Positions 1-64,000 of a stretch of 64,000 nucleotides of DNA are shown here, one piece after another. The notes beneath the pieces are model-generated. The model did not search any database. It worked only from the letters and a program-made list of their open reading frames with translations, and had not been told where the DNA came from. The number at the start of each line of letters is the position of its first letter. Within the stretch, counting starts at the first letter, position 1. Made by a program: the position numbers and the translations under genes. Source of the stretch: Pseudoxanthomonas sacheonensis (lineage in GTDB: Bacteria; Pseudomonadota; Gammaproteobacteria; Xanthomonadales; Xanthomonadaceae). The DNA lies in contig NZ_PDWS01000008.1 of the NCBI RefSeq assembly GCF_010093305.1, positions 62,001 through 126,000 on the forward strand. The letters run 5' to 3'.

Positions 1-218
1 ACTTCGCGGTAGTTGCCGGCCCGGATGCGGATGGTGGCCGCCGCGCCGCTGGCGACCGCGGCGTCCACGGCCGCCTGCACCGAACGGTAATCGCCGTGGC
101 CGTCGGTCGAGACAGTGATGGGCGCGCGACCGATGGCTGCCGGTGCGGCTGCCAGCAACGCAAGCAGCATCCACGCCGTGCGGCGGCCGGAAAGCCACGC
201 TTCCCCACCGCTACGCAC
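1..218 (-). CDS. Pectinesterase (pectin methylesterase), N-terminal part
   Basis: Only the first 72 codons lie in the window; the gene runs off the left edge. After a hydrophobic leader (MLLALLAAAPAAIG) the protein reads ITVSTDGHGDYRSVQAAVDA and then IRIRAGNYREV, the classic opening of pectinesterases, where the first turns of the right-handed beta-helix form. The family removes methyl esters from homogalacturonan outside the cytoplasm or in the periplasm. The start is uncertain: GTG at 218 gives an arginine-containing n-region before the hydrophobic core, while ATG at 170 gives a very short signal sequence. The gene begins just after the upstream TonB-dependent receptor stops, so it is probably the last gene of a receptor-receptor-esterase operon for pectin use. 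Confidence 0.8.
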   Translation of the reverse strand, partial: MRSGGEAWLSGRRTAWMLLALLAAAPAAIGRAPITVSTDGHGDYRSVQAAVDAAVASGAAATIRIRAGNYRE

Positions 219-231
219 GGCGCGGCCATGC

Positions 232-3200
232 TCAGAAGCGATAGCGCGCACCAAGATAGTACTGCTGGCCGGTGACGGTGTAGCGGTCCGCCAGTTTCAA
301 CTCGGAATCCACGTAGCGCTCGTCGGGCGTATCCAGAAGATTGATCGCCTCGAAGGTCAGGCTCAGGTTCTTGTTGACCTGGTAGGACATGTTGAAGTCC
401 ACGTTCCTGACGCTGTGCTTGCCGGTTACATCGGCGGTGATCAGCTCGTTGTCGTCCAGGTCCCAGACGTTCTCGCGGGTAAGGACTTCGCTTATGTAGC
501 CGTCGCGGTAGCTGGTGGAGACGCGCGCACTGAATTTTCCGTCGTCGTAATAAAGCGTGGCGTTGTAGGAATTGGGCGAAAGGTTGACCAGGTCGTTCTC
601 GGCGAAGCTGGTGACCACCGTGGCGTTGCTGTTGGCGGCGGTGCTGAACAGGTATTTGATCTCGGATTCGACGTGCGTGTAGTTGAACTGCACGCCGAAG
701 TTGCGCCAGAAGCCGGGCAGGAAGGCGAACGGCTGCTGGTAGGTGAGCTCATAACCCTTCAGTGGGCCGCCCGGCGTATTGAAATAGCTCTGCACGTTGA
801 ACAGCGTGTCGGCGGTGAAGCCGGCCGGCAGCAGGTCCAGCGAGTAGCCCATGTCGCCCCAGGTGGTCAGCAGGCGGGTGCGCTGGATGTAGCTCTCGAT
901 GTCCTTGTAGAACACCGCCGCCGACAGCAGGCCGCCTTCCTGGAAATACCACTCCGCGCTCAGGTCGTAGTTGGTCGAGCGGAAAGGCTCCAGCTTGGGG
1001 TTGCCCAGGTTGATCGAGAACACGCGGCCATCGTCGAAGTAGCCGGTCGGACCGCCGCTCACGCCGGGCGACAGATAAGTCAGTGCGGGGCGCGCCATGG
1101 TCTTGGCCGCGCCAAAGCGCAGCACCAGATTCTCGGCCACATCCCAGGCCAGGTTGAGCGAAGGCAATACGTCCGTATAGCTGTGGTCGACTTCGCTGCG
1201 CACCAGCAAGCGGTTGCCGGCGGCGCTGGTGGCGCTGGCCACGCCGAAGAACGTTTCGCAGGCGTCCGAATTGTTAGCCCCGTTGCTGGCCGCGCAGGGC
1301 GCATAACCCGACGCTTCGATCTGCGTGCTGACGTAACGCACGCCCAGGTTGCCGCGGAACGCGCGGTCGAACAGGTCGGTGTTGAAATCCAGCTGGAAGT
1401 AAGTGCCGAAGCTTTTTTCATTGACCTCGAAATTGTTGTTGGAAGCGCCGAAATGGCCGACGCTGGACAGGCGGTAGTCGCCGCCGGCCAGCCCCGTATC
1501 GCAATTGCAGTTGATGCCCAGCAGATCCGCGATGCTGTCGAAGTCGGGAATCAACCAGCCGCTGGGCACGTCGCCGTCCAGTCCGCTGCCGAATCCGGAC
1601 AGCGTGGTGCTCAGGTCGGCTACGGTTACTCCCGCCGGCAACGCCTGCGCCAGGCGTCCGTAGCTGATGTGGCGGTATTCTTCCGAGGACATGTCGTAGT
1701 CCTTGTACGCCAGGCCGGTGCTGAAGGTGAAAGTGGGATTGATGACGAATTCAAGATCCACCTTGGCGGTGTCGAATGCGTTGTCGACGTACTGCGGGTT
1801 GAGGCGCACTTCGCTGATGTTGGAGCCGCGCGCGGTACCGTTGCTGTTGACCGGCACGGCGCCGTAACCCAGCCACGACCATGCGTTCGGGTCGTTCAGC
1901 GCGAACGGGAAGGTCATGCTGGGCATGCTCGAACTGTTGCGCATATCCAGCACGAAGCCGTCCTGGTTCTGGTTGTCGAAACTGACCAGGGAGAAAACCG
2001 GACGGGAGTAATCGGAAGACGAATGCCCGACGGTGGCGTCCACCCGCACGTCTTCGCCGTTGTAGGCGAGATTGAGGCTGTACTGCTGGAACTCGGTCGA
2101 TTCTTCGATCTGGGTGGATTCGGTGCGGAAGTCGACATTGTCGAACACTCCATAGACCAGCCGGTTCATGTCGTCGACCTGCGCCTCGCGCACGACGATC
2201 TGGGTCTTGCCGCCCAGATTGGCTGCGCGGTGCAGGTTGGCGCCCACCGAATCCTCGCGCTGGTCCTTGTCCAGCTTGGAGTACATGCCGTCGAAGCTGA
2301 GCACGGTGTTGTCCGATACCTTGAATTGCAGCGCCGTCGTCACGCCCAGCCGCTCGATCTCGTGCGCGGTGCGGATGTAGCGCGGATAGCGCGGAATCCA
2401 GGCATTGGTCGCGGTTTCGTACGCTTGGATGTTCTCCGGCGTATTGGCCGGGCGCGGCAGGCCGGTGCCGCAGTTGTTGGCGTCGATGCCGTAGCTGCCC
2501 CAGCCGTTGTTGCGGTCCTGGTTGGCCTGGCTGCCGGTGCCCGCGGGGGTTTCGTTGGGCAGCCGGTTGCGCGGCGTCTGCGGGTTGTAGCCCACGGGAC
2601 TGCAGAAGCCATAGGTGCCGTTGTTGGCGGCGGTGCTCTGATGGGAGTTGCGGTGGTTGCCGTGCTCCCAGCGCACCGGGTTGTAGCCTTCCTCGGACAC
2701 GTTGCGCTTGCTGTAGGCGACGGAGAGCAATGCGCCGAAGCGCCCGTCGGCCCAGGTGTCGCTGATCAGGCCGGAGACGCGCGGGTCGGATTGCTCCGAT
2801 TGCTCGCTGTAGCCCATCTGGCCGCTGACCGAAGCCTGGAAGCCATCGAAGTCGAAGGGCCGCGAACCGCGCAAATCGACCGTGGAGCCCAGCGAACCCT
2901 CGTCCATCTGCGCGGACTGGGTTTTGTTGACCTTGACCTGGCTGAAAAGCTCCGAAGCGAAAGTATTGAAATCGAATCCGCGGCTGCGATTGACGCCTGC
3001 GCTGCCGGTGCCGGCCGTGGAGAGCGCTTCCAGGCCATTGAGCCGCACGCGCGTGAAGTCCGAACCCAGGCCGCGGATGGAGATGCGCTGGCCTTCGCCG
3101 CCTTCGCGGTCTATGGATACGCCGGCTACGCGCTGCAACGACTCGGCCAGATTCTGGTCGGGGAACTTGCCGATGTCCTCGGCGAAGATGGCGTCCACCT

Positions 3201-3402
3201 GCTCGACGCTGTAGCGCTTTTCGTCCAGCGATTTCTTGAGGCTTTCGCGATAGCCGGTGACGGTGACCTTGTCCAGCTCGGTAAGGCGTCCGGTGTCGGC
3301 GCTGCCTGCCTGTTGCGCGAAGGCGGGTGCCGTCAGCGCCATGGCGACGGATGCGGCCAGGATGGTAACCGGTGTCTTTCGGATTGCATGCTTGTGGCGC
3401 AT
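232..3402 (-). CDS. TonB-dependent receptor, pectin-locus copy A
   Basis: Outer-membrane TonB-dependent receptor of 1056 residues, a usual length for the large carbohydrate-type receptors of Xanthomonadaceae. A signal peptide (KTPVTILAASVAMALTAPAFAQ) is followed by a TonB-box-like LDKVTVTG near residue 45 and a plug domain (DIGKFPDQNLAESLQRVAGV, then ISIRGLG and VRLNGLEAL). The barrel ends in YYLGARYRF with the C-terminal aromatic residue expected of an outer-membrane beta-barrel. A GAGGGGG-type ribosome site precedes the ATG. It lies downstream of a paralogous receptor and upstream of a pectinesterase, with kdgK divergent. Import of pectin or galacturonate oligomers is therefore the best guess, but the ligand is inferred from context only. 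Confidence 0.93.
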   Translation of the reverse strand: MRHKHAIRKTPVTILAASVAMALTAPAFAQQAGSADTGRLTELDKVTVTGYRESLKKSLDEKRYSVEQVDAIFAEDIGKFPDQNLAESLQRVAGVSIDREGGEGQRISIRGLGSDFTRVRLNGLEALSTAGTGSAGVNRSRGFDFNTFASELFSQVKVNKTQSAQMDEGSLGSTVDLRGSRPFDFDGFQASVSGQMGYSEQSEQSDPRVSGLISDTWADGRFGALLSVAYSKRNVSEEGYNPVRWEHGNHRNSHQSTAANNGTYGFCSPVGYNPQTPRNRLPNETPAGTGSQANQDRNNGWGSYGIDANNCGTGLPRPANTPENIQAYETATNAWIPRYPRYIRTAHEIERLGVTTALQFKVSDNTVLSFDGMYSKLDKDQREDSVGANLHRAANLGGKTQIVVREAQVDDMNRLVYGVFDNVDFRTESTQIEESTEFQQYSLNLAYNGEDVRVDATVGHSSSDYSRPVFSLVSFDNQNQDGFVLDMRNSSSMPSMTFPFALNDPNAWSWLGYGAVPVNSNGTARGSNISEVRLNPQYVDNAFDTAKVDLEFVINPTFTFSTGLAYKDYDMSSEEYRHISYGRLAQALPAGVTVADLSTTLSGFGSGLDGDVPSGWLIPDFDSIADLLGINCNCDTGLAGGDYRLSSVGHFGASNNNFEVNEKSFGTYFQLDFNTDLFDRAFRGNLGVRYVSTQIEASGYAPCAASNGANNSDACETFFGVASATSAAGNRLLVRSEVDHSYTDVLPSLNLAWDVAENLVLRFGAAKTMARPALTYLSPGVSGGPTGYFDDGRVFSINLGNPKLEPFRSTNYDLSAEWYFQEGGLLSAAVFYKDIESYIQRTRLLTTWGDMGYSLDLLPAGFTADTLFNVQSYFNTPGGPLKGYELTYQQPFAFLPGFWRNFGVQFNYTHVESEIKYLFSTAANSNATVVTSFAENDLVNLSPNSYNATLYYDDGKFSARVSTSYRDGYISEVLTRENVWDLDDNELITADVTGKHSVRNVDFNMSYQVNKNLSLTFEAINLLDTPDERYVDSELKLADRYTVTGQQYYLGARYRF

Positions 3403-3474
3403 TGCGTTCCCCCTCGAGGATCACAGTACATTTACGGGATTGGCGAGTTGCGGAGCGATATCCGCCGGACAAGC

Positions 3475-3503
3475 GGTCCCGGGCGCGATGCGCGCCCGGG
3501 ACC
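3475..3503 (-). terminator. Perfect 13-bp hairpin between the two TBDR genes
   Basis: GGTCCCGGGCGCG and its exact complement are separated by a three-base loop. It sits 14 bases after the stop of the first receptor gene (minus strand) and before the second. There is no U-tract, so it may be an attenuator or an mRNA 3'-end stabiliser that sets a higher level for the promoter-proximal receptor, rather than a full terminator. Confidence 0.6.
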
Positions 3504-3516
3504 GAGGTTTCCGCGA

Positions 3517-6327
3517 TCAGAACTTGTAGCGCAGGCCCAGCAGGTACTGGCGGCCGGTTTCGCTGTAGTCCAGCGGAAGCGTGACGGCGGGGTTGGACAC
3601 CCAGGACTCCTGTGCCTCGTTGGTCAGGTTGATGCCTTCCAGGCTCAGCTCCAACTTGTCGTTGATCTTCCAGCGCACCGAGGCGTCCACCGTCGTGGTG
3701 CCGGTCTGGCCATGCACGCCGTCCAGGTTGAATCCGGCTTCGGTACCCGGCGCCTGCAACAGGTAATCATCGCGGTTGGTGGCCGAGATGCGGCCGGACA
3801 AGCGCTTGCCTTCATAGAACAGCGTGGCGTTCCAGGAGTGCTTGGACAGGTTGAGCAGATCGGTTTTCAGCACATTGGCGCCAGCGGCGTTGATGTACTG
3901 GATCTTCGAATCCACATAGGTGTAGTTCAACTGCACGCCAAGATTGGCCCACTTGCCCGGCAGGAAAGAGAACGGCTGGGTGTAGTTGGCTTCCAGGCCC
4001 TGCAGTTCGCCGCCTGGCGTGTTGAGCGGTACGGTGAAGGTGAAGTCGTCGGTGACCGATGCGCCGGTGCCGTCCAGCAGGCTGGCCGGCAGTCCGCTGG
4101 CCGAGTAGGGCTGCACCACGCGCGTGGTCTGGATGTAGCTGTCGACGTCCTTGTAGAACAGGCCCAGGCCAAGCATGGCGCCTTCATCGAAGTACCACTC
4201 GAAGCCCAGGTCCACGGTCGTGGCGCGGAACGGGTCCAGGTTCGGATTGCCGCCGCTGACCGTGCGCGCGCCGCCGCTGACGTTGACGGTGACGCCCGGG
4301 GTCAGGAAGCCGAGATCGGGGCGCGCCATCACCTTGGCCGCACCCAGACGGATCAGGAAGTCCGGCGCGACCTCCGCCACCAGATTCATCGACGGCAGCG
4401 TGTCGCTGTATTCGCGCGACACCGTGGTGGCCACAGGCGCACCGCTGGCGGTGGCGATGCCGGTGGAGCTTTGCTTGGTGCGCACGTAGCGCACGCCGAA
4501 GTTGCCCGACAGCGGAATGGAGCCCAGATCGGCGGAGAACTCGCCCATCAGGTAAACGCCGCGGTCTTCCTCATCCACGCTGCGGGTGTTGACCGCACGC
4601 TGGGTGAGCGCGAAGGTGCCGCTGTTGCTGTAGATGTCGAAGAAATCGGCGACGCCCTGGTAGTCGGGAATCACCCAGGTGCCGGGCGAGCCGTTGATGC
4701 CGCTCAGGCTGGCCTGTTCGGTCAGGTCGGAAGGCACGATGCGGGTGCCATCGGTGAAGTTCGGCACCGACACCTCGGAGGCGCGGCGCAGTTCGCGGGT
4801 GGAGAACGAATAATCCTTGGCCTGCACGCCGCCCTTCAGGCGGAAGCCCGAGCTGATGTTCCAGTTGAAATCCAACTGGGCGACATCGAAATCGTTCTCC
4901 ACGTATTGCGGACGGATGCGGATTTCGGCCAGCGTCCAGCCGGTGCCGCTGGTGGGGTCGATGCCGTAGTTGATGACCGGTTTGAACGGGTCGTTGCGGT
5001 AGTCGTAGCTGTAGTTGTCTACGTTCAGCTTGTCCATGATGATCGTCGTCTGGATCGGATTCTCGTGGTCCGACGTCGAGGTGCCGACCTTGCCGCTGAT
5101 CTTGAAGTTGTCGGTGAAACTGTGTTCGCCCTCCAGGCCGATCTGCTTGAACACGGTGTTCCATTCGTCGTGGCGGCTTTCCGAGCGCACGTCGACGTCG
5201 TCGAACAGGCCGTAGACCAGCGCGCCGTTCTCTATCACGCCGTCGCGCACGAGAGTCTGCGGCTTGCCGCCCTGCGAGGCGCCGCGGCTGAAGGAGATGG
5301 CTTCGATGTACTTCTCGTCGCGGGTAGCGTCGATCTTCGAATACAGCGCATCCAGCGAGAATTGGGTGCGGTCGGTCGGCTTGAACTGCAGCGATGCCGT
5401 AAGACCTGTGCGTTTCTGGTCGTGCTCCATCAGCGTGTAGCGCGGGAAGCGGGGATGGTAGACGTCGGCGGCGCATGCGGCCGGGAACAGCGGGGCCGGG
5501 TTGGCGCCGGCGGCGCAGCGGGCGAAGCCGTTGTTGCTCGGGCCGTTCGCCCAGCGGCCGCTGCCGCTGCCTTCCTCCAGCAACTGGCGTTCGGAATAGG
5601 CCACCGACAACAGCGCGCCGAACTTGCCGTCCGCCCAGGTGTTGGCGATCAGTGCGGCCATGCGCGGATCGGTCTCGCCGGCCATGTCGTTATGGCTGGC
5701 CTGGCCGCTGGCGGCGAAGGTGAAGCCCTCGTAGTCGAACGGGCGCGCGGTGCGCAGATCGACCGTGGCGCCCAGCGAGCCTTCGTCGGTGTCGGCCTGT
5801 GCGGTCTTGCGCACGATGAGCTGCGAGAACAGGTCCGAAGCGAACACGTTGAAATCGAAGTTGCGATTGCGGTTGGAGCCGCCGGACTGGTCGGTGGCGC
5901 CCACCGTGGTCAGGGCTTCCATGCCATTGATGCGCACGCGGGTGAACTGCGGGCCCAGGCCACGGACGGAGATGTTGCGTCCTTCGCCGGCATCGCGGGT
6001 GATGACCACGCCGGGAATGCGCTGCAGAGATTCGGCCAGATTGAGGTCGGGGAACTTGCCGATGTCCTCGGCGACGATGGCATCCACCACGCCGGCTTCG
6101 CCGCGTTTGATGTCCAGGGCCTTTTCAAGGCTGGCCCTGTAACCTGTGACGGTGATGGTGCCCAGCGTGTCCACATCCTCGGATTCGGATGTGGTGGGTG
6201 CGGCGGTGGTATCGGCCGGGCTGGCTTCTTGTGCGATTGCGGACAGGGCATTGGCCTGCAGCGCGAATGCGATCGACAGCGCGAGCACGGTAACCGGTGT
6301 CTTCCGGCGGTTGTTGCGAGTTTGCAT
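3517..6327 (-). CDS. TonB-dependent receptor, pectin-locus copy B
   Basis: Outer-membrane receptor of 936 residues, paralogous to its downstream neighbour. Both share the start RKTPVT, the TonB-box region (TITVTGYRASLEKALD here), the plug segment EDIGKFPDLNLAESLQRIPGV and the ISVRGLGPQFTRVRINGMEAL core. The barrel ends YLLGLRYKF. The ATG at 6327 has an AGGAGG site seven bases upstream, and the same leader type (GAGG then GGGAAC) precedes the other receptor, which suggests tandem duplication followed by ligand divergence. As the first gene of the minus-strand pectin operon, it faces kdgK across a 241-base shared control region. A role in oligogalacturonide uptake is inferred from neighbours. 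Confidence 0.93.
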   Translation of the reverse strand: MQTRNNRRKTPVTVLALSIAFALQANALSAIAQEASPADTTAAPTTSESEDVDTLGTITVTGYRASLEKALDIKRGEAGVVDAIVAEDIGKFPDLNLAESLQRIPGVVITRDAGEGRNISVRGLGPQFTRVRINGMEALTTVGATDQSGGSNRNRNFDFNVFASDLFSQLIVRKTAQADTDEGSLGATVDLRTARPFDYEGFTFAASGQASHNDMAGETDPRMAALIANTWADGKFGALLSVAYSERQLLEEGSGSGRWANGPSNNGFARCAAGANPAPLFPAACAADVYHPRFPRYTLMEHDQKRTGLTASLQFKPTDRTQFSLDALYSKIDATRDEKYIEAISFSRGASQGGKPQTLVRDGVIENGALVYGLFDDVDVRSESRHDEWNTVFKQIGLEGEHSFTDNFKISGKVGTSTSDHENPIQTTIIMDKLNVDNYSYDYRNDPFKPVINYGIDPTSGTGWTLAEIRIRPQYVENDFDVAQLDFNWNISSGFRLKGGVQAKDYSFSTRELRRASEVSVPNFTDGTRIVPSDLTEQASLSGINGSPGTWVIPDYQGVADFFDIYSNSGTFALTQRAVNTRSVDEEDRGVYLMGEFSADLGSIPLSGNFGVRYVRTKQSSTGIATASGAPVATTVSREYSDTLPSMNLVAEVAPDFLIRLGAAKVMARPDLGFLTPGVTVNVSGGARTVSGGNPNLDPFRATTVDLGFEWYFDEGAMLGLGLFYKDVDSYIQTTRVVQPYSASGLPASLLDGTGASVTDDFTFTVPLNTPGGELQGLEANYTQPFSFLPGKWANLGVQLNYTYVDSKIQYINAAGANVLKTDLLNLSKHSWNATLFYEGKRLSGRISATNRDDYLLQAPGTEAGFNLDGVHGQTGTTTVDASVRWKINDKLELSLEGINLTNEAQESWVSNPAVTLPLDYSETGRQYLLGLRYKF

Positions 6328-6568
6328 GGGTTCCCCTCCTCAAGGGCACATGTATCGCTCTATGGCGGCTTTTAGCGATGAAACTAATCGGGTTTTGTCA
6401 CCTCGAGATGCTTTCCAGAAGTAAAATGACACCGCTGGTCAAAAAAACCGTAACAGAGTGTGCGGTGCAACAACAACTATTGGTTTCCGGGGGTTATGGT
6501 GTGTCCCGGGGACAATCCTTGCCGCAGTCCAGTCAGGGCGCGGATCACTAGGTCATGGGAGCGTTTAC
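6328..6568. promoter_or_regulatory. Divergent control region, TBDR operon / kdgK, with operator-like element
   Basis: The 241 bases between the divergent receptor operon and kdgK hold both promoters. At 6427-6441 there is TGACACCGCTGGTCA, with TGAC/GTCA arms and A-rich flanks on both sides. It resembles the central-CG palindromes bound by LacI-family sugar regulators in Xanthomonadaceae. A hexuronate regulator could act on both units here, but no regulator gene is in the window. Confidence 0.4.
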
Positions 6569-7588
6569 ATGCGGGGACACGTGGTCTGTTTCGGAGAGCT
6601 GCTATTGCGCCTGGGTGCGCCGGCACGGCAGTTGCTGCTGCAATCCCCTTGCCTGGAAGTGCACACCGGCGGGGCGGAAGCCAACGTCGCCGTTTCGCTG
6701 GCCAGGATGGGCCACCGTGCGCGCATGGTCGGACTGGTTGCGGACAACGCCCTGGGCGAGTCGGCGACAGGCGAACTGCGCCGCCACGGAGTGGATACGC
6801 GCGCGGTCGGCAAGGCCGAGGGACGCATGGGACTGTATTTCCTGACACCGGGAGCCATCCAGCGCCCGAGCGAGGTGCTCTACGACCGCGCCGACTCCGC
6901 TTTCGCACGGCACGGTGGCGGCGAGCACGACTGGAAGGCGCTACTGCAGGGGGCCGACTGGCTGCACGTGTCGGGCGTCAGTCCGGCATTGGGGCAACTG
7001 GCTGCCGACCGCACCTTGCAGGCGGTGCGGGCCGCGCGCGCAGCCGGGGTGAAGGTGTCCTTCGACGGCAACTTCCGTCCCAAGCTGTGGGAGGCCTGGC
7101 AGGGCGATGCCGCCGGGATCCTGCGTGCGATCATGGCCGAGGCCGACCTCATGTTCGCCAGCCATCGCGATATCCAGGTAGTGCTGGGGCGGGCGTTTCC
7201 GCAGGAGACTTCCCATGCGAGGTTCCTGGCGGGAGCAGAAGCTGCTTTCTCCGCATTTCCGCATTTGCAGCGCATGGCCGCCACCCAGCGCGTGCAGCAC
7301 AGTGTCGACCACCATTCTCTGTCGGCCATCGACGCCCGCCGCGACGGCAGCAGCCACATTACGCCGGTGTACGAGCTGGCCTCGATCGTGGACCGCATCG
7401 GCACCGGCGACGCATTCGCGGCCGGTGTGCTGCATGGCGAGATCGCCGGCATGGACGATGCGCAGGGTTTGCATTTTGGCCTGGCGGCGGCTTGCCTGAA
7501 GCACTCGCTGCCGGGGGATTTCAACTTGGTCGGCGTTGCGGAGATCGAGGCGCTGCTGGAGGAGGGCGGGTTCGACGTGAGGCGTTGA
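6569..7588 (+). CDS. kdgK: 2-keto-3-deoxygluconate kinase (PfkB family)
   Basis: A 339-residue PfkB-family sugar kinase. It shows the N-terminal CFGELLLRLGAP strand, the GGAEANVAVSLARMG signature near residue 32, the FDGNFRPKLW motif typical of KDG kinases, and the C-terminal GTGDAFAAGVLHG anion hole with catalytic Asp. KdgK phosphorylates 2-keto-3-deoxygluconate, the common product of galacturonate and glucuronate catabolism, to KDPG in the cytoplasm. The ATG at 6569 is chosen over an in-frame codon 37 triplets earlier because GGGA lies eight bases before it and homology begins there. Its place divergent from pectin receptors and a pectinesterase fits its role. The aldolase step (eda) is not in the window. 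Confidence 0.92.
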   Translation: MRGHVVCFGELLLRLGAPARQLLLQSPCLEVHTGGAEANVAVSLARMGHRARMVGLVADNALGESATGELRRHGVDTRAVGKAEGRMGLYFLTPGAIQRPSEVLYDRADSAFARHGGGEHDWKALLQGADWLHVSGVSPALGQLAADRTLQAVRAARAAGVKVSFDGNFRPKLWEAWQGDAAGILRAIMAEADLMFASHRDIQVVLGRAFPQETSHARFLAGAEAAFSAFPHLQRMAATQRVQHSVDHHSLSAIDARRDGSSHITPVYELASIVDRIGTGDAFAAGVLHGEIAGMDDAQGLHFGLAAACLKHSLPGDFNLVGVAEIEALLEEGGFDVRR

Positions 7589-7967
7589 GGGAGCGTGGAA
7601 GCCTTCGCGGCCGCAGAATGCCGAACGTCCTCAGTCGTCATCCCAGCGCAAGCTGGGATCCATCTTGATCTTGCCGTTCGACGCGGCCCGACCCTCGTCC
7701 GCAAACATCAAAGTCAAAATGGATCCCAGCTTGCGCTGGGACGACGTCATCGTTTCTATCTGATGCATCAGAGTTACCGGGTCGCAGCAAAATTGCTGGG
7801 TCCCGGCCTATGCCGGGACAACGGTGGGTATTGCGACTCGGTTCCAGGCGACGTCCCCCAATCCAATGGAGGCCGCCAAGCAATGAAATGTTTCTTCTGA
7901 ATATGCCGCCGAAGACTTTTCTTTGCTTCCGTTTCCCGCACACTGCGCGCCATGAAGAGCATGGTCG
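7589..7967. repeat. Intergenic gap with palindromic repeat (GTCATCCCAGCG family)
   Basis: Positions 7636-7750 hold two inverted copies of a Lysobacteraceae-type repeat. The left copy reads GTCATCCCAGCGCAAGCTGG then GATCCATCTTGATCTTG; the right copy is its complement after a 35-base spacer. A second palindromic unit, GTCCCGGCCTATGCCGGGAC, follows at 7801-7820. The remaining bases up to 7967 are AT-richer and probably carry the promoter of the lyase gene. I see no gene in the gap. Confidence 0.75.
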
Positions 7968-8825
7968 ATGCGTAGCAAGCTGTTCGTCCCTGGGGTGCGT
8001 CCGGAGTTGTTCGCCAAGGCGCTGGCGGGCGATGCCGATGCGTTGAGCTTCGACCTGGAGGATTCGGTACCCGAAGCGCGCAAAGGCGAAGCCCGCGAGT
8101 CGGTGTCCGCCTTGCTGCAGTCGGCCCCGCTGCTGGCCACGGCGAAGATCGTCGTGGTGCGGGTCAACGCCGTGGATACGGTGCACCTGGCAGCCGACCT
8201 GGCCGCGGTCGCGCGCACGGGCGTGGACCTGATCAACCTGCCCAAGGTCGAATCGGCGCAGGACGTGCTGGCTGCCGTCGCCCTGCTGGAGAAGGCCGAA
8301 GCGGCCAATGGCGTTGCCCAACCGATCGGGCTGCTGGCCAATATCGAAACCCCGCGCGGTCTGCGCCTTGCCGCCGAAATCGCATCCGCCCATCCACGCG
8401 TGGCCGGGTTGCAGCTGGGCCTGGCCGATCTGTTCCAGCCTTTGGGCATCGATCGCCGCGATCCGGCCAACGTCCACGCCGCGCTGTATGCGATGCGCAT
8501 GGCGGCCGCCGAAGCCGGTGTGTTCGCCTGGGACGCCGCCTTCGCCGACATCGGCGATGCCGATGGCTTCCGCGCCGAAGCCGGCATGGCGCGCCGTCTG
8601 GGCTACGTGGGCAAGAGCTGCATCCATCCCAGTCAGGTGGCCTTGGCCAACCAGGCGTTCCAGCCGGATGCCGAAGAAATCGCAGCGGCGCGGCGCATCG
8701 TCGCTGCGGCGCGCGAGGCCGGGCACGGCGCGTTCCTCGTCGATGGCCGCATGATCGATCTTCCTTTCCTTAAGCGGGCCGAAGCGATCCTGGCTTCGGC
8801 CGACGCCAATACGGGCGCGTCTTGA
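7968..8825 (+). CDS. HpcH/HpaI-family CitE-like acyl-CoA lyase
   Basis: A 285-residue TIM-barrel protein of the citrate-lyase-beta-like (CitE) branch of the HpcH/HpaI family. Visible signatures are RSKLFVPGVRPE at the N-terminus, ADALSFDLEDSV (metal/CoA region), VRVNAVDT, NLPKVES, the acidic IETPRGL strand near residue 125 and GKSCIHPSQV near residue 210. Relatives cleave malyl-CoA, citramalyl-CoA or similar 3-hydroxyacyl-CoA thioesters to acetyl-CoA and a keto compound. The stop overlaps the start of the symporter gene, so the two are translationally coupled. With the CoA-transferase at 21.7 kb it could degrade a hydroxy-dicarboxylic acid. The substrate is not visible from sequence. Confidence 0.8.
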   Translation: MRSKLFVPGVRPELFAKALAGDADALSFDLEDSVPEARKGEARESVSALLQSAPLLATAKIVVVRVNAVDTVHLAADLAAVARTGVDLINLPKVESAQDVLAAVALLEKAEAANGVAQPIGLLANIETPRGLRLAAEIASAHPRVAGLQLGLADLFQPLGIDRRDPANVHAALYAMRMAAAEAGVFAWDAAFADIGDADGFRAEAGMARRLGYVGKSCIHPSQVALANQAFQPDAEEIAAARRIVAAAREAGHGAFLVDGRMIDLPFLKRAEAILASADANTGAS

Positions 8826-11275
8826 TGAGCCATTCCCCTTTGCCGATGCGCGCCTTGCTGGCGGTACTGCTGTTGCTGGCCACGGCGTGGTCGCCGCTGA
8901 CCCATGCCGAAAGCCTGTCCAAGGTAAAGACCACTGCACTGCCCACGCTCGCCACAGACCAGCCTCTGATTGGTCTGGTGGCGGTGGAGGGCAGGCCGCT
9001 GGCGATCGGCGCGGACCAGGCCTGGATGCTGGACAGCCGCGGCGGAAGCTGGACGGCGTTGAACTGGAAGCCTGCGGCGGCAAGCGGCGAACTGAAAAGC
9101 GTGGTCGGCAACGGACAGCTCGCTTTCCTGTTGCGCGGGCCCGCGCAATCCAGCGCGGTCGCTTCCGTCGAACGCCTCGGCTTGATCAACGGCCAGCCGA
9201 CCGTCACGCCGTTGCCGCCGTTGCCGCCGTTGCCCGTCGTTGTGGAAGGCGCGCGCGCGGCGGCCAACGCCGACAACGTGTATGTCGCCGGCATCGATGC
9301 GAATGGGCAGGCGGTGCTGCTGTCGCTGGTGTCGACCGCGACGAAACCGGAATGGAAAAAGAGTGCCGGCTGGCCCGGCAATGCATCGCCGACTTCGCTG
9401 GTCGCGCAGACCTCGGCGGTGTTCGTCACCGTGCCTGCGGCTGGCGGCGAGCGCATCCTGCGCTGGGCGGCCGATAGCGGCTGGCAGGACAAGGGCAGGG
9501 TTCCCGGCAAGATCGTGCCCGGATCGGCGCGCGCCATCGGCCAGGCGCATGTGATCTATCTGGTCGCCGATGGCAGCGGCCCGGCGCAGATGCGGACCTT
9601 CCAGACCATCACCGGATCGTGGGCGACGCTGCCCGATTCCGATGCGGCTGGCGTCTTCGCGACCGCGGCATTGGACAACGGGGTGCTGTGGGCGCGACCC
9701 GCAGCGGACGGCAAGGGTATCGCTTTCGAGTCCACCCAGATCCAGTCCGGCAAGCTGCTGTTGCGCTGGCTGGACTGGATAGTGATCGTGGTCTACCTGG
9801 GCGCGATGCTCGGCATGGGCTTCTATTTCTACATCCGCGAAAAGCGCAACTCGACTTCGGACTTCTTCGTCGGCGGCCGCACCATTCCGTTCTGGGCGGC
9901 CGGCGTCAGCCTGTACGCGGCCAACACCAGTTCGATCAGTTTCATCGCCATTCCGGCCAAGGCCTTCGAAACCAACTGGCAGTATCTCACCAACAACCTG
10001 GTCGCGGTGCTGGGGCTGATGTTCGTGGCGGTCTGGATCGTGCCGTTGCTGCGCCGCCTCAATCTGATGTCGGTGTTCTCGTACCTGGAAACCCGCTTCC
10101 ACCCCACCATCCGCATGCTGGCCAGCGCGCTGTGCATCATCATGCAGATCGGCAGCCGCATGAGCGTGGTGCTGTTCCTGCCGGCGCTGGCCATCGCCAC
10201 CATCACCGGCATCCGGGTGGAGTGGAGCATCCTGATGATGGGCGGCTTCACCATCATCTACACCGCCATGGGCGGCATGAAGGCGGTGATCTGGACCGAC
10301 TTCGTGCAGGTCATCGTCAAGATGGGCGGCGCGATCTTCGCCATCCTCTTCATCGTCTGGACCTTGAAGGGCGGTTTCGGCGAATTCCACGACATCGCCC
10401 AGGCCGCCGACAAGACCAAGCTGCTGGATTTCAGCTTCGACCTGACCAAGGCCACGGTGTGGGGCTTCATCTTCCTGGTGCTGTTCGACGTGGTGCTGAC
10501 TTTCCCCAAGGATCAGGTGCTGATGCAGCGCACGCTGTCGACCAAGTCCGACAAGGAAGCCGGCCGTTCCATCTGGGCGTTCGCCCTGATCATGATCCCA
10601 GGCGGCTTCATCTTCTATTCCATCGGCACCGCGCTGTTCGTCTACTACAAGAACAATCCGGAACGCATGAACCCGCTGCTGCCGATCGATGCGACGTTTC
10701 CGTTGTTCATCGCCGCAGAGCTGCCGATGGGCGTGACCGGGCTGATCATCGCCGGCATCTTCGCGGCGGCCATGGCCACGCTCTCCAGCATCATGAACAG
10801 CGTGGCCACCCTGGCTTCGGTCGATTTCTACGAGAAGCTTTCCAAGAACCCCACGCCCAAGAAGAGCGTGCTGTTCGCCGAGATCGCCACTGTGGCTACC
10901 GGCTTGCTCGGCATCGGTGTGGCGCTGCTGCTGTCGCGCTTCGATATCCATTCGCTGTTCGACGTTTCGATCGAGCTGGCCGGCTTGCTGGGCGGCGGTT
11001 TCGCCGGCGCCTACACGCTGGGCATGTTCACGCGCCGCGCCAATTCGGCCGGCGTGGCCATCGGCGTGGCTTCCAGCATCGGGTTGACCCTGTTGGCCTG
11101 GTCGATGGACCTGGTGCATCCGTACTTCTATCTGGCCATCTCGATCATGCTGTGCATCGTGATCGGTTACCTGGCCAGCCTGCTGTTTCCGGCGCCGACC
11201 CGCGACCTGGACGGGCTGACGATCTGGGTGAAGTCGGACAGCAACTACGTAAAGCCGGAACCTGTCCGCCAATAG
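8825..11275 (+). CDS. Sodium/solute symporter (SSS) with large periplasmic N-terminal domain
   Basis: An 816-residue fusion. A signal peptide (MRALLAVLLLLATAWSPLTHA) leads into about 290 residues of Gly/Trp-rich beta repeats with a propeller- or kelch-like look. From about residue 318 (WLDWIVIVVYLGAMLGMGF) a typical SSS core begins, including REKRNSTSDFFVGGR, the unwound TM1-like VSLYAANTSSISFIAIPA and LMQRTLSTKSDKEAGRS. The core has about 13 membrane segments and imports a solute with Na+. The ATG at 8825 shares its A with the preceding stop (TGATG). Similar propeller-SSS fusions occur near sialate or sugar-acid genes, but the substrate here is open. Coupling to a CitE-like lyase points to a carboxylate or acylated sugar. 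Confidence 0.85.
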   Translation: MSHSPLPMRALLAVLLLLATAWSPLTHAESLSKVKTTALPTLATDQPLIGLVAVEGRPLAIGADQAWMLDSRGGSWTALNWKPAAASGELKSVVGNGQLAFLLRGPAQSSAVASVERLGLINGQPTVTPLPPLPPLPVVVEGARAAANADNVYVAGIDANGQAVLLSLVSTATKPEWKKSAGWPGNASPTSLVAQTSAVFVTVPAAGGERILRWAADSGWQDKGRVPGKIVPGSARAIGQAHVIYLVADGSGPAQMRTFQTITGSWATLPDSDAAGVFATAALDNGVLWARPAADGKGIAFESTQIQSGKLLLRWLDWIVIVVYLGAMLGMGFYFYIREKRNSTSDFFVGGRTIPFWAAGVSLYAANTSSISFIAIPAKAFETNWQYLTNNLVAVLGLMFVAVWIVPLLRRLNLMSVFSYLETRFHPTIRMLASALCIIMQIGSRMSVVLFLPALAIATITGIRVEWSILMMGGFTIIYTAMGGMKAVIWTDFVQVIVKMGGAIFAILFIVWTLKGGFGEFHDIAQAADKTKLLDFSFDLTKATVWGFIFLVLFDVVLTFPKDQVLMQRTLSTKSDKEAGRSIWAFALIMIPGGFIFYSIGTALFVYYKNNPERMNPLLPIDATFPLFIAAELPMGVTGLIIAGIFAAAMATLSSIMNSVATLASVDFYEKLSKNPTPKKSVLFAEIATVATGLLGIGVALLLSRFDIHSLFDVSIELAGLLGGGFAGAYTLGMFTRRANSAGVAIGVASSIGLTLLAWSMDLVHPYFYLAISIMLCIVIGYLASLLFPAPTRDLDGLTIWVKSDSNYVKPEPVRQ

Positions 11276-11542
11276 CGCTTGTTGCAGGGGCTATGGATGC
11301 TCCGTTCGTGGCGAGCCTGTCAAGATCCCGTTCGTGGTGAGCCTGTCGAACCACGCTCTTGGCGCAGAAGCAAAGTCCCCTGGATCCCGCCTCCGCAGAG
11401 ATGACGACCATCGATGAACTCGTCCAGCCACGCCTTTAACGCGGAATCCGGGTTATCGTAAACGCCCGGCATGACGCCATCGGTGTGGTTCGACAGCCCG
11501 CCGCGAACGGATTCTTGTTCAAGCCTGCTGCAGAGACCAGAC
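11276..11542. repeat. Intergenic gap with tandem CGTTCGTGG repeat units
   Basis: About 11305-11357 holds two direct copies of a unit beginning CGTTCGTGGYGAGCCTGTC. The first is truncated; the second continues into GAACCACG. The same unit occurs as an inverted pair inside the kdp operon (27431-27534). The rest of the gap, upstream of the LysR gene, shows no convincing gene or terminator. Confidence 0.7.
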
Positions 11543-12424
11543 GTGGATACCCAATTCCTCAAGACCTTCGTGGCAGTGGTAGACCGCGGTTCGATGGCCG
11601 CGGCCGCGCGCCTGCTCAACATCACTCCGGCGGCGGTGGCGCAGCAGATCCGCACGCTGGAGCGCGAAATCGGCGCGCCGCTGATCGCACGGGTTGGGCG
11701 CACGGTCAGCGTGACCGAGGAAGGCTCGCGCATCCTGCAGCGCAGCCGCGATCTGTTGCGCGACGTGGCCGACCTGCGCAGCCTGGCCAACGACAACGCG
11801 GTCTCCGGCGAACTGCGCCTGGGCGCCTGTCCCACCGCGCTGGCCGGCATGCTGCCCGACATCCTGGCGCGGATGGTGGAGAAATTTCCCGAAATCAACG
11901 TATTCATCAAGCCGGGCTACTCGGCCGATCTCTACCGCGCGGTGGAAGGCGGCGAACTGGATGCGGCGATCGTGCTGCACGCGCCCTACACCCTGCCCAA
12001 GACCTGTAATTGGCAGTTGCTGCGCGAGGAACCGCTGGTGGTGTTGGCGCCGGAAAGCATGGCCGGCCGCGATCCGCACGAGCTGCTGGCCACGCAGCCG
12101 CTGATCCGCTACGACCGCAACCACTGGGGCGGACGCCAGGCCGAGGAGTACCTGCAGCGTGTCGGCATCACTCCGCACGAGCGCTTCGAATTGAACGCTC
12201 TCAACGCGATCGCGGTGATGGTGGACCGCGGCCTTGGAGTTTCGCTCGTGCCGGACTGGGCCAAGCCGTGGCCGGAAGGATTGAAGCTGGTGCGCCTGCC
12301 GCTGCCGGAAGAAAGCGTACCGCGGCAGATCGGCATCGTGTGGTCGCGCTCGACCATCCGCATCCGCCTGGTGACCGTGTTCCTGGAAGAGAGCAGGGCG
12401 GCGATGAAGGCCGTCAACGGCTGA
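11543..12424 (+). CDS. LysR-family transcriptional regulator
   Basis: A 293-residue LTTR. The N-terminal winged helix-turn-helix reads FLKTFVAVVDRGSMAAAARLLNITPAAVAQQIRTLER. An effector domain with two Rossmann-like lobes follows (LRLGACPTALAGMLPDIL, then LDAAIVLHAPY and GLGVSLVPDWA). The GTG at 11543 is preferred because the family normally starts with this Asp-Thr-Gln-Phe-Leu segment; an upstream in-frame ATG would add 24 poorly conserved residues. It lies between the lyase/symporter pair and the receptor/hydrolase genes, all on the same strand, and is the only regulator in this block. It probably senses the imported acid or its CoA-pathway intermediate. That role is inferred. Confidence 0.85.
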   Translation: MDTQFLKTFVAVVDRGSMAAAARLLNITPAAVAQQIRTLEREIGAPLIARVGRTVSVTEEGSRILQRSRDLLRDVADLRSLANDNAVSGELRLGACPTALAGMLPDILARMVEKFPEINVFIKPGYSADLYRAVEGGELDAAIVLHAPYTLPKTCNWQLLREEPLVVLAPESMAGRDPHELLATQPLIRYDRNHWGGRQAEEYLQRVGITPHERFELNALNAIAVMVDRGLGVSLVPDWAKPWPEGLKLVRLPLPEESVPRQIGIVWSRSTIRIRLVTVFLEESRAAMKAVNG

Positions 12425-12451
12425 CCCCCAGGGGATTACTCCCGTCGCCAG

Positions 12452-12582
12452 GTCGCCATCCCAGCGAAAGCTGGGATCCATTTTGATCTGGCTCTGCGCT
12501 TTGATCGGCTTCACGCGAACATCAAAATCAAGATGGATCCCAGCTTGACCAGCTGCGCTGTTGGAAACCGCTGGGATGACGT
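12452..12582. repeat. Palindromic repeat pair (GTCATCCCAGCG family, variant)
   Basis: The left arm (GCCATCCCAGCGAAAGCTGG) is followed by GATCCATTTTGATCTGG. The right arm is the complement, but it is split by a 26-base insert (ACCAGCTGCGCTGTTGGAAA and flanks) before CTGGGATGACG. The same insert type recurs near 41398 and 58441, so it is a module of the repeat rather than random decay. Confidence 0.7.
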
Positions 12583-12866
12583 CGGTGCGCATGCGAATTG
12601 CCGGTAAATAAATGCTGCAATGCGTCATGAGCCGCGTATTCGGTAAGCAACAAAAACTAGACTCTGAACATAGTTCGCCCCGGTTCTATTCCCTTTCGCC
12701 AGCGCCTAGTCTCCCGTCCATTGTCGGGGCTGTACGTAAGCGTCTTGGAGGGGATGCTTGGCACGCAGTTCGCATCCGCGCGAACTGCCGACGCGCATAC
12801 GCAAACGGGGGAGCCGCGCATTCGCCGCGTCTCTTGATAAGTACAAAAACCTAGAGACCAAACACC
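12583..12866. promoter_or_regulatory. Leader region of the third TonB-dependent receptor
   Basis: The 284 bases before the receptor ATG contain no ORF with coding character. The bases nearest the ATG (AAAAACCTAGAGACCAAACACC) are A-rich, with GAGA as a weak ribosome site. I could not identify -35/-10 boxes or an operator with confidence. Confidence 0.3.
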
Positions 12867-15104
12867 ATGAAGCACGTACCGGCCACATTCGGCGTTTTCC
12901 TGCTGGCGGCTGCCGTCAGCGCCAGCGTCCATGCGCAACAGGCGGCCGCGGCGGCCGAACCGGCTCCCGCGGCCGATAGCCAGCCAGCCGACGCGACCGA
13001 TCTGGATGCGGTGATCGTCACCGGCTCTCGCAGCCCCAAGGCGATCGACAAGATACCGGGCGCGATCACGCTGGTCTCGAAAGAGGAAATCAAGAACACC
13101 CTGGCGGTGACCGAGGACGCCACCGCCGTGCTGGCGCGCACCGTGCCCGGCTACGCCGAATCCTCGCAGGCCATGAGCAACTCGGGCGAAACCCTGCGCG
13201 GCCGCATCGCGCTGCGCCTGTTCGACGGCGTTCCGCAGGGCTCGCCGCTGCGCGAGGGCAACCGCAACGCGACTTTCACCGACATGGGCATCGTCGACCG
13301 CATCGAGGTAATCAATGGTCCTTCCGCGTCGGAAGGCATCGGCGCAGCGGGCGGCATCATCAACTACATCTCCAGCGTGCCGCAGAAGGAAGGCAACGAG
13401 TTCCGCATCCTTACCCGCTATTCGACCCAGTTCGGCAACGACAGCAGCGGTTGGAAGGTGGGCGCCAACTGGCTGCACAAGCAGGACAACTATGATTTTG
13501 TAGTCGGACTGTCCGCCATCGATCGCGGCATCTCCTACGATGCCGACGGCCGCCGCGTGGGCATGAACACCAGCGGCTCGGTCTCCGACTCCATGGCCAA
13601 CAACCTGTTCCTGAAAGGCGGCATCAACTTCGGCGAAGACGGGATGCAGCGGCTGCAGGCCAGCTACAGCCATTTCAAGATCGAGGGCAACGGCGACTAC
13701 ATCCAGGTCGAGGGCTGCCGTCCGGGCACCTGCGAGAATCCGGTCACCAACACTTCCGAGCGCGGGCACATCTTCGGCAGCAAGGCCGAGTTCAACGACT
13801 TCGAGCAGTTGAACGTCCTCTATTCGCATGGGGATTTCCTCGGCGGCACGCTGATGATGAACGCGTACTGGGCCGATCAGGCGATGCGCTACCTGCCGGA
13901 GAACGGCGACGACAAGCAACTGGTGAAGGTGGACGACGACTTCGACGAAGCCGACCGCATCTACGACCAGTCCGAGATCGACAGCAAGAAGTACGGGTTC
14001 CGTCCGTCGTGGACGCGCGGTTCATTGTTCGGCGTGGAAGGCCTCGAGCTGCGTGCCGGTGTGGATTTCGTCAAGGACGAGGCGCAACAGCGCCTGGCGC
14101 TCACCAACCGCGTGTGGGTGCCGCCCATGAAATACACCAGCACCGCGCCCTACGCGCAGTTGAGCTACGACCTGGGTCCGGTCACGTTCAGCGGCGGTTT
14201 CCGGCGCGAGGACGGCGAGCTCAAGGTCGACAGCTACACCACCACGGCGTTCCGCAACAGCGTGTTCGTCCAGGGCGGCGGTGTGGAATACACGGAGAAT
14301 CTGGTCAATTTCGGCAGTATCTGGCGCATCACCGACGAGTGGTCGGTATTCGCTTCCTATGGCGAAGGCTTCAGCCTGCCCAACATCGGCATCCCGCTGC
14401 GCAACATCAACGTGCCGGGCCAGTCGGTGGACCGCATCCGCGATATCCAGCCCATCATCGTCGACAACCGCGAGTACGGTTTCAACTGGCGCGGCGACCG
14501 CGGTTCGTTCGGCGGTTCGTATTACGACTCCAGATCGCCCTTCGGCACGTCCCTGTCGGTGGACCCGGAGACCAACGACTACGTCCTCAATCGCGCGCCG
14601 ACCCGCATCAAGGGCGTCGAGCTGAGCGGCGAATGGAGGTTCAACGATCAATGGAAGGCGAGCGCGCTGTACTCGCGCATCCGCGGCAAGACCGCATTCT
14701 GGAATGCGGACCTGGAAGGTCGCTACCCCGCCGGCGGGTTGAACAAGCCGATCGGCGTGTCGGACATCAATCCGGACAAGATAGGCGCTTCGGTCACCTG
14801 GAAATTCAACCCCAACGGCGATGTCACACTGAATGCGACAAAATTGATGTCGCGCGACTTGTCCGGTGAGGACGTGCGCGAATTCGACGGCGCTACGTAT
14901 TCGTTCGAAGAGCATACCGACGGCTACACCCTGTTCGACCTGAGCGTGAACTACAGGATCGAGAACGTCGGGCGCTTCACCGTGGGCATCGAAAACCTGA
15001 CCGACAAGCAGTACATCCTGAGCTGGTCGCAGGTGGACTTCTTCAAGAACTACTTCGCCGGCCGTGGCCGCATGGTCTCGCTGACCTATGAGTACACTTT
15101 CTGA
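12867..15104 (+). CDS. TonB-dependent receptor (accessory glycoside/acid cluster)
   Basis: A 745-residue outer-membrane receptor, shorter than the two pectin-locus receptors and of siderophore-receptor size. The signal peptide (FLLAAAVSASVHAQ) is followed by an Ala/Pro-rich linker, a TonB-box-like LDAVIVTGSRSPKAIDKIP, and a plug with ALRLFDGVPQ and IEVINGPSASEGIGAAGGIINY. The barrel ends TFTVGIENLTDKQYI...LTYEYTF-like, with a C-terminal Phe. It is followed, after 115 bases, by the secreted serine hydrolase and then a coupled run of sugar-processing genes. Uptake of a small glycoside is therefore as likely as iron uptake. No iron-related gene is nearby. Confidence 0.88.
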   Translation: MKHVPATFGVFLLAAAVSASVHAQQAAAAAEPAPAADSQPADATDLDAVIVTGSRSPKAIDKIPGAITLVSKEEIKNTLAVTEDATAVLARTVPGYAESSQAMSNSGETLRGRIALRLFDGVPQGSPLREGNRNATFTDMGIVDRIEVINGPSASEGIGAAGGIINYISSVPQKEGNEFRILTRYSTQFGNDSSGWKVGANWLHKQDNYDFVVGLSAIDRGISYDADGRRVGMNTSGSVSDSMANNLFLKGGINFGEDGMQRLQASYSHFKIEGNGDYIQVEGCRPGTCENPVTNTSERGHIFGSKAEFNDFEQLNVLYSHGDFLGGTLMMNAYWADQAMRYLPENGDDKQLVKVDDDFDEADRIYDQSEIDSKKYGFRPSWTRGSLFGVEGLELRAGVDFVKDEAQQRLALTNRVWVPPMKYTSTAPYAQLSYDLGPVTFSGGFRREDGELKVDSYTTTAFRNSVFVQGGGVEYTENLVNFGSIWRITDEWSVFASYGEGFSLPNIGIPLRNINVPGQSVDRIRDIQPIIVDNREYGFNWRGDRGSFGGSYYDSRSPFGTSLSVDPETNDYVLNRAPTRIKGVELSGEWRFNDQWKASALYSRIRGKTAFWNADLEGRYPAGGLNKPIGVSDINPDKIGASVTWKFNPNGDVTLNATKLMSRDLSGEDVREFDGATYSFEEHTDGYTLFDLSVNYRIENVGRFTVGIENLTDKQYILSWSQVDFFKNYFAGRGRMVSLTYEYTF

Positions 15105-15219
15105 ATGTCCTCATTCGCGCACCACATCAAGTTTTGATTGCTGAGTTTTCGATGGCGTACGTCTGCCTGCATGTCGGGTTCGAGCTGGCCTGCCTGGCGG
15201 CAGGCGGCCGCCATCGACG

Positions 15220-16533
15220 ATGGATTTCCATGCGTCGGGGTCCCGCGTGCTGACGCGCTTTTTCCCATTGCTGTGCGGCATCGTGCTCGGCCTGGCCTCG
15301 GCGGCCGTTGCCGCTTTCTCTTCGCCAGCCAACGCTGCAGGTGCGGGCGCCGACTCTCCTCGGATCCCGGCAGAACGCCTGCAGCGGTTGGATGGCTTTC
15401 TCGAACATGCGACCGACGCGCAGGGTTACCAGGGCGCGGTCAGCCTGGTCTGGAAAGACGGCGTGATAGTCCAGTCGCAGGCCTACGGCTATCGCGACCT
15501 GGCCCGCAGCTCGCCCATGCGCAAGGACTCCATTTTCCGCATCTACTCCATGACCAAGACGGTGACCACGGTCGCTGCGCTGATGTTGATGGAGGAGGGA
15601 AAACTGGGCCTGGATGATCCGGTCGAGAAGTATCTGCCGGAATTCTCCGGCATGCGGATCTTCACCGGCGGCAGCGCCGATCTGCTGCAGCTGCGGCCTG
15701 CGAACCGCAAGATCACCCTGCGTCAACTGCTGACCCACACCGCCGGTTTCGCGACCGCAGGAAATGAGGAAGCGACCAAGCTGCTGGAGCGCGCCGACCT
15801 GCATGGTTCGGCCGATCTGGCCGAATTCTCCGAACGCCTGTCCAAAGTACCCCTGGCGGTTGAGCCGGGCACGCGATTCCGTTACGACGGCACCCAGATG
15901 GAAGTAGTCGCACGCATCGTGGAAGTCGTGAGCGGACAGCGCTTCGATGATTTCGTGCAACAACGAATCCTCGCTCCGCTGCGCATGGAAGACACCGGCT
16001 TCAGCATTCCGCCAGCCAAGCGCGACCGCATCGTCGACATCACGACCATGGGCGCGGACGGGAAATTGCGCTTGGACCAAGGCCCGAGCGCGCTGCATCC
16101 GGGCGAAATGCTCAATCCTTACCCCAGCGGCGCGGGCGGTCTGTACTCCACCGCACCGGATTTCATGCGCCTGTGCCGGATGCTGCTCGACGGCGGCACG
16201 CTGGAAGGCGCAACCCTCCTCGACCGCAAGACGGTCGAGCAGATGATGATCAACCAGCTGACCTTCCTGGACCGGCCAGTGACCCAGTTCAGCGATGCGG
16301 AAGGCTTCGGGCTGGGTGGCTCCGTGCTGCTTGATCCCGCGGGCAAGGGCCGTCTGGGTTCGGCCGGACAATTCGGCTGGTCCGGTGCGGCTTCCACCTA
16401 TTTCTCCATCGATCCCAAGGAACGGATGATCTCGATCCTGTTGTTGCAGCACCTTCCCAACGGCGCGGCCAACGATCTGCCGCGGATCGGCACGCCCTTC
16501 TACAACCTGGTCCATCAGGCGCTGACGCCATGA
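15220..16533 (+). CDS. Secreted serine hydrolase, beta-lactamase class C/EstB type
   Basis: A 437-residue member of the class C beta-lactamase/esterase superfamily. A hydrophobic leader with Ala-rich cleavage region ([25 protein letters not shown]) predicts export to the periplasm. The nucleophile motif S-x-x-K is SMTK, in [20 protein letters not shown] at about residue 110. The Tyr motif is RYDGTQMEV, and the third box is replaced by FGWSGAAST, as in EstB-like esterases rather than lactamases. It overlaps the ribokinase start by four bases (ATGA). An internal GTG at 15247 is an alternative start. Given its neighbours it may hydrolyse an ester on an imported glycoside, but true beta-lactam or peptide substrates cannot be excluded. 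Confidence 0.85.
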
Positions 16534-17474
16534 ACGCGCGCAAGACCTTGCTGGTGGCCGGTTCGGCCAACCTGGATTTCGTGGTGCGCGCCTCGCACGT
16601 GCCGGCGCCCGGGGAAACCGTGCTCGGGCGCGAATTCGCGACGTTCCCCGGCGGCAAGGGCGCCAATCAGGCGGTGGCCTGCGCGCGGGCGGGCGGCGTC
16701 GATACGGGCATGCTGCTGGCGTTGGGCAACGACCCGTTCGCCAAGACCATCGAAGACTCCCTGGCCGATGCGGGCGTAGCCGTGCAGGTGGTGCGCAGCG
16801 CGCAGCCGACCGGCACCGCTTTCATCTGCCTGTCCGACGATGCCGAGAACGCGATCACCGTCGCCCCGGGCGCCAATGGCGCATTGTGCGGCGACGAGCT
16901 TCCGTCGCTGCAAGCGGTGAGCCATCTGCTGCTGCAGCTGGAGACGCCCATGGAAGCGGTGACCGCTTTCGCGCTGGCGGCGCGCGCGGCGGGCGTGCAG
17001 GTGGTGCTGAATGCAGCGCCCGCACAGGCGCTGCCCACCGAGTTGTTGCTGTCGGTCGACGTGCTGATCGTCAATGAGGGCGAACTGGCCGCCGTCACCG
17101 GGCATCGTGGCAGCGTGGCCGAATGCCTGGCGCTGCTGGACGTGCCCTGCGTGGTGGTGACCCTGGGCGCGCGCGGTTGCTGCGCGCGGCAGGGCGCGGA
17201 ATTTTTCCTGCAGTCCGGTTTCAAGGTCCAGGCGGTCGATACCACCGCCGCCGGCGACACTTTCTGCGGCGCTCTGGTCGCCGCGCTGAACCTGGGCGAT
17301 CCGCTGCCCGCGGCGCTGCGCTACGCATGCGCCGCGTCGGCGTTGGCCTGCACGCGATTGGGTGCACAATCCAGCATCCCGCAACGCATCGAAGTGGAAG
17401 CGATGCTGCGTTCGAACGACCGCCACGCGCCACGTGCCGACCGCAGCCTCGCCGCTTATTGCGGCCTTGTGTGA
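16530..17474 (+). CDS. Ribokinase-like PfkB sugar kinase
   Basis: A 314-residue PfkB-family kinase closest to ribokinase. It has [20 protein letters not shown] at the N-terminus, the [17 protein letters not shown] signature near residue 40, [20 protein letters not shown] and the [17 protein letters not shown] active-site loop with catalytic Asp. These enzymes phosphorylate furanose pentoses, usually ribose, at O5 using ATP. Its start overlaps the serine hydrolase stop by four bases, and a TIM-barrel/SUMF1 protein follows 37 bases later. It may therefore phosphorylate the pentose released by the GH127 enzyme. The sugar is inferred and could be another pentose or deoxy sugar. Confidence 0.88.
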
Positions 17475-17511
17475 CACTCGCTTCCAATCGATCCGGAACC
17501 CCCCAAAGACC

Positions 17512-19704
17512 ATGACCGCAAGCCCGGAAAACACAGCGCCTCCGACCGACTCCCGCGACGACGGGGAGCGGCCGGAGATCAGGACCGAATACAAGTTCTC
17601 CCACGTCACCACCCAGCGGTACCTGCCCACGCCGGGCAAGGCGCCGGGCTGGCCCTTCGCCGAGATCGGCCATTGGAAGATGGACGTCAACGGCACCGCC
17701 GGCGACTGGCTGCGCGAACTGCGCGACTGGCGCCGCGAGCACCTGACCCGCATCGGCTACGACGACGCCAACTACAAGCGTCCGGAACTGCAGTGGGCGC
17801 AGCGCAACTTCGTGCATGCGCAGATGATGATCGAGGACCGCTATTTCTACGATGCGGCGGTGGGCAAGTACACCGTCGACCGTTATCTGGACGATCTGGA
17901 GGAACGCTTCGGCGGACTGGACAGCGTGCTGCTCTGGTACATCTATCCCAACATCGGCATAGACGACCGCAACCAGTTCGATCTCATCCACGACCTGCCG
18001 GGCGGCGTGGAAGGCATCCGCGGCGTGGTCGCCGATTTCCACCGGCGTGGAGTGAAGGTGTTCCTGCCGACCATGCCGTGGGACAACGGCACCCGCGAGC
18101 AGGGCGAAGCCGATTGGCTGGCGATCGCGCGGCTGGTCAAGGAAACCGGCGCCGACGGCATCAACGGCGACACCTACAACGGCGTGCCGCGCGCCTTTTT
18201 CGACGCCTGCGACGCGCTGGGCCGTCCGGTGGTGGTGCAGCCGGAGTCCACGATCAGCGCCGAGGAACACCTGATCTGGAACGTACAGAGCTGGGGCAAG
18301 AAAGTGCCGGCGGACGTGATTCCCTCGGTGGCCAAGTTCAAGTGGCTGGAACCGCGCCACATGATCAATTACGAAAACCGCTGGGGCCGCGACCGCAGCA
18401 ACGATCTGCAATACATCTTCTTCAACGGCGTGGGCTACAACGCGTGGGAGAACATCTGGGGCATCTGGAACCAGTTCACCCCGCGCGATGCGGCCACCCT
18501 GCGCCGCATCGCCGCGGTCGAGCGCAAGTTCGCGCCGTTGATGGTCAGCATGGACTGGCAGCCGTATGCGGCCACGCTGCAGGCCGGGGTGTTCGCCAGC
18601 CGTTTCCCGGGCGACGGCATGACCTTGTGGAATATCGTCAACCGCAACGAGTACGAGGTGGACGGCGAGCAGATCGCCGTGGATCACATCGAGGGCACGC
18701 GCTACTTCGATGCCTGGAACGGCGTCGCTTTGCAGCCGCGCCTGGCCGACGGCAAGGCAACGCTGACAACGACCCTGGAAGGGAAGGGTTACGGCGCCGT
18801 GCTGGCATTGGAAGCGGGCACGCAGGATCCGGACCTGGAAGCGTTCCTCGAACTGATGAAGGGCTTCGCCAGGACGCCGTTGCAATCGCTGTCGAACCAG
18901 TGGAAATCGATTCCGCAGACCCTGGTCGAGATCGCCCGTACAGCGCCGGTGGCCAAGGCCCCTGAAAGCATGGTCGCCATCCCTGCCGGCGAATTCGATT
19001 TCGTGGTCGGCGGTATCGAGATCGAAGGCCAGACCTGGGAAGGCGTTGACTTCCAGTACCCCTGGGAAAACAGCGCGCGCCGCGGACATCGCAGGCGCAT
19101 GCAGATGCGCGCCTTCCATATCGACCGCACTCCGGTCACCAACGAGCAGTTCAAGCGCTTCATCGACCAGAGCGGTTACCGGCCGCGCGACAGCCACAAT
19201 TTTCTGCGCCACTGGGTGGAGGGCGCACCCGCGGCAGGTTGGGAGAACAAGCCGGTGACCTGGGTGTCGATCGAGGACGCGCGCGCCTACGCGCGATGGG
19301 CCGGCAAGCGTCTGCCGCACGAATGGGAGTGGCAGTACGCCGCGCAAGGCAACGACGGACGCGCCTATCCGTGGGGCAATGCCTGGAATGCCGCGGCCGT
19401 GCCGGCGCCGAACCGCGGGCGCCGGCTGCTGCCGCCGGCCGATGTGGACGCGCATCCCGCCGGCGCCAGCACGTTCGGCGTCCTGGATCTGGTCGGCAAC
19501 GTCTGGCAATGGACCGACGAATACTTCGACAGCCATACCCGCGCCGCGGTGCTGCGCGGCGGCAGCGCCTATCGTCCGCAGACCTCGCACTGGTATTTCC
19601 CGCAGGCTTACCGCTTGGACCAGCACGGCAAATATCTGCTGATGGCGCCTTGCAAGGATCGCTCGGGCAGCGTGGGCTTCCGCTGCGTCGTGGATGCGGA
19701 ATGA
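17512..19704 (+). CDS. TIM-barrel-like hydrolase domain fused to SUMF1/FGE-like domain
   Basis: A 730-residue cytoplasmic fusion with no signal peptide. Residues about 20-440 look like a (beta/alpha) barrel with acidic loops (VLLWYIYPNIGIDDRNQFD, FLPTMPWDNGTR, GADGINGDTYNG, VVVQPESTIS), suggestive of a glycoside hydrolase of no family I can name. From about residue 480 (PESMVAIPAGEFDFVVGG) a formylglycine-generating-enzyme-like domain follows, with VTNEQFKRFIDQSGY, WAGKRLPHEWEWQYAA, LVGNVWQWTDEYF, LRGGSAYRP and GSVGFRCVV. The paired cysteines of true FGE in the RGGS-to-R stretch are absent (YRPQTSHWYFPQAYRL), so it probably does not make formylglycine. The ATG at 17512 lies 37 bases after the ribokinase stop. 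The last codon overlaps the GH127 start (ATGA). Confidence 0.75.
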   Translation: MTASPENTAPPTDSRDDGERPEIRTEYKFSHVTTQRYLPTPGKAPGWPFAEIGHWKMDVNGTAGDWLRELRDWRREHLTRIGYDDANYKRPELQWAQRNFVHAQMMIEDRYFYDAAVGKYTVDRYLDDLEERFGGLDSVLLWYIYPNIGIDDRNQFDLIHDLPGGVEGIRGVVADFHRRGVKVFLPTMPWDNGTREQGEADWLAIARLVKETGADGINGDTYNGVPRAFFDACDALGRPVVVQPESTISAEEHLIWNVQSWGKKVPADVIPSVAKFKWLEPRHMINYENRWGRDRSNDLQYIFFNGVGYNAWENIWGIWNQFTPRDAATLRRIAAVERKFAPLMVSMDWQPYAATLQAGVFASRFPGDGMTLWNIVNRNEYEVDGEQIAVDHIEGTRYFDAWNGVALQPRLADGKATLTTTLEGKGYGAVLALEAGTQDPDLEAFLELMKGFARTPLQSLSNQWKSIPQTLVEIARTAPVAKAPESMVAIPAGEFDFVVGGIEIEGQTWEGVDFQYPWENSARRGHRRRMQMRAFHIDRTPVTNEQFKRFIDQSGYRPRDSHNFLRHWVEGAPAAGWENKPVTWVSIEDARAYARWAGKRLPHEWEWQYAAQGNDGRAYPWGNAWNAAAVPAPNRGRRLLPPADVDAHPAGASTFGVLDLVGNVWQWTDEYFDSHTRAAVLRGGSAYRPQTSHWYFPQAYRLDQHGKYLLMAPCKDRSGSVGFRCVVDAE

Positions 19705-21584
19705 AACCGGACATGGACAACGCGATGGCATCGCCGTCTCCGGTGGAAGTACGGCTCGGCGGTTTGCTGGGCGAAGCGCTCGCCGCGAACCGGTCGGGCC
19801 GTCTGTCGCATTTCATCGTCGATGAAACCAGCCCGGCCATTGCGATCTTCGATCCGGAGCTCGCCGCGAAGAACCAGGAAGGCGACTGGTACGGCGAACA
19901 CGCGGGCAAATGGCTGTACGCCACCGCCAAAGCCGCCGCACGTAGCCAGGACCCTGCGCTGATCGCCAACTTGCAGCGCGTGGCCGACTATCTGGTAAGC
20001 GTGCAGGAAGCCGATGGCTACCTGGGCACGTACGCGCCGGACCACCGCTTCATGCGCAAACAGCCGCCCAAGCCGGGCACCTGGGACGGCGCGCCCAGCG
20101 TGCGCACCTGGGACATCTGGACGCACAGTTATCTGATCCTGGGCCTGCTGGAAACGCACAGGCATTTCCCCAAGCCGGAATACCTGCAGGCCGCGCGCAA
20201 GATCGGCGACCTGTGCTGGCATACGCTCACCGAGGGCGGCATCGACATCACCGAACTCGGAAACCATCACGGCATGTCCGCCACCGTGCTGATGGACCCG
20301 GCGACGGAGCTGTATTTCGCCACCGGGGAAGCGCGTTATCTCGAGCTGGCGCAACTGGTACTGCGGCAAGCCGACGACAACACGGATCTGGCGCTGCTGA
20401 AGCGCGCATTGGCCGGCGCCGATGCATCGGAGATCGCCACCGGCAAGGCCTATCAGCTGGCCTGGAATCTGGTGGGGCTGGCGAAGCTGCACAAGGCCAC
20501 CGGCATTGCCGCGTATCGCGAAGCGGTCGATCAGGTGTGGGAAAGCATCCGCAGCCAACACCTCACGCTCGGCGGCGGGCCCTGGGGCGGTGTGGCGCAC
20601 CGCTCGCGCGAGGTGTTCAATCCGGCAGGTGTGTTCAGTCCGCACGGTTACGTGGAAACCTGTTCCATCCTGGCCTGGGTGCAGCTCAACCGCGAACTGC
20701 TGGCGCTCAGCGGCGAGGCGAAATACGCCGAAGAGATAGAACGTACCGCTTACAACGATCTGCTCGGCGCCATGGCGCCCGACGGCAACGACTGGTGCTA
20801 CTACTCCTTCGCCAACGGCCGCCGCGTGCATACGACCTACTGGCGTTGCTGCAAGTCCAGCGGAGCGATGGCGATCGAAGAACTGCCCGCGCTGGCCTAC
20901 ACGCAATCGCAGGCCGGCGACCTCATGGTCAATCTGTTGGGCCCCGGCGAAGCGGCCTTCGACCATCCGCGGGCCGGCAAGGTGATATTGAAGCAGGCCA
21001 CCGCCTATCCGTTCGACGGCGGCATCGAACTGCAAGTGTCCTGCGAGCATTCCGCACGCTTCGCCATTAGCATACGCATTCCGCAATGGGCCGAAGAAGC
21101 GACCGTCGCCCTCAACGACGGCGGCGAACCGATGCAGGCGAATCCCGGCGCCTATGCCGTCATCGAGCGCGAATGGCGATCCGGCGACGTAGTAAGCCTG
21201 GAGTTGCCGATGCCGCCGGTAGCGCATCGCCAGGTGCAGCAGAACACCCAGGAATCGCGCGCGCCGGACGGTTCGCCGGTACGCCAGCAGGTGATGCGTT
21301 ACGAATACCTGGCGGTGACGCGCGGCCCGCTGGTGTATGCCAGCGACTTGATCGACGGCTTCAAGACCGAAGAAACGCTGCGTCTTGCCGATGCGCCGAT
21401 CGACGACTGGCTGCATCCGGCGCCGGGCGAAAGCGGCGAGGGCGCCGCCCTGCATCTGCACAGCCTGGGCCGCCCGCCGTTGACGCTGGTGCCGTATTAC
21501 CGGGCCGGAGGCCGCAACCATGGGGCATGGCGGCTCACCTGGTTCTCGCTGGCGCCCGGGCCGGCGCCGCCTCCACCGGAATGA
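19701..21584 (+). CDS. GH127-family glycoside hydrolase (beta-L-arabinofuranosidase-like, DUF1680)
   Basis: A 627-residue protein of the DUF1680/GH127 family: an (alpha/alpha)6 barrel with C-terminal beta domains. The Zn/Cys catalytic set of this family is visible: GYVETCSILAW supplies the Glu-Thr-Cys segment near residue 318, and YWRCCKSSG supplies the two vicinal cysteines near residue 382. No signal peptide is seen, so it acts in the cytoplasm on imported substrate. The ATG at 19701 overlaps the previous stop by four bases. Known members release beta-L-arabinofuranose, and some remove other furanosides such as aceric acid from rhamnogalacturonan II. Which one applies here is open. The Pro-rich tail (GPAPPPPE) is unusual. 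Confidence 0.85.
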   Translation: MKPDMDNAMASPSPVEVRLGGLLGEALAANRSGRLSHFIVDETSPAIAIFDPELAAKNQEGDWYGEHAGKWLYATAKAAARSQDPALIANLQRVADYLVSVQEADGYLGTYAPDHRFMRKQPPKPGTWDGAPSVRTWDIWTHSYLILGLLETHRHFPKPEYLQAARKIGDLCWHTLTEGGIDITELGNHHGMSATVLMDPATELYFATGEARYLELAQLVLRQADDNTDLALLKRALAGADASEIATGKAYQLAWNLVGLAKLHKATGIAAYREAVDQVWESIRSQHLTLGGGPWGGVAHRSREVFNPAGVFSPHGYVETCSILAWVQLNRELLALSGEAKYAEEIERTAYNDLLGAMAPDGNDWCYYSFANGRRVHTTYWRCCKSSGAMAIEELPALAYTQSQAGDLMVNLLGPGEAAFDHPRAGKVILKQATAYPFDGGIELQVSCEHSARFAISIRIPQWAEEATVALNDGGEPMQANPGAYAVIEREWRSGDVVSLELPMPPVAHRQVQQNTQESRAPDGSPVRQQVMRYEYLAVTRGPLVYASDLIDGFKTEETLRLADAPIDDWLHPAPGESGEGAALHLHSLGRPPLTLVPYYRAGGRNHGAWRLTWFSLAPGPAPPPPE

Positions 21585-21705
21585 GAGCCGGCCCTCAAGC
21601 AAGAAATTGTGCCGTCAGAAGCTAGCAAGCCAACCTGTTAAAGCGGACGATCATGCAGCAGACTTTTCGTCAGCGTTATTGGATGAAGTAGAGGGAAAGG
21701 ACCGT

Positions 21706-22872
21706 ATGGCGACTGATTCACCGTTCGCGTTCGCAGGCCGTACCGGCGCACCCGGTCCGTTGAGCGGCGTGCGCGTGCTGGACCTCAGCGCCTACATCGC
21801 AGGGCCCTACGGCTGCACGCTGCTGGCCGACCAGGGCGCCGACGTGCTCAAGATCGAGCCGCCTGACGGCGACAACCTGCGCAAGTATCCGTCCACGCTG
21901 CAGGCCGAGAGCCGCGCTTTCCTGGGCGTCAACCGCAGCAAGCAGGGCATGACCCTGGACCTGAAGAAGCCGCACGGTTTCGCCACGCTGCTGAAACTGG
22001 TGCGCGAAGCGGACGTGCTGGTGCACAACTTCCGTCCCAGCGTGCCCAAGCGCCTGGGCATAAGCTACGAGCAACTGAGCTTCGTCAATCCGCGCCTGAT
22101 CTACTGCGCCGTCACCGGCTACGGCGAGACCGGACCGATGAAAGACAAGGCCGGCTACGACCAGGTGCTGCAGACCATGACCGGCATGTGCGCGCTGCAA
22201 GGCAAACGCGGCGGCGCCCCGGAAATCATCTACGGCTCGGTGGTGGACTATTACGCGGCAGCGCTGCTCGCCGCGGGCGTGTCTTCGGCGCTGTACGAAC
22301 GCGAACGCAGCGGGCTGGGCCAGTTCGTCGGCGTGTCGCTGCTGCGCAGCGCGCTGACCATGCAGTCGGCGCGCATGATCTGGGCCGAAGGCGAATCGCT
22401 GGATATCGGACGCGACATGCGTTCGGGCGGCGTTACCGGCATCCACCCCACGCGCGAAGGCCATATCTACATCTCCGCCAACACGCCGCGCTTCTGGAAG
22501 GCGTTGTGCGACAAGACCGGCCTGCACATGCTGGAGCAGAACGAACGCTACGACACCGTGCGCAAGCGCGCCGATCACGCCAACGAGATCGTTCCGCACC
22601 TGCACGCCGCCTTGACCCGGCACAGCGCGCTGGAATGGGAAGAAATTTTCGGCGATGAAGTGCCGTGCGCGGCGGCGCGCCGGGTCGAGGATATGTTCGA
22701 CCATCCGCAAGTGCTGGCGGAGGAGATAGTGGGGGACATCGAACATCCCGTCATCGGCCGCTACCGCGGCGTGACCCGGCCGATCAAGTTCGGCCGTACG
22801 CCGGGGCCGGATCCGTTCGCGGCACCGGTGTTCCAGGAAGCCGAGCCGTCGCAGGAAGCTCGCAAGGCCTGA
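21706..22872 (+). CDS. CaiB/BaiF class III CoA-transferase
   Basis: A 388-residue class III CoA-transferase. It begins with PLSGVRVLDLSAYIAGPYGCTLLADQGADVLKIEPP and has NRSKQGMTLDLKKP, VTGYGETGPMKDKAGYDQVLQTMTG with the catalytic Asp in AGYDQ, and the C-terminal PVIGRYRGVTRPIKF. Such enzymes move CoA from a donor thioester to a carboxylic acid in the cytoplasm. The ATG at 21706 follows an AGGGAAAGG site. An in-frame upstream extension of 62 codons overlaps the GH127 gene and lacks homology. With a CitE-like lyase at the other end of the cluster, it could activate an acid released from the imported glycoside. The acceptor cannot be read from the sequence. Confidence 0.86.
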   Translation: MATDSPFAFAGRTGAPGPLSGVRVLDLSAYIAGPYGCTLLADQGADVLKIEPPDGDNLRKYPSTLQAESRAFLGVNRSKQGMTLDLKKPHGFATLLKLVREADVLVHNFRPSVPKRLGISYEQLSFVNPRLIYCAVTGYGETGPMKDKAGYDQVLQTMTGMCALQGKRGGAPEIIYGSVVDYYAAALLAAGVSSALYERERSGLGQFVGVSLLRSALTMQSARMIWAEGESLDIGRDMRSGGVTGIHPTREGHIYISANTPRFWKALCDKTGLHMLEQNERYDTVRKRADHANEIVPHLHAALTRHSALEWEEIFGDEVPCAAARRVEDMFDHPQVLAEEIVGDIEHPVIGRYRGVTRPIKFGRTPGPDPFAAPVFQEAEPSQEARKA

Positions 22873-22893
22873 AGTATCCGGGGCGATTGCGCC

Positions 22894-23286
22894 TCACTTG
22901 ACCAGGCGCGTCGGATCCCCAAGCGTTTTATTGAGCGTCACCGCTTCCCTGGTCAGGCGGCGCGCGATGGCGGAATCCACGTTCGCCCCTTCGCGCAGTT
23001 CCAGTGTAGCCATCTCGTACTTTCCGCCGGGCTTGAGGCCCGGCTCGATCGCGCGCAGCCGCTGTCCCCGCCAGAACCCGAACAGCACCCGTTGCTCCTC
23101 GGCGCGGATCAGCAGCACCGGGCCGTTGGACAGGTAGACCAGGTGGCCCCACTTCACGACTTCCTCCAGCGTTGCCGCCGAACGCACCGCCGCGCGCAGA
23201 TCTTCCACGCATGCGTGCCGCCAGCCGTCCAGGCTCGCCACATAGGCGTCGGGATTGGCGGCGGGCACCGATTTCTTCATGGCCAT
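22894..23286 (-). CDS. DUF1801-family protein
   Basis: A small (130 residue) protein resembling the DUF1801/YdhG-like fold. Conserved-looking features are DAYVASLDGWRHACVEDLRAAV, VVKWGHLVYLSNGPVLLIRAEEQRVLFGFW, and the C-terminal LTREAVTLNKTLGDPT. No enzymatic motif is evident; members are cytosolic proteins of unknown role. The ATG at 23286 is favoured over an ATG 16 codons upstream because AGGAG lies 11 bases before it. The gene converges on the CoA-transferase with only 21 bases between stops, and is divergent from the kdp operon, whose promoter region begins behind its start. Confidence 0.75.
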   Translation of the reverse strand: MAMKKSVPAANPDAYVASLDGWRHACVEDLRAAVRSAATLEEVVKWGHLVYLSNGPVLLIRAEEQRVLFGFWRGQRLRAIEPGLKPGGKYEMATLELREGANVDSAIARRLTREAVTLNKTLGDPTRLVK

Positions 23287-23340
23287 TGGCTTGAGGTACT
23301 CCTGACAGAGATCGCCCAGCACGCACGCGGGCACGGAACG

Positions 23341-23420
23341 GGGTCGACTTTACGCTGAACATGGGTCGAATTTACGCCGAATTTACGGCGCCGCCCCGTG
23401 CGCGAATGGAGCTTTTACGC
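23341..23420 (+). promoter_or_regulatory. kdpFABC promoter: Phased TTTACG elements upstream of kdpF, candidate KdpE operator
   Basis: TTTACG occurs four times on the same strand: 23349, 23371, 23382 and 23414, that is at steps of 22, 11 and 32 bases, close to whole helical turns. The first two sit in 22-base imperfect direct repeats starting GGGTCGA at 23341 and 23363. The E. coli KdpE site contains TTTACA followed by C residues, so these are good candidates for KdpE binding. Assignment is by position and motif only. Confidence 0.55.
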
Positions 23421-23467
23421 GTCCCGGGCCGACACTGCGCTCCTCGAAATATCTGAGGAATGCCCAA

Positions 23468-23560
23468 ATGCCTGGCTGGTTGTCCTTGTTGTGCGGAATC
23501 GTAGTGATCGTCGCGGCGGCTTATCTGCTGCTGGTGGTCCTGCGCCCGGAAAAGTTCTGA
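23468..23560 (+). CDS. kdpF: KdpF, small subunit of the K+-transporting ATPase
   Basis: A 30-residue single-span membrane peptide, MPGWLSLLCGIVVIVAAAYLLL through LRPEKF. The length, single hydrophobic helix and C-terminal RPEKF are the hallmarks of KdpF, which packs against KdpA and stabilises the KdpFABC complex. A GAGGAA ribosome site precedes the ATG. It lies 13 bases ahead of kdpA, the standard order. Genes this short are often missed in annotation. Confidence 0.92.
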   Translation: MPGWLSLLCGIVVIVAAAYLLLVVLRPEKF

Positions 23561-23573
23561 GCGGACTACGGAC

Positions 23574-25274
23574 ATGACCGAAATACTGCTCGTTTTCGCG
23601 CTCGCCATCGGCCTGGCCTGGCCCCTGGGCCACTATCTTGCCAAGGTCATGCGCGGCGCCTCCATGCGTGGCGACCGCCTGTTCGGCTGGCTCGAGAAGC
23701 CGGTCTACCGGTTGCTCGGCACCGACCCTCGGCGCGGCATGAGCTGGCGCGGGTATGCCAAGGCATTCCTGCTCAGCAACCTCGTGGTCGGCGTGCTGGT
23801 GTGGGTGCTGTTCATGACCCAGGCCTGGCTGCCGCTCAATCCCGATGCCATCCCCAACATGCGCTGGGACCTGGCGCTGCATACCATGGTGTCGTTCCTC
23901 ACCAACACCAACCAGCAGCACTATTCCGGCCAGGCGCAGCTGTCCTATCTGTCGCAGATGGTCGGCATCGTCGGCCTGCAGGTGGTCACGCCGATGATGG
24001 GCCTGGCGCTGGTGGTGGCCACCTTGCGCGCCTTGTTCGGCGGCAAGGAAAAGAACGCCCATGAAACCGGCGAGGCCGATGTCGGCAACTACTGGGCCGA
24101 TGTCACCCGCGCCACCGTGCGCTTCATGCTGCCGCTGTGCCTGTTGTGGTCGGCGCTGCTGACCTCGCAGGGCGTGCCTTCGACGCTGGCCGCAGGACCG
24201 ACGGTAACGCCGGTGGATGCAAGCGCGCAGATGGCGGAACAGAAAATACCGCTGGGCCCGGTCGCGGCGATGGTCGCCGCGAAACAGCTGGGTACCAATG
24301 GCGGCGGCTGGTACGGCCCCAACAGCGCGGTGCCGCTGGAGAACCCGACTCCGTTCTCCAACTTCCTGGAAGTCGTCGGCATCATTCTCATCCCGCTGGC
24401 CGTGGTCTTCATGGTCGGCCCGCTGGTCGGCCGCAGGAAACTCACCGCGATGATCTTCGGCAGCATGCTGCTGATGTCGGCCGCTTCCACCGGCTTCGCA
24501 GTGTGGTCGGAAGCGTATTCGCCCACCGCCTCCGATGCCGCGCTGATGGAAGGCAAGGAAGTGCGCTTCGGCGCCGATGCTTCCGCCCTGTGGGCATCGG
24601 TGACCACGCAGACCTCCAACGGTTCGGTGAACGCGATGCACGACTCGCTGGCGCCGCTGACCGGGCTGGACACGCTGGTCAACATGCTGGTCAACGCCAT
24701 CTGGGGCGGCATCGGCTGCGGCATGCAGCAGTTCCTGGTGTACCTGCTGTTGAGCGTGTTCCTGGCCGGACTGATGACGGGCCGCACTCCGGAATTGTTC
24801 GGCCGCAAGATCGAGGCGCCGGAAGTGAAGCTGCTGGCGCTGCTGATCCTGCTGCAGCCGCTGGTGGTGCTGGGATTCACCGCGCTGACCTTGGCGATCC
24901 CGTCGATCACCGCCAATTCGAATCCGGGCTTCCACGGCATCAGCCAGGTGTTCTACGAGTACACCTCGGCCTACGCCAACAACGGTTCCGGATTCGAAGG
25001 CCTGGGCGACGCCACGTACTGGTGGAACCTGAGCTGCTCGCTGGTGCTGGCGCTGGGGCGTTACCCGGCCCTGATCGTACCGCTGGCCGTGGCCGCGCTG
25101 ATGGCGCGCAAGCGTCCGGCGCCGGAAAGCGCGGGCAGCCTGCATATCGAAACGCCGACCTTCGCCCTGACCCTGATCGCGGTAGTGGTCATCATCACCG
25201 TGCTGCAGTTCATGCCCGCGCTGGTGCTGGGACCGATCGCCGATCACCTGTCGCTGACCGCGACGGCGCACTGA
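23574..25274 (+). CDS. kdpA: K+-transporting ATPase subunit A (channel-like)
   Basis: A 566-residue polytopic subunit with about ten membrane helices, normal length for KdpA. It binds and conducts K+ in the high-affinity KdpFABC pump of the inner membrane. Selectivity-filter loops are visible: [16 protein letters not shown] near residue 113, [20 protein letters not shown] near residue 240, [14 protein letters not shown] and [14 protein letters not shown]. It is the second gene of a kdpFABCDE operon, 10 bases before kdpB, and should be induced with the rest when K+ is limiting, through KdpDE. Confidence 0.97.
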
Positions 25275-25284
25275 GAACAATGAA

Positions 25285-27345
<2,061 letters not shown>

Positions 27346-27572
27346 CCTGGCAGCTCCCATGCGGAACATGGGAGCTGCAAGGAATACGCAAAGGAAAAGA
27401 TGCCATTTCGTAATGAGTCTGAAGAAAGCCCGTTCGTGGTGAGCCTGTCGAACCACGCCGTTGGCGAAATGCTTCAGCTATCTGGATTTTGATTTTCTCG
27501 CGAAAAGCATGGTTCGACAGGCTCACCACGAACGGTTTCATCAAATACAAGCTTCAACCGGAGATTCATTCA
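27346..27572. repeat. Inverted repeat inserted between kdpB and kdpC
   Basis: Two 25-base arms in exact inverted orientation, 27431-27455 (starting CGTTCGTGGTGAGCC) and 27510-27534, enclose a 54-base AT-richer spacer. The unit is the same as the tandem copies near 11.3 kb. In kdp transcripts it would form a long stem before the kdpC ribosome site. No gene lies in the gap. Confidence 0.8.
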
Positions 27573-28160
27573 ATGAGCAACCAGATCACCCTCGATGACA
27601 AGGGCAGCCTAAGGGCTTCGCTAACCTTCGCCCTCGTCATCCTCCTGGGCATGGGCCTGCTGTATTCGCTGGCAGGCACCGGCATCGGCCGCAGCCTGTT
27701 CCCGCAACAGGCCACCGGCAGCCTGGTGACGCACGACGGCAAGCAGGTCGGCTCCGCGCTCGTCGCGCAACCGTTCGCCGATCCGCGCTATTTCCAGCCG
27801 CGTCCTTCCGCCGCCGGCTACAACCCCATGTCCGCCGCCGGCAGCAACCAGGCCCGCACCAATCCGGACCTGCGCAAGCGCATCGACGAGACCACCGCAG
27901 CAGTGGCCGCACGCGACGGCATCGCCGCGCGGGACGTGCCCGGCGAACTCGTTACCCAGTCCGGCGGCGGTCTGGATCCGGATCTCAGCCCGGCCGGCGC
28001 GCAGGTGCAGATCGCGCGCGTGGCGTCGGCTCGGAACCTGGCTCCTGAAAAGGTCGCCGAGTTGGTGGCTGCGCAGACGCAGGGTCCGCAGTTCGGCCTG
28101 CTCGGCGAGCCGCGCGTGAACGTGCTGCGACTCAATCTCGCGCTTGATGCCTTGCGCTGA
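27573..28160 (+). CDS. kdpC: K+-transporting ATPase subunit C
   Basis: A 195-residue protein with one N-terminal membrane span (ASLTFALVILLGMGLLYSLAGTGIG) and a soluble periplasmic domain, the usual KdpC plan. Typical segments are FPQQATGSLV, FADPRYFQPRPSAAGYNPMSAAGSNQARTNPDL-like sequence, VTQSGGGLDPDLSPAGAQVQIARVA and LNLALDALR. KdpC raises K+ affinity and holds the complex together. The ATG at 27573 is chosen because homology starts at SNQITLDDKG; an in-frame extension of 28 codons would begin inside the inverted repeat. A second palindromic repeat lies directly downstream before kdpD. Confidence 0.95.
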   Translation: MSNQITLDDKGSLRASLTFALVILLGMGLLYSLAGTGIGRSLFPQQATGSLVTHDGKQVGSALVAQPFADPRYFQPRPSAAGYNPMSAAGSNQARTNPDLRKRIDETTAAVAARDGIAARDVPGELVTQSGGGLDPDLSPAGAQVQIARVASARNLAPEKVAELVAAQTQGPQFGLLGEPRVNVLRLNLALDALR

Positions 28161-28170
28161 CGCGCGCCGC

Positions 28171-28297
28171 CCCCTCCCCTGCGAAGGCAGGGGAGCTCGA
28201 AGCCGCTTCAAGCGGCTGAGTGGGAGGGGTTGTGTGACCAAGCGATGCTCCAACAGCACCCCCTCCCAACCTCCCCCTGCCTTCGCAGGAGGAGGGG
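28171..28297. repeat. GC-rich palindromic repeat between kdpC and kdpD
   Basis: The left arm (28171-28196) contains CCCCTCCCCTGCGAAGGCAG. The right arm (28260-28297) carries the inverted form plus CCTCCCAACC. A small hairpin around GCCGCTTCAAGCGGC lies between them. The right end provides AGGAGGAGGGG, which sits about 20 bases before the kdpD start and may contribute to its ribosome binding. Confidence 0.7.
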
Positions 28298-28316
28298 CCA
28301 AGAGCACAATGACCGC

Positions 28317-30977
28317 ATGACCGACCCCCGTACCCACCAGGCCGATGCCCTGATCGGCGAACTCCGCCGCGAAGGCAGCGGTCGGCTGACCATCTTCCTG
28401 GGCGCCGCCCCGGGCGTAGGCAAGACCTACACCATGCTGCTGCGCGCGCGCGAACTGCGCAAACAGAATGTGGACGTGGTGGTGGGCATCGTCGAAACCC
28501 ACGGCCGCAGCGAAACCGCCGCGCTCATCGACGGTCTGGAACTGATGCCGCGCGCGCGCCTGGAATACCGCGACCGCATCTTCGAGGAAATGGATCTGGA
28601 CGCCATCCTCGCGCGCAAACCGGCCATCGTGCTGGTCGACGAACTGGCGCACCGCAACGCCGCCGGCAGCCGCCACGAACGCCGCTGGCAGGACGTGGTG
28701 GAACTGCTGGACGCCGGCATCGACGTCTACACCACCATCAACATCCAGCACCTGGAAAGCCTCAACGATGTCGTCCATCGCATCACCGGCGTGCGCGTCA
28801 CCGAGACCGTGCCGGACATCGTCTTCGACCGTCTGCGCGACATCGTGCTGGTCGACCTGCCGCCGCGCGAACTGATCGAGCGCCTGCGCCAGGGCAAGGT
28901 CTACGTACCGGACCAGGCCGCGCAGGCGCTGCAGACCTTCTTCTCGCCTTCCAACCTGATCGCGCTGCGCGAACTGGCCATGCAGACCGCCGCCGACCGC
29001 GTCGACAGCGATCTGCGCGAGACCCAGGCCGCGCGCGGCATTTCCGGCATGAACGTGCGCCGCCGCGTGCTGGTGGCCATCGACGGCCTTGGCCAGTCCG
29101 AATACCTGGTGCGGGTGGCGCGGCGCCTGGCCGAGCGGCGCGATGCGCCCTGGACCGTGGTCACCGTGCAGACCGGCGTCGCCGATGAAGCGCGCCAGCG
29201 GGAACTCGACCAGGCCTTCGCCCTGGCGCGCAAGCTGGGCGCCGACACCGAAGTGCTGCGCGGCACCAGCATCGCCGATGCCTTGCTGGATCACGCGGGC
29301 CGCAGCGGCGTATCGGCCATCGTGCTGGGACGCACGCGCGAACGGCCCGTGGCGCGCATGTTCAACCGCACGCTCACCCAGCAGCTGCTGCAGCGCGGCG
29401 CGCACTTCGAGCTGACCATCGTCAACACGCCGGAGGCGCGCTCGCGCTCGCGCCGCGAATCGCACGCGTCGCGCCTCTCGTTCACGCGTTACGATTCGGC
29501 GCTGGTGCTCGTCGCCACCGTACTGGCCGTGGTGGTCGCATGGCTGGCAGAAAGTTGGGTGGGACTGGACGACTTGTCGATGGTGTTCATCGTCGCTGTC
29601 GTAGTCGTTGCTGCGCGTACGCGCATGACCGCCGCAGTGGCCACCGCCGTGTTGTGTTTCCTGGCCTACAACTTCTTCTTCATCGAACCGCGTTTCACTT
29701 TCATAATCGGCGCGCGCCAAGGCGTGACGACGGTGTTCCTGTTCCTGGTCGCTGCATTGGTCGCCGGCCGGCTCGCCTCCAGGCTGCGCATGCAGGTAGT
29801 GGCGTTGAGGGCGGCCAACACGCATGCCACCGCCCTGCAGGAACTGGGACGGCAACTGGCCAGCGCTGCCGATCTCGGACAGGTTCTGGCCGCCGGACGT
29901 TCCGCCTTGCAGGCAGCGTTCGGCGCCCCGGCCTGGATCCGCATTGGCGACGATATCGCCGCATCCGAAGGCGCGAAGCTCGCCGACACCGATCTGGGTG
30001 CGGCCGAATGGGCGCAGCGCCACGGACAGGCCGCCGGGCGCTACACCGACACGCTGGCCGGTTCGCCTTGGTGGTTCCTGCCATTGCGCAACGATCGGGG
30101 CACGCTGGGCGCGGTGGGTCTGCGATTCGCCGCGGACAACACGCGCCTGGCCTTCGAACAACGCCGCCTGGCCGAAGCCATGGCCGACGATATCGGCCAG
30201 GCCGCATTGCGCACGCGGCTGGTGTCGGACCTGGAAAGCGCGCGCGTCAGCGGCGAAACCGAGCGCCTGCGTTCGGCACTGCTTTCGTCCGTCTCGCACG
30301 ATCTGCGTTCGCCGCTGTCCTCGATGATCGGATCGGCCAGCAGCCTGGCCAACTATTCCGAAGCGATGAGCGCCGAAGACCGCAAGGGCCTGCTGGAAAC
30401 CATCCAGCTGGAAGGCGAGCGCCTGGACCGCTACATCCAGAACCTGCTCGACATGACCCGGCTCGGCCACACCGGCCTGACCTTGAACCGCGACTGGATC
30501 GGCGTGGACGAACTGATCGGTTCGGCGACCAGCCGACTCATTCGCTACCAACCGCACGTGAAGCTGGAGATACGCATCGAGCCGGGCATGAAGCCCATCT
30601 GGGTGCATCCGGCGCTGGTGGAGCAGGCGTTCTTCAACGTGCTGGAGAACGCGGCCAAGTTCTCGCCGCCCGAACAACCCGTGGAAGTCGACGCGCGCCT
30701 GGTCGAAGGCAAACTGCGCATCGATGTGCGCGACCACGGACCGGGCATACCGGAAGAGGAGCGCGCGCGCATCTTCGACATGTTCTACAGCGTGGAACGC
30801 GGCGACCGCGGACGGCACGGCACCGGACTCGGCCTGACCATCAGCCAGGGCATGATCGGCGCGCACGGAGGCAGCGTGGAGGCCCTGCCGGGCGAGAATG
30901 GCCGCGGTACCATCATCCGGATTACCCTGCCGCTCATAGAACCGCTGCCGCAGAAGAGCGATGCCCGATCCGACTGA
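28317..30977 (+). CDS. kdpD: Osmosensitive K+ channel histidine kinase
   Basis: An 886-residue inner-membrane sensor kinase with full KdpD architecture. The N-terminal KdpD domain carries Walker A (GAAPGVGKTYTM) near residue 30. Next come LVDELAHRNA, a USP-like domain (residues 245-370), four membrane helices (DUF4118, about 390-480), a GAF-like region, the phosphoacceptor His in SSVSHDLRSPLSSMIG and the ATPase boxes FNVLENAAKFSPP, DHGPGIP and GTGLGLTISQGMIGAHGG. It senses low K+ or osmotic stress and phosphorylates KdpE. The ATG at 28317 is used because an in-frame extension would be repeat DNA. It overlaps kdpE by 17 bases. Confidence 0.96.
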   Translation: MTDPRTHQADALIGELRREGSGRLTIFLGAAPGVGKTYTMLLRARELRKQNVDVVVGIVETHGRSETAALIDGLELMPRARLEYRDRIFEEMDLDAILARKPAIVLVDELAHRNAAGSRHERRWQDVVELLDAGIDVYTTINIQHLESLNDVVHRITGVRVTETVPDIVFDRLRDIVLVDLPPRELIERLRQGKVYVPDQAAQALQTFFSPSNLIALRELAMQTAADRVDSDLRETQAARGISGMNVRRRVLVAIDGLGQSEYLVRVARRLAERRDAPWTVVTVQTGVADEARQRELDQAFALARKLGADTEVLRGTSIADALLDHAGRSGVSAIVLGRTRERPVARMFNRTLTQQLLQRGAHFELTIVNTPEARSRSRRESHASRLSFTRYDSALVLVATVLAVVVAWLAESWVGLDDLSMVFIVAVVVVAARTRMTAAVATAVLCFLAYNFFFIEPRFTFIIGARQGVTTVFLFLVAALVAGRLASRLRMQVVALRAANTHATALQELGRQLASAADLGQVLAAGRSALQAAFGAPAWIRIGDDIAASEGAKLADTDLGAAEWAQRHGQAAGRYTDTLAGSPWWFLPLRNDRGTLGAVGLRFAADNTRLAFEQRRLAEAMADDIGQAALRTRLVSDLESARVSGETERLRSALLSSVSHDLRSPLSSMIGSASSLANYSEAMSAEDRKGLLETIQLEGERLDRYIQNLLDMTRLGHTGLTLNRDWIGVDELIGSATSRLIRYQPHVKLEIRIEPGMKPIWVHPALVEQAFFNVLENAAKFSPPEQPVEVDARLVEGKLRIDVRDHGPGIPEEERARIFDMFYSVERGDRGRHGTGLGLTISQGMIGAHGGSVEALPGENGRGTIIRITLPLIEPLPQKSDARSD

Positions 30978-31701
30978 CCAGACCGACCCGATTTCCCGGA
31001 TTTCCACGCCTCCGGCGCGGGTGCTGGTGATCGACGACGAACCGCAGATCCGCAAGTTCCTGGACATCAGCCTGCGCGCCCAGGGCTACCAGGTAGGGTT
31101 GGCCGCGAACGGCGAAGAAGGCCTGGTCTCGCTGGCCACGCAGGGTGCCGATCTGGTCATCCTGGACATAGGCCTGCCGGACAAGGATGGGCACGAGGTG
31201 CTCGGCGAACTGCGCCAATGGTCGCAGGTGCCGGTGATCATGCTGACGGTGCGCGCAGGCGAAGCGGAGAAAGTCGCCGCGCTCGATGCCGGCGCCAACG
31301 ATTACGTCACCAAGCCTTTCGGCGTGCAGGAACTGATGGCCCGCGTGCGCGCGCTGCTGCGCCAGCATGCGGCGGAAGGCAATGAAACGCTGCCGGTTTT
31401 CGACGACGGAAACCTGCGCATCGACCTGTCGCGCCGCGAAGTCCATCTTGCCGGCGAACCGGTGTCGCTGACCCGCAAGGAATACACGCTGCTCGCCTTG
31501 CTGCTGCACCACGCCGGCCGCGTGGTCACGCAGCCGCAATTGCTGAAGGAAGTGTGGGGGCCCACCCACCAGCACGACACGCATTACCTGCGCATCCTGG
31601 TCGGCAAGCTGCGGCAGAAGCTGGGCGATGAAGCCGCGACGCCGAAATATATCGCCACCGAGCCCGGAGTGGGCCTGCGATTCCTGTCGGCCGGGCACTA
31701 G
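30961..31701 (+). CDS. kdpE: KDP operon response regulator
   Basis: A 246-residue OmpR/PhoB-type response regulator. The receiver domain (residues about 18-130) shows VLVIDDEPQIRKFL, the phosphoacceptor Asp in ADLVILDIGLPDKDG, MLTVRAGEAEKVAALDAGANDYVTKPF, and the conserved Thr and Lys. The C-terminal winged helix (about 145-240) has LTRKEYTLLALLLHHAGRVVT and THYLRILVGKLRQKLG. It activates kdpFABC when phosphorylated by KdpD. The start lies inside the kdpD end, so the two are coupled. The TTTACG elements ahead of kdpF are its likely targets. Confidence 0.96.
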   Translation: MPDPTDQTDPISRISTPPARVLVIDDEPQIRKFLDISLRAQGYQVGLAANGEEGLVSLATQGADLVILDIGLPDKDGHEVLGELRQWSQVPVIMLTVRAGEAEKVAALDAGANDYVTKPFGVQELMARVRALLRQHAAEGNETLPVFDDGNLRIDLSRREVHLAGEPVSLTRKEYTLLALLLHHAGRVVTQPQLLKEVWGPTHQHDTHYLRILVGKLRQKLGDEAATPKYIATEPGVGLRFLSAGH

Positions 31702-32047
31702 GATTTGCCGGCAAATTTCGTAGGTCGGGGCTACGCCCCCGACGGGCGCGGCGTTGAACCCTCTCCGCTGTGCACGCGAAGCGTTTTTCCTCTCCTTTGA
31801 AAAGGAGAGAGGCAATCGCAATGCGCAGACAGGTCATGATCGTGAGCATGTAGACCCTGCCCGCTCTGACTGTGATTGCCGCCAGGGCCTCGCTTTCACG
31901 CGATTTTCACTCCAGCAGCAACTGCTTGCACGACAACGGATGGGCCGGGTCATGCGCGGCGTGCACGTCCTTTGGCCGGGAGGTATGCCGATACCCGTTG
32001 TTTGCACTATTGGGGTCTGCGCGCGACTTGCGCCTGCTGGAGACCGA
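31702..32047. repeat. Gap after kdpE with a GTAGGTCGGGGC repeat
   Basis: Positions 31720-31744 carry the self-complementary repeat GTAGGTCGGGGCTACGCCCC plus CGACG, also found three times around 47.7 kb. At 31786-31811 the sequence CTCTCCTTTGAAAAGGAGAG is a near-perfect hairpin. The remaining bases lead to the oxidoreductase and show no gene. Confidence 0.65.
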
Positions 32048-33715
32048 ATGATCATCGACTACCTTGACAGGTCTAGTCCGGAAGACTTTATCGTCGATGT
32101 TTGCATCATCGGTGCAGGACCGGCGGGAATATCGATCGCGCGCAGTTTCATTGGCACCTCGCGCAGCGTTTGCCTGGTCGAAAGCGGTGGGCTCGCCGGC
32201 GAGGACAGAAACCAGGAGCTTTACGAAGGGACTTCCATCGGCTCGCCCGAACTGGATCCGGCCACGTCGCGGATGCGTGCGTTCGGAGGAAGCTGCAACG
32301 TCTGGGGCGGCGGCTGCATTCCGCTGAGCAGCCTTGACCTGGGGCCGCGCGATTGGGTCCCGCATAGCGGATGGCCATTGAACTACGAAGACCTGGAGCC
32401 GTACTACCGGCGCGCCCGCGAAGTCTTCGGTATCGAGACGCACGATTTCGTGGAGGGAAGTTTTCTGACCCCGCCGGCGCGCCCACCGGTCTCCTTCGAC
32501 GCCGACAAGCTCATCAACCAGAATTTCGTGCTCAGTCCGGTCTTCTTCGGCGACGCCTACCGGTCCGAACTCGAGCGTGCGAAGAACGTCACGGTGTTGT
32601 TGCACGCCAACCTGCTGGAGTTCGAGGCGGTGGCGTCGGGAACTTGCGTCCGCCACGCGCGCATCGGCGCGCTGGACGGCCGCAGGGGCACGATCCGCGC
32701 ACGAAGCTATGTACTGGCATGCGGCGGCATCGAGAACGCGCGCCTGTTGCTGTTGTCGGGCTCGGCGGCGCCGAATGGATTGGGCAACGACCGCGGTCTG
32801 GTCGGGCGTTATTTCATGGATCACCCCAGCGGCAAGCTGGGCACGCTGTTCACCGACGCGCCCGATCCGCTTACCCGTCCCTACGACCGCAGCGGCGGCA
32901 AGGGTCCGGCGCCTGCGTTCCCGGAACTCTGCCTTTCCGGACAGGCCATGCAGGAGCACCAGCTGCTGAGCGGACGCGTGCGCCCGGTGGCGGTGGAAGC
33001 GCCCGTGCCCAAGGGCGTGCAGGCGTTGCGCGATCTCAAGAAGATAATCCGCCCGGCGCAAGACGAAACACGCGCCCTGGAAGGAATAGCGCATGTCGCG
33101 ATAACCGGCGACGCTTGCGACGGCCAGCGGGGAGCCCCGCGCAAGCAGAACCTGGGCAAGCTGGGGCTGCGTGTCGGTCTGGGCAGCTGGGACATCGCTC
33201 ATGCGGCCTGGCGCAAGTGGGCGGACAAACCCACGGTCAAGAGCGATTACGTGGACGTGATCGGCTACTTCGAACAGGCGCCCAATCCGGACAGCCGGGT
33301 CACGCTGGGCGATGAAGTCGATGCGCTGGGGCAACGCAAGATCTGCATCGACTGGCGGCTGACCGAACTGGACTGGCACACCTACCGCACCGCGGCGAAT
33401 CTGTTCGGGGCCGAACTGGCCAATTCGTGCGCTGGCAAATTCCGGATCGAGCCCTGGTTGCAGGAAGGCGACGGCGCCGCACCGCAGCTTCGCGGCACCG
33501 CCCATCACCTGGGGACCACGCGCATGTCGGACGATCCGCAACAGGGCGTGGTGGATCGCCAGTGCCGCGTGCATGGCGTGGACAATCTCTATGTCGTCGG
33601 CAGTTCGGTGTTTCCGACCGGGGGTTGGGCTTTCCCCACCTTCACCATCGTCGCCCTGAGCATGCGCCTTGCAGAGCACCTGCGTACGCTGGCCGATGTG
33701 GCGATCATGCTCTGA
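32048..33715 (+). CDS. GMC-family FAD-dependent oxidoreductase
   Basis: A 555-residue flavoprotein of the glucose-methanol-choline superfamily. The N-terminal dinucleotide-binding fold has VCIIGAGPAGISIARSF. Next come the GMC signature-like RMRAFGGSCNVWGGGCIPL near residue 80, YVLACGGIENARLLL, and the C-terminal domain GTAHHLGTTRMSDDPQQGVVD with NLYVVGSSVFPTGGWAFPT. It has no signal peptide. Substrates of such enzymes are alcohols or sugars, oxidised with FAD; the target here is unknown. GGAGA lies five bases before the ATG at 32048; a 98-codon upstream extension is rejected as non-conserved. Neighbours (KdpE, SDR) give no pathway clue. Confidence 0.85.
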   Translation: MIIDYLDRSSPEDFIVDVCIIGAGPAGISIARSFIGTSRSVCLVESGGLAGEDRNQELYEGTSIGSPELDPATSRMRAFGGSCNVWGGGCIPLSSLDLGPRDWVPHSGWPLNYEDLEPYYRRAREVFGIETHDFVEGSFLTPPARPPVSFDADKLINQNFVLSPVFFGDAYRSELERAKNVTVLLHANLLEFEAVASGTCVRHARIGALDGRRGTIRARSYVLACGGIENARLLLLSGSAAPNGLGNDRGLVGRYFMDHPSGKLGTLFTDAPDPLTRPYDRSGGKGPAPAFPELCLSGQAMQEHQLLSGRVRPVAVEAPVPKGVQALRDLKKIIRPAQDETRALEGIAHVAITGDACDGQRGAPRKQNLGKLGLRVGLGSWDIAHAAWRKWADKPTVKSDYVDVIGYFEQAPNPDSRVTLGDEVDALGQRKICIDWRLTELDWHTYRTAANLFGAELANSCAGKFRIEPWLQEGDGAAPQLRGTAHHLGTTRMSDDPQQGVVDRQCRVHGVDNLYVVGSSVFPTGGWAFPTFTIVALSMRLAEHLRTLADVAIML

Positions 33716-33750
33716 GCATCCGGCACTCGACGCAAGGCGCCATTCTTAAA

Positions 33751-33783
33751 GGTCGTCATCACGGCGAACGCCGGGATCAAAGT
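33751..33783. repeat. Short palindromic repeat (GTCATCACGGCGAACGCCGG)
   Basis: GTCATCACGGCGAACGCCGGGATC lies between the convergent oxidoreductase and SDR genes. It is a hairpin-forming relative of the GTCATCCCAGCG repeats, with a different central stem (GGCG/CGCC). Confidence 0.55.
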
Positions 33784-33806
33784 TTCAGCGGAGGCCCTAT
33801 TCGGTT

Positions 33807-34550
33807 CTAGACCATGCCGCCGTTGGCGCGCAGCACCTGGCCGTTGATCCAGCCGCCATCCGGACCGACCAGGAACGCGACGGCGGCGGCGATGTCCTCC
33901 GGCGTGCCCAGGCGTTCCAGCGGGCTCATCTTCGCCAAGCGCTGCACCAGTTCGTCGGACTTTCCGTCCAGGAACAGGTCGGTCGCGGTCGGGCCGGGCG
34001 CCACCGCATTGACGGTGATGTTGCGGCCGCGCAGTTCCTTGGACTGGATTGCGGTCAGCGTTTCCACCGCGGCCTTGGTGGCGGCGTACACCCCGTAGTT
34101 CTCCATCCTGGTGCCGACCACGCTGGTGGAGAAATTGACGATGCGTCCGCCGTCGCGCATGCGCCTGGAAGCTTCGCGCAGGGTGTTGAAGGTGCCTTTC
34201 AGGTTGACGGCGATCTGGCGGTCGAACAGTGCGTCGTCGCTGGCGCCAATGGCGCCCAGCTTGAGGATGCCGGCATTGTTGACCAGCACGTCGATGCCGC
34301 CGAAAGCCGCTTCTGCCGAATCGAACATCCGCGCCACGGCCGTGGCGTCGGCCACGTCGGCCTGCGCGGCCAGGGCTTTGCCGCCGGCTGCTTCGATGCT
34401 GCGGACCACCTGTTCGGCCGCCGCGGCGTTGCCGGAGTAGTTGACGATGACGGAGTGGCCGTCGCGGGCCAGGCGTTGGGCGATAGCTGCGCCGATGCCG
34501 CGGGAAGCGCCGGTGACCAGGGCGATGCGGGGAGTAGCGGGAGTGCTCAT
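33807..34550 (-). CDS. Short-chain dehydrogenase/reductase (SDR)
   Basis: A 247-residue classical SDR. The NAD(P)-binding TGASRGIG motif is at residues 14-21, NNAG near 90, and the Ser-Tyr-Lys triad is seen in NFSTSVVGTRMENYGVYAATKAA (near 138-156). APGPTATDLF and the C-terminal GGWINGQVLRANGGMV are typical of 3-oxoacyl-ACP reductase-like members. It probably reduces a small carbonyl compound with NADPH. AAGGACATC precedes the ATG. It is divergent from a LysR gene across 122 bases with a palindrome, so that regulator very likely controls it. The physiological substrate cannot be read. Confidence 0.9.
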   Translation of the reverse strand: MSTPATPRIALVTGASRGIGAAIAQRLARDGHSVIVNYSGNAAAAEQVVRSIEAAGGKALAAQADVADATAVARMFDSAEAAFGGIDVLVNNAGILKLGAIGASDDALFDRQIAVNLKGTFNTLREASRRMRDGGRIVNFSTSVVGTRMENYGVYAATKAAVETLTAIQSKELRGRNITVNAVAPGPTATDLFLDGKSDELVQRLAKMSPLERLGTPEDIAAAVAFLVGPDGGWINGQVLRANGGMV

Positions 34551-34620
34551 GACGATGTCCTTGGGAGGGGTGTTGGGAGCCGGCAGCAGCCGGTGAGGGA
34601 ACGATGCGCCTTTCGCTCAG

Positions 34621-34643
34621 CCGGATAATCCACCAATATCCGG
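34621..34643. promoter_or_regulatory. Palindromic LysR-type operator candidate
   Basis: CCGGATA, nine bases, then TATCCGG: an exact inverted repeat 30 bases upstream of the LysR start and 71 from the SDR start. Further half-site-like GGATAA and GGAATAATC copies follow. This matches the usual placement of an LTTR autoregulatory site in a divergent promoter. Confidence 0.6.
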
Positions 34644-34672
34644 AATAATCTGGCGGATAAAGCGAACAATCC

Positions 34673-35572
34673 ATGGACCGATTCGACGCGATGCGGGTCT
34701 TCATCCGGGTAGTGGAGCAACGCAGCTTCACCCAGGCCGCGCAGGATCTGGGCCTGCCGCGCTCCACCGCCACCGACGCCATCAAACAGCTGGAAACCCG
34801 CCTTGGCGTGCGCCTGCTGCAGCGGACCACACGCACGGTCAGCCCGACCCTGGACGGCGAGGCCTACTACCGGCGCTGCCTGGCGATCCTGGGCGACATC
34901 GAGGATGCCGAAGCCGCCTTCGCGGGAGCCAAGCCGCGCGGACTTCTGCGCGTCGATGTGCAAGGCACGCTGGCGCGCCGTTTCGTGCTGCCGGGTTTGC
35001 CCGCGTTTCTGGCCCGCTATCCGGATCTCGAGTTGTTCATGGGCGAAGGCGACCGCTGGGTGGACCTGGTGCGCGAAGGCGTCGATTGCGTACTGCGCGT
35101 CGGCGAACCCCGCGACACCGACATGGTGGCGCGGCGGGTGGCGACGCTGGCGGAAGTGACTTGCGCCTCGCCGGCTTATCTCGCCGAGTTCGGCATGCCG
35201 GCCAGCATCGAGGCGTTGGCGGGGCACCGCATGGTCGGCTTCCGTTCCTCGGCCACCGGCGCGTTGCTGCCGCTGGAATTCGTCAAGGACGGCATCGCGC
35301 GCAACGTGACCTTGCCGGCCACGCTTTCGGTAACGGGGGCCGAGAGCTACTCCGCCGCAGCGCGATTGGGGCTGGGGTTGATCCAGGCGCCGCGCTACAA
35401 CCTGGAAGCGGACCTGCAGCGCGGCACGCTGGTGGAAGTGTTGCCCGGGTATCCGCCCGCGCCTTCGCCGGTATCGCTGCTATATCCGCGCAACCGCCAG
35501 CTGTCGCCGCGCGTGCGGGTGTTCATCGACTGGCTGGTGGAAACGTTCGCCGAAGCCGGACGCGGCGCGTGA
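34673..35572 (+). CDS. LysR-family regulator, divergent from SDR
   Basis: A 299-residue LTTR of the CrgA/DsdC-like subgroup that often sits beside SDR genes. The helix-turn-helix is [41 protein letters not shown]. The effector domain includes [44 protein letters not shown] and a C-terminal [16 protein letters not shown]. The ATG at 34673 follows the palindrome described separately. It probably represses or activates the SDR gene in response to a reactive carbonyl or aromatic effector. That is family-based inference. Confidence 0.9.
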
Positions 35573-35586
35573 CACAATCGCCGGCC

Positions 35587-38415
35587 ATGGGAAACGATGC
35601 TATGCAGACAACGGACTCGATCGCCGCGCTGGTCGGGCGCGGCTTGGCGAGCCTGCGCGCGCGTTCGGCCGATACGGCCGCTTTGCTGGACGACAGCGGG
35701 TTCGCCGGACGCGTGGGCAAGGTGATCGCCGCCAGCGATTTCGCATTGGAGACGCTGCGCAAGCAGCCCGGATTGCTGGCCACGCTGAAGCGCGACGACG
35801 GCGCCGGGACGCTCGCTCCACCGCTGCTGTCGGCAGACGATCCGGCAACCTGGCCGGAGCAACTGCGCCTTTATCGCGCCGCCGAATCCACCCGCCTGGT
35901 CTGGCGCGACGCGCTGGAGCTCGACGAGGTGGACGCGATCCTCGCCGGCAGCACGCGGCTGGCGGAGAACTGCATGCGCACGGCGCTGGAGGCGCTGGAA
36001 ACCGAATTCGCCCAGCGGCACGGCGTGGTGCGCGCCGCCGACGGCAGCGCGCAACGGCTGGTCGTGTTCGGCTTGGGCAAGCTGGGCGGCGGAGAACTCA
36101 ATTTCTCTTCCGATATCGATCTGGTCTACGCCTATCCGCAAGGCGGCGAATCCGATGGCGCGCGTCCGCTGGCGGCCGAAGACTACTTCGCGCGATTGGG
36201 CCAACGCCTGGCCAAACTTCTGGACGAACCGACCGTCGACGGCTTCAGCCATCGCGTCGATCTGCGCCTGCGGCCGTTCGGCAACGCGGGCAGGGTGGCG
36301 CTTTCCTTCGCCGGCATGGACCAGTACTTCCAGCGCGAAGGCCGCGACTGGGAACGCTATGCGTGGTTGAAGGCGCGTGCGGTGGCCGGAGATACCGAAG
36401 CGGGCGAACAATGGCTGCAGACGCTGCGCCCGTTCGTGTACCGCCGCTATCTGGACTTCACCGCACTCGATGGCCTGCGCGACATGAAGGCCGCCATTGC
36501 CGCCGAAGTCGCGCGCCGCGAACTGGCCGACGACATCAAGCGCGGCCCGGGCGGCATTCGCGAGATCGAATTCCTGGCCCAGGCGCTGCAGCTGATCCAC
36601 GGCGGGCGGGAAGCGGCATTGCGTGAGCGCCGCCTGCTTCCGGCACTGTGCGCGCTGATGGAAGCGCGGCAGATATCGCAGGAAGACGGAGACGCGCTGA
36701 TCCATGCTTACCGTTTTCTGCGCAAACTGGAGAACCGGCTGCAGATGCTGCGCGATGCGCAGACCCATGCCTTGCCGGAAAACGCGTTGGATCGCGCGCG
36801 CATCGCACGGGGCCTTGGCTATCCGGATTGGAACGCATTGAACGCAGCGCTTGCGGTGCAACGCGAGCGGGTCGCTGCGGAATTCAGCCAATTGCTGGCA
36901 CCGCGCCAGCGCGATGCGGCGCCGGGCGTGCTGACCGCTTATTGGCGCGCGCTGCCGGGCGCGGGCGATGCGGAGGCATTGGCGGCGGCGGGATTCGTCG
37001 ATCCGGCCAGCGCCGATGCGGCCCTGCGCGACTTCGCCAATTCCAGTGGGGTGCTAGGTCTTTCCGATGGCGCACGCGCACGCCTGGATCGTGTGCTGCC
37101 TGCGCTGCTTGAAGGCGCGGCGCGATCCTCGCAACCCGATGCGGCGGTCAAGCGCTTGCTGGTCCTGTTGCGCGCGATCCTACGTCGCGCCAGTTACCTG
37201 GCCCTGCTGGACGAACAGCCCAGCGCCCTGAACCGGTTGGTGGACGTAGTAGCGCGCAGCGCGCTGCTGGCCGAACGCCTGGCGCTGTATCCGTTGCTGC
37301 TGGACGAACTGCTGGATACGCGCGTCGGCGGACCCATGCCGGACCGCGCAGTCATGCGCCGTCAATGCGAACCCGCGCTGCAGGAAGAAGATCCCGAAAC
37401 CGCTTTGCGCGCGCTCAACGAGCAGCGGCTTGCGCTGAGCTTCCGCATCGCGCTGGCGGCGTTGGACGGCCGCCAAAATGCGCGCGACAGCACCCGGCAG
37501 CTGGCGTGGCTGGCCGAGGAAGTGGTGCGCGTGGTGTTGCGCATGGCGCATGCCGAAGTGGTGGCGGCGCATGGCGAAGTCGCCGGCGGGCGTTTCGCGG
37601 TGATCGGTTACGGCAGTCTGGGCGGCGAAGAGCTCGGCTTCGGTTCCGATCTGGATCTGGTGTTCCTGTTCGACGCAGATACTGCCGCCGTTTCCAGCGG
37701 CGCCCGTTCCTTGGAAGCCGGACGCTGGTATGCGCGCCTGGCCCAGAAGCTGGTGGCCTTGCTGGGCGCGGCCACCGGCGCCGGACGCCTGTACGAGGTG
37801 GATGTGCGCTTGCGGCCGGACGGCGCGAAAGGGTTGTTGGTCTCTTCGCTGTCCAGTTACCGCGACTATCAACGCGAACGCGCCTGGACCTGGGAGCACC
37901 AGGCGCTGGTGCGCGCGCGCGGCGTCGCCGGCGACGCATCGTTGCTGGAGGAATTCGAGGCGATCCGCGCGCAGACTCTGTCGCAAGCGCGCGATGTCGG
38001 CAAGCTTCGGGAAGAAGTAGGCGGCATGCGCTTGAAGATGCGCGCCGAACTGGACCGCAGCGACGCGGCGCGCTTCGATCTCAAGCAGGGTGCGGGGGGA
38101 TTGGTCGATCTGGAATTCCTGCTGCAGTTCCTGGTGCTGCGGGATTCCTCCTCGCATGCCGCCTTGCTGGGTCCGCGCGATACGCAAGGGTTGATCGACG
38201 CGCTGCGAAAAACCGGAACGTTGGACGAAACGCAGTCGCAAACGTTGCTGCGCATCCATGACTATTTTGTGTCCGAAGGCCTGAATTGTACGCTGGACCG
38301 GCGTCCGCGCTTGTTGCCGGAAAGCGAGTCGGTAACAGTCGCGCGACTGGTGGTGAGTGCCGCAGCGCGCGCGCAAGGTCTGGTCTTCGATAATGGAGCG
38401 CCCCCGGCGTTGTAG
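35587..38415 (+). CDS. glnE: Bifunctional glutamine synthetase adenylyltransferase/adenylyl-removing enzyme
   Basis: A 942-residue protein of full family length. It has two nucleotidyltransferase domains, each with its signature: [25 protein letters not shown] near residue 160 (adenylyl-removing) and [25 protein letters not shown] near residue 675 (adenylylating). [13 protein letters not shown]-like ([17 protein letters not shown]) and [19 protein letters not shown] segments belong to the linked helical domains. GlnE adjusts glutamine synthetase activity under GlnB control. The ATG at 35587 is used; ATG at 35602 is possible. The stop TAG at 38413 is supplied by a palindromic repeat arm, which may have trimmed or replaced the native C-terminus. 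Confidence 0.96.
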
Positions 38416-38505
38416 GAGCTGCGTAAGCTGCGACCCGAAACTTTCAGTTAGCAACGCGCTTCCCGCATGCGTCGATGCCACGGTCGCAGCTTACGCAGCT
38501 CCTAC
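38412..38505. repeat. Perfect 24-base inverted repeat overlapping two stop codons
   Basis: Arms 38412-38435 (GTAGGAGCTGCGTAAGCTGC then GACC) and 38482-38505 are exact complements, 46 bases apart. The left arm contains the glnE stop and the right arm the stop of the convergent ELM1-like gene. The structure could act as a two-way terminator. Confidence 0.85.
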
Positions 38506-39452
38506 AAAGAAAGGCGCTCGCGCACCAGCGCCGCCACGCGCGCGGTTTCGCGCAGCGGTTCGGCTTCGAACGGCGCCAGCTGCGTATCCATCGTGCGGAT
38601 GCGGCCATGGGCCAGCAGCGAATCCAGGAACCTGCGCGGCCTGCCGCTGACGCGCATGGGATCGAATACGAACACCGGCGCCTCCGTCGCACAGGCTTCT
38701 GAAACCATGTTCACCGAATCCGGCGAGCACACGATGCGGTCGGCCCAGGCCAGCAGACCCTCGTAGGGATTGGCGCCATCATCTTCCCCGCACCAGACCA
38801 CGCCGGGCGTTTCCACGTAACGGTGGCGCAGGGCGGCGATCAGATCGGCAGGCGTACGCCGCGACACGGTGATCATCACGCTGCCGCCTTCGCGCGCCAG
38901 GGCGACTTCAAGTTTCGAGGCCAGCACCTCGAATGCGCTGCGATCGAACCGGGCGTGCGTGCTCGAGCCACCCAGCAACACCGCAGTACGCGGTTGCGGA
39001 AATTCCGCGAACCAGGCGAATGCGGCGCGCGCCCGCGCCAGCCATGCGTCATCGACCGGATTCAGGCTGCCCAGCAGGGTGATGACGTTGTCGCCTTGCA
39101 AGAGGTCGTGCTCGGGAGCGACGACCAGGTCCCAGTATTTGGTGTCGATGCGCGGATCGAGAATCTGCACCGCCTTGCTGCCGCGTTCGCGCAGCAGCCG
39201 CGTGGCCAGCGCCGCCTGGCGGCCGCAGCCGATGGCCAGCCGCGGCGGCTGCGACAGGGCCTGCGCGAAGCCGGGTCCGAAGGCATGCTCGGCGCCGGCG
39301 AAGCTGCGCGGCGCCGACACGCTCCAGGGCAGGCGCGGTTGCAGCCGCCAGTCCTGGGCAGGCCCGCAATCCAGGGCCACGGCCAGTGCGTCGGCCTGGC
39401 GGCGGTTTCCTGCATGACCGTCGGTGAGGGTCCAGAGCTGTGTCGAATCCAT
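38502..39452 (-). CDS. Mitochondrial fission ELM1 family protein
   Basis: A 316-residue protein of the bacterial ELM1-like family, which has a glycosyltransferase-B-like fold. Recognisable parts are LWTLTDGHAGNRRQADALA at the N-terminus, LAIGCGRQAA, ILDPRIDTKYWDLVVAPEHD, VLLGGSSTHARFD, and the C-terminal ADRIVCSPDSVNMVSEACATEAPVFVF. Its biochemical role is unknown; in alpha- and gammaproteobacteria it often lies near cell-envelope genes. No signal peptide is visible. It converges on glnE and its stop lies in a repeat arm. No clear ribosome site precedes the ATG at 39452. Confidence 0.88.
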   Translation of the reverse strand: MDSTQLWTLTDGHAGNRRQADALAVALDCGPAQDWRLQPRLPWSVSAPRSFAGAEHAFGPGFAQALSQPPRLAIGCGRQAALATRLLRERGSKAVQILDPRIDTKYWDLVVAPEHDLLQGDNVITLLGSLNPVDDAWLARARAAFAWFAEFPQPRTAVLLGGSSTHARFDRSAFEVLASKLEVALAREGGSVMITVSRRTPADLIAALRHRYVETPGVVWCGEDDGANPYEGLLAWADRIVCSPDSVNMVSEACATEAPVFVFDPMRVSGRPRRFLDSLLAHGRIRTMDTQLAPFEAEPLRETARVAALVRERLSL

Positions 39453-39598
39453 GGGTCTGCGGGACTTTGTTCCAGAAACTAAAACAATCCGTTCCGAACT
39501 GGCCGGATGTTGCCATTACCGGGACACTCTACACTGCGCGCCTCGATTTGCGCTGCCCGCGAATCCTTTGAACTACTTGTACCCTCCAAGGATGTGAC

Positions 39599-40189
39599 AT
39601 GTCAGACGTCTTGAACGACAACGCGCTGGACCAGCTGTTCCGTACCGCGCGCACCCAGAATGCCTTCCAGGACCGCCCGGTCGAGGATGCGCAGCTGCAT
39701 GCGCTGTACGACCTGCTGAAATGGGGCCCGACCTCGGCCAACATGTCGCCGGGACGCTTCGTGTTCGTGAAGTCGCCCGAGGCCAAGGAAAAGCTCAGGC
39801 CCGCGCTGTCCGAAGGCAACCTGGCCAAGACCATGATCGCGCCGGTGACCGTGATCGTGGCCTACGACGAAGACTTCCACGAGAAGCTGCCGTATTTGTT
39901 CCCGCATACCGATGCCAAGGCCTGGTTCGACGGTCCGCGCGAGAATCGCCACGAGGCCGCCTTCCGCAATGGCAGCCTGCAGGGCGCCTATCTGATCCTG
40001 GCCGCCCGTTCGCTGGGCCTGGGTGCCGGTCCGATGTCCGGTTTCGACAATGCCAAGGTCGACGCGGCTTTCTTTGCCGGTACCGCCATCAAATCCAACT
40101 TCCTCGTGAACCTGGGTTATGGCGATCCTGCGGGCGTGTTCGTGCGTTCGCCCCGCTTGTCGTTCGACGAAGCCGCGCGCATCGAATAG
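39599..40189 (+). CDS. Nitroreductase-family protein, malonic semialdehyde reductase (RutE)-like
   Basis: A 196-residue FMN-dependent nitroreductase-fold protein, close in length and sequence style to RutE/malonic semialdehyde reductases. Segments include [34 protein letters not shown] (FMN-binding start), [35 protein letters not shown] and NLGYGDPAG. It probably uses NAD(P)H to reduce a small aldehyde or quinone-like compound. None of the other rut pyrimidine genes is nearby, so the gene symbol is withheld. It is followed after 61 bases by a YceI-family gene on the same strand. Confidence 0.85.
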
Positions 40190-40250
40190 TTCACTCCGTT
40201 CCAACCCGTTTTCTGTTCCCATCCCACCCAAACACCCAAGGAGATCCGCC

Positions 40251-40829
40251 ATGCGCAAGACCCTGCTGGTTGCCGCCCTGTTCGCTTTCGCCGGTTCGGC
40301 TTTCGCCGCGCCGGTCACTTACAAGATCGACCCGAACCACACCAATGTCCTGGCGAGCTGGAGCCACTTCGGGTTCTCCAATCCCAGCCTCAACTTCGGC
40401 CAGGCCGACGGCACGATCGTTTACGACGCCGACAAGGTTTCCGCTTCCAGCGTGCAGGTCACGCTGCCGCTGACCGGCTTGAGCGCGCTGGCCGACCAGT
40501 TCTACGACCATCTGACCAGCGCCGACTGGTTCGATGCGGCCAAGTATCCGTCGGCCACCTTCAAGAGCACCAAGGTGGAAGCCGCGGGCGAAGGCAAGCT
40601 GAAGGTCACCGGCGATCTGACCGTGAAGGGCGTGACCAAGCCGGTGGTGCTGGAGGTCAAATTGAACAAGGCGGGCGTGCAGCCGCTGGCCAAGCGCGCG
40701 GCGGTCGGTTTCGACGCCACTGCGACGGTCAAGCGCAGCGAGTTCGGGCTGGGCAACTACGTGCCGAACGTGAGCGACGAAGTGTCGCTGCGCATCACCA
40801 CCGAGGCGATCGTGCCGAAGGCCGAGTAA
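40251..40829 (+). CDS. YceI-family periplasmic lipid-binding protein
   Basis: A 192-residue secreted protein with a clean signal peptide (MRKTLLVAALFAFAGSAFA) and an AAGGAG site before the ATG. The mature part is the YceI lipocalin-like barrel: YKIDPNHTNVLASWSHFGFSNP, FGQADGTIVYD, FYDHLTSADWFDAAKYPSATFKS, VTGDLTVKGVTKPVVLEV and RSEFGLGNYVPNVSDEVSL. Family members bind long polyprenoid or amphipathic lipids in the periplasm. Its exact ligand is unknown. A strong rho-independent terminator lies 28 bases after the stop. Confidence 0.93.
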   Translation: MRKTLLVAALFAFAGSAFAAPVTYKIDPNHTNVLASWSHFGFSNPSLNFGQADGTIVYDADKVSASSVQVTLPLTGLSALADQFYDHLTSADWFDAAKYPSATFKSTKVEAAGEGKLKVTGDLTVKGVTKPVVLEVKLNKAGVQPLAKRAAVGFDATATVKRSEFGLGNYVPNVSDEVSLRITTEAIVPKAE

Positions 40830-40856
40830 GCCTCGCAAGCGATGGGCTTCTGGGAC

Positions 40857-40888
40857 GCTGGCTGCGGATTCGCAGCCGGCGTTTTTTT
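40857..40888 (+). terminator. Rho-independent terminator of the YceI gene
   Basis: GCTGGCTGCG, loop GATT, then CGCAGCCGGC (one G-T pair), followed by G and seven T residues. It is the clearest intrinsic terminator in the window. Confidence 0.9.
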
Positions 40889-41629
40889 GTTCTTTCTTTT
40901 CTGCTTTTGTCCTTCATCCCGCGAATGGGAACGAGCGACCTACATACAACCCCAAGAAAAATTCGATCGTCATCCCAGCGTAAGCTGGGATCCATCTTGA
41001 TCTTGCTTTTGCTCCTGCATTTGCTTCTGCTTCTGCCTCCTCCCTTGCGCGCAGCGCAGCGCAGGGGAGGATTGGGGAGGGGCGCTCTTGATCTTGCTCT
41101 AGCTTTTAATTTTTCTCCGAAGCAAAAAGCATTTCGCGCTACGCGCGAGTCACTTTTCTTTGAACGGCAAAGAAAAGTAACCAAAAGAAAGCCGCCCTAG
41201 CGACGCGCCCAACGATGGAGCCGTTGGGTCCGCAAGCGGGCCGGGAATTTTTGGAAGCAGCATCCTGCTGCTCCAAAAACGGCGCACATCCCTGTGCGCC
41301 GCCCCTTCGGGGTTTATCCCGGCCCGCTTGCCGCGCCTCACGGGTATTGAAAGAGCAAAAGCCGAAGGCGCAAGCAAGATCAAGATCAAGATGGATGACC
41401 AGCCATTCGGCTGTTGAAAAGCGCTTCCAGCGTTCGCTGGGATGACGATTGGAGGGTTGATGGGCAGAGAGGTTGCAGCAGGAGGCTGAGCAGCAGAGGG
41501 CTCGCGATGAAGCGGTCCCGCGTGCATTGGTCTGCCGACCTGACCTGTCGCACCCCTCACAATCCCTCCATTCCAGCCCCCACAGCCGCCTGCTAGACTG
41601 CAAACCCCCGAAACACCGACCAAACCCCC
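40889..41629. repeat. Composite repeat-filled gap of about 740 bases
   Basis: The outer arms are inverted GTCATCCCAGCG-family copies (40968-41005 and 41371-41448). Inside lie a GC-rich block (41038-41078), a palindromic CTTTTCTTTGAACGGCAAAG module running into AAAAGTAACCAAAAGAAAG (41152-41190), and a segment with CTGCTGCTCC and GCGCACATCCCTGTGCGC hairpins (41262-41300). The module ACCAGCCATTCGGCTGTTGA occurs in the right arm. I see no credible gene; open frames here follow the repeat, not codon bias. Confidence 0.7.
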
Positions 41630-41827
41630 ATGACCCAGACCGCCACCGCGCCCGCCAATGCCGAGAAGCGCTACACCGTGCATCGCAGCGACCTGCCGCT
41701 GAGCTGTCCGTTGCCGTCGATGGCGTTGTGGAACTCGCATCCGCGCGTGTACCTGGCCATCGAGGATGCGCCGGACAAGGAAGTGCAATGCCCATACTGC
41801 GGCTCGCATTTCGTCCTTGCCGATTGA
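41630..41827 (+). CDS. Small CHCC-type zinc-finger protein
   Basis: A 65-residue protein of the zf-CHCC family. The metal ligands appear as LSCPLPSMALWNSHPRVYL (Cys and His) and VQCPYCGSHFVL (two Cys). Such proteins resemble the NDUFS6-like zinc domain and are usually found beside lipopolysaccharide or respiratory genes in Xanthomonadaceae; the function is unknown. The gene lies 25 bases ahead of the glycosyltransferase, so both may share a transcript from a promoter in the repeat-rich region upstream. Confidence 0.8.
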   Translation: MTQTATAPANAEKRYTVHRSDLPLSCPLPSMALWNSHPRVYLAIEDAPDKEVQCPYCGSHFVLAD

Positions 41828-41852
41828 CCATGCGCGCACGGGCACCGCGCCG

Positions 41853-42995
41853 ATGCGCCGCCTGACGGTAGTCCAACTGCTCCCCGCGCTCGAATCAGGC
41901 GGCGTCGAGCGTTCCACACTCGAGATCTCGCAGGCGCTGGTCGGGGCCGGCCACCGGGCCATCGTCGTTTCCGCGGGCGGCCGCCTGTTGCCTGCCTTGC
42001 AGAAGACCGGCGCCGAACATATCGCGCTGGATATCGGGCGCAAGTCGTTGCTGACCCTTCGCCACATACCCACGCTGCGGAAACTGTTCGTCGGCGCGCG
42101 CGCCGACATCGTGCATGCGCGTTCGCGTCTGCCCGCCTGGTTGGGCTGGAAGGCAGTACAAGGCATCAAGCAGGCGCAACAGCCGCACTTCGTCACCACC
42201 ATGCATGGGCTCAATTCGCCCGGCCGCTACAGCGCGGTCATGACTTATGGCGAACGCGTGATCTGCGTTTCCGACACCGTGCGCGGTTATCTGCTGCGGC
42301 ACTATCCGAAAACGGATGCGGGCAAGTTGCGGGTGATACCGCGCGGGATAGACACGGCTCAGTTTCCGCGCGCGGCGTATCCCGCTCCGGCACTGCGTTC
42401 CGAGTTCGCAAGCCAACACCCGCAGCTCGCGGGCGAAGGCCCCCTGTTGCTGCTGCCCGGTCGCGGTACCCGCTTGAAGGGCCACATCGATGCGTTGCGC
42501 CTGCTCGCCGGCCTGCGCCGCAGCGGCAGCGATGCGCGCCTATGGCTGCCCGGCGCGCGCGAAACCGGGCGCGAGGATTACATCGCCGAGATGGAAGCCG
42601 AGGCCGCCAAGCTGGGCATCGCGGAGGCGACGGCTTTCGCCGCCGCCACTGCCCGCATCGCCGATGCCTATGCCGCGTCCGACCTGGTGCTCCAGCTTTC
42701 GCGCAAGCCGGAATCCTTCGGACGCACCGTGATCGAAGCGCTGTCGGTCGGCCGCCCCGTGCTGGGCTGGGCGCATGGCGGGGTGGGCGAATTGCTGGCG
42801 GAACTGCAGCCGCAAGGCGCGGCCCCGCCTTTCGACGAAGCCGCGTTGCTCGCGCAGGCCGAAGCGCTGCTGGCCCATCCGCCGTCGCCTTTGGCTAGGA
42901 TGCCCTATACCCTGCGTGCGATGCAGAACGCCACGCTGGATCTTTACCAAGAACTCGTTGCTCAAGAGCTCGTTGCTCAAGAGCTCGCCGGATGA
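41853..42995 (+). CDS. GT4-type glycosyltransferase (lipopolysaccharide)
   Basis: A 380-residue GT-B glycosyltransferase. The N-terminal lobe begins RLTVVQLLPALESGGVERSTLEI, a typical family 4 start. The acceptor and donor lobes show VTTMHGLNS, GERVICVSDTVRGYL, VIPRGIDTAQF, LLPGRGTRLKGH and the EX7E-like ESFGRTVIEALSVGRPVLGW. It probably adds a sugar to lipid A-core or O-antigen in the cytoplasm. It ends with a five-residue tandem repeat (QELVA twice) encoded by two identical 15-base units. The stop overlaps the next start (ATGA). The ATG at 41853 is chosen by homology. Confidence 0.88.
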   Translation: MRRLTVVQLLPALESGGVERSTLEISQALVGAGHRAIVVSAGGRLLPALQKTGAEHIALDIGRKSLLTLRHIPTLRKLFVGARADIVHARSRLPAWLGWKAVQGIKQAQQPHFVTTMHGLNSPGRYSAVMTYGERVICVSDTVRGYLLRHYPKTDAGKLRVIPRGIDTAQFPRAAYPAPALRSEFASQHPQLAGEGPLLLLPGRGTRLKGHIDALRLLAGLRRSGSDARLWLPGARETGREDYIAEMEAEAAKLGIAEATAFAAATARIADAYAASDLVLQLSRKPESFGRTVIEALSVGRPVLGWAHGGVGELLAELQPQGAAPPFDEAALLAQAEALLAHPPSPLARMPYTLRAMQNATLDLYQELVAQELVAQELAG

Positions 42996-44323
42996 ACTCG
43001 CCGATGAATCAGAACGCGCTTCCCGCCGACAACATCGCCTCCGCTGCCGGCCATGGCTGGCGCTGGGCGCCCGCCTGGGTGCTCGCCTTCGTCGCCCTGT
43101 GGCCCACGCCCGGCATAGCCGAAGGGGTGATGGTGCTGGGCGCGCTGGCGGCGATCGCGCGGCTGCTGCTGGTGCGTTTCCGCGGCGGCATGCGCTTGCT
43201 CAGCGGACCGGCCTGGGCGCTGACCAGCGCCTTGTTCCTGGCTTATTGGACGCCGCAACTGATCTCCGCATTCGATGCGGCCGACATTTCGCGCGCGTTC
43301 TACAAAGTCGGCACCGGCCTGCGCTACCTGCCGTTCCTGTGGCTGGTGGCGGCCGCGGTGGCCAATGAAAAAGGCCGGCGCACCACCTTCGGCGGGCTGG
43401 CGATCATCGTGACGGTGTGGACGGTCGACGCCTTGCTGCAGGTGGTGTTCGGCACCAGCCCGGTGTTCTGGGGGCTGGACCAGCTGAAGCAGCTCGTCAG
43501 CGGTCACGGCATGTGCAGCGCCGAAGACACCCTGGCGCTGGACCGCCTCAGCGGCTTCCTGGGTCCATGCAATCTGAAACTGGGCGTGGTGCTGGCCAGC
43601 CTGTCGCCGTTCGCGTTGTTCGCGTTCGGCAAGCGTTTCGGCATGCTCGGCTGGGTGCTGGCGTCGGCGGCGATCGGTCTGGTGATCCTGCTGGCCGGCG
43701 CGCGCGCCGCGTGGCTGACCTACGGGTTGGTGCTGGTGTTTTCAGGCTGGCGCTTGCTGGGTTGGAAGAAGCTGCTGGCCGTGTTCGCGTTCGGCGCGTT
43801 GTCGCTGGTCGTGTTGAACCTGGTGTCGCCGCAGTTCCGCGAGCGCATCGAGCGCACCACGCAGGCGCTGGCCGCGGACGAAAGCGGCGTGGACGTGGCC
43901 CTGTCCGGACGCGCGCAGATCTGGCGCGCGGCCACCTGCATGATCGGCAAGCATCCCATCAACGGCGTGGGCACGCGCAATTTCCGCCAGGAATATCCCG
44001 CCTGCGATCCATCGCCCGGCACGCAGCCGGCCTGGGGCGCGGGGCCTGCGCATCACGCCCACCAGATCGTGCTGGAAATCCTGGCCGAAACCGGCGCGAT
44101 CGGCCTGTTGCTGTGGCTGGCCGGCGCGGCGCTGGCCTGGCGCGCCTGGAGATACGCCACGCCGGAAGCCCGCGAACGCGCGCGCCCTGCCATGTTGGCG
44201 CTGGGCGTCACCGTGTTTCCTTTCAATACCCACCTGGCGTTCTATTCCACCTTCTGGGGCGGACTGGCGTTGATGCTGGCGGCGTTGTATTCGGGCAGTT
44301 TGCTGGCCAGGGACAATGACTGA
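42992..44323 (+). CDS. O-antigen ligase / Wzy-like polytopic membrane protein
   Basis: A 443-residue inner-membrane protein with about 11-12 hydrophobic segments and a large periplasmic loop between residues about 280 and 370. The Wzy_C/WaaL-type region shows ILLAGARAAWLTYGLVLVFSGW before the loop and HHAHQIVLEILAETGAIGLLLWLAG after it; a loop His before the last helices is typical of O-antigen ligases. It would join O-polysaccharide to lipid A-core, or act as a polymerase. It overlaps the glycosyltransferase upstream and the acyltransferase downstream (8 bases). Confidence 0.85.
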   Translation: MNSPMNQNALPADNIASAAGHGWRWAPAWVLAFVALWPTPGIAEGVMVLGALAAIARLLLVRFRGGMRLLSGPAWALTSALFLAYWTPQLISAFDAADISRAFYKVGTGLRYLPFLWLVAAAVANEKGRRTTFGGLAIIVTVWTVDALLQVVFGTSPVFWGLDQLKQLVSGHGMCSAEDTLALDRLSGFLGPCNLKLGVVLASLSPFALFAFGKRFGMLGWVLASAAIGLVILLAGARAAWLTYGLVLVFSGWRLLGWKKLLAVFAFGALSLVVLNLVSPQFRERIERTTQALAADESGVDVALSGRAQIWRAATCMIGKHPINGVGTRNFRQEYPACDPSPGTQPAWGAGPAHHAHQIVLEILAETGAIGLLLWLAGAALAWRAWRYATPEARERARPAMLALGVTVFPFNTHLAFYSTFWGGLALMLAALYSGSLLARDND

Positions 44324-45215
44324 AGCAAGCAAGGCGCGTTGCTGGTTCATCGTGCCGCTGGAATTGCTGGCCAAGTCCATCGCCCGGCTGCCGCAACCGA
44401 TGCTGGTGCGGCTGGGCAGCGTGCTGGCCGTGCTGATGCGACCGCTGCTGGGCAAGCGCCGACGCTACGCGCGCATCAACCTGGACCTGTGTTTTCCTGC
44501 GTTGGATATAGCGCAGCGTGAGCGCCTGCTGACCGACAATCTGCGCGCCACGGCCACCGGCGCGCTGGAACTGCTGCGCGCCTGGTACGCACCAGCGTCG
44601 GCGCTGGAAGGCCTGGCCGAGGTCGAAGGGCTCGAACATCTTCGCGCTGCCACCGCGTCGGGACGCGGCGTGCTGTTGTTCGGCGGCCATTTCACCCATT
44701 CCGAACTGGCCGCGCGCCTGCTGCAGCAAGCCTCCGGGCAACCGGTGCACGTAGTGGTACGTCGCAACAACAACCGCTGCCTGGAAGCGATGTTCGATAG
44801 CGCACGCCGTCGCGCGTTCGCCGGCACCATCGCCAAGAAAGATGTGCGCGGCTTGCTGCGCACGCTGTCGCAGGGAGGCGTGGTGGCGTATTCGGCCGAT
44901 CAGAATTTCACTTATCAAAATGCCTTCGTACCGTTCTTCGGCATTGCCGCGGCCACGCTGACCGCCACGCCGGACCTGGCCCGCCGCGGCAAGGCGGTGG
45001 TGCTGCCGTTCTGGTTCCACCGTGGCGGCGACGGTCGCTACCGCCTGCGCATAGAGCCGCAATGGAGCGGTTGGCCCAGCAACGATCCGGCGGCCGACGC
45101 AGCGCGTTACATGAGCGAACTGGAACAGGTCGTACGCCAGCATCCCGAGCAATACCTGTGGGTGCACCGGCGTTTCAAGACCCGGCCGCCGGGCGAAGCC
45201 AGCGTCTACCGATAG
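44316..45215 (+). CDS. LpxL/LpxM-family lipid A acyltransferase (first copy)
   Basis: A 299-residue lysophospholipid acyltransferase-family protein. The N-terminal hydrophobic anchor is followed by YARINLDLCFPALD, the H-x4-E catalytic motif in LLFGGHFTHSELAARLL near residue 130, VVVRRNNN, ADQNFTYQNAFVPFFGIAAATLTATPDLARR and the C-terminal YLWVHRRFKTRPPGEASVYR. Relatives add secondary acyl chains to Kdo-lipid A at the inner membrane. It converges on a second member of the same family. Its stop codon TAG lies at the start of an inverted repeat. Which acyl position each copy uses is unknown. Confidence 0.9.
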   Translation: MTEASKARCWFIVPLELLAKSIARLPQPMLVRLGSVLAVLMRPLLGKRRRYARINLDLCFPALDIAQRERLLTDNLRATATGALELLRAWYAPASALEGLAEVEGLEHLRAATASGRGVLLFGGHFTHSELAARLLQQASGQPVHVVVRRNNNRCLEAMFDSARRRAFAGTIAKKDVRGLLRTLSQGGVVAYSADQNFTYQNAFVPFFGIAAATLTATPDLARRGKAVVLPFWFHRGGDGRYRLRIEPQWSGWPSNDPAADAARYMSELEQVVRQHPEQYLWVHRRFKTRPPGEASVYR

Positions 45216-45412
45216 GATGGGCCCCGGCCCACCATTGCCATCTTCCAGGCACCGACGGCAATGAGCGAAACAATGCTCGACTCTCCGCCGTGCCCAAACC
45301 TCACGTTGGCGCATGGCGAAACAACTTTCGAATCAACCGATGAATCTCGAAGCGATGCTCCCATTGCCATCGTTGTCCGACGGATGGCAATGGCGGGCCG
45401 GGGCCCGCCCTA
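45213..45412. repeat. Long inverted repeat between convergent acyltransferase genes
   Basis: Arms 45213-45242 (TAGGATGGGCCCCGGCCCAC then CATTGCCATC) and 45383-45412 are imperfect complements 140 bases apart. They fill the whole gap between the two stop codons. The same GGGCCCCGGCCCAC unit recurs at 58371. The interval shows no gene. The structure may terminate both transcripts. Confidence 0.75.
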
Positions 45413-45414
45413 TG

Positions 45415-46353
45415 TCATTGGTAAAGCTTCCCGCGCCCGTCCGGCTGGCGTTTGAAACGGCGATGGATCCACAGATATTGCGCCGGCGCCTTGCGCACCA
45501 TCGCTTCGATCGCCGCCATCACCCGCGCGGTATCGGCGGTGGCGTCCTGGGAAGGGAATTCCTCGAAGGCAGGCGACAGCCGCAGGGTGTAGCCGCCATC
45601 GGCGCGGCGCTCGTGCGCGAAGGCGATCACGCTGGCGCCCGATAGCCGCGACAACTGGTGGGTGGAGGTGAGGCTGTAGGCCGGCAGGCCGAAGAACGGC
45701 ACGAATACGCTTTCGCCGCGGCGCGTGTCCTGGTCCGGCGCGAACCACAGCAGCCCGCCCTGCTTCAGATGCTTCAACGCCGGCCGCAGCTCCTCGCGGG
45801 TGAACATGTGCGCCGCATAGCGCAAGCGCCCGCGTTTGACCGCCCATTCCATCGCGCCCTGGTCGTGCGGGCGGTACATGCCGGCCAGCGGCGCGTAATC
45901 GCACATCAGCCGCGCGGCGATCTCCAGGGTGGTGAAGTGGCCGGAAATCACGATCACGCCACGCCCGCCCGCGCGCGCCGCTTCAAGATGCTCCAGCCCC
46001 TCCACCTGCAGCCCGCGCCGCATCGGCTGCACGCTGCCCCACCAGGCGCGGGCGAATTCGAACAGGCCGATGCCCAGTTCGGAAAAACTCCGGTACACCA
46101 GCGACGCCTGCTGCGCGGCATCCAGCTCCGGGAAGCACAGAGCGATGTTGCGTTCGGCCACGCGGCGGCGGTCGCGCAGCACCATATGCAGGAATCTGCC
46201 CACCAGTCTTCCCAGGCCGCGCTGCAGGGGCCATGGCAGGCGCGCCAGCAAGGCGGCCAGGCCGATGCCCAGCCATGCCGGCCATTGGCGCAAACCCTTC
46301 GGCGCCGGATCGTTGTCGCTGCGGAGACTTTCAACGCGGTCGAGTTTGGCCAT
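45415..46353 (-). CDS. LpxL-family lipid A acyltransferase (second copy)
   Basis: A 312-residue paralogue of the convergent acyltransferase. It has a hydrophobic N-terminal anchor (WLGIGLAALLARLPWPL), RRVAERNIALCFPELD, the H-x4-E motif in VIVISGHFTTLEIAARLM near residue 140, MYRPHDQGAMEWAVKRGR, APDQDTRRGESVFVPFFGLPAYSLTSTHQLSRL and YLWIHRRFKRQPDG. It probably transfers lauroyl or myristoyl chains to Kdo-lipid A. It is divergent from waaA, whose start lies 39 bases away, so late lipid A acylation and Kdo addition share a control region. Confidence 0.92.
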   Translation of the reverse strand: MAKLDRVESLRSDNDPAPKGLRQWPAWLGIGLAALLARLPWPLQRGLGRLVGRFLHMVLRDRRRVAERNIALCFPELDAAQQASLVYRSFSELGIGLFEFARAWWGSVQPMRRGLQVEGLEHLEAARAGGRGVIVISGHFTTLEIAARLMCDYAPLAGMYRPHDQGAMEWAVKRGRLRYAAHMFTREELRPALKHLKQGGLLWFAPDQDTRRGESVFVPFFGLPAYSLTSTHQLSRLSGASVIAFAHERRADGGYTLRLSPAFEEFPSQDATADTARVMAAIEAMVRKAPAQYLWIHRRFKRQPDGRGKLYQ

Positions 46354-46391
46354 ACAGCGATTCTAACGGTTCAGTTGGTTATCCTTCCGCG

Positions 46392-47708
46392 ATGCGGATG
46401 GACCTGACCGAGCGTTTCCTGCGTGGCCTGTATTCAGCCACGCTCTATGTACTGACGCCGGTCACGGTCTACCACCTGATCTGGCGCGGTTTCCGTTTCC
46501 GCGAATATTTCCAGCGCTGGAACGAGCGTTACGCCTCCTACGGGCAGCAGCCGGAAGCGCGCATCGACGTCTGGCTGCACGCGGTGTCGGTGGGCGAAGT
46601 CAACGCCGCGGTGCCGGTGGTCGACGCGCTGCGCCGCACGCATCCGCAACTGCGCTGGCTGGTGACCACCATCACTCCGACCGGCTCCGAGCGCGTGCGT
46701 GCGCTGTGGGGCGAAGGCGTCCAGCACGTCTACGTGCCCTACGATCTGCCGGGAGCGATCTCGCGTTTCCTCGGCCACTACCGCCCGCGGCTGGCGCTGG
46801 TGATGGAAACCGAGCTGTGGCCCAATCTGCTGCTCGGCTGCCGCGACCAGGGCATTCCCACCTATCTGCTCAACGCGCGGCTCTCGGCGCGTTCGCTGCG
46901 CGGCTACCGCGTGCTGGCGCCGTTGATTTCGCGGGTGGTGCGCACGCTCAAGCGCATCGGCGCGCAATCCGCGCCGGACGGCAAGCGTTTCATCGCCCTG
47001 GGCGCCACCCCGGGCGGGGTGATGGACACGGGCAACCTCAAGTTCGACATCGCCGCGCCGGAAGGCCTGGCCGCTTTCGTGCAGGCCTTCGGTGACCATG
47101 CGGGCCGGCGGCCGGTGTGGATCGCGGCCAGCACCCATGAGGACGAGGAAGCGGCTGTCATCACGCTGCACCGCAATCTGCGGCGGCGCTGGCCGAACCT
47201 GTTGCTGCTATGGGCGCCCCGGCATCCGGAACGCTTCCCGCGCGTCGCCGAGCAGGCGCAGTCGGCCGGCTGGAAAGTCGCCACCCGCCGCAAATCGACC
47301 TGGCCCGCTGCCGATGACGAGGTGTTCGTGATCGATACGCTGGGCGAGCTGATGCCGTTCTACGCCTGCGCCGAAGTCGCCTTCGTCGGCGGCAGCCTGC
47401 AACCGATCGGCGGGCACAACCTGCTGGAGCCGGCGGCGGTAGGCACGGCCATGGTGACAGGGCCCCATCTGCACAACTTCGCCGAGATCTCCAAACGCCT
47501 GAAGGAAGCCGGCGCCTTGCTGATCGCCCAGGATGCGCAGGGTATCGAGGCGGCGATCGGTCAATTGCTGGAGGATGCGGCGAAGCGGCAGGCGATGGTG
47601 GATGCCGGTCGCGCGCTGGTGGAACAGGGGCGTGGCGCACTCGCCAAGACCCTGCAGATGATCGATGCCGATCTCCCGGTAGGCCGGGGCTACGCCCCCG
47701 ACGCATGA
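46392..47708 (+). CDS. waaA: 3-deoxy-D-manno-octulosonic acid (Kdo) transferase
   Basis: A 438-residue GT30 Kdo transferase, of family-typical length. The N-terminal membrane anchor (LRGLYSATLYVLTPVTVYHL) is followed by VWLHAVSVGEVNAAVPVV, VTTITPTGSERVRALWG, ALVMETELWPNLLLGCRDQGIP, ASTHEDEEAAVITLHRNL, WAPRHPERFPRV and the donor-site GGSLQPIGGHNLLEPAAVG. It adds Kdo to lipid IVA at the inner-membrane cytoplasmic face. The ATG at 46392 is chosen; ATG at 46398 is also possible. The last residues (VGRGYAPDA) are encoded by an intergenic GTAGGYCGGGGC repeat that has entered the reading frame. Confidence 0.95.
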   Translation: MRMDLTERFLRGLYSATLYVLTPVTVYHLIWRGFRFREYFQRWNERYASYGQQPEARIDVWLHAVSVGEVNAAVPVVDALRRTHPQLRWLVTTITPTGSERVRALWGEGVQHVYVPYDLPGAISRFLGHYRPRLALVMETELWPNLLLGCRDQGIPTYLLNARLSARSLRGYRVLAPLISRVVRTLKRIGAQSAPDGKRFIALGATPGGVMDTGNLKFDIAAPEGLAAFVQAFGDHAGRRPVWIAASTHEDEEAAVITLHRNLRRRWPNLLLLWAPRHPERFPRVAEQAQSAGWKVATRRKSTWPAADDEVFVIDTLGELMPFYACAEVAFVGGSLQPIGGHNLLEPAAVGTAMVTGPHLHNFAEISKRLKEAGALLIAQDAQGIEAAIGQLLEDAAKRQAMVDAGRALVEQGRGALAKTLQMIDADLPVGRGYAPDA

Positions 47709-47806
47709 AACCCGACGGTACACGATGACCCGTAGGTCGGGGCTACGTCCCCGACGTATGGGATGTTGAGGGTGCGCGTGGTGTCGGGGGCGTAGCCCCG
47801 ACCTAC
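47679..47806. repeat. Three copies of the GTAGGTCGGGGC palindromic repeat
   Basis: Copies at 47679-47702, 47732-47756 and, inverted, 47783-47806. Each is itself self-complementary around GGGGCTACGYCCCC. The first lies inside the waaA coding end. The second and third form a larger stem between convergent waaA and tolC. Confidence 0.8.
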
Positions 47807-47811
47807 AAACA

Positions 47812-47839
47812 ATTACGGCGGACCGAAGTCCGCCGTAAT
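47812..47839 (-). terminator. UUCG-capped hairpin terminator of tolC
   Basis: A perfect 12-bp stem (ATTACGGCGGAC) whose loop reads TTCG on the minus strand, closed by C-G, the exceptionally stable C(UUCG)G tetraloop. It is followed by TTGTTTG on that strand. It lies 28 bases after the tolC stop. Confidence 0.75.
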
Positions 47840-47867
47840 CGATATTGCTTTCGGAGACGATGCTTCG

Positions 47868-49223
47868 TTACTGGCCGTCCGGGGCCAGCTGCGCCTGGGC
47901 GTCGGCGGTCAGCAAGCGGTTCACGTCCTGCACGTCGTCGGCGTCCAAGGTGCCCGCCGCCTGGTCCAGCAACAGCCGGTTCTGCAGATAGTTGTACTTG
48001 GCCAGCGCGTAAGCCTGCTGCGCCTGGAACAGGTTCTGCTGGTTGATCAGCACGTCCAGCACGGTGCGCGTGCCCACTTCCAGTCCGACCTGCGAGGCTT
48101 CGTAGGCGGCCTTGGCCGACACCAGAGCCAGACGGCGCGCCTCGATTTCGCTGATGCCCGCTTCCAGGGTCTGGTAGGCGTTGCGCGTATTGCGTACGGT
48201 GGCGCGCTTCTGCCGCTCGTAGCTGTCCTGCGCCGCATCGCGATTGGCCAGCGCCTCGCGCACCCGCGACTGAGTGGCGCCGCCGGAGAAGATCGGTACG
48301 CTCAAGGTCAGGCCGATGGTGGTGCCGGTGCCGTTGCCGTTGGCGCCGGTGGTATCGCCCCACGCCGCGTCCTTGCCCCAGCTGCCGCCCAGCGACAGGG
48401 TGGGCAGGTGGCCGGCGCGTGCGGTGGAAACCCCGGCTTCGGCCGATTGCACCTGGTATTCGAGCGACTTCAGCGCCGGGTTGGTGCTTACCGCAGTGTT
48501 GACCCAGCCTTCGGCGTCGTAGTCGGTGGGCAGCACGGGGCGGAAATCGTCCGGCAGCGCCTTCAGGTTGTTGATCGGCTGGCCGGTGATCTCCGCCAGC
48601 GCTTCGTAGTTGTCTTTCAACGCATTGCGGCTGGTGATCACGCTGGCGCGCGCGCTGTCGTATTGCGCGCGGGCTTCGTGCACGTCGGTGATCGGGGCCA
48701 GGCCCACGTCCAGGCGCTTCTGCGCGTAGTCGAACTGCTTCTGCAGCGCGGTCTGCTGCGCTTCGGCCGCGGCCAGCGTTTCGATCGCCACCAGCACGTT
48801 GAAGTAGGCCGCCGAGGTGCGGGTGATCAGCGAGTCGTTGGCCGCTTCCAGATCGTAGTCGGCGGCCTGGCTGAGCGCGCGCTGCCCGCGCAGGGTGGAG
48901 TAGCGGCTGAAGTCGAGCACCGACTGGTTGACGCTGACGCCGTAGCTGCGGCTGGTGTTGGTGGTGGAACCGGGCACGGCATCCAGCTCGTTGCGGCTGC
49001 GGCTGAGCGATGCGGTGCCGTTGACCTGGGGCAACAGTGCGGCACGCGCCTGCACGGCGCCTTCCTTCTGCGCCAGACGGCCGGATTCGGCGGCCGCCAA
49101 CTGCGGATCGCCGGTACGTGCGAGTTCATAGGTCTGCATCAGATCCGTGGCGTTCGCACTGGCAACCAGGGCGGATGCAGGCAGGGCCAGGGCGAGCGCG
49201 AGGACGAGGGGGCGACGACTCAT
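47868..49223 (-). CDS. tolC: TolC-family outer-membrane efflux channel
   Basis: A 451-residue outer-membrane factor. The signal peptide (LVLALALALPASALVASANA) precedes two homologous coiled-coil/barrel halves, beginning DLMQTYELARTGDPQLAAAESGRLAQKEG and LKSLEYQVQSAEAGVSTARAGHLPTLSLGGSWG. TLSVPIFSGGATQSRVREALANRD and GTRTVLDVLINQQNLFQAQQAYALAKYNYLQNRL are typical helices. It forms a trimeric exit duct for tripartite pumps and type I secretion. An AAAGGAAA site precedes the ATG. pcm lies 18 bases upstream on the same strand, the common gammaproteobacterial order. The RND genes at 50.8 kb are likely partners. Confidence 0.95.
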   Translation of the reverse strand: MSRRPLVLALALALPASALVASANATDLMQTYELARTGDPQLAAAESGRLAQKEGAVQARAALLPQVNGTASLSRSRNELDAVPGSTTNTSRSYGVSVNQSVLDFSRYSTLRGQRALSQAADYDLEAANDSLITRTSAAYFNVLVAIETLAAAEAQQTALQKQFDYAQKRLDVGLAPITDVHEARAQYDSARASVITSRNALKDNYEALAEITGQPINNLKALPDDFRPVLPTDYDAEGWVNTAVSTNPALKSLEYQVQSAEAGVSTARAGHLPTLSLGGSWGKDAAWGDTTGANGNGTGTTIGLTLSVPIFSGGATQSRVREALANRDAAQDSYERQKRATVRNTRNAYQTLEAGISEIEARRLALVSAKAAYEASQVGLEVGTRTVLDVLINQQNLFQAQQAYALAKYNYLQNRLLLDQAAGTLDADDVQDVNRLLTADAQAQLAPDGQ

Positions 49224-49241
49224 GCGGTTTCCTTTCTCAAA

Positions 49242-49901
49242 TCAGAAGACGAATTGCGGCACCGGGGCGGCGCCGACAAGATAGGGGAGGTCGGTCTCAA
49301 ACAACGATTCTATGCGCGGGCCGTTGACGTCGTTGTGCACCAGCACCGCTTCCATCACCGGCGAATGGCCGCGCACCACGAACAGGCGGCCTTCCGGACG
49401 CAGCCACTGGAGGAATTGCGACGGCACTTCCACGTCCATCGCCGCAGTCACGCAGATCGCATCGAAGCGGCGTTCGGTGGCGTAGTGCAGAGCGTCGGCG
49501 GTTTCGATGCGGACGTTGTTGCCGTAGCCGCTGGCATCCAGCTGCCGGCGCGCGCGATCGGCCAGTTCCGGATGGATCTCCAGGCTGACTACTTCGCGGG
49601 CCAGGGCGCCCATGCAAGCGGCCAGGTAGCCGCCGCCGGTGCCGATCTCCAGCACCTCGTCGCCTTCCTGCAGCAGCAATGCCTGCAGGGCGCGGCCTTC
49701 GACCACCGGCTTCATCATCTTCTGGCCGTGGCCCAGCGGAATCTCCACGTCGGCATAAGCCAGCGCGCGGTGGATCTCGGGCACGAACTTCTCCCGCGGC
49801 AAGGTGGCCAGTACGCCCAGCACGCGCGCATCCAGCACCTCCCAGGGGCGCACTTGCTGCTCGACCATCATTTCGCGGGCTTGGTTGTAATCGATCGTCA
49901 T
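49242..49901 (-). CDS. pcm: Protein-L-isoaspartate O-methyltransferase
   Basis: A 219-residue SAM-dependent methyltransferase that repairs isoaspartyl residues in damaged proteins. SAM-binding motif I is EGDEVLEIGTGGGYLAACMG near residue 75. Other family segments are MVEQQVRPWEVLDARVLGVLATLPREKFVP at the N-terminus, GHGQKMMKPVVEGRALQALLL and DAICVTAAMDVEVPSQFLQWLRPEGRLFVVRG. The length is normal. It is 18 bases upstream of tolC and probably cotranscribed with it; the functional link, if any, may be envelope stress. Confidence 0.93.
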   Translation of the reverse strand: MTIDYNQAREMMVEQQVRPWEVLDARVLGVLATLPREKFVPEIHRALAYADVEIPLGHGQKMMKPVVEGRALQALLLQEGDEVLEIGTGGGYLAACMGALAREVVSLEIHPELADRARRQLDASGYGNNVRIETADALHYATERRFDAICVTAAMDVEVPSQFLQWLRPEGRLFVVRGHSPVMEAVLVHNDVNGPRIESLFETDLPYLVGAAPVPQFVF

Positions 49902-50052
49902 GGGGGGTCATCCGGCGCGGGGACGCGCAGTTTAGCGGGTCGCGGCGCGTTTCGAAGGTCGTGCGGCGAGGAGCAGCATGGCCGTACTACCACACCGATA
50001 CGCAGTGCCGGAAGTCACCGCGACCTCCGTCATGACCGGACGCCCCGGTTTT

Positions 50053-50718
50053 TCAAGGTTTGCCATAGGCGCGCAGGAACATGTCCACGCTGGCGTCCAG
50101 GTGGGCGTTGACGTCGCTCCGCGCGGGACGGGCGCACAGGCCGCACATCATCCGGCCGTGCAGCTCGCCCTTGATCAGGGAAAAGAACTGTTCCGACGCC
50201 CGCTGCACATCGGCGATCTCCAGTTCGCCCGCCTCCACCCGCGACTGCAGGAAAGCCCCGAAGGCCTGGTGGGTGCGCTGCGGACCGGCTTCCCAGAACA
50301 GCTTGCGCAAAGGGTCGTCGGCGTTGCCCGGGGTGATCATCATGCGGTGCGTGCTGATGGCCTCGTCGCTGCTGATCAGGGCGAAAAAGCCGCTGGCGAT
50401 CGCCTTGAGCTGGGCACGCAATGGACCTTTGAGCTCCTGGGCGAACAGGTCGTCCGGCAGCATCTGCTCGCACTTGGCGCGCACGGCGGCAGCGAACAGC
50501 GCTTCCTTGTCGCCGAAATGGCTATAGACGGTGAGCTTGGAGACGCCGGCTTCGGCCGCGATCTGGTCCATGCTGACGCCGGTATAGCCATCGCCCGCGA
50601 CCAGGCGTTTGGCCGCTTCCAGGATGGCATCGCGCTTGGCCAGATCCTTGGGCCGGCCGGGGCCGGAAAGCCTGGGCGCCGATTTGGGGCGGCTGACGGG
50701 GGAGGGGTTGCTGACCAT
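50053..50718 (-). CDS. TetR-family repressor of the RND pump
   Basis: A 221-residue AcrR/TetR-type regulator. The N-terminal helix-turn-helix reads RDAILEAAKRLVAGDGYTGVSMDQIAAEAGVSKLTVYSHFGDKEALF (residues about 30-76). The C-terminal ligand domain carries FLQSRVEAGELEIADVQRASEQFFSLIKGELH, typical of the AcrR C-terminal subgroup. It is transcribed away from the adaptor/RND genes across 82 bases. It very likely represses them and itself and is released by a pump substrate. The Pro/Arg-rich N-terminus (SPVSRPKSAPRLSGPGRPK) is common in this subgroup. Confidence 0.92.
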   Translation of the reverse strand: MVSNPSPVSRPKSAPRLSGPGRPKDLAKRDAILEAAKRLVAGDGYTGVSMDQIAAEAGVSKLTVYSHFGDKEALFAAAVRAKCEQMLPDDLFAQELKGPLRAQLKAIASGFFALISSDEAISTHRMMITPGNADDPLRKLFWEAGPQRTHQAFGAFLQSRVEAGELEIADVQRASEQFFSLIKGELHGRMMCGLCARPARSDVNAHLDASVDMFLRAYGKP

Positions 50719-50800
50719 GTTCCAATACTAGACTAATCGGTTCGATATTTATACTATACCGCCAAGTCCATTTATTGATGAACAAGACGGAGTGTTTTAT
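50719..50800. promoter_or_regulatory. Divergent promoter with TetR operator candidate
   Basis: The gap between tetR and the adaptor is much AT-richer than its surroundings. It holds ACTAATCGGTTCGAT (core ATCG-GTT-CGAT, 50736-50746) and TATACT at 50750-50755 as a -10-like box. The ATACTA hexamer occurs twice (50725 and 50751). The CGGTT core resembles operators of AcrR-type repressors in this bacterial group. Confidence 0.4.
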
Positions 50801-51949
50801 ATGTGCAGCGTGTCGAAGGCCAATGCGCGCAACTATGGGATTCCGCTCCTTCTGATCCTGGGATTGGCGGGTTGCGGCGGCCAGGCCGAACCCACCGAAA
50901 CTGCGCGGCCCGTGCTGGTGGTGCACCCCGGCGGCGGCGCGCAGGCCGCGTTGTCGGCCTATGCCGGCGAAATACGCGCCCGCGAAGAAAGCCCCCTCTC
51001 GTTCCGGGTCGGCGGCAACCTGATCCGCCGCGATGTCGACGCCGGCGCGCAGGTGAAGCAGGGCCAGGTGCTGGCGGTGCTGGACGCCGACGACCTCAGC
51101 CTGCAGGCGCAGGCTTCCCAGGCACAGCTCGCCGCCGCCGAAGCCGATTTGATCCGCGCCCGCGGCGACCGCGACCGCTACGCCAAGCTGGTGGGCGAGA
51201 AGCTGGTCAGCCAGTCCACTTACGACGCGCAGAACGCCGCCTATAAAGCGGCCGAAGGCCAGGCCCGTGCGGCCCGCGCGCAACTGGACGTGGCCCGCAA
51301 CCAGGCCGCCTATTCGCAGCTGCGTGCGCCGCACGACGGTGTCATCGCCACCCGCCAGGCCGAGGCCGGGCAGGTGGTCGCCGCCGGCCAGACCATCTTC
51401 ACCCTGGCCGCCGACGATGGCCGCGAAGTAGCCATCGCGCTGCCGGAAAGCCGCATCCGCGATTTCAGCGTCGGCCAGCCGGTGCTGGTCGAACTGTGGA
51501 ACGCGCCGGGCGAGCGCCTGCCGGGCCAGATCCGTGAAATTTCCCCCGCCGCCGATGCGCAGACCCGCACCTACGCCGCCCGCGTGAACCTGGTCGGCGC
51601 TGCGGCCAAGGCCGTCGAACTGGGCCAGAGCGCCCGCGTCTACGTGCAGGAAACCGGGCCCGTCGCCGCCCTCAGCGTGCCGCTTTCGGCCATCCAGCGC
51701 GGCGCCAAGGGCGCCACCGCGGTGTGGGTGGTCGATACGCAGAGCGGCAAGGTCAGATCGCAGCCCGTGCGATTGGGCCGCTATGGCGAAACTGTGGTTC
51801 CGGTGCTTGGCGGTTTGAAGCCCGGCGATTGGGTGGTCGGCGCCGGCGGGCATCTGCTGCGCGAAGGCCAGCCGGTGACGCCCGTGGATCGCGACAACCG
51901 GCCAGTGCTTTCTAAGAAGGTCGCCGCCGCTCCTGCGAAGGCGGACTGA
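50801..51949 (+). CDS. RND efflux periplasmic adaptor lipoprotein
   Basis: A 382-residue membrane-fusion protein. The lipobox LGLAGC near residue 24 predicts a lipid-anchored periplasmic protein. After it come a beta-barrel/lipoyl half (LSFRVGGNLIRRDVDAGAQVKQGQVLAVLDADDLSLQ), a coiled-coil hairpin rich in Ala/Gln/Arg (residues about 105-180), the second lipoyl half (YSQLRAPHDGVIATRQAEAGQVVAAGQTIFTLA) and the membrane-proximal domain. The ATG at 50801 has GGAG nine bases before it and is preferred over GTG at 50792. It links the RND pump to TolC and is coupled to the permease gene three bases downstream. Confidence 0.93.
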   Translation: MCSVSKANARNYGIPLLLILGLAGCGGQAEPTETARPVLVVHPGGGAQAALSAYAGEIRAREESPLSFRVGGNLIRRDVDAGAQVKQGQVLAVLDADDLSLQAQASQAQLAAAEADLIRARGDRDRYAKLVGEKLVSQSTYDAQNAAYKAAEGQARAARAQLDVARNQAAYSQLRAPHDGVIATRQAEAGQVVAAGQTIFTLAADDGREVAIALPESRIRDFSVGQPVLVELWNAPGERLPGQIREISPAADAQTRTYAARVNLVGAAAKAVELGQSARVYVQETGPVAALSVPLSAIQRGAKGATAVWVVDTQSGKVRSQPVRLGRYGETVVPVLGGLKPGDWVVGAGGHLLREGQPVTPVDRDNRPVLSKKVAAAPAKAD

Positions 51950-51952
51950 GCC

Positions 51953-54900
51953 ATGAAGCGCTTCAACCTTTCCGAATGGGCGCTGACCCATCGCGCGCTG
52001 GTGCTGTACGCGATGATCGTGCTGGCTTTGATCGGCGCGTGGTCGTACCGGCACCTGGGTCAGTCGGAAGATCCGCCCTTCACCTTCAAGGTGATGGTGG
52101 TGCGCACCGTGTGGCCCGGCGCGCCGGCCGAAGAAGTCGCCAAACAGGTCACCGAGCGCATCGAGAAGGCGCTGATGACCACCGGCAACTACGAGTACAT
52201 CCGTTCGTACTCGCGCCCCGGCGAGTCGCAGGTGATGTTCGTCGCGCGCGACTCCATGCATTCCGACGAAATGCCTGAGCTCTGGTACCAGGTGCGCAAG
52301 AAGGTCGGCGACATCAGGGCCACGCTGCCCGAAGGGGTGGTCGGTCCGTTCTTCAACGACGAATTCGGCGATACCTTCGGCAATATCTACGCGCTCACCG
52401 GTCCGGGCTTCGACTACGCGGTGATGAAGGACTACGCCGAGCGCATCCAGCTGGAGCTGCAGCGCGTGCCCGATGTGGGCAAGGTGGAATTGATCGGCCT
52501 GCAGGACGAGAAGGTGTGGATAGAACTGTCCAACACCAAGCTGGCCACGCTGGGCATACCGCTCAGCCAGGTGCAGCAGGCGCTGGACCAGCAGAACGCG
52601 GTGACCTCGGCCGGCTTCTTCGAGACCACTACCGACCGCGTGCAGCTGCGCGTCAGCGGCGCCTTCGATTCGGTCGAGGAAATCCGCGATTTCCCCATCC
52701 AGGCCGGCGGCCGCACGCTGCGCTTGGGCGACATCGCCGACGTGCACCGCGGCTTCGCCGACCCCTCTGCGCCGAAGATGCGCTTCATGGGCCAGGACGC
52801 CATCGGCCTGGCGGTGGCGATGAAGAACGGCGGCGACATCATCCGCCTGGGCAAGACGCTGGATTCGGAATTCGAACGGCTGCAGAAGACCACGCCCACC
52901 GGCATGGAACTGCGCAAGGTCTCCGACCAGCCGCACGCGGTGCAGGATTCGGTGGGCGAATTCGTGCGCGTGCTGACCGAAGCGGTGGTCATCGTATTGC
53001 TGGTCAGTTTCTTCTCGCTGGGCCTGCGCACCGGCCTGGTGGTGGCGGTGACCATTCCGCTGGTGCTGGCGATGACCTTCGCGGTCATGCACTACTTCAA
53101 CATCGGCCTGCACAAGATCTCGCTGGGCGCGCTGGTGCTGGCGCTGGGCCTGCTGGTGGACGACGCGATCATCGCGGTGGAGATGATGGCCATCAAGATG
53201 GAGCAGGGTTTCGACCGCATGCGCGCGGCCAGCTTCGCCTACACCTCCACCGCCTTTCCCATGCTCACCGGCACGCTGGTCACCGCGGCCGGCTTCCTGC
53301 CCATCGCTACCGCCGCTTCGGGCACCGGCGAATACACCCGCTCGCTGTTCCAGGTGGTGACCATCGCGCTGGTGGTGTCGTGGATCGCGGCGGTGCTGTT
53401 CATTCCGTACCTGGGCGACAAGATGCTGCCGGACCTGCACCAGCCCAAGCCGCCGAAGCCCGGCTCGCTGGCGGGACGCTGGCATGATTTCCGCGCGCGT
53501 CTGGCAGCCCGCTTCCCCGCGTTCTCCAGCGTGCTCGCGCCGAAGGCGCACGACGGCCACGCACATGCCCTCGAACAGCACGACCCTTACCAGACCGCGT
53601 TCTATCAGCGCTACCGCAAACTGCTCGACGCCTGCCTGCGCCATCGCTGGCTGGTGATCGGGGTGACGGTGCTGGCGTTCGTGTTGTCGATCGGGCTGTT
53701 CCGGTTCGTGCCGCAGCAATTCTTCCCGGATTCGGTGCGGCCGGAACTGATGGTGGACATGGAACTGGCCGAAGGCAGTTCGCTGCGCTCCACCCAGGCC
53801 CAGGCCGAGAAGCTGGAAAAAATGCTGGCCAAGCGCGAAGGCGTGGACAATTACGTGGCCTACGTCGGTACCGGTTCGCCGCGCTTCTACCTGCCGCTGG
53901 ACCAGCAGCTGCCGCAGGCCAATTTCGCCCAGTTCGTGGTCCTGACCAAGGACATCGAAGCGCGCGAATCGATGCGTCAATGGCTGATCGAGGAAGTGGG
54001 CCCGCAATTCCCGCAGTTGCAGTTCCGGGTGACGCGCCTGGAAAACGGCCCGCCAGTGGGTTATCCCATCCAGTTCCGCATCGCCGGCGAGCACATCGAC
54101 CGCGTGCAGGCGCTGGCCCAGCAGGTCGCCGCGCAGGTGCGCGCCAATCCCAACGTCACCAACGTCAATCTGGACTGGAACGAGCCCAGCAAGGTCGTGC
54201 GCCTGACCATCGACCAGGACCGCGCGCGCGCGCTGGGCGTAAGCACCGCGGACGTGTCGAACTTCCTCACCAGTTCGCTGTCGGGACTGCGCGTCAGCAC
54301 CTATCGCGAAGGCAACGAACTGGTGGAGATCCTGCTGCGCGGTCCCGAGGACGAACGCGTGCGTCTGGACATGCTCGGCAGCCTGGCCGTGCCCACGCCC
54401 AACGGCAGCGTGCCGTTGTCGCAGATCGGCAATATCGAATACGCGTTCGAAGACGGCATCATCTGGCACCGCAACCGCCTGCCCACGGTCACCGTGCGCG
54501 CCGACATCCGCGACGGCATCACGCCGCCGACGGTGGTGGAACAGATATCGCCCACGTTGGACGAGATCCGCAGCGAACTGCCGCAGGGCTACCTGCTGCA
54601 GACCGGCGGCACGGTGGAGGATTCGGCGCGTGGCCAGAATTCCATCAAGGCCGGCATGCCGTTGTTCCTGCTGGCCGTGGCCACGCTGCTCATGCTGCAG
54701 CTGCGCAGCTTCTCGCGCATGGCGCTGGTCATGCTGACCGCACCGCTGGGCTTGATCGGCGTGACTTTCGCGCTGCTGGTGTTCCGGGTGCCGTTCGGCT
54801 TCGTGGCCATGCTGGGCACCATCGCGCTGTCGGGCATGATCATGCGCAACTCGGTCATCCTGGTGGATCAGATCCAGCAGGACATCGACGCCGGCCACGA

Positions 54901-55132
54901 CCGCTGGCACGCGATCATCGACGCCACCGTGCGCCGCTTCCGTCCCATCGTGCTGACCGCGCTGGCGGCGGTACTGGCGATGATCCCATTGTCGCGCAGC
55001 GCGTTCTTCGGCCCGATGGCCGTAGCCATCATGGGTGGCCTGACCGTGGCCACGGCGCTGACCCTGTTGTTCCTGCCGGCGTTGTACGCGGCGTGGTTCA
55101 AGGTGAAGCCGGAAGAGGATTCGTCAGTCTGA
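51953..55132 (+). CDS. RND-superfamily efflux permease
   Basis: A 1059-residue inner-membrane proton-driven pump with twelve predicted membrane helices and two large periplasmic loops, the AcrB plan. The proton-relay Asp-Asp pair is in LGALVLALGLLVDDAIIAVEMM (TM4, near residue 400), and the second half repeats FGFVAMLGTIALSGMIMRNSVILVDQI. SQVQQALDQQNAVTSAGFFE and GLRVSTYREGNELVEILLR are docking and pore loops. A soluble insert between TM6 and TM7 (residues about 495-555) carries the His-rich stretch HDGHAHALEQHD, unusual for the family. Substrates are unknown. With the adaptor upstream, the TetR repressor and tolC nearby, it completes a pump. Confidence 0.95.
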   Translation: MKRFNLSEWALTHRALVLYAMIVLALIGAWSYRHLGQSEDPPFTFKVMVVRTVWPGAPAEEVAKQVTERIEKALMTTGNYEYIRSYSRPGESQVMFVARDSMHSDEMPELWYQVRKKVGDIRATLPEGVVGPFFNDEFGDTFGNIYALTGPGFDYAVMKDYAERIQLELQRVPDVGKVELIGLQDEKVWIELSNTKLATLGIPLSQVQQALDQQNAVTSAGFFETTTDRVQLRVSGAFDSVEEIRDFPIQAGGRTLRLGDIADVHRGFADPSAPKMRFMGQDAIGLAVAMKNGGDIIRLGKTLDSEFERLQKTTPTGMELRKVSDQPHAVQDSVGEFVRVLTEAVVIVLLVSFFSLGLRTGLVVAVTIPLVLAMTFAVMHYFNIGLHKISLGALVLALGLLVDDAIIAVEMMAIKMEQGFDRMRAASFAYTSTAFPMLTGTLVTAAGFLPIATAASGTGEYTRSLFQVVTIALVVSWIAAVLFIPYLGDKMLPDLHQPKPPKPGSLAGRWHDFRARLAARFPAFSSVLAPKAHDGHAHALEQHDPYQTAFYQRYRKLLDACLRHRWLVIGVTVLAFVLSIGLFRFVPQQFFPDSVRPELMVDMELAEGSSLRSTQAQAEKLEKMLAKREGVDNYVAYVGTGSPRFYLPLDQQLPQANFAQFVVLTKDIEARESMRQWLIEEVGPQFPQLQFRVTRLENGPPVGYPIQFRIAGEHIDRVQALAQQVAAQVRANPNVTNVNLDWNEPSKVVRLTIDQDRARALGVSTADVSNFLTSSLSGLRVSTYREGNELVEILLRGPEDERVRLDMLGSLAVPTPNGSVPLSQIGNIEYAFEDGIIWHRNRLPTVTVRADIRDGITPPTVVEQISPTLDEIRSELPQGYLLQTGGTVEDSARGQNSIKAGMPLFLLAVATLLMLQLRSFSRMALVMLTAPLGLIGVTFALLVFRVPFGFVAMLGTIALSGMIMRNSVILVDQIQQDIDAGHDRWHAIIDATVRRFRPIVLTALAAVLAMIPLSRSAFFGPMAVAIMGGLTVATALTLLFLPALYAAWFKVKPEEDSSV

Positions 55133-55144
55133 GGCGGGCGCTTT

Positions 55145-55409
55145 GCCCCCTTCGAAAAAGGGGGCTACGGGGGATTTGCTTTTGGCGCGAAAGGCAAATC
55201 CCCCTTAATCCCCCTTTTTCAAAGGGGGAGGAAGTCATGCCGTATCAGTCCACCCGATTGCAGATTGACAGGGGAGCAATCAATGCGAAAGCAAGGTGTT
55301 GTCGGCCCCGCTCTTGCTTTGCCCTCTTTGGAAAAGGGGGCTACGGGAGATTTGCTTTTGGCGCGAAAGGCAAATCTCCCTCAATCCCCCTTTTTCAAAG
55401 GGGGGGAAG
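55145..55409. repeat. Two direct copies of an 85-90-base palindromic repeat
   Basis: Copies at 55145-55230 and 55316-55409 each consist of CCCCCTTCGAAAAAGGGGG-like stem, GCTACGGG, GATTTGCTTTTGGCGCGAAA, GGCAAATC and CCCCCTTTTTCAAAGGGGG. They are about 90 percent alike. The 85 bases between them are unique, with no gene. They fill the gap after the RND gene. Confidence 0.8.
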
Positions 55410-55443
55410 CCATACGTCTCTGCGATAAGCCTCTGCTCGACCT

Positions 55444-55944
55444 CTATCCTGAGTGCGCTCGGGCCATCCGCCGCGCACGCCGCGCAAACAGCGTGCACAC
55501 CACCCCGAATACCATGTGCGCCACCACGCTCATCGCTATCGTGTCCAGGTGTTTGAACGAGGGCGACGCACCCACACGCGACAACGGCATCACCACGAAG
55601 TTCATCACGACGTATAGCCCCATGCCGTAGAGCAGGCCTGCGGCCACCGGCTTCTCCACCAGCAGGCGGAAACGGAAGCCGAGCGCGACGCAGATCGCGA
55701 CGAAGGCGATCGCCATGCCGACATGCAATCCGGCGCCCAGCAGCGCCGTCGCTGTGCCGCCTTCGTAGCTGGCCTTGCCCAGCACGCCCATGGCGATGCT
55801 CTGGAACATCCGGGTCAGGCCTTTCGCATTCCATTCGAACCACACTGCGATGGCGAAGAGCGCATCGCCCATGGCGATCAGCAGGCCGCCGTAAACGGCC
55901 TGTTTCCAGTCGATGCGGCGTTGGTTTGCGGCGGTGGTAGTCAT
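55444..55944 (-). CDS. Uncharacterised four-span membrane protein
   Basis: A 166-residue integral membrane protein with four hydrophobic stretches: AVYGGLLIAMGDALFAIAVWF, GAGLHVGMAIAFVAICVALGF, PVAAGLLYGMGLYVVMNFVVMPL and TIAMSVVAHMVFGVVCTLFA. It ends with a basic tail (ARRARRMARAHSG). I recognise no catalytic motif, though the pattern resembles small YagU/DUF1440-like inner-membrane proteins. The ATG at 55944 is chosen because the hydrophilic leader MTTTAANQRRIDW fits; a longer in-frame extension is not membrane-like. No ribosome site stands out. It converges on the repeat region after the RND pump. Confidence 0.75.
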   Translation of the reverse strand: MTTTAANQRRIDWKQAVYGGLLIAMGDALFAIAVWFEWNAKGLTRMFQSIAMGVLGKASYEGGTATALLGAGLHVGMAIAFVAICVALGFRFRLLVEKPVAAGLLYGMGLYVVMNFVVMPLSRVGASPSFKHLDTIAMSVVAHMVFGVVCTLFARRARRMARAHSG

Positions 55945-56185
55945 GGAGGGACCCGACGATAGCGGTAAGCCTTGATAGAGCCAGGCGTTTGCCGGGTCAA
56001 TCGCCGGCGCATCGATACCTGCGAGTCGACACTTTCGGCAAATAGACCGGATCGCCCGAGGTGGGTTCTGTCGGACGGATCGATATTCGCTCGCGGCCGC
56101 CCGGAGGGCTTGATGTGCAGCGCACCAATCAGCAGATTGGCGGTGGGGAAAGGCGCCAGGCGCACAATTGCTTTCGGGGGCGGGG

Positions 56186-56479
56186 ATGCAGGCGGGGAGA
56201 TTGAACTGGAACGGCGCTTCTTTGTGGGTGCTGGTCGCAAGTTGTTGCATGACGATCGATGGGATGCTGGTTTTCCTGGCTACCCGCGTCTGGCCGGTAT
56301 GGCTGACCGGCGCATTGGTGTTTACCTTCTTAGTGGGGACGCCGTCGCTGATCCTGCGCATATTCATCGGCCATCGCACCGCATTCCGCTTCGGGTCCAC
56401 TCCGACGCAAGCGGTAGCCGCCGGCGTGGTGGCGTTCTTCTATCTGGGGCTGGTGGCGTTCTTCATCGCGGAGCTGTAG
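56186..56479 (+). CDS. Small hypothetical membrane protein
   Basis: A 97-residue protein with three hydrophobic segments (ASLWVLVASCCMTIDGMLVFLA, WLTGALVFTFLVGTPSLILRIFIG and AAGVVAFFYLGLVAFFIAEL). The central PSLILR and GHRTAFRFG turn is charged. A GGGGGCGGGG stretch precedes the ATG at 56186. I do not recognise the family. The membrane pattern and lack of repeats argue that it is real, but expression is not shown by the sequence. Confidence 0.55.
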   Translation: MQAGRLNWNGASLWVLVASCCMTIDGMLVFLATRVWPVWLTGALVFTFLVGTPSLILRIFIGHRTAFRFGSTPTQAVAAGVVAFFYLGLVAFFIAEL

Positions 56480-56702
56480 GCCCGCGGGAATGCCGCTTCG
56501 ACAGTCCAGGCTGGGTTCAATCGCAAGCGAAATCCTTGCGGGTCGGGTCATCCGCTGGTCGAATCGGGGAAATCGCGACCGTCTTGTTTCCCTTGTTTTC
56601 ACCTTTTTAAACCACGCCAGCATGCGGCAATGTTCTCCGCTCAGCCGCTGCGCCTTTTGGCTGAATACAAGTTCAATGCAGCCGCGGAAGCATCTTTGGA
56701 CC

Positions 56703-56730
56703 CTTGAAAAACATGAAGCCGCTCTTAATT
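56703..56730 (+). promoter_or_regulatory. Heat-shock-type -35 element upstream of hsp20
   Basis: CTTGAAA at 56703-56709 matches the sigma-32 -35 consensus exactly. The -10 half is poor: CCGCTCTTAAT around 56719-56729 is the nearest C-rich/AT match, and its spacing is short. It lies about 75 bases before the hsp20 ATG. Confidence 0.4.
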
Positions 56731-56784
56731 GCGGGAAAGGGCGGCGCATAGGGCCGTCCTCATTCGCCAATTGGAGACCTTGCC

Positions 56785-57261
56785 ATGAACAAAATAGTTC
56801 GCTCTCCCCAATGGCCTGGCCAAGGCTTTGCGCATGACCCGATCAAGCAAGTCTTCGACCGCCTTTTCGAAGGGAGCATGTTCCAGAACGATTCGACGGA
56901 CGAGTCGTCCGTGGTGACCAGCCAATGGGTGCCGCGCGTGGACATCAAGGAAGAAACCGACCGCTTCGTGCTGTATGCCGATTTGCCCGGCGTCGATCCG
57001 CAGGAGATCGAGGTGCAGATGGAAAAAGGCATGCTGACGATCAAGGGCGAGCGGCGCAGCGAAGAGAAGCTGGAGACGGAAAGCTTCTCGCGCATCGAGC
57101 GCCGCCACGGCAGCTTCCACCGCCGGTTCGCCTTGCCCGACAGCGCCGATCCCGATGGCATCACCGCCTCGGGGCACAACGGCGTTCTGCAGATCGTCAT
57201 CCCCAAGCGCCCGGAAACCACGCCTCGGCGCATTCAAGTGGGCTCGGTATACAACTCGTAA
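56785..57261 (+). CDS. Hsp20/alpha-crystallin small heat-shock protein
   Basis: A 158-residue small heat-shock chaperone. The alpha-crystallin domain spans about residues 48-140: VPRVDIKEETDRFVLYADLPGVDPQEIEVQMEKGMLTIKGERR, then the conserved SFHRRFALPDSADPDGITASGHNGVLQIVIPK with the A-x-x-x-N-G-V-L motif. It holds unfolding proteins in large oligomers in the cytoplasm. GGAGACC precedes the ATG. The tail lacks a clear I-x-I motif; RIQV is the nearest equivalent. A CTTGAAA -35-like box upstream supports heat control. A perfect hairpin follows the stop. Confidence 0.95.
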   Translation: MNKIVRSPQWPGQGFAHDPIKQVFDRLFEGSMFQNDSTDESSVVTSQWVPRVDIKEETDRFVLYADLPGVDPQEIEVQMEKGMLTIKGERRSEEKLETESFSRIERRHGSFHRRFALPDSADPDGITASGHNGVLQIVIPKRPETTPRRIQVGSVYNS

Positions 57262-57269
57262 TGTCGGTT

Positions 57270-57298
57270 CCGCTGCCCGGGTTACGCCCGGGCAGCGG
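57270..57298. terminator. Perfect 12-bp hairpin after hsp20
   Basis: CCGCTGCCCGGG, loop TTACG, CCCGGGCAGCGG. It starts nine bases after the hsp20 stop and ends 22 bases before the next small gene. There is no U-tract, so it may cause partial readthrough or protect the hsp20 mRNA 3' end. Confidence 0.6.
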
Positions 57299-57320
57299 TC
57301 GTGCCCATGAGGAAGCGGTC

Positions 57321-57587
57321 ATGGATCGAGAGAACGAAGAAGTCATTTGCGACCTGCAGGCGCAGGTCTACGTGTTGCGCGTCGCATTGCGCGCCCTGGC
57401 CAATGCCCATGGCGATTCCGACGCGCTGCTGGCGAGTTGGCGCGAAGCGCTGAAGGTCGCCTCTCTGGGCCCGGTGGTGCCCGCCTACGCGCGCCGTAGC
57501 GAATATCTGGCCGAGCGATGCCAGGCATTTGCCGAGGATTGGACCGCGGAGCTGGCCGAATTGGCGGTGCCAGCGCGGCGCAACTGA
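57321..57587 (+). CDS. Small helical hypothetical protein downstream of hsp20
   Basis: An 88-residue, mostly helical protein: MDRENEEVICDLQAQVYVLR, ALRALANAHGDSDALLASWREAL and SEYLAERCQAFAEDWTAELAEL. The heptad-like spacing of hydrophobic residues in the first 35 suggests a short coiled coil. GAGGAAG precedes the ATG at 57321. I do not recognise the family. It follows hsp20 on the same strand across a hairpin and may be a heat-shock co-regulated gene. Confidence 0.65.
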   Translation: MDRENEEVICDLQAQVYVLRVALRALANAHGDSDALLASWREALKVASLGPVVPAYARRSEYLAERCQAFAEDWTAELAELAVPARRN

Positions 57588-57608
57588 CGCGATTGGTTGC
57601 GCCGGGGG

Positions 57609-58304
57609 CTAGCCGATCAGTGCGGTTTCCACCGCCGCTGCCGCATGCAGTGCGGTGGTGTCGAACAACGGCACCGTAGCATCGGAGGCGTCGACGAGCA
57701 GCGAGATTTCGGTGCAGCCCAGGATGATGGCTTGCGCGCCCTGGGCGACCAGGGCAGCCATGATCCTGCGGTATTCGGCGCGGGAGGCGGGCAGTGCGTT
57801 GCCGAGGCATAGTTCTTCGTAGATGACGCGGTGCACCAGGTCGCGTTCGGCGGGTTCGGGGACGATGACGCGCAGGCCGTGGCGGTCGCGCAGGCGGTCG
57901 CGGGAGAAGGCGTCTTCCATGGTGAAGCGGGTGCCGATCAGGCCGACCACGGTATGGCCAGCTTGCTTGATGGCGGTGGCGGTGGGGTCGGCGATATGCA
58001 GCAGGGGAATGGACACCGCTGCTTCGATATTGGCGGCGACTTTGTGCATGGTATTGGTGCACACGACCACGAAATCAGCGCCAGCTGCCTGCAGGGCGCG
58101 CGCAGCATCGGCCAACATTGCGCCAGCGGCGTCCCAGTCGCCGCTGTGCTGCAGCCGCTCGATGTCGTGGAAGTCGACGCTGTACAGGACGATGCGCGCC
58201 GAATGCAGTCCGCCCAGGCGTTGTTTGGTCAGTTCGTTGATCTGGCGGTAGTAGGGAATGGTCGATTCCCAGCTCATGCCGCCGATCAGGCCGATGGTTT
58301 TCAT
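57609..58304 (-). CDS. Aspartate/glutamate racemase family protein
   Basis: A 231-residue cofactor-independent racemase of the YgeA/aspartate racemase type. The N-terminal IGLIGGMSWESTIPYYRQINEL, the first catalytic Cys in FVVVCTNTMHKVA near residue 82, IADPTATAIKQAG, GLIGTRFTMEDAFSR and the second Cys in AIILGCTEISLLV near residue 193 are all present. Both catalytic cysteines are kept, so it should interconvert D- and L-Asp, Glu or a related amino acid. The ATG at 58304 is chosen by homology. It is divergent from a metallophosphoesterase gene with a repeat between. Confidence 0.92.
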   Translation of the reverse strand: MKTIGLIGGMSWESTIPYYRQINELTKQRLGGLHSARIVLYSVDFHDIERLQHSGDWDAAGAMLADAARALQAAGADFVVVCTNTMHKVAANIEAAVSIPLLHIADPTATAIKQAGHTVVGLIGTRFTMEDAFSRDRLRDRHGLRVIVPEPAERDLVHRVIYEELCLGNALPASRAEYRRIMAALVAQGAQAIILGCTEISLLVDASDATVPLFDTTALHAAAAVETALIG

Positions 58305-58370
58305 GCCGATATCCGTTGGTCTGGAAAGTCTCCTCATAGTCTCGCAGATCGCGAATAACGGAGAGCTGCA

Positions 58371-58393
58371 TAGGGTGGGCCCCGGCCCACCGC
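58371..58393. repeat. GGGCCCCGGCCCAC repeat unit
   Basis: TAGGGTGGGCCCCGGCCCAC then CGCC, the same family as the arms at 45213 and 45383. Further on (58439-58463) lies the ACCAGCTTCGCTGTCGAAAG module also seen in repeats at 12.5 and 41.4 kb. Confidence 0.6.
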
Positions 58394-58503
58394 CAAGCGT
58401 AAGTGGAGATTCACACCGCCGCCAGGTGACGCCCTGGGTTGACCAGCTTCGCTGTCGAAAGCCGCTACGCTCTACCCAGGCAACGTGAGGCACGGAGGTG
58501 CGA

Positions 58504-59706
58504 ATGCGCAAGACGATCAAATGGATCGGCATTGTGGTGGGGGCAGCCATCGTGACCCTGCTCGCATTCGTGGTTTTCGGCGGATTCCGGCTAAAGGATC
58601 CGCAAGGCAACGTGGCGTTCGGCTGGGACAGCCAGCGGGACCGTTTCCAGATCCTTGAAAAGCCGGAGCTGGCATTGGACGGGCCGCACGTATTCCAGTC
58701 GGCGGCGGGTTTTGAAGTCGGCGATACGGTTGCCAGCGGCGAGGGGTGGCGGTTGCGCACCGTCCACGTGCCCGCCCAGCCTTTGCCTGTGCTGACCGTC
58801 CGGGTCGACAACGCGGCCAGGACGAGCTTCGAGGTGCAACTCCGCCTGGCGTCAGCGCCTGACGATGCCGTAGTCGCCACCAATCCATCGCGATTGCTGA
58901 TGGTCTCGGATATGGAAGGCGAGTTCGACAAGTTCGTCGCATTGATGCAATCGCAAGGCGTCATTGACGGGGGGTTGCACTGGCGTTTCGGCGATGGGCA
59001 CGTGGCCTTGCTGGGCGATTTCGTCGATCGCGGCGGGGACATGGTGCCGTTGCTGTGGTTGATCTATCGGCTCGAAGGCGAGGCGCAACGGGCCGGTGGG
59101 CGCGTCCACTACGTGCTGGGCAATCATGAGCAGCTCGGCATGGCCGGCAAGACGAAATACTGGTCCCGTCATCTTGTCGCGACGGCGCAGGCGCTGGGCG
59201 ATGGCGGGAACGAGCGGATTTTCTCGGCAAGCAGCGTGCTGGGCGCCTGGTTGCGCAGCAAGCCGGTGATCGCCCGGGTGGGCGATCATCTGCTGGTGCA
59301 TGGCGGCATCAGCCGGAAGTTTCTCGATCTGCAACTGGACATCGAGGCGGCCAACACGGCAGCGCGTCCTTATCTGGATGTGGAGCGGTCGTTGCTGCCT
59401 GTTGCCGTGCAACCTCTACTGGGTCGCAACGGAGTGACGTGGTATCACGGGATGGCGTTGCCCGGCGAAAAACGCTACGCCGAAGAAGAGGATGCCGTCG
59501 GGCATCTGCGCCAGGTGGTTGCGCGTTATGGGGTGAAGCGGGTGGCGATTGGCCACAGTCTTGTGCCGGATGTCGTATTGGAGCAGCAGGGCATGCTGCT
59601 GCGTCTTGACGTGCAGCATTCGGAACAGGTTTCGCAAGCTGCGTTGTACGAATCCGGGAGGCTTTGGCGTGTGAGTGCTGACGGTAGTCGGCAACTGCTT
59701 GAGTAG
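58504..59706 (+). CDS. Membrane-anchored metallophosphoesterase
   Basis: A 400-residue calcineurin-like phosphoesterase with an N-terminal membrane anchor (WIGIVVGAAIVTLLAFVVFGGF). The di-metal motifs are all visible: SDMEGEFDKF near residue 133, ALLGDFVDRGGDM near 165, YVLGNHEQLGMAGK near 200, LVHGGISRKF near 264 and RVAIGHSL near 357. The first motif has Asp-x-Glu rather than Asp-x-His, as in some bacterial Shewanella-like phosphatases. The ATG at 58504 has GGAGG six bases upstream and is preferred over GTG at 58498. Residues 25-130 form a separate periplasmic-looking domain of unknown role. The substrate is unknown. Confidence 0.85.
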   Translation: MRKTIKWIGIVVGAAIVTLLAFVVFGGFRLKDPQGNVAFGWDSQRDRFQILEKPELALDGPHVFQSAAGFEVGDTVASGEGWRLRTVHVPAQPLPVLTVRVDNAARTSFEVQLRLASAPDDAVVATNPSRLLMVSDMEGEFDKFVALMQSQGVIDGGLHWRFGDGHVALLGDFVDRGGDMVPLLWLIYRLEGEAQRAGGRVHYVLGNHEQLGMAGKTKYWSRHLVATAQALGDGGNERIFSASSVLGAWLRSKPVIARVGDHLLVHGGISRKFLDLQLDIEAANTAARPYLDVERSLLPVAVQPLLGRNGVTWYHGMALPGEKRYAEEEDAVGHLRQVVARYGVKRVAIGHSLVPDVVLEQQGMLLRLDVQHSEQVSQAALYESGRLWRVSADGSRQLLE

Positions 59707-60051
59707 GGCGCTGGGTCGTCAGGCTTTGTAGGATGGTTGGTCTTGGCTCATCGCCTGCGCCAAAGTCGGTATGGAAAGCGGTGGGCTGAAGCCACCCTGC
59801 GGGGCCTTACGGTGCTCGCACCGGTCGGCTCGTTTTTGCCACGCCCTGCAGGTAGACGTATCACTCGGCCTGTGCCCGGTATCGAGCCGATGAGCCGTTC
59901 GAAGTTCTCCAGCGTGCCGTCGGTGGCTATCAGCTGTCGATATTGAGCGGCATATTTCCCATCTGCGAAGCATGGGGTGGGCGTGAATCCACTCTATGGG
60001 ACATAAGTTATGGGCTATAACTCACCCGGGATTATGCATGTGGAGAAGCCA
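59707..60051. pseudogene. Intergenic gap with a possible decayed coding fragment (minus strand 59748-59993)
   Basis: The minus strand is open for 81 codons without a start codon. Its first half reads protein-like (GKYAAQYRQLIATDGTLENF, then ERLIGSIPGTGRVIRLPAG). It begins directly after a stop codon and drifts into a basic, low-complexity tail. I cannot name the family. It may be the remains of a gene broken when the neighbouring AT-richer segment arrived. Nothing else is visible in this gap. Confidence 0.3.
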
Positions 60052-60498
60052 ATGAAAACTTCAAAGCAACAACTTGGGTCGTGGGGCGAAAATCTTGTGA
60101 AGAATAAATGTTCCTGCCCAAAGTGCAAGAAGCAGAAAACTCTCAAGCGACTTCCTGACAACTTCAAATGCGCAGACTTGATTTGCGATTTCTGTGGGTA
60201 TCTAGCACAAGTAAAATCGACAACTGCAACTGATGTGTCATTGCTTCCATCCACAATACTAGGTGCGGCATGGCTCCCGCAAAAGGAAAGAATGGACGCT
60301 GCGATTTACTTTCCGCTGTTCTTTGTTGTAAAGACATCGGCTGAGTATGCGATCTACTACCTGCCAACCGATTTTCAAAGTCCGGCGTTATTTATCCCAA
60401 GGAGTCCGCTTGCAGAGTCAGCAAAAAAAGCGGGTTGGCAAGGTTTCAGATATGTACTTTCTGCGCTCAAAAGCGGTTCTTTCGTGCGAATTCTATGA
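60052..60498 (+). CDS. DpnI/Dam-replacing-type restriction endonuclease-like protein
   Basis: A 148-residue protein resembling the catalytic domain of DpnI. It has a Cys4 zinc motif (CSCPKCKK and CDFCGYL), then the PD-(D/E)XK-like core: the Asp in CADLICDFC, followed eleven residues later by QVK where DpnI has ELK, and a C-terminal IPRSPLAESAKKAGWQGFRYVL that parallels DpnI RKPLAPTARRAGW. The DpnI C-terminal winged helix is absent. The ATG at 60052 follows GGAGAAG. Base composition is clearly AT-richer than neighbouring genes and no methylase is adjacent, suggesting recent transfer. Methyl-directed DNA cleavage is inferred, and the Glu-to-Gln change makes activity uncertain. Confidence 0.75.
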   Translation: MKTSKQQLGSWGENLVKNKCSCPKCKKQKTLKRLPDNFKCADLICDFCGYLAQVKSTTATDVSLLPSTILGAAWLPQKERMDAAIYFPLFFVVKTSAEYAIYYLPTDFQSPALFIPRSPLAESAKKAGWQGFRYVLSALKSGSFVRIL

Positions 60499-60738
60499 CT
60501 CATAAAACTCGAACCCCTTAGTTACATTCTGCGTACTTCCAGGAACAAGCGCATCACATGCGCCCGTCGCTCAAGACCACATCCAGTACTTACGGATAAC
60601 GGCGAGTATGGAGTCTAGGGGTCATATCGCGTAGGTGCGCTGTATGCTCAAAATAGAGGCGTGAGTCCATTCAAAAGAACCCATAAGTGCTTTCCGACGT
60701 TCTTCCTTAGCTTCCGTTTGACCTTCGCATCATTAGTG
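60499..60738. other. AT-richer gap downstream of the endonuclease
   Basis: A 240-base stretch with the same low-GC character as the endonuclease gene. A minus-strand open frame of 82 codons (60648-60896) starts inside glpK in another frame and ends here. Its last 55 residues ([19 protein letters not shown] then [16 protein letters not shown]) look protein-like but match nothing I know. I see no terminator or tRNA. Confidence 0.4.
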
Positions 60739-62686
<1,948 letters not shown>

Positions 62687-63805
62687 CTACTCGAACTGCA
62701 CCACCACATTGGAAGCCGGCATTTCGCCATCGCGTCGCGAAGCCTGACCGGAGGGGAAAGGGATCCAGGGCTTGGAACCCAAGGCGCCGATGTCCGGATA
62801 ACTGCCCAACACTTCGAACCGCTCGAACACGAACGACACGCCTTCGGCGCCCAGCGGCGAATTGGCGTCGGCGACATGGAAATGCAGATGGGGACCGGTG
62901 GAGTCGCCGGTAAAGCCGAGCGCGGCGATGCTCTCTCCGCGCTTCACGCGCTGACCCGGTTTAACCCTCAGGCTGCCGGGCTTGAGGTGTTCGTAGAAAG
63001 CGTAGCGGCCATCGCCCAGGTCCAGAGAGACGTAATTGCCGGTGGCATCGCCGATCGCATGCTTCGGGTGGGCGGCGACCGACATGCTTTCCGGCACGTC
63101 GTCGCGCGTCGCGGCAACCACAGCGTCGGCGACCGCCAATACTTCGGCGCCGTAGCCGTACGCATTGCGGACTACATCGGCATCGCCTTTCGCCGTATGG
63201 CCACTTTCATCCAGCTTGACCCAGTCGATGGCGAAACGGCCGGGAATACGCGCCTTGCCGTCGACCGCGTACAACACCCGCCGGTGTCCGCGTGGCCAGT
63301 CTGGCGAATGGATCGCTGCCCAGGGGCCGCCACGTAACGGCGCGCCCAGCACTGGTGGCGCGGCCTTGCCGACCGGGACGTTTCCTCCATCGACCACAAA
63401 GAGGCTGCTATCCGCAGCGCGGTATTGGATGCGGTGCGAGAGCGACAACGCTTGTGCGTCCGTGGGGAGCGGGAATTCCAGATAGATCACGATACGCATG
63501 CCCGGTGCGATCGCGTTGTTTGCGACTCCGCTCGGTTGGCCAAGACGGGAAGCGAGCGCCGCGCCGTTGAAGCTGGCTAGCACGCGATCCTTCTCGTCGA
63601 ATACCTCGACGCTCACCGGCGACAGCGGTTCGTGCGCGAAGTTGGTGAGGTGGAGCTCGTAGACGAGTCGCCGGGTGCCGTCGACCACGACCGGTGCGGG
63701 TGGGGCGAAGACCTGGAGGTCGAAGGATTCGCGCAAGGGGGTGGCTGCATGCGCAGGAATCACAAACGCGAAAACGAGCGCCAGGTGCAACAGGTGCCTT
63801 CCCAT
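62687..63805 (-). CDS. M23-family (LytM-like) metallopeptidase
   Basis: A 372-residue exported protein with a signal peptide (LLHLALVFAFVIPAHAA). Residues about 20-150 form a beta-rich N-terminal domain. The C-terminal peptidase M23 part begins near residue 175: WPRGHRRVLYAVDGKARIPGRFAIDWVK supplies the first His and Asp, followed by GYGAEVLAVADAVVAATRDD, GNYVSLDLGDGRYAFYEHLKPGSLRVKPGQRVKRGESIAALGFTGDS and TGPHLHFHV with the H-x-H zinc ligands. It probably cuts peptidoglycan peptide bridges or acts as a cell-wall activator. AAGGAATCC precedes the ATG. No operon partner is visible. Confidence 0.9.
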   Translation of the reverse strand: MGRHLLHLALVFAFVIPAHAATPLRESFDLQVFAPPAPVVVDGTRRLVYELHLTNFAHEPLSPVSVEVFDEKDRVLASFNGAALASRLGQPSGVANNAIAPGMRIVIYLEFPLPTDAQALSLSHRIQYRAADSSLFVVDGGNVPVGKAAPPVLGAPLRGGPWAAIHSPDWPRGHRRVLYAVDGKARIPGRFAIDWVKLDESGHTAKGDADVVRNAYGYGAEVLAVADAVVAATRDDVPESMSVAAHPKHAIGDATGNYVSLDLGDGRYAFYEHLKPGSLRVKPGQRVKRGESIAALGFTGDSTGPHLHFHVADANSPLGAEGVSFVFERFEVLGSYPDIGALGSKPWIPFPSGQASRRDGEMPASNVVVQFE

Positions 63806-63860
63806 TGGATTCCTTGGAGACGAGCGGATTCGCGAGTCCCTATCTTACGACCATGCCTGT

Positions 63861-63951
63861 GCAGGGGCGACGTAAGTCGCGAAGCCCTCCACAAATTAGC
63901 GTGGCACCAGGCCGAAGAAAGATGTCGTTTCGCGACTTACGTCGCTCCTAC
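63861..63951. repeat. Inverted pair of GTAGGAGCGACGTAAGTCGCG repeats
   Basis: Arms at 63861-63884 (GCAGGGGCGACGTAAGTCGC) and 63929-63951 (inverted, ending CTCCTAC) lie between the M23 gene and the right edge. It is related in layout to the GTAGGAGCTGCG repeat at 38.4 kb. Confidence 0.75.
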
Positions 63952-63964
63952 GCCGACTGCGGGG

Positions 63965-64000
63965 TCAATCCCGCAGTTCGGCCACGTAGCAATTGGCTTG
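63965..64000 (-). CDS. Possible 3' end of a gene entering from the right edge
   Basis: The minus strand from the right edge reads QANCYVAELRD and then a TGA at 63965-63967. A hairpin (ACTGCGGG / CCCGCAGT, 63956-63977) overlaps this stop. It looks like a gene terminus followed by an mRNA-end structure. With only 11 codons visible, no product can be named. Confidence 0.3.
   Translation of the reverse strand, partial: QANCYVAELRD

Follow-up and report, generated by a model that had tools for sequence, protein, structure and literature searches.

The nine genes at positions 7968–22872 of a stretch of the Pseudoxanthomonas sacheonensis genome combine glycosidase, esterase and sugar kinase families with an acyl-CoA lyase and a CoA-transferase, which raises the question of what compound such a set would take apart and whether its sugar and its acid come from one molecule. 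The 64,000-nt stretch analyzed (the window) corresponds to C43:62001–126000 of a genome assembled into 44 contigs (4.04 Mb), and the cluster, entirely on the plus strand, to C43:69968–84872. A search of open-licence PMC papers for this gene set gave no matching title among the matches listed.

Gene content of the cluster

The first gene encodes a CitE-like acyl-CoA lyase (CoA ester lyase; 7968–8825; PF03328, 151 bits). It is followed by an SSS sodium/solute symporter (PF00474, 139.8 bits), which starts at 8822 (TTG) or, as is likely, at 8825 (ATG) and ends at 11275, and by a LysR-type regulator (11471–12424; PF00126 and PF03466). Further downstream are a TonB-dependent receptor (12867–15104; PF00593/PF07715), a serine esterase of the beta-lactamase fold (15220–16533; PF00144, 236.5 bits), a ribokinase-like PfkB kinase (16530–17474; PF00294, 182 bits) and a fusion protein (17512–19704) of a putatively GH13-like TIM barrel with a C-terminal SUMF1/FGE-fold domain, where the Pfam match (PF03781, 134 bits) covers the C-terminal half only. 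The last two genes code for a GH127-type glycosidase (19701–21584; PF07944, 143.9 bits against a cut-off of 24.9; PF20736, 71.4 bits) and a class III (CaiB) CoA-transferase (about 21706–22872; PF02515, 370.8 bits).

The lyase and symporter genes overlap by one or four bases, depending on the symporter start, and the esterase/kinase and fusion/GH127 pairs by four bases each; coordinates and overlaps agree with the earlier note, which had described nine same-strand genes, several with 1–4 base overlaps. Because of the gaps between the symporter and LysR genes (195 bases), LysR and receptor (442), kinase and fusion (37), and GH127 and CoA-transferase (121), the cluster is probably read as more than one transcript. 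No inverted repeats were found upstream of the LysR gene. Five short candidates lie upstream of the receptor gene, including a perfect 9-base dyad at 12765–12788.

Families were assigned by Pfam and NCBIfam profile scores. Pfam bears out all the families proposed earlier with one exception, in that it gives no significant match to the barrel half of the fusion. No NCBIfam equivalog model scored over its cut-off for the cluster proteins (for two of them, among the 25 best matches), so the names citE, RipC, ribokinase, aceric acid hydrolase and succinate-glutarate CoA-transferase are not earned.

Conservation, distribution and enzyme swaps

The fusion protein is 97% identical to that of Pseudoxanthomonas sp. 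CF125, the nearest named relative found. Used as a query against genome contigs, it retrieved 419 relatives. The 80 best were taken further, and neighbors were counted in the 66 of these loci with at least 20 kb of DNA. The lyase is present in 56, the symporter in 61, the LysR regulator in 54, the TonB-dependent receptor in 63, the beta-lactamase-type esterase in 50, the kinase in 59, GH127 in 60 and the CoA-transferase in 63 (57 at 50% identity or more). The lyase count is too low, since this gene sits close to where the 10 kb flank ends. Of the genes flanking the cluster, KdgK occurs in two loci, KdpA and KdpB in three each and KdpC in two. Because the same genes recur across genera, orders and phyla and the flanking genes mostly do not, the clustering is not due to chance.

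The conserved set was seen, in several gene orders, in Xanthomonadales, Burkholderiales, alphaproteobacterial and verrucomicrobial loci. By inspection, most Xanthomonadales and Burkholderiales loci retain the order of the window, while verrucomicrobial, Massilia and Paraglaciecola loci differ from it. The lyase gene directly follows the fusion in six of seven verrucomicrobial loci, a GH13-like gene lying between them in L098; lyase and CoA-transferase genes lie within the sugar operon in three Massilia loci (L103, L106 and L109), and in L099 and Paraglaciecola L111 the fusion is followed by the CoA-transferase gene. The LysR, symporter and lyase genes are divergent in the alphaproteobacterial loci L124, L126 and L128, and on a Sphingopyxis plasmid the lyase, symporter, LysR and carboxylesterase genes lie across the numbering origin from the remaining cluster genes. 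The refuting case named earlier, that the two halves of the cluster (7.9–12.4 and 12.9–22.9 kb) never occur together elsewhere, is not borne out, as they co-occur widely. In a Variovorax locus (L104) the fusion stands alone, with no other cluster gene found, and a Spirosoma relative, 35% identical to the fusion, belongs to a different carbohydrate locus with GH28 and GH36-type genes; no other cluster genes were found beside it.

Within the genus, 26 of 37 genomes, the window genome included, carry the fusion. Orthologs of the lyase (at least 60% identity) and of the CoA-transferase (at least 72%) are each present in 25 of these 26; the misses fall on G006 (94% complete, 8% contamination) and G003 (89% complete, 650 contigs). 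Neither ortholog occurs in any of the 11 genomes lacking the fusion. Weaker homologues are found among these, of the lyase in G004 and G016 and of the CoA-transferase in G007. The fusion was present in four of 398 genomes drawn evenly from the phylum, including the window genome and one congener, and in nine of 196 genomes of an order judged alphaproteobacterial.

Enzyme swaps were counted in the 83 of 91 loci with at least 15 kb, with flanks ending at about 10 kb; these loci are related and hence not independent trials. GH127 alone is present in 72 loci and an ADP-ribosylglycohydrolase alone in seven; none has both, and four (L104, L113, L130 and L131) have neither. The ADP-ribosylglycohydrolase (PF03747), in one or two copies and without GH127, was identified by Pfam in L084, L099, L105, L110 and L111 and by similarity in L108, L129 and L132; since L099 and L129 are apparently one contig, the seven loci represent six genomes. 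Likewise, 54 loci have only the beta-lactamase-type esterase and 11 only a PF00756-type one, none both and 18 neither; the replacement was identified by Pfam in L040, L084, L110 and L111 and in more loci by similarity, and a third kind of esterase (PF00135) is encoded on the Sphingopyxis plasmid. The CoA-transferase is of the window type in 72 loci and of a verrucomicrobial type in seven, with both in none and neither in four. These lineage-specific swaps back the ester hydrolase and glycosidase roles proposed in the earlier note; the kinase role is backed by retention of the gene in 59 of 66 loci and has no counterpart among the swaps.

The glycoside and acid modules

The GH127 protein is nearest in the PDB to 6ex6 (116 bits) and then 4qjy, and its C-terminal PF20737 match (22.3 bits) falls just under the cut-off of 23.7. 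Residues E318/C320 and C382/C383 (numbering of the multi-locus comparison), which we take to be the GH127 zinc motif, are at least 98% conserved over 70 loci. This protein is the sole PF07944 match in the genome, and no signal peptide was seen by eye. Aceric acid, and with it rhamnogalacturonan II, was rejected as the source, the NCBIfam aceric acid hydrolase model scoring 130.2 bits against a cut-off of 950. No pectin enzymes were found among the 40 neighboring proteins scanned with Pfam, but the distant Spirosoma relative does have a GH28 gene next to it.

Beta-L-arabinofuranosides and alpha-D-ribofuranosides share the 1,2-cis furanoside configuration. This, together with the ribokinase-like gene, is why we regard a 1,2-cis pentofuranoside as the most likely sugar, with another glycosidic bond that is perhaps of the alpha type. 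Both GH127 and PfkB are families of broad specificity. The equation of GH127 with a furanoside made earlier is no proof by itself, as GH127 enzymes also release 3,6-anhydro-D-galactose according to a passage of PMC10958521. Bacterial O-antigen, stated in a section of PMC11127046 to contain alpha-ribofuranose, is a possible source to which no link was found. The kinase belongs to the PfkB family, and its score with TIGR02152 (262 bits) is under the ribokinase cut-off of 299.65. In the serine esterase, residues S110, K113 and Y222 are at least 98% conserved over 53 loci, and the N terminus looks signal-like by eye.

For the barrel half of the fusion Pfam yields nothing significant, and three relatives gave only unrelated families at E 0.03–0.095; GH13 (PF00128) did not appear for three barrel halves even with the limit raised to E 5, where most matches above 0.1 are removed by the filters. 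When a profile built from 31 fusions was compared with PDB sequences, it matched only SUMF1-type chains, apart from a single weak match to CotH, also in the SUMF1 half. An AlphaFold2 model based on 31 sequences (mean pLDDT 72, pTM 0.75) gave 518 Foldseek matches in the PDB at E ≤ 0.001; among the 50 listed, 49 are GH13-type and one is a LAT1-4F2hc complex, with a best E of 8.4e-13 and TM of 0.31–0.35 on the query, at the model pLDDT of 72. Three acids, D220, E245 and E288, are invariant across the 31 fusion sequences. In the model, D220 lies just after strand 216–219, E288 at the end of strand 284–288, and E245 three residues past a two-residue strand (241–242) in a block with pLDDT of 58. GH13 catalytic acids sit on strands 4, 5 and 7, with an invariant Arg two residues before the nucleophile; the fusion has Asn218 at the position of this Arg. 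In this moderate-confidence model the barrel half looks GH13-like, and it may therefore cleave a further glycosidic bond.

The active site of formylglycine-generating enzymes is a CxxxxC cysteine pair. This pair is absent from the window protein and present in six of the 31 fusions, in five of them at the extreme C terminus ending GFRC. Scores of the SUMF1 half are below the NCBIfam cut-offs for EgtB, SenA and OvoA, and on both grounds an FGE or EgtB activity of this domain was rejected. No signal peptide was seen by eye on the fusion. A phage search with this protein gave three records, with weak kinase-annotated matches to the SUMF1 half.

The lyase scores below cut-off with both the citE (199.8 bits against 443.4) and RipC (169 against 375) models, and its best PDB match is malyl-CoA lyase 4l9y. 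Residues R65, E127, D154 and D264 are at least 98% conserved over 61 aligned loci; E127, D154 and D264 align with 4l9y and are presumably the Mg-binding and lid acids of the CitE-like superfamily. The CoA-transferase is nearest to formyl-CoA transferase (10uh) and succinate--hydroxymethylglutarate CoA-transferase (9br6). Its D152, the Asp of an AGYD motif, is retained in 65 of 72 homologues; we take the Asp of the GYD motif to be the catalytic residue of class III CoA-transferases. All seven copies of the verrucomicrobial type have Gly at this position.

Lyase and CoA-transferase form an acid module that is separable from the glycoside genes. On plasmids, a CaiB-family gene sits about 3 kb or less from the lyase homologue (52–65% identity) in all eight loci examined (H21 and H23–H29 of the ten best matches H21–H30, the last of which is the cluster itself). 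In four of the eight records the locus is unannotated and was read by similarity only. A TctC-type receptor is encoded in six of the eight and a 2-hydroxycarboxylate transporter in one (L153; PF03390, 445 bits; TIGR00783, 413 bits against a cut-off of 549). Four loci contain an amidohydrolase; the two that were tested match a lactonase model best, but with scores far under the cut-off. In L154 the lyase and CoA-transferase genes are separated by those for an amidase and an isochorismatase. The partner of a separate lyase is a CoA-transferase of either type, and LysR relatives (about 50% identity) adjoin the lyase in L150, L156 and L157. This separate module, with its carboxylate receptors or 2-hydroxycarboxylate transporter, argues for a 2-hydroxy di- or tricarboxylate as the substrate of the pair. 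The other refuting case named earlier, that lyase and CoA-transferase belong to unrelated pathways, is not borne out either, as they pair up on their own elsewhere.

A Burkholderiales MAG (L101) has the two modules apart. Its fusion locus shows neither lyase nor CoA-transferase before the contig end, just beyond which a CoA-transferase gene may lie. Two other loci of the MAG contain the lyase (62–63%), a TctC-like receptor (42–46%) and the CoA-transferase (70–74%), with a LysR gene (50%) in one of them; no glycoside genes of the cluster were found in either, and in L149 a PfkB-family kinase and a TRAP transporter adjoin the lyase. The symporter lies beside the sugar genes, with an aldo/keto reductase upstream, and the acid modules carry receptors of their own. 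Since the symporter stays with the sugar genes in the absence of the lyase, it was assigned to the glycoside. It scores over the TIGR00813 superfamily cut-off (215.8 against 184), with PRK10484 as the best subfamily model (124 bits; PutP 81, PanF 70, ActP 33), and has an extra N-terminal domain of ~310 aa whose best Pfam match, NANM (E 0.011), is below cut-off.

The converse arrangement is seen in MAGs L108 and L110 (Neomarinimicrobiota) and L105, with the fusion, ADP-ribosylglycohydrolases, a sugar ABC transporter and, in two of the three, a ribokinase-like gene. Because these MAGs, whose gene sets may be incomplete, have no CoA-transferase match at E ≤ 1e-10 and only a distant lyase homologue (34–35%), the acid step is dispensable.

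The acid is most likely a 2-hydroxy acid of the citramalate, citrate or itatartarate type, our best guess being the citramalate type. Malate is a TCA intermediate that needs no activation by CoA, which makes it an unlikely candidate; 3-hydroxy-3-methylglutarate (HMG) is also unlikely, as the genome already has an HMG-CoA lyase elsewhere (460 bits against a cut-off of 246). Among the acids named in the earlier note, the citramalate type is therefore kept. Pfam also agrees with its observation that no hydratase is encoded by the nine genes; two MaoC matches lie elsewhere in the genome, at C43:13597–13872 (about 56 kb from the cluster) and C2:22839–23159.

Proposed function and comparison with known systems

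The reading that we infer from these families and neighborhoods, including the chemistry, cellular location and direction of transport of both modules, is that of a catabolic locus coupling glycoside breakdown to CoA-dependent cleavage of a hydroxy acid, to which we assign a probability of about 0.5. An acylated small glycoside would enter the periplasm through the TonB-dependent receptor, lose its ester groups to the serine esterase and be moved into the cytoplasm by the sodium symporter. There, the fusion and GH127 would cut two different glycosidic bonds, and the kinase would phosphorylate the released pentose, whose source is most likely a 1,2-cis furanoside of the beta-L-arabinofuranosyl or alpha-D-ribofuranosyl type. 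The CoA-transferase would activate the 2-hydroxy di- or tricarboxylic acid, which is a 3-hydroxy acid from the other carboxyl, and the lyase would split the acyl-CoA into acetyl-CoA and a 2-oxo acid, with the LysR regulator probably sensing the acid. Because the two modules can live apart, that acid and sugar derive from one compound is itself something we infer. More tentatively, the locus may represent a new pathway for a widespread glycoside linking a pentofuranose with a citramalate- or itatartarate-type acid, opened by a new type of glycosidase with a clan-H-like barrel and a SUMF1 fold without the formylglycine cysteines. The sharp conservation of so rare a locus in bacteria from soil and the sea implies that it serves a natural compound that is worth taking up. 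The cluster is also of interest for a glycosidase-like domain that no Pfam family covers, for enzyme swaps that exclude one another and for an acid module that can stand apart.

The occurrence of the acid module apart from glycoside genes in Burkholderiales and Alphaproteobacteria, of glycoside genes without the CoA-transferase in three MAGs, and of LysR–lyase–symporter as a separate, sometimes divergent block (L124, L126 and L128) could also mean that two independent modules are co-inherited as both nutrients share a habitat, e.g., root or algal exudate. This we consider unlikely, though it is the leading alternative, in view of their repeated re-association (in six of seven verrucomicrobial loci, the three Massilia loci, Paraglaciecola L111 and L099) and of a nearly all-or-none presence within the genus.

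Uptake and breakdown of a sugar-containing siderophore of the hydroxycarboxylate type, or of another small iron-binding natural product, is improbable. The best NCBIfam models for the receptor are siderophore/hemin receptors (RhtA, TIGR01783 and TIGR01785, all below cut-off) and the acid module handles a citrate- or malate-like acid, to judge from the transporter in L153; however, no obvious iron-acquisition protein was found among the 40 neighboring proteins scanned with Pfam, and in L105, L108 and L110 no homologue of the window receptor was found, a sugar-type ABC transporter being present instead. A variant of itaconate or mesaconate degradation by a CoA-transferase and citramalyl-CoA lyase, with the carbohydrate genes as passengers, is also improbable: Ict and Ccl do belong to the CaiB and CitE families, and the RipC model gives 169 bits, but this is under the cut-off of 375, no hydratase is among the nine genes and the MaoC matches are about 56 kb away and on another contig. 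Itaconate was rejected as the substrate on the grounds of the missing hydratase and the RipC score. A passage of PMC12290011 is also sceptical that a second lyase homologue, located beside a CoA-transferase without a hydratase, serves in itaconate degradation.

The coupled glycoside and hydroxy-acid catabolism that we favor resembles several known systems in part. The GH127 protein shares the domain and Glu/Cys zinc motif of beta-L-arabinofuranosidases and aceric acid hydrolases, but differs in its scores (116 bits with 6ex6, the nearest PDB entry; 130 of 950 for aceric acid hydrolase) and in having no signal peptide visible by eye. The fusion would resemble GH13 (clan GH-H) in the modeled barrel fold, in having conserved acids close to strands 4, 5 and 7, and in the beta domain at the C terminus; it differs in having no PF00128 match, Asn218 for Arg and an attached FGE-fold domain. 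The latter is related to formylglycine-generating enzymes and EgtB through its FGE-sulfatase domain (134 bits), but in the window protein lacks CxxxxC and scores below the EgtB, SenA and OvoA cut-offs. The loci without GH127 share with yegTUV of E. coli a transporter, an ADP-ribosylglycohydrolase-family protein and a PfkB-type sugar kinase; yegTUV, the function of which is called not clear in a passage of PMC10819704, has no acid module, fusion or esterase. The ict-ich-ccl pathway, presented in part of PMC12290011 as a route of itaconate and methylsuccinate degradation with the hydratase and lyase as its specific enzymes, likewise pairs a CaiB-type CoA-transferase with a CitE-like lyase and yields acetyl-CoA and pyruvate. 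The cluster differs from it by having no itaconyl-CoA hydratase, by a lyase under the RipC cut-off and by its additional glycosidase, esterase, kinase and TonB-dependent receptor genes.

Genes flanking the cluster

Upstream of the nine-gene cluster, two further TonB-dependent receptors are encoded on the - strand (window 232–3402 and 3517–6327). A + strand ORF of 2086 aa (115–6375) lies antisense to both of them. These genes are followed by a PfkB kinase gene (6458–7588, +), the product of which is near the 2-keto-3-deoxygluconate kinase models and scores under every cut-off of these models; it is present upstream in two of the 66 full-length relatives. The cluster is followed on the + strand by potassium genes of the kdp kind (23574–30977), assigned by eye from sequence as KdpA/B/C plus one for a sensor kinase; of these, KdpA/B/C served as flank controls for cluster conservation.

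Gene content and CoA-transferases in loci of relatives

In some loci found via the TIM barrel/SUMF1 fusion (L050, L055, and L059), a ThuA + cytochrome c protein is interposed between the fusion and GH127; in L050 its ORF is 1084 aa long (12010–15261). In verrucomicrobial loci the fusion and the class III CoA-transferase CaiB are adjoined by GH13-type enzymes, with PF00128 above cut-off and also PF16657, and by MFS transporters (L089:8381–9892 and 14236–15513; L098:7394–9052 and 10896–12818). Alignment places Gly at the catalytic Asp position of CaiB in all seven verrucomicrobial copies compared (L084, L089, L094, L095, L097, L098, and L102). CaiB of this type is the partner of CitE in some acid modules located apart from glycoside genes.

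Repeats in and around the cluster

A perfect inverted repeat with 9-base arms and a 6-base spacer (12765–12788), about 80 bases 5' of the start of the cluster TonB-dependent receptor gene (12867–15104, +), is a possible operator. The palindrome CATCCCAGCGAAAGCTGGGATCCAT occurs at 7639–7663, 7719–7743, 12457–12481, and 40971–40995. Allowing up to two mismatches, it has 83 matches genome-wide, versus none for the reversed control, and its copies frequently form inverted pairs spaced by about 60–90 bases. We take this repeat to be REPIN-like.
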